Below, one piece after another: positions 1 through 27,204 of a DNA stretch of 27,204 bases. Location of the stretch: positions 1 to 27,204 of IMG/VR virus record IMGVR_UViG_3300010297_000067; one strand, written 5' to 3'. Numbering within the stretch: the first letter of the stretch is position 1; each line of letters begins with the position of its first letter. Under the pieces are notes generated by a model. That model saw nothing but the letters and a program-made list of their open reading frames with translations, was not told where the DNA came from and made no database searches. The translations under genes and the position numbers were made by a program. This DNA comes from a virus.

Positions 1-190
1 CCGTATGTAAAATCAATGGGTCCCCATAAGCTATAAACGACCCAGATCGACCTGTTTATATAAGGATCAAAAGATTTACAAAAACCCCAAAGACTTATAA
101 AACCTCTACGCACATAAAAACCAAAATCAAAATAAAAAATACCATCAAAATAAAAAAATTCCGCGAAAATTTTTTATCATATAGGGTTTT
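1..190. other. AT-rich non-coding leader
   Basis: No forward frame stays open: the frame entering the window stops at 34-36 (PYVKSMGPHKL*), which could be the tail of an upstream gene but is too short to support. The stretch holds A-rich direct repeats of ATCAAAATAAAAAA at 126-139 and 144-157, spaced 18 nt apart. The complementary strand is open from about 170 down to 1 but has no ATG. No terminator hairpin was found. Confidence 0.5.
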
Positions 191-198
191 AATAAATA
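191..198 (+). promoter_or_regulatory. T4-type late promoter (AATAAATA)
   Basis: The octamer AATAAATA differs in one base from the T4 late consensus TATAAATA, which is recognised by the gp55 sigma factor. It ends 16 nt before the ATG at 215. By T4 geometry transcription would start near 204, leaving a leader of about 11 nt with no Shine-Dalgarno sequence. A late promoter fits a virion-associated product. Confidence 0.55.
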
Positions 199-214
199 TC
201 TAAAAATTGCTGAT

Positions 215-598
215 ATGAAAACCTTCTCTCAGTTTATAGAAGAAGCAAAAAAAGCAAAACCCCCAGAAGAAGTTCTTAATAAAATCTCCCGTGCCTATGG
301 TAAAAAGCACAGAGGAGTTAATCTTGATACAACACATTCATCCTCTGGTGATATTCGCCTTAATAATATTTGGTTGCCCCCAGAAAAAAGAAATCAAGGA
401 ATTGGATCTCGTATAATGAAAGGATTATCATCTTATGCAGATCGTCAAGGAAAAAGAATTACATTATCACAAGCACCAGAAAAAGGGAAAAAACAAAAAT
501 TAGCAAACTTCTATAAGTCTCATGGATTTGTTCCTAATAAAGGAAGAAATAAGGATTTCACAACTAGGGATACTCATATAAGAAATCCAAAAACATAA
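215..598 (+). CDS. Short GNAT acetyltransferase with capsid-targeting-like N-terminus
   Basis: A 127-aa protein. The core looks like a GNAT (acetyl-CoA N-acetyltransferase) fold: a beta strand ending near 52-56, then the pyrophosphate-loop motif R59-N-Q-G62-I-G64 (consensus Q/R-x-x-G-x-G), a helix at 65-78, strand RITLS at 81-85, and a motif-B-like LANFYKSHGF at 96-105. The N-terminal GNAT region is short, so the substrate pocket may be reduced. The first residues, MKTFSQFIEEA, match the pattern of the T4 IPIII capsid-targeting peptide (MKTYQEFIAEA), including an I-x-E site at 8-10 suited to the gp21 prohead protease. Inference: the protein is packed in the prohead, trimmed after E10, and possibly injected with the DNA. 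The start is the only ATG downstream of the late promoter at 191-198. The target of acetylation is unknown. The GNAT call is fairly secure; packaging is a prediction. Confidence 0.8.
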   Translation: MKTFSQFIEEAKKAKPPEEVLNKISRAYGKKHRGVNLDTTHSSSGDIRLNNIWLPPEKRNQGIGSRIMKGLSSYADRQGKRITLSQAPEKGKKQKLANFYKSHGFVPNKGRNKDFTTRDTHIRNPKT

Positions 599-633
599 AT
601 CTCATATATAAAATCGTTGTTGAATATACAAAT

Positions 634-807
634 ATGAAAAAAAATCCCGCAGAAAATTTTACACCCCTAGAGGTCGATCCAATTTCTGGGGAATCCTATC
701 TCACTATTCCTCAATGGATTTGTGATGAAAAGCAATGGTATGAAGGAACAGAACTCAATATTGAAGTTGAAAATGATTGTATCATTATCAGAGAGATTGT
801 AGATTGA
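634..807 (+). CDS. 57-aa AbrB/MazE-like small protein
   Basis: A 57-codon frame (MKKNPAENFTPLEV... to ...IIIREIVD). Residues 16-56 fit the swapped-hairpin AbrB/SpoVT pattern: a strand before YLTIPQWI (22-29), then W35-x-E-G-T-E-L (EG at 37-38, analogous to 'keGdel') and two short strands NIEVE and CIIIREI. Members of this fold bind DNA as dimers or act as antitoxins; here a phage-encoded transcription regulator is the simplest guess. No good Shine-Dalgarno is visible. A weak late-like TATAAAAT lies at 607-614. The C-terminal codons overlap the sigma70-like promoter that begins at 804. Family assignment rests on pattern only. Confidence 0.6.
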   Translation: MKKNPAENFTPLEVDPISGESYLTIPQWICDEKQWYEGTELNIEVENDCIIIREIVD

Positions 808-832
808 CACCTTATAGATAATACGGTAGAAT
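804..832 (+). promoter_or_regulatory. Sigma70-like promoter (TTGACA-17-TAGAAT)
   Basis: TTGACA at 804-809 is a perfect -35 box and TAGAAT at 827-832 a good -10 box, with exactly 17 nt between them. Transcription would begin near 839, ahead of the Shine-Dalgarno at 870 and the ATG at 879. This suggests the glycosyltransferase can be transcribed early by unmodified host RNA polymerase, unlike the late structural genes. A second TTGACT at 832-837 has no convincing -10. Confidence 0.6.
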
Positions 833-869
833 TGACTTGAATACTACCCATTATATTAATCAAGTTATT

Positions 870-873
870 GGAG
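870..873 (+). promoter_or_regulatory. Ribosome binding site fixing the ATG at 879
   Basis: GGAG (within GGAGAA), 5 nt before ATG 879-881. The same frame extends upstream to a TTG at 837, but that TTG has no Shine-Dalgarno and lies before the predicted transcription start near 839, so 879 is preferred. Confidence 0.75.
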
Positions 874-878
874 AAAAC

Positions 879-1637
879 ATGGCAAAAGGATTCACTGTAA
901 AAGCAAAAACGCCCAAACCTTCTGAATCAGTAGAAGAATGGGATTATGAAAAAGCAAAAGAAATGGTTAGGGGAAAGGCAATTATCTTTTGCCTTCCTGG
1001 TAGAGGAGTCTCATATACTTACCTGAAGAGCTTTGTTCAACTTTGTTTTGATCTTGTTCAGGCAGGTGCAAGTATTCAGATCTCACAAGATTATTCCTCA
1101 ATGGTTAATTTTGCCCGTTGTAAATGTCTTGGGGCAAATGTACTCAGAGGTCCAGATCAACTTCCTTGGGATGGAAAACTTCAATATGATTGGCAACTTT
1201 GGATTGATTCTGATATTGTCTTTAATACTGAAAAGTTCTGGCAATTGGTTCTTATGGATAAGGACATTGCCTCAGGATGGTATTGCACAGAAGATGGGCG
1301 CACGACATCAGTGGCACACTGGATGGAAGAAGAAGACTTCCGTAATAATGGTGGTGTTATGAATCATGAGACCCTAGAGAGCATCTCTAAGCGTCGTAAA
1401 CCATTCACTGTGGACTATGCAGGGTTTGGATGGTTACTTATCAAGCACGGTGTCTTTGAGCACGAAGATATGAAGTATCCTTGGTTTGCACCTAAGATGC
1501 AAGTCTTTGAGTCTGGAGAGGTTCAGGATATGTGTGGAGAGGATGTAAGTTTCTGCCTGGATGCAAAAGAAGCAGGATTTGAGATTTGGTGTGATCCTCG
1601 CATTCGCGTTGGTCACGAAAAGACTCGCGTGATCTGA
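879..1637 (+). CDS. GT-A fold glycosyltransferase (GT2-like)
   Basis: A 252-aa protein. A central strand ends in the metal- and sugar-nucleotide-binding DxD signature D110-S-D112 (context LWIDSDIVF). A later G220-E-D222-V motif resembles the catalytic ED of GT-A enzymes, and the chain ends in RVGHEKTRVI with H246 in the place of the usual C-terminal metal-binding histidine. The N-terminal strand AIIFCLPGRG (about 34-43) would begin the nucleotide-binding half. There is no membrane segment or signal peptide. Role inferred: transfer of a sugar from a nucleotide donor to a phage or host acceptor (DNA base, virion protein or cell-surface glycan); the acceptor cannot be read from the sequence. It has its own sigma70-like promoter and Shine-Dalgarno. 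Arginine codons are mostly CGN, unlike the AGA-dominated structural genes. Start chosen at the Shine-Dalgarno-supported ATG. Confidence 0.8.
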   Translation: MAKGFTVKAKTPKPSESVEEWDYEKAKEMVRGKAIIFCLPGRGVSYTYLKSFVQLCFDLVQAGASIQISQDYSSMVNFARCKCLGANVLRGPDQLPWDGKLQYDWQLWIDSDIVFNTEKFWQLVLMDKDIASGWYCTEDGRTTSVAHWMEEEDFRNNGGVMNHETLESISKRRKPFTVDYAGFGWLLIKHGVFEHEDMKYPWFAPKMQVFESGEVQDMCGEDVSFCLDAKEAGFEIWCDPRIRVGHEKTRVI

Positions 1638-1642
1638 TACTA

Positions 1643-1801
1643 ATGGCAGAATATTACAGTATTTTAGAGAATGGTAAAGTATTATATAAAAACCTTTCTC
1701 AAGACGAATACTTTGATATAATGGAGAACCTGTCAATTGAATTTTATCAGACAGGTTCTCCAAAACCTCAAGATCTTGAAACAAAAATTACGGAGCATTA
1801 A
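1643..1801 (+). CDS. 52-aa conserved-looking small protein
   Basis: A 52-codon frame starting 5 nt after the glycosyltransferase stop and ending 5 nt before the next ATG. The protein begins MAEYYSILENGKVLYKNLSQ and ends in ...TGSPKPQDLETKITEH. It is acidic, has no cysteine and no membrane segment, and looks like one strand pair followed by a helix (EEYFDxMxxL type). From memory, proteins of this pattern are common in T4-like marine phages; I know no function for them. A 13-bp perfect inverted repeat lies within the gene at 1722-1762. Tight packing and the absence of any competing long frame support it as real. Confidence 0.72.
   Translation: MAEYYSILENGKVLYKNLSQDEYFDIMENLSIEFYQTGSPKPQDLETKITEH
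1722..1762 (+). repeat. 13-bp perfect inverted repeat (stem-loop) inside a gene
   Basis: TGGAGAACCTGTC at 1722-1734 is exactly complementary to GACAGGTTCTCCA at 1750-1762, with a 15-nt AT-rich loop. A 12-bp perfect palindrome, TCAAGATCTTGA, follows at 1768-1779. Both lie inside the coding region of the 52-aa protein, 28-85 nt before the next start codon. There is no U-run, so it is not a standard terminator. Confidence 0.85.
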
Positions 1802-1806
1802 ATCTT

Positions 1807-1959
1807 ATGGCAGTACGATCGAAAGTGGGTCTTATGAAGGACGGCTTTATGCCGGGGAATCCGAAGAAGACTCGTCAAGGAAATGGAAAGCATACCAAGT
1901 ATTCTTCCTCTTCTCGTAATGGAAAGCGTAAGATGTATAAGGGGCAAGGTAGAGGATGA
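1807..1959 (+). CDS. 50-aa basic, glycine/serine-rich small protein
   Basis: A 50-codon frame (MAVRSKVGLMKDGFMPGNPK... to ...KGQGRG). It is highly basic (about 10 Lys and 5 Arg), without hydrophobic stretches and probably disordered, which suits a nucleic-acid or capsid/core binding role, though this is inference. It resembles from memory a small conserved protein of T4-like cyanophages with the same GNPKKTRQGNGKHTKY block. The stop overlaps the next start (ATGA at 1956-1959), implying translational coupling. Four of five arginines use CGN codons, in contrast to the structural genes. A longer frame in another phase (1737-1919) overlaps this gene and its upstream neighbour and is rejected. Confidence 0.72.
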   Translation: MAVRSKVGLMKDGFMPGNPKKTRQGNGKHTKYSSSSRNGKRKMYKGQGRG

Positions 1960-2606
1960 GTCAACTTATTATAAATTTACCTCCTCAAAAGGTATGGGTT
2001 CGTAAAGAATATCTTAGGGACTTAACTGATGGTCATGGTGAATTTGTAGAGGGTGTCTGGGTGACTGCAAAGTCCTTACCTGGACGCTCTTTTTATTTTG
2101 AGACTTATTTACCTGAATACGGTGCTCTTTATGATAAATTACCCATCAGTGCATTCCTTTCTCGTCCTAATCTTCCAGATCCAGATTTAGATTTACCCAA
2201 TCTTCAATTCTGGGATTGTATGAGTTATGGTTTAGTATGTGTGAAGAAGCAGCATATTGCTGAACTTGATTATGAAGTTAGAACTAGAGATTTTGGAAAC
2301 CTTAAAGGACAATATCTTTTCAGTTTAGATAATTATCATCCTTATAATGATAAAATTGATTGTGGAACTAGTGAAATGCCTGAGGAACATAAGTCTCATA
2401 ACTGCATTTTACTGGAAAATGGTCAATTTGTTTTGTATCCAAATAATAGAATGCGCCTTTATAGTCCATCAAGAACTCCAGAAAATCCAAAAAAACCTGA
2501 TTTTAAGATTTCCACGCAATTTTATAGAACTGAAATTGGATTAAAATGGGGTAGACTTGGTGATACTGATGAATATTTTTGGGAAACTAAGGAAGAAAAA
2601 AAATGA
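1956..2606 (+). CDS. Conserved phage protein of unknown function (216 aa)
   Basis: A soluble 216-aa protein rich in Trp, Tyr, Phe and Pro, without signal peptide or membrane segment. Recognisable blocks are KVWVRKEYLRDLTDGHGEFV (13-32), SFYFETYLPEYGALYDKLPI (45-64), LQFWDCMSYG (83-92) and CILLENGQFVLYPNNRMRLY (150-169). I recall very similar proteins throughout T4-like marine phages, always without assigned function. The start overlaps the preceding stop (ATGA), and its own stop overlaps the next start (ATGA at 2603-2606), so it is coupled on both sides. Its partner at 2603-3214 has similar length and composition but no clear sequence identity. Confidence 0.8.
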   Translation: MSQLIINLPPQKVWVRKEYLRDLTDGHGEFVEGVWVTAKSLPGRSFYFETYLPEYGALYDKLPISAFLSRPNLPDPDLDLPNLQFWDCMSYGLVCVKKQHIAELDYEVRTRDFGNLKGQYLFSLDNYHPYNDKIDCGTSEMPEEHKSHNCILLENGQFVLYPNNRMRLYSPSRTPENPKKPDFKISTQFYRTEIGLKWGRLGDTDEYFWETKEEKK

Positions 2607-3214
2607 GTGAAATACCTCAATGGGAAGATAATGAAGATTGGTTTTTATTTCATAATGATGACTTATGGTTTTATGATAAATTAATTCTTTCACGACATTT
2701 AGGATATAACTGCGGACCTGTTGGCGAACCAGTACCAAAATCTGGATATTATATCATCAGACCAATAACAAATCTTCTTGGGATGGGGAGAGATTCTAAA
2801 ATTTCTTGGATAAGTGAAGAAACTGATCATTTTCCCCCAGGACATTTTTGGTGTGAAGTTTTTGAGGGTGATCATTTATCAATTGATTATCATTTTGGCA
2901 AGCAATTTATCTGCGTAAAGGGTATAAAAACCAATTCATCACTTTATAAGTGGGATAAATGGGAAAAAATTAATATTAATGTACCATTTCCTAAAATTCT
3001 TAGACTATTAAAGGGAAATTATGAATGGATTAATGTGGAAATGATAGGTGGAAATCTTATTGAAGTTCATTTTAGAAGAAATCCTAACTTTTTTTGGGGA
3101 AATACCTATGCTATTCCAGTATGGGATGATATTCCAGAATTAAAAGAGAATGAAATATTTGTAGACTGTCCAAGTTTTTATAGAAAAGGACTTATAATTG
3201 ATAGAAAAAATTAA
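2603..3214 (+). CDS. Unknown phage protein (203 aa), coupled to previous gene
   Basis: A 203-aa soluble protein rich in Trp, Phe and Tyr. Distinct blocks are LWFYDKLILSRHLGYNCGPV (21-40), YYIIRPITNLLGMGRDSKIS (49-68) and PPGHFWCEVFEGDHLSIDYH (78-97). The Gly/Pro-bounded motif order (RPI-N-x-x-GMG, then PPGHFWCE-x-F-x-G-x-H) suggests a conserved binding site, but I cannot name an enzyme family; an ATP-grasp-like site is only a thought. The start ATG overlaps the upstream stop, and AAGAAAAAAA upstream gives at best a weak Shine-Dalgarno. Likely co-translated with its neighbour and perhaps in the same pathway or complex. Confidence 0.78.
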   Translation: MSEIPQWEDNEDWFLFHNDDLWFYDKLILSRHLGYNCGPVGEPVPKSGYYIIRPITNLLGMGRDSKISWISEETDHFPPGHFWCEVFEGDHLSIDYHFGKQFICVKGIKTNSSLYKWDKWEKININVPFPKILRLLKGNYEWINVEMIGGNLIEVHFRRNPNFFWGNTYAIPVWDDIPELKENEIFVDCPSFYRKGLIIDRKN

Positions 3215-3222
3215 AATAAATA
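3215..3222 (+). promoter_or_regulatory. Late promoter candidate (AATAAATA)
   Basis: AATAAATA starts immediately after the stop codon of the 203-aa gene (TAA 3212-3214) and has one mismatch to the T4 late consensus. The predicted start near 3228 gives a leader of about 51 nt before the Shine-Dalgarno-supported ATG at 3279. The leader opens with a small AGGG/CCCT hairpin (3228-3231 with 3240-3243). Confidence 0.5.
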
Positions 3223-3252
3223 CTAAAAGGGATAGAAACCCCTATAAAAGTT

Positions 3253-3272
3253 CTGTTTTTTATAAACAGGAG
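3253..3272 (+). promoter_or_regulatory. Shine-Dalgarno AGGAG partly inside a hairpin
   Basis: CTGTTT (3253-3258) pairs perfectly with AAACAG (3264-3269) over a 5-nt loop. The AGGAG ribosome site at 3268-3272 begins inside the 3' arm. It is 6 nt before ATG 3279, and this decides the start over the in-frame ATG at 3198, which lies inside the previous gene. Confidence 0.6.
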
Positions 3273-3278
3273 AAAAAA

Positions 3279-3455
3279 ATGGGCAATTCACCAGTTGATA
3301 GAGATACAAAATATATGAGAGAGGTATGGGGGACCACAAGTTTAACCTCAGATTATTGGTCCTTACCGAATAAAACTGAAGATCCTGAAGAAAGAGTGCT
3401 TCAGGAAATTATGCACGATGATATTAAAAAGAATCAAAAAAATCTTCAAGAATAA
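3279..3455 (+). CDS. 58-aa hypothetical protein
   Basis: A 58-aa hydrophilic protein: an N-terminal segment MGNSPVDRDTKYMREVWGTT followed by a charged, probably helical tail from about residue 35 (PEERVLQEIMHDDIKKNQK). No domain recognised. The start at 3279 is chosen because of a strong AGGAG 6 nt upstream and a late-type promoter at 3215. The longer 85-codon version would start inside the upstream gene without a Shine-Dalgarno. The stop (3453-3455) is followed 2 nt later by the gp25 late promoter. Confidence 0.65.
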   Translation: MGNSPVDRDTKYMREVWGTTSLTSDYWSLPNKTEDPEERVLQEIMHDDIKKNQKNLQE

Positions 3456-3457
3456 CT

Positions 3458-3465
3458 TATAAATA
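3458..3465 (+). promoter_or_regulatory. T4 late promoter (TATAAATA) for the gp25-gp6-giant operon
   Basis: A perfect T4 late consensus TATAAATA. The predicted start near 3471 leaves about 11 nt before ATG 3482, without a Shine-Dalgarno. The downstream genes gp25, gp6 and the 4124-aa gene are separated by a single base each and carry no other promoter, so they form one late operon. Confidence 0.82.
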
Positions 3466-3481
3466 AGTTTAAGAAAACTCT

Positions 3482-3889
3482 ATGCCAATGGCAATTCAAA
3501 GGATATCAAGATCATTTAAAGATATTAGTTTATCATTTGAACCACATCCAATTACAAAAGATCTTCCTATATTAAAAAATGAGTCTGCGATTCGTAGATC
3601 TGTAAGAAATATTGTCCAAACAATACCAACCGAAAGATTTTTCAATTCTCTCTTTGGTTCTGATGTTAGATCAAGTTTATTTGAATTTGTCGATTTTGGT
3701 ACAGCACTAATTATTAAAAATCAAATTGAAACATCAATTAATAATTTTGAAGAAAGAATTAATAATTTAATTGTTGAAGTTAATCCAAATCCAGATCAAA
3801 ATTCTTTCGAAGTAAATATAATTTTTGATATAATTGGTGAAGAGTTTCCAAGACAAGAGTATTCATTTATCTTAGAGGCAACAAGATAA
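3482..3889 (+). CDS. gp25: Baseplate wedge subunit gp25
   Basis: A 135-aa homologue of T4 gp25 (132 aa), the small baseplate wedge protein that joins the gp6/gp7/gp53 core bundle and is related to type VI secretion TssE. Seen in the sequence: N-terminal SRSFKDISLSFEPHPITKDL (9-28), the A-I-R-R-S-V-R-N-I-V helix near 36-45, an LFGSDVRSSL block (57-66), and NNFEERINNL (87-96) where gp25/TssE have the EPR region. It ends with strands (VNIIFDII, YSFILEA). A second in-frame ATG lies 6 nt downstream (3488), so the start may be either. It is the first gene of the late operon and gp6 follows after one base. Confidence 0.95.
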   Translation: MPMAIQRISRSFKDISLSFEPHPITKDLPILKNESAIRRSVRNIVQTIPTERFFNSLFGSDVRSSLFEFVDFGTALIIKNQIETSINNFEERINNLIVEVNPNPDQNSFEVNIIFDIIGEEFPRQEYSFILEATR

Positions 3890-3890
3890 A

Positions 3891-5861
3891 ATGCCTTTTA
3901 CAAAGTATACAAATCTAGATTTTGATCAAATAAAAACATCCATTAAGGATTATCTACGTGCCAATAGTGATTTTAAAGATTTTGATTATGAAGGATCTAA
4001 TATGTCAGTTCTTATTGACATATTAGCATATAATACTTATATTACATCATTTAACTCTAATATGATTGTTAATGAATCCTTTTTGGATTCTGCAACATTA
4101 AGAGAAAATGTTGTTTCTCTTGCGGGAAATATTGGATATGTTCCAAAATCTAGAAAAGCATCTTCTGCACAAATATCCTTTAATGTAACAACAAACATAG
4201 ACACCCCAACACTTATATTAAAGGCAGGGATAGTATGTGTAGGTAGCGTTGATAATACATCATATACATTTGCCATACCAGAAGATATTGTATCAAATGT
4301 GAATAATGGTCAAGCATCATTTAATAATATTAATATCTATCAGGGAATATTTTTAACTAAACAGTTTGTATACGATGGATCATTAGATCAAAGATTTATA
4401 TTAGATAATTCTTTCATTGATACATCGACATTAAAAGTTTATGTTAAAAAAACAAATGATGTTAATCTTGGGAATGAATATTTTGTTTCTGAAAATATTT
4501 TTAATGTTAATAAAAATTCTAGAGTGTATTTCCTGAGCGAAATACAAGATGAAAAATATGAATTAAAATTTGGTGATGGATTAATTGGAAAAAAATTAGG
4601 CGATAATCAAGATGGAACTATAATAACTGCGAATTATATAATCACAGATGGAAAAGATGGTAATGGTGCTAGTTCATTTTCCTTTTCTGGGACATTAGAA
4701 ACTTCATCAGGAACTATAATAGATCCTGGAACAGTTGTTATAACAACAAATCAATCATCAATAAATGGTGATGAAATAGAAACTGTAGATTCTATTAAAT
4801 ATTATGCGCCAAAATTATATTCTTCACAGTATAGGGCAGTTACATCCAGAGATTATGAATCAATAATTAAAAAAATATATCCAAATGCAGAATCTATCTC
4901 TGTTGTTGGTGGGGAAGAGTTAGATCCTCCAGAATTTGGAACAGTTCAAATTAGTATTAAACCAAACAATGGATCTTTTGTATCAGATTTTGATAAACAG
5001 CAAATTTTATCAAAAATAAAACAATATTCAATTTCTGGAATAAATCAAAAAATAGTAGATTTAAAAATTCTTTATGTTGAACTTAATAGTTCCGTCTATT
5101 ATAATTATTCACAAATATCGAGTGAAGATTCAATAAAAACATCAGTTATTAATTCTCTTGAAAAATATTCAAAGTCTTCAGACTTAAACAGATTTGGGGG
5201 AAGATTTAAATATAGCAAAGTTCAGCAAGTTATTGATAATACAGATAATGCGATTACATCAAATATTACAAAAATTACTATCCGTAGGGACTTACAACCA
5301 ATTTTCAATACATTTGCTCAATATGAATTGTGTTACGGAAATAGATTTCATATAAATCCTCAGGGGTATAATATTAAGTCTACAGGATTCAATATTTCTG
5401 GAGAACTGTCACCAGTTTATATAACAGATACTCCAACAATTATAACATCTGAAGACGAAATATCCGACTCTACAGATTCTGGAAATATTTTTCTTAATAG
5501 ACCACAATCTATTAATGCAAAAACTGGAATTCTATCTTTGTTTAAACTTGATAGCAATGGAATCCCAACCACTGTAGTTAAAGAAGCAGGAGTAGTTGAT
5601 TATGAAAAGGGAGAAATAGTTCTTGGGACCATAAACATTACAGGAACATCTACTATTAATAATACTATAGAAATACAGGCTTTTCCGGAGTCAAATGATA
5701 TTGTTGGACTTAGGGATTTATATATTTCATTAAGCATTCCCAAAAGTAAGATAAATATGGTAAGAGATGTAATTGCATCTGGCGATGAAATATCCGGAAC
5801 CAGATTTATTAACGATTTTTATACTTCAAGTTACTCAAACGGAAATTTAATAAGAGAGTGA
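3891..5861 (+). CDS. gp6: Baseplate wedge subunit gp6
   Basis: A 656-aa homologue of T4 gp6 (660 aa), which forms the dimeric ring linking the wedges of the baseplate and belongs to the wider gpJ/T6SS TssF-like family. The N-terminus MPFTKYTNLDFDQIKTSIKD and the following block NMSVLIDILAYNTYITSFNS are the hallmark helical region. Further on, SQYRAVTSRDYESIIKKIYP (about residues 311-330) is the conserved middle block of baseplate J-type proteins. Length is standard and no break is seen. It lies one base after gp25 and one base before the giant gene; AAGAGAG before the next start may serve as that gene's ribosome site. Confidence 0.95.
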   Translation: MPFTKYTNLDFDQIKTSIKDYLRANSDFKDFDYEGSNMSVLIDILAYNTYITSFNSNMIVNESFLDSATLRENVVSLAGNIGYVPKSRKASSAQISFNVTTNIDTPTLILKAGIVCVGSVDNTSYTFAIPEDIVSNVNNGQASFNNINIYQGIFLTKQFVYDGSLDQRFILDNSFIDTSTLKVYVKKTNDVNLGNEYFVSENIFNVNKNSRVYFLSEIQDEKYELKFGDGLIGKKLGDNQDGTIITANYIITDGKDGNGASSFSFSGTLETSSGTIIDPGTVVITTNQSSINGDEIETVDSIKYYAPKLYSSQYRAVTSRDYESIIKKIYPNAESISVVGGEELDPPEFGTVQISIKPNNGSFVSDFDKQQILSKIKQYSISGINQKIVDLKILYVELNSSVYYNYSQISSEDSIKTSVINSLEKYSKSSDLNRFGGRFKYSKVQQVIDNTDNAITSNITKITIRRDLQPIFNTFAQYELCYGNRFHINPQGYNIKSTGFNISGELSPVYITDTPTIITSEDEISDSTDSGNIFLNRPQSINAKTGILSLFKLDSNGIPTTVVKEAGVVDYEKGEIVLGTINITGTSTINNTIEIQAFPESNDIVGLRDLYISLSIPKSKINMVRDVIASGDEISGTRFINDFYTSSYSNGNLIRE

Positions 5862-5862
5862 T

Positions 5863-8800
5863 ATGATACAGACTGGATTTGAATCAAAAATAAAAGTACA
5901 AGATATTATTGAAAATCAGATTCCAAGTTTTATTTTGGATGAAAGTCCAAAAACATCCGAATTTCTAAAACAATATTATATTTCCCAAGAATATCCTGGT
6001 GGTCCAATTGATATTGCTGATAATCTTGATCGATATTTAAATATTGATAATTTAAAACCAGAAGTTATTGTTGATAATACCACTTTAACATATGATATAA
6101 CTAAAAATTCATCAAGCATTAATGTATCTAGCACAAAAGGATTTCCAAATCAATATGGAATAATAAAGATTGATGATGAAATAATTACATATAGTGGACC
6201 AATAAAACAAAATTATATTGAAAAAACTTGTAGAATTCCTGATGGATCTAATATTGTTTATGTATCTGATATTGACAGTTCTTTGTACATTGGTAGACCA
6301 TTTAATATAAAATCTTTAAATAAAGAATTAAGTATAGTTTCAGTATCATCAACATTTATAACAGTATCTGACACTGTTATTGATACTCAAAGTATTTTCT
6401 TTTCAGAAAATATCGTAAAACCTAATATATCAATTTCAACTGAAACAAATATTATAACAGGAATATCTACAGAAAATCTTCTTGTTGGAAATTATATTGA
6501 TGAAATTGAAAACATTATTAAACCAAGAACAAGAATTATCGGAATAGGAGAAAATTCTTTAACAATATCTCCCGCCACTATCAATGCAGGAATAACTACA
6601 GCAAATTTAAGTTTTGGAACTTATAAATCATCTCAAATTGATTATGATCAGGATGGAAATTACATTTTTAATACAAATAGTCCACAATTTAATGGTTGTA
6701 TTCGTGGATTTAGTGGTATTACTCAATATGAAGAAGATTTAAATAGGGAAGAACTTATATTCTCAACTTCAACTGCAGAAGAACATTCAAATGGTTCTAT
6801 AGTTGAAAATTTAAGTTCTTTATTTTTAAAAGAGTTTTATAAAAAATTAAAGTATACTTTCGCTCCTGGATTGGAAGATATTACTTTAGCGGAAAATATA
6901 GATGTTGGAAATTTTATAAAAAAAGCAAAAAACTTTTATCAATCGAAGGGGACTGATGAGTCTATAAAAATTCTTTTTAAAGTTATTTTTGGAGAAACTT
7001 CATCAATTATAAATTTGGAAGATTATTTAATAAAACCATCTTCTGCAAATTACATTAGAAGAGAAGTTATTATTGCAAAAGTTTTATCTGGAGATGCATC
7101 AAAAATATCTGGTCAAACATTAGTGAGAAGTAATGATGAAAATACTAATGCCTCAATATCAACTGTAGAATCTTTTATTCGCAAGGGAAAAACATTTCAT
7201 AAAATAGATCTTTATATTGGTAATACTAGCGATTCTTCGGCAATAAAAGGAACTTTTATAATTACTCCAAATACAAAATTAGTAGAATCTGCATCTCCAG
7301 GAGATTCTATTTTAACAGTAGATTCTACAATTGGATTTCCAGAATCTGGAACTTTAATAATAGGAAATAATAGAATTACATATACTGGAAAAACAATTAA
7401 TCAATTTATTGGTTGTTCTAATGTTAATTCTATAAATGCTACTTCCGATATTATATCCGAAGATACTTATTTTGCTTATGAAGATGGAGACTCTTCTAAA
7501 AAAGTAGAATTAATTATTCTTGGAGTAATACAAGATTTAATTGAAGAAAATTCTGACTTTGAAGTTGAAGAAGGTGATACATTGTCAGTTAAAAGTATTG
7601 GTGATAAGATTAATAATGAAAGTAAAGATAAAACATATAAAGAAATATTTGCAAATTCTTGGATATACAATACTAGTGCAAGATATCAAATTGAAAATAA
7701 TGATAACTTAAAATTATATTCTACCATTGATAGATCAAGTTTGAAAGTAGGTGATGAAGTTGAAATATTGGGAAGAGATAGTGAAGTTGTATTAGAATCT
7801 AATAATGGTATCACTTACATTAAAAGCATTGATTTTGGTAATAATACAGTGGAGGTTGAAAATAAACCAATTCTATTGCCTGGTGAAAAGTATGATTTGA
7901 GAAGAAAATTAAATAAATCTAATCAATCGGGATCAAGTTTTCCATCTAAATCTCTTTTATCTGATGTATTAAATTTATATGTTGATAATGAAGAATATGC
8001 ATTTGTTGCATCAAATTCTTTACCTTCCGAAGAAAAATTTAATATAAAAAATTATAGACATAATATTGGATTTCCAATTAAATCAGTAACTATTGATACT
8101 TTAAATTACTTAACTGATAAAGATTTTAATAATGAATACAATTCATTTACTCTTTTATCCTCTGATCCAGATCTTCCCTTCATAAATGGAGACAAAGTTT
8201 ATTATTCATCAGAAGGTCCAACTTTAGTTGGATTGGATACTGGATTTTACTATATAGAAAAATTGAATGATAAAAAATTTAAATTATATTCTTCAAATTA
8301 TACTATAGAATCTGGAAATAATTTAACATTTACAGTACCACAATCTGGTATAGGTACTCATAACTTTATTTTATCATCTCAAAAAGATAATGAACTTGGA
8401 ATACAAGCAATTTTGAGAAAGTTTCCATTAGAAAAAAATATTGAGGATGGATCTGGAGTTGATACTCCACCAGAAAGCACAGGGATGTTGATAAATGGGG
8501 TAGAAATATACAATTATAAATCTAAAGATTTTATTCACTATGGACCAATTGAAAAAGTTAATGTTCTTTCTAGTGGAGAAAATTTTGATGTAATAAATCC
8601 ACCTTTACTTGAAATTTCTCCTGGTATAGGAAATACTGCAAAAGTTCAACCCATTATTTCTGGAAGTTTTAAAAAAGTTTATGTAGATTCTCAAGATTAT
8701 GATATTGACAATATAATTTCAATCAATATCAGTGGCGGAAATGGTAGTGGTGCTGTAATTGAACCAATATTAATTAAAAAATCTAGAGATGTTATATTTG

Positions 8801-11800
8801 ATGGTAGATTAATTTCTAATGGTGGTGGTGTTAGCAATACAACTAATCAAATTTTATTTTTAGAAAATCATAATTTTAGTGATGGAGAAAGAATTGTATA
8901 CAATTCTCAGGGAAATGATTCGATAATTTTGGGAGATGTGCTTGATAATTATAATCTACCAAATAATTCAATATACTATGCTAAAATAGATAGTGCTCGG
9001 GCAATAAGATTATTTAATAATCGTTATGATTATGAATCAGAATCTAATGTTGTTGGAATATATACTGGAACTTCTGGTTTTCATAGATTTTCAACACTTT
9101 CAACAAAAAATCAAATTTCATATCTAAAACTTCTTGAAGAGGGAGAAGGATATACAAATAGAAAACTAATTGTTAATCCTGCAGGAATATCTACTACACA
9201 AAATACAATTTATTTCAAAGATCATGGATTTAATGATGGAGAAATTGTGGAATATGATTATGAAATATCTCCAATAAGTGGAATTTCAACAATTAACAAG
9301 TATAGAATATTAAAAATAGATAATGATTATTTTAGAATATGTGATTCCGGTATTGATGGTACAATAACTTCAAATTATGATAGATCCAATTATGAATATT
9401 TAAATAGTGCAGGAAGTGGATATCAATATTTCAAATATCCAGATATTTCAGTATCAATTAAATATAATCCTGTTGGTTTTGGCACTACATCGCAAGAATA
9501 TCTAGAATTAATTGCAACTCCAGTTGTTAAAGGAAGTATTTCTGGCATTTATGTCTATGAATCTGGAACTGGGTATGGGTCAACAGTTTTAAATTATAAG
9601 AAAAATCCAAATATTGCTGTAAAGAATGGAAAATTTGCAGAATTATCTCCAGTTATAATAAATGGTTCTATTCAAAGTGTTATTGTAAGTTATACTGGAA
9701 TTGAATATTACTCAGTTCCCGATTTAATTGTTTTAGGGTCTGGAACTGGAGCAGAACTTAGATCCGTAATACAAGATGGAAAAATAATAGAAGTAAAAGT
9801 AATTAATCCTGGCATTGGGTATTCTCAAGATACCACAATACAAGTTATTCCATCGGGTAGAAATTTAGTTACTGATTTTGAAATTAGAAAATTAAGAGTT
9901 AATAATAATATTAGATTTTCTTCAGGTGAAGTTTTATTAGAAGGAAGAGATAAACTTCAGTATTCTATTCTAAAATATTTTGATGAATTGTCAGATTCAT
10001 TTTTAGAAGAAGAAAAAAAGGGATCTGAAATTATAGGATGGTGTTATGATGGAAATCCAATTTATGGTCCATATGGACATTCAGATCCCAATGATAGAAA
10101 TTCTGAGATAAAACAGTTAAAATCTAGCTATACTTTAGATATATCTAATGTTTTTGATAGACCAAATGGATTTTCTGAAGGATTTTTTGTGGAGGATTAT
10201 AAATTTAATTCTGGCAATGATTTAGATGAATATAATGGAAGATATGAAAAGAATAATGATTTTCCAAATGGAGTTTATGCATACCATGCCACAATTGATG
10301 AATTCCCATACTTTATTGGTAATAAGTATAAATCTAAATTAATTTTAGATTATAAATTAGATCAATCTTTAGAACTCAATAATTTAAATTTATTAAGAAA
10401 TACTCTACCATATAAAATATCTGAAAAAAATGCTAGTTATGATTTTATAGATGAAATAACTGAAACTTTTGAGCAAAAAGTAGAAGTAGTATCTGTCACT
10501 GATGGTGGAATAGAATCTTTAAGTATAGAAAATAGTGGAGATGGATATAAAATAGGAGATAAATTAATATTTGATAATACCAACACATCTGGAAACGGTT
10601 TAGATGTTGAAGTTTCATCAATTAAGGGAAAAGATATTATTAGTTTAGAAACTTCTTCAAGTTTAAATAATAATTCTATATTTGTATGGGAATCTTCGGA
10701 TAAGATAAAGGTATCAATTTTACCATATCACAATTTTAAAGATTTAGATTATGTAAATATTTCTGGATTTGGAAGTAGTCCCTTTCTAAATGGAACTTAT
10801 AGGATTTCTGTTCCAAAATATGAAAATGGTAGATGTTTATCTACAATAACATCTGCATCATTAGGATTTACAACTGAGATATATGTTTCGCCAATTCCAA
10901 ATCAAATATCAGTTGGAAGTAGTATTATAATCGGAACAGAAACTTTAAGTATTCTTGGTGTATATAGAGAACAAAATATTCTTAGGGTTGAGAGGGGATC
11001 TACAGGAGTATCACATACAGTTGGAACTGCAGTGACATATTTGTCAAATTATTTTACTTTTTCTAAGTCTTTAGATCAATTCAGTTCGAAATTAAATGAT
11101 ATAGTATTCTTTAATCCGAAAGAATCTATTGGCGTTTCAACTTTAAACGGAGTAGGATATAATACTTCCTTTACCTTTGGAAATAATTCAATAACTAGAA
11201 GTATTCCATCTAAAGGAATTTATATTGATAATCACCCATTTTTAACAAATCAATCAGTTATTTTTACCACTAATGGATCTCCTATAGGATATTCTACCGA
11301 TGGATTAATACCATTTTTGCCTCTTCCACAAAATCTCTTTGTTGTTAATAAAAATAAAAACTTAATTGGATTGAAAACTTCTTTAAATGGTGAAGAGGTA
11401 TTTTTTCACACTAATGGAATTGATAATGATAAATACTCAATTCAATCTAATTACCCTCAAGTACTGGGTAATGTTGAAAAAAATGAAGTTATAGTTTCAG
11501 TTTCCACTTCACATGAACTTACAACTGGCGATTTAATCTCATTAAATGTTAAACCAAATCTTAATGTAGGTATAGGGACTTTTACTTCGGTAAAGATTCT
11601 TTATAATTCCAAAATAAAAAGTATTGTAGTTAATCCAATTGAATTTACTTCTTTGGGTATTAATACTATTACAAATCAAATTACTATTCCAAATCACAGA
11701 TTGGAAACTGGAGATAAAATTCTATATGAAAATTATGAATTTGGCGAATATTTTGTATATAAAGTAAATAAAGATAAGATAAGTTTATGTGAAACTTATT

Positions 11801-14800
11801 ATGATACTCAAAAAAATCTCCCAATAATTGTAGGATTTGCATCTACTGGAGCATCTTCTCAATCAATAACATTAATTAATCCACCCATTAAAGTAATTAA
11901 AAATAATAATCTTGTTTTTGATTTATCAGATTCTTCTTTATCTGGATATGAGTTTAAAATTTTTACTGATCTTAATTTTAATCATGAATTTGAAACTACA
12001 AAAAAACCATCAACATTTAATGTTTCTAATGTAGGTATTGTTGGAATTTCTACTAATGCATCACTAACTATTCAGTATGATTCATCTATTCCAGAAAATC
12101 TTTACTACAATTTAGAAAAATCTGGTAATATTGCAAACTCTGATAAAGATGTTATTAATTATAATAAAATATCATATATTAACAGCATTTATAATGGATC
12201 TTATAATGTAATTGGAATAGGTACAACAACTTTTAGTATAAATTTAGAAAAACTTCCAGAAAAACTTTCTTATGCTTCTACAGAATGTAGTGTATTAGAA
12301 TATTCAACGAAATCAAGTTTAGCAACAGGTCCAGTCAATTCTTTAAATATTTTATCTTCAGGATCTGGATATAAAAAATTACCATTTTTTAAGTCTACAA
12401 ATTCAATTTCTGGAAAAGATTTACTGGTAATTCCAAAATCAAATACAATAGGATCAATTAAAGAATTGAGAACTATTAATAGTAGATTTGCATATCCATC
12501 AGATAAAACACTAAGACCAAAAGTTTTTGCATCTCCCATCATTAAAGTCAAAGATTCCAATACGATAGATCAAATATCAATTATTAGTGGAGGGTCTGGA
12601 TATGTTTCACCACCAAACTTTGTTTTAGTAAATTCAGAAAATAGAGATATTGTAACTTCTGGGTTAATCGAATTTAATATTACAGGATCATCTATAACTT
12701 CAACTGAAATTATCGCAGAACCAAAAGGTCTTCCGGATGAAAAAGTAGAATTGTATACGATCAATAATAATAATGGAGTTTCTATTGAAAAAGTTGAGTC
12801 TGTAAATGCCACAACATTTGATTGTTATATATCTACACCCAATGTTTTTGGAATATCTGAATTTAGAGATGCACCATTTAGTGATGGTGATGAAGTTTTT
12901 GTAGAAGGGATACAAAAATTTGGTTCTTCTGGTGATGGATTTAATTCTTCAGATTATGGATATAAATTTTTTAAAGTTATCGATTATGATAATACTTCTA
13001 TTAATGATAGAGTGAGAATTAGTGTTTCTGGATTAACAACAAACACTGGCATTCCAAAAACAATTCAAGATTACATTGGGGTTTTAATTAATAAAAATGA
13101 TTATCCAGTTTTTGAGGTAACTAAAAAAATATCTAATTTTGTAGTTGGAGAAAAATTATCATCCAATGGTATATCAAGAGATTTAGAAGTCGTTGAGAGT
13201 GTTAGTAATTATTTAAAAATTATTGGAACTTACAATTTATCAGTAGGTGAAACTATTATAGGAAATGAATCTGGAAATAAAGCAACAATTGTTTCATTAA
13301 AAGAAAATAATGGAGTATTTAATATTGGATATTCTAATTTAAAAAATATTGGTTGGGAAAATGAAATAGGAAAGTTAAGTGAAGATTATCAAGTTATTGC
13401 TAATAATGATTATTACCAAAATTTATCATATTCAATAAAAAGTTCAGTATCTTATAAAGACCAGCAATCTCCTATTGAAAGTTTAGTGCATATAAGTGGA
13501 ATGAAAAATTTTGCAGATACGCAAGTATTGCAAAATGCAAATGGTGGGGTTGTAAATAATGATGAATTTTCTTCTTTCATTTATGATATAATTGATGAAA
13601 AACGTGTAGATACTATTAATAATTTTGATAGAGTTATAGATCAAGATGTTATTCAAGGAAAATCTAAATTTTTAAAATTGCAGAGTGAAAAACTGACAAA
13701 CTATACAGAATTGAAAAGTTTAGATGTATTAAGTATTGATGATATTAGTAATCAGTTTTCAAGTATAGAATCTGAAGTTACTGAATTTTTATCTATAGAA
13801 GAAGTTGATGATCAATCATATTACAACTTTTTAATAAGAATAGTTAACCCAGAAAAAAATGAAGAAATTCAATTAACAGATATCACTATTTTAAGTAATG
13901 GATCGGAAACTTTTATTGTCGAAAATGAATCTTTAACTGGAATAGGATCTACATCATATCATTTAAATAATGATACATTTGGAACATTTGATTTATATAC
14001 AAATGAATATGAAGAAACTTTTTTAAGATTTTATCCAAATGATCCTTTCGATAGTGATTATGATTTAAAAATAATTAGACAAGTATTTGATTCTTCATCT
14101 TCTGGTCTTGGAGCAGAATCTATAGGTTTTGTAAAATTAACTGGATCTACTGCATTTGATAATGCAGATGTAGGAATTGGAACAACTACTATTATTTCTG
14201 TAGACTCTAATAATTTTGATGCATTATATATAAATTCACACGCAATTAATTTATCTACTTTAGAGTCGGATTATGTGAGATTATACGTTGTTGGTATTGG
14301 TACTAGTACATATACTTCAGAATATTATATTGATGGTTATAATCAAAGATCATTTACTGGAAATCAAATAGGTACTTTTTATGCCAATATAGATGATAGT
14401 GGCATTTTACATGTATTCCATGAAAATAATACTCCAAATCAAATTAGAATAAAAAGTAATATAGTTGGATTTGGCAATACATTATCTGGAATAGGAACAT
14501 ATCGATATAGTGTATTTGGGCAAGATGATGGGCAAGAAAGAAGTGCAATTTATGAATCTGGATTTACTGATACTTCATCGGGATTATCCACATCCATTTT
14601 AACTTTTAATAAAAATCTTTTTAATGCATCTAAATCAGTTATTCAAATTAGTGAGGGATATAAAAAAGCACTTCATCAAGTTATGATAATTTATAATGAA
14701 AATGATGTTTATATTCAACAATTGCCATTTTTAACTGTTTCGGGTGAAAATGAGTACATTTCAGAATTTGATGGATCTTCCGGATTGGGGACTTTTGGTG

Positions 14801-17800
14801 GTAGTATCTCCGGAAATGATGTTATATTATCATTTTATCCAGATTCTAGTGAATCTGTTGATATTAAAATTTTTAGTAAAATTTTATATAAAGATTTAGA
14901 TATTATCAATGAACCACCAGATTTATCTTATGGAACAGTTATAGAAAGAATTGATGAAAAATTTTATAATGGTATTAATCTTGATAGAATTAATAAAACC
15001 AATTTTGTTCTTAGAAGTAACAAAATTCCAATTTTTTCAAAAACTTTTAACCCAAATAGAACATCAGAGTTAAATCCAAGTACAGGAGTATTTACTATTC
15101 CAAATCACTTTTTTGTAACCGGAGAAGAATTAATTTACACCCCAAACTCAACAATTGAAGAGGTTGGAATATCTTCAATAGAAACGGGAAGTGGTCCATT
15201 ACCATCTAGGGTATATGCATATAAAGTATCCGACGATAAATTTAAAATTGCACTGACAAAAGAAAGTGCTGATGCTGGAATTGGGACAACTTTCACTTCT
15301 CTTGGAGAGGGAAATTCTCATAGATTTACTATGGCAAAAAGAAATAGTAAATGTATTATAACTATCGACGATTTAATACAATATCCATTAACATATACAA
15401 AAATAACACATCAATTGAATGGAAATGTAAATGGTGAAGTTGGTATTAATACTGATATAATTTCTTTAAGTGGAATATCTTCTATAAATCCAAAAGATAC
15501 ATTATTAGTTGATGATGAGTATATGGGAGTTATAAATGTTGGATTGGGAACAACAAATTTGGGACCCATTACAAATAGTGGAAATTTAAATTTGGTAAAG
15601 GTTGATAGAGGTTTTGTTGGATCTTATATATCTACCCATACAGATTCTTCTTTAGTGAGATTATATAAAGGTGCATTTAATATTGTAGATGATGAAATTC
15701 ACTTTGCAGAACCCCCAAGAGGTAATCCTCAGATTAACAAAACAAAATATAATTTAGATTTTGAAACATCATCATTTACTGGTAGGGCATTTTTAAAATC
15801 TGGATATGAAAATAACAAAATTTATGATGATATATCTGATGAATTTAGTGGAATTAATAGTTCATTTACTTTAAAGGTGGGTGGTGCAAATACTACAGGA
15901 ATTGGAACCGAAGGATCTAACGGACTTATTTTTATCAATGGTGTTTATCAATCCCCCAAAACAGACAATAATCCGAATATTTTTAATTATGAAATTTTAG
16001 AAGATGTTGATTTGGGATTATCTACAGTAAGATTTTCTGGAATTACAAGACCAGATGATCCTCTAGAATATGTAATTTCAGAATATGATGTTAATGCAAA
16101 TGCACTTCCTAGAGGGGGAATTATAGTTTCCTATGGTTCCACTACAGGACTTGGTTTTGCACCTCTCGTAGGCGCTTCCGTAACAGCTGTCGTTGGTGCT
16201 GGAGGTTCTATTGTATCTGTAGGATTGGGAACAACTGATAATCTTGGATCTGGATATAATGGACTTACTCCAATTGGCGTTTTTGTTTATGAGGAGAATC
16301 ACGTCGGCACAGCGGCAACTATTGAAGTTTCTAATATTGGGGTTGGAGGTACATTGTCATTTAGTGTTGTTGGACCTGGAACTGGATATAACAATCCAAA
16401 AATATTTGTATCAGATCCTTCTTATGAAAATTTACCAATTATTGGTGTTTCTAGATTGGGGATTGGGAATACGACTGAGACTGGAGTTGGATTGTTAATG
16501 GATGTTAAAGTTGGAGGATCTACAGGAATAGGCTCTACATATTTTGAAGTGACTGATTTTAAATTCTCTAGGACTGGATATGGTTTTAGAAGAGGTGATG
16601 TATTTAAACCTGTTGGATTGGTTACTGACGCCTCACTATTATCTCCATTGTCAGATTTTACGATTACTGTAGTTGATACTTATACTGATTCATTTGCAGC
16701 ATGGGATTTTGGAGAGATTGATTACATAGATTCAATAAAACAATTTCAAGATGGTATAAGAGTTAGATTTCCACTTATATACAATGGAGAACTTCTTAGT
16801 TTTGAACCTGAAAATAATTCTTCCATCCAAAGAAATATCAATAATGTTTTAGTAATTTTTATAAATGGAATTATTCAAGAACCAAAAATTAACTATATTT
16901 TTGAAGGTGGAACATCTTTCGTCTTTACAACACCACCATTACCAGAAGATAATATTGATATTTATTTTTATAAGGGTGTTGATGGTGTTGACTCTGTTAC
17001 AGTTGATGATATATTTCCAACTATAAAATATGGAGATGATGTTCAAGTATTGAGTATTAATTCAAATCAAAATACAATATCACAGGAAGAAAGAACTGTT
17101 TATAATTTAGCATTTTCAGATAAATTTGAAACTAATTTATATTTTGGTCAAGGAATAGATGAAACTGTTTATAAACCACTTTCTTGGACTAAACAAAAAG
17201 TTGACAAAAAAATTAATGGAGAATTTATATCAAAATCCAGAGATACCTTAGAACCACTGATTTTCCCAACGGCAAAAATTATTAAAAATATTTCCACAAC
17301 AGATAATGAAATATTCTTGGATAGTATTGAATTATTTGAGTATGAAGATGGTGTATTTGGAGAAGATAATAATGAGTTTACTGATAAAACTAATGCAGGA
17401 TTTGATGCATTAATTATTGATAATACAAATCCAGTTTCTGCAGCATTTACATGCTCCATTGGGTTTGGTGGAACTGTTATTGGAATAACAACACTTAATG
17501 TTGGATCTGGATATGCTGCAGATCAATCAACAATATCCTTAAAATTTACAAATCCACCTGAACTAGGAATAGGAATAGGAACAACTGCATCTGCAGAGGC
17601 AACTATAATAAATGGTTCTGTTTCTTCAGTTTCTATCACAAATCCTGGATTTGGATATGCGGTAGAACCAAAAATATTTGCAGAAACTCCAAATTATAAT
17701 ATTGAAAAAATTACAGGGTTTAGTGTGATTAACGGATTTTCTGGAATTGTAACCGGAATTACAACATCTAATGGAATAGGTACTGCATTGGCATTAGTTT

Positions 17801-18237
17801 TTAATATTTATCATGATGTGAATGATAATTATTTCTCAGGAATAAGTACTGGATATCCGATTTACATTTATGATACTCAAATTGGTAATGGTGTTGTGTC
17901 AATTGATGAATCAGATTCTGAATCCGTTGGAATTGGGACTACTTTCTTAGATAATGTTTATTATGTATCAGATTGGTCTAATAATGCCGAAATTGCAATT
18001 ATTACTTGCAATGTTAAGTCAGATTCTAATATTATTGGAATTGAAACCACTGGAAGTATTGAAAATCCAGTAGGAAAATATTCTTGGGGAAGATTGTATG
18101 TAGGAACAAGATCTGAAAATCCAATTTCAATTAATGTTTCCGGAAATATTGTTAGTGGATTATCTACTTATCCAACAATTCAAAGAAGAAATTTTGGAAT
18201 TAGAAAAACTGGAGCACTTCCCAAAATTGTTTTATAA
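5863..18237 (+). CDS. 4124-aa giant baseplate/tail structural protein with YHYH domain
   Basis: One uninterrupted 4124-codon frame in the place of T4 gene 7, between gp6 and gp8. T4 gp7 is about 1030 aa and shares no obvious sequence, so this is a positional analogue at most. Layout: residues 34-63 hold FLKQYYISQEYPGGPIDIAD and following; 318-455 a conserved helical region (FYKKLKYTFAPGLEDI, then AKNFYQSKGTDESIKILFKV); about 1390-1485 a YHYH-type domain (D1396-GNPIYGPYG, then YAYH at 1472-1475). The rest is beta-rich repeat: E1_FCCH-like H-x-F-x-x-G units, GxGY units, 'gF..G.i.I..E.I.Y' units and many VGIGTT turns. The C-terminus FGIRKTGALPKIVL resembles the ends of other marine phage structural proteins. 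There is no signal peptide or membrane segment. Likely a peripheral wedge or fibre component that may bind host surface glycans (inference). Start ATG is one base after the gp6 stop. Confidence 0.88.
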   Translation: MIQTGFESKIKVQDIIENQIPSFILDESPKTSEFLKQYYISQEYPGGPIDIADNLDRYLNIDNLKPEVIVDNTTLTYDITKNSSSINVSSTKGFPNQYGIIKIDDEIITYSGPIKQNYIEKTCRIPDGSNIVYVSDIDSSLYIGRPFNIKSLNKELSIVSVSSTFITVSDTVIDTQSIFFSENIVKPNISISTETNIITGISTENLLVGNYIDEIENIIKPRTRIIGIGENSLTISPATINAGITTANLSFGTYKSSQIDYDQDGNYIFNTNSPQFNGCIRGFSGITQYEEDLNREELIFSTSTAEEHSNGSIVENLSSLFLKEFYKKLKYTFAPGLEDITLAENIDVGNFIKKAKNFYQSKGTDESIKILFKVIFGETSSIINLEDYLIKPSSANYIRREVIIAKVLSGDASKISGQTLVRSNDENTNASISTVESFIRKGKTFHKIDLYIGNTSDSSAIKGTFIITPNTKLVESASPGDSILTVDSTIGFPESGTLIIGNNRITYTGKTINQFIGCSNVNSINATSDIISEDTYFAYEDGDSSKKVELIILGVIQDLIEENSDFEVEEGDTLSVKSIGDKINNESKDKTYKEIFANSWIYNTSARYQIENNDNLKLYSTIDRSSLKVGDEVEILGRDSEVVLESNNGITYIKSIDFGNNTVEVENKPILLPGEKYDLRRKLNKSNQSGSSFPSKSLLSDVLNLYVDNEEYAFVASNSLPSEEKFNIKNYRHNIGFPIKSVTIDTLNYLTDKDFNNEYNSFTLLSSDPDLPFINGDKVYYSSEGPTLVGLDTGFYYIEKLNDKKFKLYSSNYTIESGNNLTFTVPQSGIGTHNFILSSQKDNELGIQAILRKFPLEKNIEDGSGVDTPPESTGMLINGVEIYNYKSKDFIHYGPIEKVNVLSSGENFDVINPPLLEISPGIGNTAKVQPIISGSFKKVYVDSQDYDIDNIISINISGGNGSGAVIEPILIKKSRDVIFDGRLISNGGGVSNTTNQILFLENHNFSDGERIVYNSQGNDSIILGDVLDNYNLPNNSIYYAKIDSARAIRLFNNRYDYESESNVVGIYTGTSGFHRFSTLSTKNQISYLKLLEEGEGYTNRKLIVNPAGISTTQNTIYFKDHGFNDGEIVEYDYEISPISGISTINKYRILKIDNDYFRICDSGIDGTITSNYDRSNYEYLNSAGSGYQYFKYPDISVSIKYNPVGFGTTSQEYLELIATPVVKGSISGIYVYESGTGYGSTVLNYKKNPNIAVKNGKFAELSPVIINGSIQSVIVSYTGIEYYSVPDLIVLGSGTGAELRSVIQDGKIIEVKVINPGIGYSQDTTIQVIPSGRNLVTDFEIRKLRVNNNIRFSSGEVLLEGRDKLQYSILKYFDELSDSFLEEEKKGSEIIGWCYDGNPIYGPYGHSDPNDRNSEIKQLKSSYTLDISNVFDRPNGFSEGFFVEDYKFNSGNDLDEYNGRYEKNNDFPNGVYAYHATIDEFPYFIGNKYKSKLILDYKLDQSLELNNLNLLRNTLPYKISEKNASYDFIDEITETFEQKVEVVSVTDGGIESLSIENSGDGYKIGDKLIFDNTNTSGNGLDVEVSSIKGKDIISLETSSSLNNNSIFVWESSDKIKVSILPYHNFKDLDYVNISGFGSSPFLNGTYRISVPKYENGRCLSTITSASLGFTTEIYVSPIPNQISVGSSIIIGTETLSILGVYREQNILRVERGSTGVSHTVGTAVTYLSNYFTFSKSLDQFSSKLNDIVFFNPKESIGVSTLNGVGYNTSFTFGNNSITRSIPSKGIYIDNHPFLTNQSVIFTTNGSPIGYSTDGLIPFLPLPQNLFVVNKNKNLIGLKTSLNGEEVFFHTNGIDNDKYSIQSNYPQVLGNVEKNEVIVSVSTSHELTTGDLISLNVKPNLNVGIGTFTSVKILYNSKIKSIVVNPIEFTSLGINTITNQITIPNHRLETGDKILYENYEFGEYFVYKVNKDKISLCETYYDTQKNLPIIVGFASTGASSQSITLINPPIKVIKNNNLVFDLSDSSLSGYEFKIFTDLNFNHEFETTKKPSTFNVSNVGIVGISTNASLTIQYDSSIPENLYYNLEKSGNIANSDKDVINYNKISYINSIYNGSYNVIGIGTTTFSINLEKLPEKLSYASTECSVLEYSTKSSLATGPVNSLNILSSGSGYKKLPFFKSTNSISGKDLLVIPKSNTIGSIKELRTINSRFAYPSDKTLRPKVFASPIIKVKDSNTIDQISIISGGSGYVSPPNFVLVNSENRDIVTSGLIEFNITGSSITSTEIIAEPKGLPDEKVELYTINNNNGVSIEKVESVNATTFDCYISTPNVFGISEFRDAPFSDGDEVFVEGIQKFGSSGDGFNSSDYGYKFFKVIDYDNTSINDRVRISVSGLTTNTGIPKTIQDYIGVLINKNDYPVFEVTKKISNFVVGEKLSSNGISRDLEVVESVSNYLKIIGTYNLSVGETIIGNESGNKATIVSLKENNGVFNIGYSNLKNIGWENEIGKLSEDYQVIANNDYYQNLSYSIKSSVSYKDQQSPIESLVHISGMKNFADTQVLQNANGGVVNNDEFSSFIYDIIDEKRVDTINNFDRVIDQDVIQGKSKFLKLQSEKLTNYTELKSLDVLSIDDISNQFSSIESEVTEFLSIEEVDDQSYYNFLIRIVNPEKNEEIQLTDITILSNGSETFIVENESLTGIGSTSYHLNNDTFGTFDLYTNEYEETFLRFYPNDPFDSDYDLKIIRQVFDSSSSGLGAESIGFVKLTGSTAFDNADVGIGTTTIISVDSNNFDALYINSHAINLSTLESDYVRLYVVGIGTSTYTSEYYIDGYNQRSFTGNQIGTFYANIDDSGILHVFHENNTPNQIRIKSNIVGFGNTLSGIGTYRYSVFGQDDGQERSAIYESGFTDTSSGLSTSILTFNKNLFNASKSVIQISEGYKKALHQVMIIYNENDVYIQQLPFLTVSGENEYISEFDGSSGLGTFGGSISGNDVILSFYPDSSESVDIKIFSKILYKDLDIINEPPDLSYGTVIERIDEKFYNGINLDRINKTNFVLRSNKIPIFSKTFNPNRTSELNPSTGVFTIPNHFFVTGEELIYTPNSTIEEVGISSIETGSGPLPSRVYAYKVSDDKFKIALTKESADAGIGTTFTSLGEGNSHRFTMAKRNSKCIITIDDLIQYPLTYTKITHQLNGNVNGEVGINTDIISLSGISSINPKDTLLVDDEYMGVINVGLGTTNLGPITNSGNLNLVKVDRGFVGSYISTHTDSSLVRLYKGAFNIVDDEIHFAEPPRGNPQINKTKYNLDFETSSFTGRAFLKSGYENNKIYDDISDEFSGINSSFTLKVGGANTTGIGTEGSNGLIFINGVYQSPKTDNNPNIFNYEILEDVDLGLSTVRFSGITRPDDPLEYVISEYDVNANALPRGGIIVSYGSTTGLGFAPLVGASVTAVVGAGGSIVSVGLGTTDNLGSGYNGLTPIGVFVYEENHVGTAATIEVSNIGVGGTLSFSVVGPGTGYNNPKIFVSDPSYENLPIIGVSRLGIGNTTETGVGLLMDVKVGGSTGIGSTYFEVTDFKFSRTGYGFRRGDVFKPVGLVTDASLLSPLSDFTITVVDTYTDSFAAWDFGEIDYIDSIKQFQDGIRVRFPLIYNGELLSFEPENNSSIQRNINNVLVIFINGIIQEPKINYIFEGGTSFVFTTPPLPEDNIDIYFYKGVDGVDSVTVDDIFPTIKYGDDVQVLSINSNQNTISQEERTVYNLAFSDKFETNLYFGQGIDETVYKPLSWTKQKVDKKINGEFISKSRDTLEPLIFPTAKIIKNISTTDNEIFLDSIELFEYEDGVFGEDNNEFTDKTNAGFDALIIDNTNPVSAAFTCSIGFGGTVIGITTLNVGSGYAADQSTISLKFTNPPELGIGIGTTASAEATIINGSVSSVSITNPGFGYAVEPKIFAETPNYNIEKITGFSVINGFSGIVTGITTSNGIGTALALVFNIYHDVNDNYFSGISTGYPIYIYDTQIGNGVVSIDESDSESVGIGTTFLDNVYYVSDWSNNAEIAIITCNVKSDSNIIGIETTGSIENPVGKYSWGRLYVGTRSENPISINVSGNIVSGLSTYPTIQRRNFGIRKTGALPKIVL
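9130..9830 (+). repeat. GxGY beta-repeat cluster in the giant protein (first group)
   Basis: Five copies of a roughly 40-60-residue unit with the pattern V.....G.GY.......I.V: EEGEGYTNRKLIV, SAGSGYQYFKYPDISV, YESGTGYGSTVL, SYTGIEYYSVPDLIVLGSG and INPGIGYSQDTTIQV. Isolated copies follow near 10525, 12349 and 12580. Such units are common in tail proteins of marine myoviruses and probably fold as beta hairpins. Confidence 0.65.
10036..10330 (+). other. YHYH-type domain within the giant protein
   Basis: The pair of motifs GWCYDGNPIYGPYG (about residues 1392-1405) and GVYAYHATIDEFPYFIG (1470-1486) fits the YHYH family order (DGfPIyGp, then GxYHYH.....Y..ig). The signature itself reads YAYH at 1472-1475, so the first histidine of the YHYH tetrad is replaced by alanine. 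Biochemical role of the family is not established. Confidence 0.75.
16219..17700 (+). repeat. GxGY and GIGTT repeat cluster near the C-terminus of the giant protein
   Basis: Second group of GxGY units: DNLGSGYNGLTPIGV, VGPGTGYNNPKIFV, SRTGYGFRRGDVF, LNVGSGYAADQSTISL and ITNPGFGYAVEPKIFA. They are interleaved with G-I/L-G-T-T turns (SVGLGTTDN, TGIGSTYFE, GIGIGTTASA), which also occur near 12217, 14170, 14293, 15280, 15539 and 17935. Confidence 0.65.
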
Positions 18238-18240
18238 ATA
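18233..18240 (+). promoter_or_regulatory. T4 late promoter (TATAAATA) for gp8 and downstream genes
   Basis: Perfect consensus, overlapping the stop codon of the giant gene (TAA 18235-18237). The predicted start near 18246 gives a 12-nt A-rich leader without a Shine-Dalgarno before ATG 18258. It would transcribe gp8, the DUF4815 gene and the 68-aa gene. Confidence 0.8.
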
Positions 18241-18257
18241 CATAAAAAAGTAATAAT

Positions 18258-19823
18258 ATGTCTGCATTTGTAACAGATAAATTTAGAATATTGAATGCTG
18301 ATTCTTTTGTAGAGTCAATCAGTAATAATTCTTATTATATTTTTCTGGGATTAACAAATCCAGATAATACTACAGTTATTTCTGGAGAAGGTCCAACAGA
18401 AAATGATGGTTTTGGTAGATTGATAAACTGGGATACTAGTACAGCAAATAATCCCGTAGATAATTTACAATATCTTTCACATTATAGAGATACTTGTTTA
18501 TTCGGAAAAAAAATAATCTCAGAAAATGCTAGAAGAGTTGTAAAAAAATATGAATGGGTTCAAAATTCTCCATATGATGTTTATAGGCATGATTATGGTC
18601 CAAGCAATGTATCTTTAGTATCTCAATCGGAAAGATTATATAGTTCAAATTACTATGTAGTCACAAGTGAATATAAAGTTTATATTTGTATAGAAAATGG
18701 TTCTTCTGGAACTGGAACTGTTTCAAGATCTCAAACAGAACCTAATCATACTGATATTGAACCAGTATCATATAATGATGGATATAAATGGAAATATCTT
18801 TTTAGAGTTTCACCTGCTGATGTAATAAAATTTGATTCGACTGAATATATTATTCTCCCAAATGATTGGATGACTACAACTGACAGTGAAATTCAATCTA
18901 TTAGAGAGGGTGGAGATTCTTTCAATAATAACAATCAAATAAAAACAGTTTATATTGAAAATGGTGGTTCTGGTTATGGTGATAGCTTTACTGCAAATAT
19001 TTTAGGTGATGGTGTTGGTGGAACAGTATTTGTTTCCACAAGTTCTGGTGTCATTGATAATGTAATTGTTACAAATGGTGGATATGGATATACATATGGA
19101 ACAATAGAACTTTCTGGAGGATCTGGTGCAAAATTAGTTCCAATCATTCCACCATCAAAAGGACATGGATATGATATTTATGATGAATTAGGTGCCGATA
19201 AAGTTTTATTATATGCTAGATTTGATGATTCTACTAAGAATTTCCCAGTGGATACAAAATTTTCACAAGTTGGAATATTGAAAAATCCAGAAACTTTTTC
19301 AAGTTTAAGTAGAACTAATCAAAATTTCACAGAAAATACATTTTCAGCACTTTATTCAATTGCACTACAAGATTCTGTTTCAGTGGAAATAGGAAATTTA
19401 GTAACTCAGGATCAGGGAAACGGAATAGTTGCAGAAGGATATATTGCATCTTTTGATAAAGAAACTAAAATTTTAAAATATTATCAAGATAGATCTTTAT
19501 CTTTTGCAAATAAAAATGACCAAACTGATTCTACATATGTCAATAAAAATATAATTCCATTTGTTTCTACAGAAAGTGTTTTAGTTAATGCAAATAATAT
19601 AGGAAATTCTGTAAATGTAGAAATTGACACAAGTATTAATAATACAAATCAACTAACAACTGATAGTGGAAAAGTTGTAGATTTGGGCGTCACTTTTACA
19701 AATGGTCTTTCTAATCCACAGATAAATAAAAAGACGGGAGATATAATTTATATTGATAATCGACCAATTGTTGAGAGAAACTCTAGACAAAAAGAAGACA
19801 TTAAAATTATTCTGGAATTTTAA
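18258..19823 (+). CDS. gp8: Baseplate wedge subunit gp8, enlarged
   Basis: A 521-aa homologue of T4 gp8 (334 aa), a dimeric beta-rich protein of the baseplate wedge. Support: N-terminal VTDKFRILNADSFVESI, the YYIFLGLTNPD block (26-36), YRHDYGPSNV (108-117), NYYVVTSEYKVYICIENG (130-147) and the DGYKWKYLFRVSPADVIKFD block (about 174-193), in the same order as in gp8 proteins, and its place after the gp7 position. The extra length includes an inserted pair of GxGY units at about 233-290 (ENGGSGYGDSF, TNGGYGYTYGTIELSGG), followed by PPSKGHGYDIYDELGA. The next gene starts 5 nt after the stop with only an A-rich gap. Confidence 0.88.
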   Translation: MSAFVTDKFRILNADSFVESISNNSYYIFLGLTNPDNTTVISGEGPTENDGFGRLINWDTSTANNPVDNLQYLSHYRDTCLFGKKIISENARRVVKKYEWVQNSPYDVYRHDYGPSNVSLVSQSERLYSSNYYVVTSEYKVYICIENGSSGTGTVSRSQTEPNHTDIEPVSYNDGYKWKYLFRVSPADVIKFDSTEYIILPNDWMTTTDSEIQSIREGGDSFNNNNQIKTVYIENGGSGYGDSFTANILGDGVGGTVFVSTSSGVIDNVIVTNGGYGYTYGTIELSGGSGAKLVPIIPPSKGHGYDIYDELGADKVLLYARFDDSTKNFPVDTKFSQVGILKNPETFSSLSRTNQNFTENTFSALYSIALQDSVSVEIGNLVTQDQGNGIVAEGYIASFDKETKILKYYQDRSLSFANKNDQTDSTYVNKNIIPFVSTESVLVNANNIGNSVNVEIDTSINNTNQLTTDSGKVVDLGVTFTNGLSNPQINKKTGDIIYIDNRPIVERNSRQKEDIKIILEF

Positions 19824-19828
19824 AAAAA

Positions 19829-22800
19829 ATGGCACAAAAAACCGATTTAAATGTTAGTCCATATTATGATGATTTTGATAAGAATAAAAATTTTAATAAA
19901 GTTTTATTCAAACCAGGATATCCAGTTCAGGCTAGAGAATTAACAACTTTACAATCCATTTTACAGAATCAAATTGAATCTTTTGGTAATAATATCTTTA
20001 AAGAGGGGTCTTTGGTTATACCAGGATCTATTACTTACGATAATCAATTTTCTGCAGTAAAACTAAACTCTTTTAATTTAGGTGTAGATATATCTACATA
20101 CATTAAAAGTTTTATAGGTAAGACAATAACAGGGCAGAGTTCTGGAGTAACTGCATCAGTTCAATATGTATCTCTCCCATCAGATAGTGATTTAGTTGAA
20201 TATGTAACAATTTATGTAAAATATATTAATGTTGGATTTGATTCTCAAACAGCAATTTTTCAAGATGGAGAATCATTAATAGCAGATGAAAATGTAACTT
20301 ATGGAAATACTACCATTGTTTCTGGCACAACTTTTGCTTCATTAATATCATTAAATTCTACATCTACAGGATCTGCAGTATCAATTGATGATGGTGTATA
20401 TTTTGTTAGAGGTTCTTTTGTTAATGTTTTCAAACAAACTATTATATTAGATTATTATACAAACACTCCTTCATATAGAATTGGATTAAGAGTTTCAGAA
20501 TCCGTAGTTAATGCAAAAGATGATCCATCTTTATATGATAATGCAAAAGGATTTACTAATTTTGCTTCTCCTGGAGCAGATAGATTTAAAATTTCTTTGA
20601 CACTAGATAAAAAATCTTTAACAGATTTAAATGATACTGATTTTATAGAATTACTCAGAATAGATAATGGGAGAATAAAGAAAACTGTAAATAAAACTGA
20701 ATATAATGTAATTAGAGATTACATTGCGGAAAGAACTTATGACGAATCTGGGCATTATGCTGTAGATGAATTTACAATAAATTTATTAGAATGTTTGAAT
20801 GATAGAATAGATAATGGTGGAGTATATTTAGAAAATGAAATAACAGATCAAGGTAATATTCCTTCAGACAATTTAATATGTGCTCAAATATCTCCAGGAA
20901 AAGCGTATGTTTCTGGATATGATGTTGAATTTGATTCAATTCAATCTATAGATATTGAAAAACCAAGAGATACTGAAAATGTTTCTAATTTTAGTGTTCC
21001 ATTTGAAATGGGACATTTATTAAGAATTAATAATGTAAGTGGATTTTTAAAGGAAAATGAAAAAATTGACTTAAAAAGTAATTTTAAAGGAGATTCACCA
21101 TCTACTATTGGGCAAGCAAGAGTTTACACATTTAATTTAACTGATGCAGCATATTCTGGAAATTCTACCCAATGGGATTTATATCTTTATGATATTCAAA
21201 CATACACAAATATAACTTTCAATAGAAGTATAACTACCTCCGAAATTCCTACATCTTCTTTTATTAAAGGAAAAAGTAGTGGGGCAACAGGATTTGTTGT
21301 ATTGGGTGCAAATAGTTCTTCTTTAAATCTTAGCCAAACTTCAGGTATTTTCGTAAATGGTGAACAAGTTATTATTAATGGAATAGAATCTCCATTAATA
21401 ATTAAAAATTTTACAGTATACAGTTCTAAAGATATTAAATCTGTTTCTCAGTCTGGTCATTCTGGATTTCAATCTTTTTCCGCAGATTTATCTTTAAAAA
21501 AGAAAAAATTGTCTAATGGAATTACAGAAGTTCGTATCAGTTCCGGAACAGTAACGAGTCCTGGAAAGTTATTTTCAGGAATTTCTATTGGAGATATTTT
21601 TAGTACAATTGAAAATGATAAATTAAAATATAATGAAATTACTAATATTTCTGCAGATTTATCATCATTTACAATTTCTGGAATAACAACTGTTTCTGGA
21701 GTATTTGATGGTTCTATTATCGGAAATGGAAATTATACTCCAGAACTTAGATATTCGGAAATTAAAAATAGTGAAAATGCGTATCTTTATGCCAAATTAC
21801 CAGAAAATAACATTTCTTCAGTAGATCTTTCAAATTCACAATTATTAATATCAAAACAAATAACTGGAGAAACGACAGATTCTTCTGGAGTTTTAACTTT
21901 TAATACTTCTGCAACTGGTATTGATAATGTAGTATTTGAATCTTTTGATCAAGAAAGATATGGAATAGGGTACAGTGGTAGTGGAATTGGTACAATCACC
22001 TCAGATGCATTTAGTATAGATACATCAACAAATACTGTAACTATTAGGGGATTGTTACAAAATCAATCCTCAAATACAGTAGTAAATACTACTCTCAAAA
22101 AAACTGGTATTAAAAGTAAAATTAAAAAATATATAAGAAGTTCTGTAAAAGTTGTAAACTTTTCAAAGTTCCCACAATCTGGTTCAGTTGCTGTTGGCAG
22201 CGGATCATCATCAATTCCAGATGGTCTAATTTACAATCCATATTATGGATTGAGAGTTCATGATGAAGAAATTTCCTTAGATGTTCCAGATGTAGCAAAT
22301 GTTTTAGCAATATATGAGTCAACAGGATCAAATGATCCAACTTTAGATCAATTAGAATTTTTATCTTCATCTCAGGTAGATACTGATACAATTATTGGAG
22401 AAAATATTATTGGATCTGAAAGTGGTGCAATTGCAAGAATTGTATTAAATTCTTCTTCATCTTCAGTATCTTCAAATCATCTCGCCATTATATACTTAAA
22501 TGATGAAAGATTTTTAGTTGGAGAAAGAGTAACATTTACTGAATCTAATGTAGAATCTACAATTCAATCAATTATTTTTGGCAAATATAAAAATATAACA
22601 AATAACTTTGTCTTAGATAAGGGACAAAAAGATGAATATTACGATTATTCTAAATTAGTTAGAATTGGATCTCAATCTCCAGAAAAAAGACTTCTGATTG
22701 TATATGATCATTATATAGTTCCATCATCTGATGATGGTGATGTTTTTACTGTACTAAGTTATGATAAAAATAGATATTCTAAAGATATTCCCAGAATAGG

Positions 22801-25800
22801 AAAAGAAAATATAAGAGCTTCTGATGTTCTAGATTTTAGACCAAGAGTTCAAAATAATTCTTCTACAACAAAATCACCATTTGCATTTGAGTCTAGAGTA
22901 TTTACATCAAATTCGATAAAATATAATTTAAAACCAGGTGAAAGTTCTATAATTAGTTATGATTTTTATTTGCCAAGAATTGATCAAGTTTATTTGGATA
23001 AATTTGGAACTGTGGTATATGAAAAAGGAAGTTCTTCTAAAAATCCCATTCCCTTTAAATATGAAGACAATGATTTGATGAACATAGCAGAAATTTATCT
23101 CCCTGCTTATTTGTATAATATTGATGATGCTAGGGTAAATATGATTGACAATAAGAGATATACTATGAAAGATATTGGAAATATTGAAGATAGATTAGAA
23201 AACTTAGAAAATATTACATCTCTTAGCTTATTAGAAATAAATACAGAATCTTTAAGAATAGAAGATAGTTCTGGAAATATTAGATTTAAATCTGGAATTT
23301 TTGTAGATGATTTTTCTAATGATTCATTATCTGATAAATCTTTATCAAAAATAAGTATAAAAGATAATTCTCTTAGACCGTATACCTTTTCAAATACACT
23401 TAAACAAAGACCATTGCCTTCAGAAGAAATTTCTGAAAGTAATCTAGATCTATCACAAAATTATAATTTGTTAGATCCTAATGTTCAAAAAACTGGAAAT
23501 TTAATTACTTTAAAATATGATTCTGTAAAATGGATTGAACAAACTCTTGCCACAAATTCTGAAAATGTAAATACTTTCAGAATAGTTGAATTAAATGGAA
23601 TTATTACATTATCTCCAAAATTTGACAATAAAACTAGAGTAATAAATATTCCATCAAAAAGTAGAATAAATCAAACAATTATTGATAGTAAATACATTAG
23701 TTCTCGAAATATTTCATTTTTTGGTAGGAGTCTTAAACCATTTGCGAAACATTATCACTTTTTTGATAATCACAGTAATCTTGATTTTGTTCCAAAGTTG
23801 ATTGAAATTGCGAATAGTCCAAATTTAGTGAATAGTGGATCTTCTAATTCATCATTTAGGGTTGGAGAAACTATATTTGTCTACCATGAAAATAAAAAAA
23901 TAGGAAAATTTAGATTAGCATCATCAAATCACAAAGAAGGGCAATTTAATTCACCAACTAGAGTATATACTGTGAATCCATATTCTAGAGTAAATACTCT
24001 ACCAATTTCATATAGCCAATCATCAGAAACAATTAATATAGATTTAAATTCACTTTCTGCAGAAGATCAAGGAAGTTTTTATGGGTATGTTAAGAAAGGT
24101 GCTAAAATAGTTGGTCAAACAAGTAAATCTATTGCTTATGTTAAAGATCTAAAATTAGTTGCAGATAATACTGGAGATTTATTTGGATCTATTTTTATTA
24201 AAGATCCTTATGTAGATCCAACACCCAATCCAAGAATTTTAGTTGGTAAAAAAACTTTTACACTTACATCCAGTTTAACAAATAGAAAGCAAACTGTAAG
24301 TGGATCACTTATTTCTAGAGGTGATGCATTATATTATAGTAATAGTGATTCAAATAATTTGATTACAAAAACTACATCTTCAACAAGAATAAGTCCATTG
24401 GCACAATCTTTTTATGTCGGCGGTGATATTGAAATAACAGATGCAATCGGACAAAATGATGATGCTAATGGAGTATTTTTGACAGCAGTTGATTTATTTT
24501 TTGCAAAAAAACCATCTAATGATATTCCTATAATTATTCAAATAAGAAAATCTGACTTAGGAACACCAACATTATATACGATTGGAAATTCTAAAGTGCT
24601 ATTGCCTGAAGAAATTAGTGTTTCTAATAATGGAGAAACTCCAACTAGAGTTATATTTGATGAACCTATCTTTCTACCACCAGGAAAAAATTACTCTTTA
24701 GTTCTTCTCAGTTCTACAGATGAATATGAAGTTTGGACGGCAAGAATCAATGAGAGAACGATAAATACAAAAGATAAACCACCTGAAGAAGCAATTATAT
24801 ATTCTAAAAGATTTGGTCTTGGTGGATTATTTAAGTCTCAGAACGGATATACATGGAATTCAATTCCTGAATCAGATTTAAAATTTAACTTTTACAAAGC
24901 AAAATTTACTTCAAATGTGGGTATTGCACATTTTGGAAATCCTCCTTTAGATGAAAGTAATGGATACGTTAAAAATTTATTACCAAATTCATTAACATCA
25001 TTTCCTAAAAAAATAAATATCGGAATTACGACAATTAGTGAAGGAGATTCTTTGATCGGGATTTTAACTTCAGGTAGAAGAATTGGTAGTGGTAATAATA
25101 TTCTAGGATCTTCTGCTGTTATTACTTCTGTTGGAAGTAGTGTTTCTAGTGTTGGTATTACTACTGGAGGTTTAAACTATCCAATAAGTGTTGTTTCAGA
25201 AACTGTAGATACATACAATATTATTGGGAATGGTAGTGGTCTTAAACTAAATATTACTACAAATTCTTCTGGCATAATTATAGGAATTTCACATTCAACT
25301 ACAGATTATGGAACTGGATATAAAGTTGGCGATGCTGTTGGAATTGTAACTTCTTCAACATCAACTCAAACCGGAAGAAATTCAATAGTTACTATTACGG
25401 CAATTTCTGGAATTGATAAATTATACCTTACTAATGTTCAGGGGCAAACAAATGATGCATTTCAAGTAGGAACAGGATTAAGTTATTATGGCGATGACGG
25501 AAATTTAGTTTCATTAGGATCCACTCTTATTACTTCTTCAACATCCTTAGGGGGTTTAAATTCTGGCAATATATTGAAAGTAAATCATTTTAATCATGGT
25601 ATGTATGCAGTCAATAATAAATTAAAATTGACTGGAGTAGAATCTGATATAGCACCGACTTATTTAACAGAAGATCTTCAATCTACAACCATTTCCGGCG
25701 AATATATTAATGTTGAAAATTCTAGCAATTTTTCTATGTTTGAGGGAATTTCTGTTGGATCTGGAAATATTGGATATGTGAAAATTGGCGATGAAGTCAT

Positions 25801-26923
25801 AGGATATACAAATCCAAGTGGAAATCAATTAGAAATTGTAAATAGAGGAGTAGAGGGAATTATTGAAACTCATACTGCAGATTCTCCAGTAATGAAGTAT
25901 GAATTTTCCGGAATATCTCTCAGAAGAATTAATAACATAGTTCATGATATTTATGATCAGCAGATTAAATCTGATAGTTATTATGTAGAAATTGATAGAT
26001 CTTCAAATGGAAAAGATAGATCTGACGACGATCCTGGAAATAAATATCCAGAATTATCATTTACATCTCAATTAATTGGTGGAGGTTCAAAAATTAATGC
26101 GTCTGAAAATATAATTTTTAATAAAATTAATCCAAAATTTAATATTATTTTACCAGGAAAAGATACTCAAATTACCGCTACTACAAGAACAACATCAGGA
26201 ACTAGTATTGATGGAACAGAAACATCTTTCCAAGTTTTTAATGAAGTAACTCCAGTAACTTTAAATCAAGTTAATACTTTAGATTCTGTTAGGATGGTTT
26301 GTTCAAGAATAAATGAACTTGAAAATTCAGAGTTTGATAATATTTCTGGAAGAAGATCTTTTACTTCAGCATTAACTCTTACGAATAATGGAAATGAAAA
26401 TATTTCACCCATTATAAATTTAAACGGATCTAATATTGAATTTTTATCTGATGTAATAAATAATCCAATAGCAAATTTTGCATCAGATTCTTCAGTAAAT
26501 TCAATTGCAAATGATCCACACTCTGCAATTTATATTTCTAAAGTTATTAGAATTTCGCAACCAGCATCTTCATTAAAAGTTCTTTTTACTGCATATAGAC
26601 CATCATCTTCAGATATTAGAGTTCTTTATGGTTTAGTTAGAGATGATTCTTCAGAAATTGAGCAAGAATTTGAATTGTTTCCAGGTTATGAAAATTTAGA
26701 AACAACTTCAGATGGAGATTTAAAAGTTATTAATCCATCTTTAAATAATGGAAAACCAGATTTTAAAGTTCCTATAAGTCAATTTGAACAATTTTTAGAA
26801 TATGAATATACTGCAAATGATTTGCCAGATTTTAGTGGATATAGGATAAAAATAATTATGTCTGGAACTAATCAAGCAAATGTTCCTATTGTTAAAAATC
26901 TAAGAACAATTGCATTAAAATGA
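19829..26923 (+). CDS. 2364-aa DUF4815-type virion structural protein
   Basis: A 2364-aa protein whose N-terminus is DUF4815-like: NKVLFKPGYPVQARELTTLQ (23-42), then IFKEGSLVIPGS, and VYFVRGSFV near 190. Such proteins are tail or baseplate appendage components in T4-like marine phages. A likely coiled coil (GNIEDRLENLENITSLSLLE) lies at about 1116-1135. A conserved block starting SPLAQSFYVGGD (about 1522) and running into DLFFAKKPSNDIPIIIQIR follows. Near 1770-1840 there are GxGY-type units, and at 1958-2023 a module (GYVKIGDEVIGY ... VNRGVEGIIETHTADSP) also found in the giant protein. The C-terminus FSGYRIKIIMSGTNQANVPI with the following KNLRTIALK is a typical beta ending. No membrane segment. 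It belongs to the gp8 late operon; its stop overlaps the next ATG. Confidence 0.85.
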   Translation: MAQKTDLNVSPYYDDFDKNKNFNKVLFKPGYPVQARELTTLQSILQNQIESFGNNIFKEGSLVIPGSITYDNQFSAVKLNSFNLGVDISTYIKSFIGKTITGQSSGVTASVQYVSLPSDSDLVEYVTIYVKYINVGFDSQTAIFQDGESLIADENVTYGNTTIVSGTTFASLISLNSTSTGSAVSIDDGVYFVRGSFVNVFKQTIILDYYTNTPSYRIGLRVSESVVNAKDDPSLYDNAKGFTNFASPGADRFKISLTLDKKSLTDLNDTDFIELLRIDNGRIKKTVNKTEYNVIRDYIAERTYDESGHYAVDEFTINLLECLNDRIDNGGVYLENEITDQGNIPSDNLICAQISPGKAYVSGYDVEFDSIQSIDIEKPRDTENVSNFSVPFEMGHLLRINNVSGFLKENEKIDLKSNFKGDSPSTIGQARVYTFNLTDAAYSGNSTQWDLYLYDIQTYTNITFNRSITTSEIPTSSFIKGKSSGATGFVVLGANSSSLNLSQTSGIFVNGEQVIINGIESPLIIKNFTVYSSKDIKSVSQSGHSGFQSFSADLSLKKKKLSNGITEVRISSGTVTSPGKLFSGISIGDIFSTIENDKLKYNEITNISADLSSFTISGITTVSGVFDGSIIGNGNYTPELRYSEIKNSENAYLYAKLPENNISSVDLSNSQLLISKQITGETTDSSGVLTFNTSATGIDNVVFESFDQERYGIGYSGSGIGTITSDAFSIDTSTNTVTIRGLLQNQSSNTVVNTTLKKTGIKSKIKKYIRSSVKVVNFSKFPQSGSVAVGSGSSSIPDGLIYNPYYGLRVHDEEISLDVPDVANVLAIYESTGSNDPTLDQLEFLSSSQVDTDTIIGENIIGSESGAIARIVLNSSSSSVSSNHLAIIYLNDERFLVGERVTFTESNVESTIQSIIFGKYKNITNNFVLDKGQKDEYYDYSKLVRIGSQSPEKRLLIVYDHYIVPSSDDGDVFTVLSYDKNRYSKDIPRIGKENIRASDVLDFRPRVQNNSSTTKSPFAFESRVFTSNSIKYNLKPGESSIISYDFYLPRIDQVYLDKFGTVVYEKGSSSKNPIPFKYEDNDLMNIAEIYLPAYLYNIDDARVNMIDNKRYTMKDIGNIEDRLENLENITSLSLLEINTESLRIEDSSGNIRFKSGIFVDDFSNDSLSDKSLSKISIKDNSLRPYTFSNTLKQRPLPSEEISESNLDLSQNYNLLDPNVQKTGNLITLKYDSVKWIEQTLATNSENVNTFRIVELNGIITLSPKFDNKTRVINIPSKSRINQTIIDSKYISSRNISFFGRSLKPFAKHYHFFDNHSNLDFVPKLIEIANSPNLVNSGSSNSSFRVGETIFVYHENKKIGKFRLASSNHKEGQFNSPTRVYTVNPYSRVNTLPISYSQSSETINIDLNSLSAEDQGSFYGYVKKGAKIVGQTSKSIAYVKDLKLVADNTGDLFGSIFIKDPYVDPTPNPRILVGKKTFTLTSSLTNRKQTVSGSLISRGDALYYSNSDSNNLITKTTSSTRISPLAQSFYVGGDIEITDAIGQNDDANGVFLTAVDLFFAKKPSNDIPIIIQIRKSDLGTPTLYTIGNSKVLLPEEISVSNNGETPTRVIFDEPIFLPPGKNYSLVLLSSTDEYEVWTARINERTINTKDKPPEEAIIYSKRFGLGGLFKSQNGYTWNSIPESDLKFNFYKAKFTSNVGIAHFGNPPLDESNGYVKNLLPNSLTSFPKKINIGITTISEGDSLIGILTSGRRIGSGNNILGSSAVITSVGSSVSSVGITTGGLNYPISVVSETVDTYNIIGNGSGLKLNITTNSSGIIIGISHSTTDYGTGYKVGDAVGIVTSSTSTQTGRNSIVTITAISGIDKLYLTNVQGQTNDAFQVGTGLSYYGDDGNLVSLGSTLITSSTSLGGLNSGNILKVNHFNHGMYAVNNKLKLTGVESDIAPTYLTEDLQSTTISGEYINVENSSNFSMFEGISVGSGNIGYVKIGDEVIGYTNPSGNQLEIVNRGVEGIIETHTADSPVMKYEFSGISLRRINNIVHDIYDQQIKSDSYYVEIDRSSNGKDRSDDDPGNKYPELSFTSQLIGGGSKINASENIIFNKINPKFNIILPGKDTQITATTRTTSGTSIDGTETSFQVFNEVTPVTLNQVNTLDSVRMVCSRINELENSEFDNISGRRSFTSALTLTNNGNENISPIINLNGSNIEFLSDVINNPIANFASDSSVNSIANDPHSAIYISKVIRISQPASSLKVLFTAYRPSSSDIRVLYGLVRDDSSEIEQEFELFPGYENLETTSDGDLKVINPSLNNGKPDFKVPISQFEQFLEYEYTANDLPDFSGYRIKIIMSGTNQANVPIVKNLRTIALK

Positions 26924-27126
26924 AAAATTTAATTAAAGTTAAAGATCATCCATATCTTTATCGAGACAAGGATACTGGTGCCATTATTAACTGCGATGTT
27001 GTTGCATATAATCAAAGAGTTAAAAAAATTGAATATCAAAAATCTCAAAGAGAAGAACTAAATAATATTAAAAAAGATATAGAAGAAATAAAATTTCTTT
27101 TAAGTCAATTTTTAGAAAAGCAATAA
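26920..27126 (+). CDS. 68-aa small protein with C-terminal coiled coil
   Basis: A 68-aa protein. The N-terminal 30 residues (MKNLIKVKDHPYLYRDKDTG, then AIINCDVVAY) form a short beta-like motif seen, from memory, in small proteins next to structural genes of T4-like cyanophages. The rest is strongly helical with heptad hydrophobics (REELNNIKKDIEEIKFLLSQ), likely a coiled coil for oligomerisation. The ATG overlaps the TGA of the preceding gene (26920-26923), so translation is coupled and it may be a chaperone or small partner of the DUF4815 protein. Function unknown. Confidence 0.78.
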   Translation: MKNLIKVKDHPYLYRDKDTGAIINCDVVAYNQRVKKIEYQKSQREELNNIKKDIEEIKFLLSQFLEKQ

Positions 27127-27137
27127 TCCAAATAGTT

Positions 27138-27145
27138 TATAAATA
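27138..27145 (+). promoter_or_regulatory. T4 late promoter (TATAAATA) for the gene leaving the window
   Basis: Perfect consensus in the short gap after the 68-aa gene. The predicted start near 27151 gives a leader of about 19 nt, mostly occupied by a 14-bp palindrome. Confidence 0.8.
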
Positions 27146-27155
27146 CTTAAAGACA

Positions 27156-27169
27156 TATTTGTACAAATA
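27156..27169. repeat. 14-bp perfect palindrome before a start codon
   Basis: TATTTGTACAAATA is identical to its reverse complement and ends directly before ATG 27170. It lies downstream of the late promoter, inside the predicted leader. Confidence 0.85.
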
Positions 27170-27204
27170 ATGGCAGTATATTCGGCAAATATTGTAATAG
27201 AACA
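27170..27204 (+). CDS. Start of a further structural gene (partial)
   Basis: Only 11 codons plus two bases are visible: MAVYSANIVIE, followed by Gln or His. The frame is open to the window edge. It has its own late promoter and lies in the tail gene cluster, so a virion protein is likely; the opening is reminiscent of short virion proteins in marine T4-like phages but too little is visible for a name. Confidence 0.55.
   Translation, partial: MAVYSANIVIE

Follow-up and report, generated by a model that had tools for sequence, protein, structure and literature searches.

The ADP-ribosyltransferase Alt of bacteriophage T4 is carried in the phage head and is believed to act on proteins of the host, modifying them when infection begins. 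The small internal proteins of T4 reach the head by means of an N-terminal capsid-targeting sequence (CTS). The first 10 residues of IPIII are enough for packaging, mutagenesis has shown residues 4 and 7 to be important for targeting and residues 8 and 10 for processing by gp21, and gp21 cleaves by the rule L/I-x-E (PMC9026906). The ip genes of T-even coliphages have been found by this signal sequence, CTS-tagged internal proteins are described there, and T4 Ip1-3 are injected inhibitors of the GmrSD restriction enzymes (PMC12373910). GNAT acetyltransferases occur in another kind of injected cargo, the polyvalent proteins, where one family usually has an ART neighbour (Iyer et al. 2017, PMC5512222). 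The tag, gp21 and injected cargo are already known from T-even phages, and the GNAT family from polyvalent proteins. The literature that we searched does not describe cassettes of CTS-tagged enzymes for T4-like phages of the cyanophage-like or environmental kind, nor does it invoke the CTS to explain their virion-associated enzymes.

Here we describe a gene that very probably encodes a T4-type internal head protein with a GNAT body, which would be loaded, cut, injected and active on the host. It lies in the window, by which we mean the whole 27,204-nucleotide stretch of DNA analysed, and consists of the following parts:

215..598, + strand: gene for a GNAT acetyltransferase of 127 aa, predicted to be cargo of the head (ORF, Pfam, IMG/VR relatives, AF2)
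215..244, + strand: capsid-targeting-sequence-like peptide MKTFSQFIEE, residues 1-10 (T4 IPII/IPIII identity, conservation)
between bases 244 and 245, + strand: predicted gp21 cut after E10 (T4 rule)
245..283, + strand: variable linker from tag to enzyme, residues 11-23 (length and sequence differ among homologues)
284..595, + strand: GNAT core, about residues 24-127 (phrog_10691, alignment of 45 relatives, polyvalent-protein relatives)
389..406, + strand: acetyl-CoA binding loop R59-N-Q-G-I-G64 (conserved in alignments)
536..559, + strand: NKGRNKDF signature, residues 108-115, characteristic of GNATs of this family (almost unchanged across 45 relatives)

By domain and predicted fold, the ORF at 215-598 is a solo GNAT acetyltransferase, with acetyl transfer as its predicted chemistry. 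It matches Pfam Acetyltransf_7 with an E-value of 1.2e-7, a hit that passes the family cut-off, and its residues 23-126 match phrog_10691 (E 3e-21). The acetyl-CoA loop proposed in the initial annotation, R59-x-x-G-x-G64, is present and agrees with GNAT motif A (R/Q-x-x-G-x-G/A), with R59, G62 and G64 conserved. An AF2 model made from 45 relatives has an overall pLDDT of 82 and a confident core, the tag-bearing helix at residues 4-13 being less confident (about 60-67). Its best solved fold match is AcrVA5 (6iuf; Z 11.7, rmsd 3.1, 94/96 residues, 19 % identity), and the second-best match reaches Z 9.9. The predicted pI is 10.5. Polyvalent proteins are defined by several unrelated effector domains in one polypeptide; the protein described here has a single domain, and it is only this domain that is homologous to theirs.

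The first 11 residues, MKTFSQFIEEA, had been said to match the T4 peptide MKTYQEFIAEA at 7 of 11 positions, and this count holds against IPII and IPIII as the T4 record gives them. The identical residues are M, K, T, F7, I8, E10 and A11, and position 4 is F instead of Y. A literature search did not find the letters of the peptide in papers. All four residues important in T4 (4, 7, 8 and 10) are satisfied by the window peptide, MKTFSQFIEE/A, where the slash marks the predicted cut. An alignment of 18 tagged homologues comprised the window, loci, S-CRM01 and B23, with L040, L048 and L057 standing apart as more distant members. In it, residues 1, 2, 4, 7, 8 and 10 are kept, with F/Y at 4 and I/L at 8; residues 5 and 9 are free to vary, and the linker (11-22) differs in length by up to six residues. 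The tag is conserved across homologues of 45-94 % identity.

Whether a homologue carries the tag follows its genomic surroundings. Searching IMG/VR with the GNAT gave 183 relatives, the best 80 of which were kept, each locus being tested for T4-like genes. Among these best 80 of 183, 36 loci (L002-L034, L040, L048 and L057) lie in T4-like surroundings, and the GNAT begins with a tag of the expected form in 33 of the 36, a count that includes L048 as well as L020, which uses an alternative start codon, and L040, which has L as its fourth residue. The tag of L057 is degenerate (MIKFSVFLESED), that of L028 and L029 is out of frame with the GNAT core through a frameshift in the gene or in the assembly, and L037 (MKSHEFITE) and L079 (MKLYQLFEN), which have T4-like hits, begin with tag-like peptides that failed the strict pattern; we count these degenerate tags and the frameshifted gene against packaging. 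At the remaining loci of the best 80, nearly all of them without T4-like hits, the GNAT domain bears no tag and mostly lies within a longer ORF of up to 2,941 codons. The tag pattern is absent anywhere in 19 non-T4-like records. A Pfam scan of nine long GNAT ORFs identified GNAT with ART-PolyVal and LPD22 in L043 and GNAT with InPase in L063, and sub-threshold ART-PolyVal hits in L065 and L077. The homologue in S-CRM01 is SCRM01_185, which begins MKTFDEFLTEG; that in Synechococcus phage B23 is gp252, which begins MKTYSQFITEA and has a tagged neighbour, gp253. In some phages two divergent tagged GNATs stand in tandem (G004/L027 10374-10721; G009/L025 9615-10001). The initial annotation had set the N-terminal peptide apart from the GNAT core, and the homologues bear out this division: the tag is kept in T4-like loci, the linker varies, and homologues outside T4-like phages go without the tag.

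Ten residues are few, and a single sequence is weak proof that the resemblance is more than a coincidence on an unrelated cytoplasmic acetyltransferase. However, the same tag stands on unrelated neighbours as well as on the divergent homologues. In eleven related T4-like records the pattern MK[TS][FY]xxF[ILM]xE begins 29 of 1,796 non-overlapping ORFs, against a shuffle expectation of 0.001-0.002, and has no internal match in their 257,183 residues; stripped of their first 13 residues, the tagged proteins fall into 13 BLAST groups. Given 29 tagged ORFs, none internal, on 13 unrelated bodies, we rejected coincidence and give it next to no weight.

Features outside the search pattern point the same way. 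The tagged proteins of the eleven records have a median pI of 10.2, compared to 5.9 for the other proteins. Two columns that took no part in the selection are strongly biased, residue 6 being Q or E in 42 of 44 distinct tags (background 11 %) and residue 11, the first after the predicted cut, A, S or G in 37 of 44 (background 16 %). Counted once per body family, which is safer because the records are related to each other, the excess remains at 1.7e-9 for residue 6 and 7e-8 for residue 11. Independently of the tag pattern, cassette neighbours give weak matches to two profiles, phrog_2667 'internal head protein' (E 0.0075-0.08) and phrog_7857 'internal virion protein' (E 0.028), and these matches cover the N-terminal 24-75 residues. 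The expectation that other proteins would share the tag was borne out, since it was found on mutually unrelated, strongly basic proteins that cluster by the GNAT, and some tagged proteins are documented in virions of other T4-like phages.

A tag scan of IMG/VR returned at least 86 in-frame matches, at least 83 of them starting ORFs of 60 aa or more, in at least 43 body groups, with a T4 IPIII orthologue among the matches listed. When 20 further tagged bodies were run through Pfam, five were confidently named. Among the matches listed (L229-L308), the tagged protein of L304 is a glucosaminidase, that of L251 a DPBB lytic transglycosylase and that of L263 a CTP_transf_like enzyme; there are also tagged DUF6267/DUF5661 proteins and many bodies without a Pfam hit. 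In T4 itself, a protein not encoded by an ip gene matches the CTS in full: gp61.1 (AF158101, complement 18966-19130; L167) starts MKTFKEFIKED and, from its sequence, may be an unrecognised T4 internal protein. Under the patterns used, the tag is absent from S-PM2, Sinorhizobium phage phiM12, Pelagibacter phage HTVC008M and S-SSM7, and therefore it is not universal in the T4 superfamily.

As an independent check, the tag is associated with proteins reported from the virion of a related phage. For S-CREM2, a member of the Kyanoviridae, a virion proteome of 52 proteins determined by mass spectrometry has been published (PMC10665884). Scanning its genome placed the tag on 4 of the 52 detected proteins and on none of the 158 other ORFs (Fisher p 0.003, a somewhat optimistic value because the looser pattern used, with any residue at 3, F/Y/L at 4 and an alternative start allowed, was set after several N-termini had been seen). 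The four are a SAM hydrolase (gp6), an APH-like kinase (gp14), a cytidylyltransferase (gp154) and gp13. The earlier pattern finds only two ORFs in this genome, gp6 and gp154, both of them virion-detected. The authors of that proteome point out that carry-over may explain some of the proteins detected in CsCl preparations (PMC10665884). The Cas9-like nuclease gp12 of S-CREM2 (OR473000; L225 4205-6814), also virion-detected, has the motif LRFASFMAEA at residues 17-26; either the annotation may place its start codon wrongly, or the tag may be internal.

Other cyanophages give single cases. The only tag match in S-SM1 is the T4-GC190 cytidyltransferase, which is named among newly detected virion proteins of that phage, and the P-SSM2 orthologue of T4-GC190 is tagged too. 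A virion-detected cytidylyltransferase of S-SZBM1 begins MRFRQFIIEA. S-SCSM1 has two matches, a detected virion NMNAT and ORF30; the latter lacks a virion-protein label and is counted against packaging.

The window is a fragment of a T4-like phage in which profile search identified three baseplate-cluster genes, long ORFs occupying the gp7 and gp9/10 positions between and after them:

3482-3889: gp25 (profile match)
3891-5861: gp6 (profile match)
18258-19823: gp8 (profile match)

Two ORFs of this cluster are very large, 5863-18237 in the gp7 position (4,124 aa; the annotated gp7 of Synechococcus phage B23 has about 2,845 aa) and 19829-26923 after gp8 (2,364 aa). Directly 3' of the GNAT, at 634-807, lies a 57-aa protein with a phrog_661 match and weak SymE/antitoxin-like matches. 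Upstream of the GNAT are two further features:

1..214, + strand: leader joined to different tagged genes by near-identical phages (comparison with L002-L004)
191-198, + strand: T4-type late-promoter-like AATAAATA (one mismatch from TATAAATA; conserved in the leader)

A late-type promoter had been proposed just upstream of the gene, and AATAAATA, one mismatch from the T4 TATAAATA, indeed ends 16 nt before the GNAT ATG. The window contains fewer exact copies of TATAAATA than chance predicts (3 versus 9.3 expected), and each of the three precedes an ATG, at distances of 16, 17 and 24 nt, gp25 and gp8 being two of the genes concerned; the 16-nt gap at the GNAT is the same as that of gp25.

The leader, the first 214 bases of the window, is common to L002-L004 at about 88-97 %. 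It runs directly into the GNAT in the window and L004, whereas the gene that it enters in L003 is ART-B, tagged and ART-like, which the GNAT follows. In L002 the leader match stops about 110 bases 5' of a tagged ART-A gene, with a short ORF-like stretch intervening, and the GNAT comes after it. Two of these arrangements have a clean junction at the ATG of the tag; the third (L002) does not. Tandem tagged genes are common, 2-4 in a row. ART-A (L002 6656-7216) and ART-B (L003 8953-9366) have a similar 3' end, with the C-terminus KRTKTQPKKK, which is possibly a second crossover handle for cargo exchange. Without the tag the two match each other only as a weak profile (52 %). The AF2 model of ART-A was poor (pLDDT 51), and a PDB sequence search with ART-A gave nothing usable. 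For ART-B there is a weak KptA-like PDB match (E 0.15), and one member matches phrog_5470 (E 7e-4); the label 'ART-like' therefore rests on motif pattern and weak hits.

Junctions at the tag in the window, L004 and L003, together with the common ART 3' end, mean that the tag DNA may serve recombination, and the N-terminal peptide could then be an expression or recombination leader, a duplicated gene start or crossover site, on a GNAT that stays an unpackaged intracellular enzyme. We consider this quite improbable. At fixed tag residues the codons differ synonymously (ACA/ACC/ACT, TTT/TTC, GAA/GAG) and therefore selection acts on the peptide; residues 4, 7, 8 and 10 are fixed, which is conservation at the protein level. 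The motif also stands on T4 internal proteins and on virion enzymes detected by mass spectrometry, and a late-type promoter precedes the GNAT.

The preferred reading, a tagged internal head protein, calls for a gp21-type protease. The window, itself a 27-kb fragment, lacks gp21; this prohead protease (Peptidase_S77, PF03420) was found in 6 of 6 relative records longer than 120 kb, as was the major capsid protein gp23, and the gp23 proteins that are readable in the relatives have L-x-E sites close to the N-terminus. The GNAT would be synthesised late, and its first 10 residues would bind it to the scaffold core at prohead assembly. Cleavage by gp21 after E10 (I-x-E/A) would release the basic enzyme inside the head, where it would stay with the DNA and be ejected with the genome into the next host cell. 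There it would acetylate a host protein, most likely one belonging to a first-response defence or to the machinery of transcription and translation. Related phages hold the GNAT in an exchangeable cassette of CTS-tagged cargo that includes ART-like proteins, a P-loop kinase and unknowns. We are confident, short of certainty, that this GNAT is packaged in the head; cleavage by gp21 is likely, injection a little less so, and acetylation of a host protein has about an even chance.

The tag could also be a real CTS on a GNAT that has a morphogenetic role in the core, or that stays in the head, instead of being injected to act on the host. T4 IPIII affects head morphology too (PMC9026906), and small tagged proteins of marine cyanophages adjoin terminase/neck genes. 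But the GNAT gene is accessory and sits within a variable cassette, the GNAT family and the ART-like proteins next to it are similar to domains found in polyvalent proteins that are injected, and T4 Ip1-3 act on host restriction enzymes post-injection (PMC12373910), so that we regard this alternative as improbable.

Since T4 Ip1-3 are injected GmrSD inhibitors, defence suppression is a reasonable guess for the role of an injected GNAT. The anti-CRISPR acetyltransferase AcrVA5 acetylates Cas12a and blocks DNA recognition; the resemblance of the modelled GNAT to it, which is a fold match only, points toward defence suppression too. A bolder version, in which T4-superfamily heads carry exchangeable enzymes as individual proteins under one label, while homologous domains are fused into giant polyvalent proteins in other phages, and in which the GNAT is an AcrVA5-like, pre-loaded anti-defence acetyltransferase that inactivates an immune protein of the host before phage expression, is rather unlikely in our estimate.

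If the reading is correct, T4-like phages of both the cyanophage-like and the environmental kind use this one signal, and they use it on enzymes: GNAT, ART-like proteins, kinase, cytidylyltransferase and SAM hydrolase. That would account for the entry into the particle of cyanophage virion-associated enzymes that have been puzzling, and it would add acetylation to the chemistries delivered by T4-type heads. Proteins delivered together with DNA, a hidden class, could then be listed from sequence, in sets that are probably injected.

Compared to known systems, the locus is most like that of T4 IPI-III, with which it shares the N-terminal CTS (aromatic residue at 4, F7, I/L8 and E10, and A11 in IPII and IPIII), small basic accessory proteins, variable loci and, as we infer, late-type expression. 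It differs in that the GNAT body is an enzyme, whereas T4 Ip1-3 are GmrSD inhibitors (PMC12373910), and in that the GNAT loci belong to cyanophage-like and environmental T4-like phages. The initial annotation had drawn a parallel with Alt; the likeness to a head-carried enzyme stands, but Alt alone is a less near counterpart than the swappable T4 internal-protein locus, and acetyl transfer is predicted for the GNAT, the ART-like proteins being separate tagged neighbours in some phages. Cyanophage virion enzymes (cytidylyltransferase/NMNAT-like, SAM hydrolase, APH-like kinase) have similar CTS-like N-termini, and the accessible parts of their reports make no mention of a packaging signal. AcrVA5 shares the minimal GNAT fold of the model at 19 % identity and, to our knowledge, carries no such tag. 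With the GNATs of polyvalent proteins the protein shares a homologous domain, the NKGRNKDF motif and the GNAT-ART pairing seen in L043, but here it is a solo 127-aa protein with a CTS and no multidomain chain. The cargo of the swappable locus, a GNAT with ART-like proteins next to it, is delivered by other phages in fused form, within polyvalent proteins, and tagged solo proteins on one side and fused polyvalent proteins on the other suggest two packaging solutions for the same effectors.
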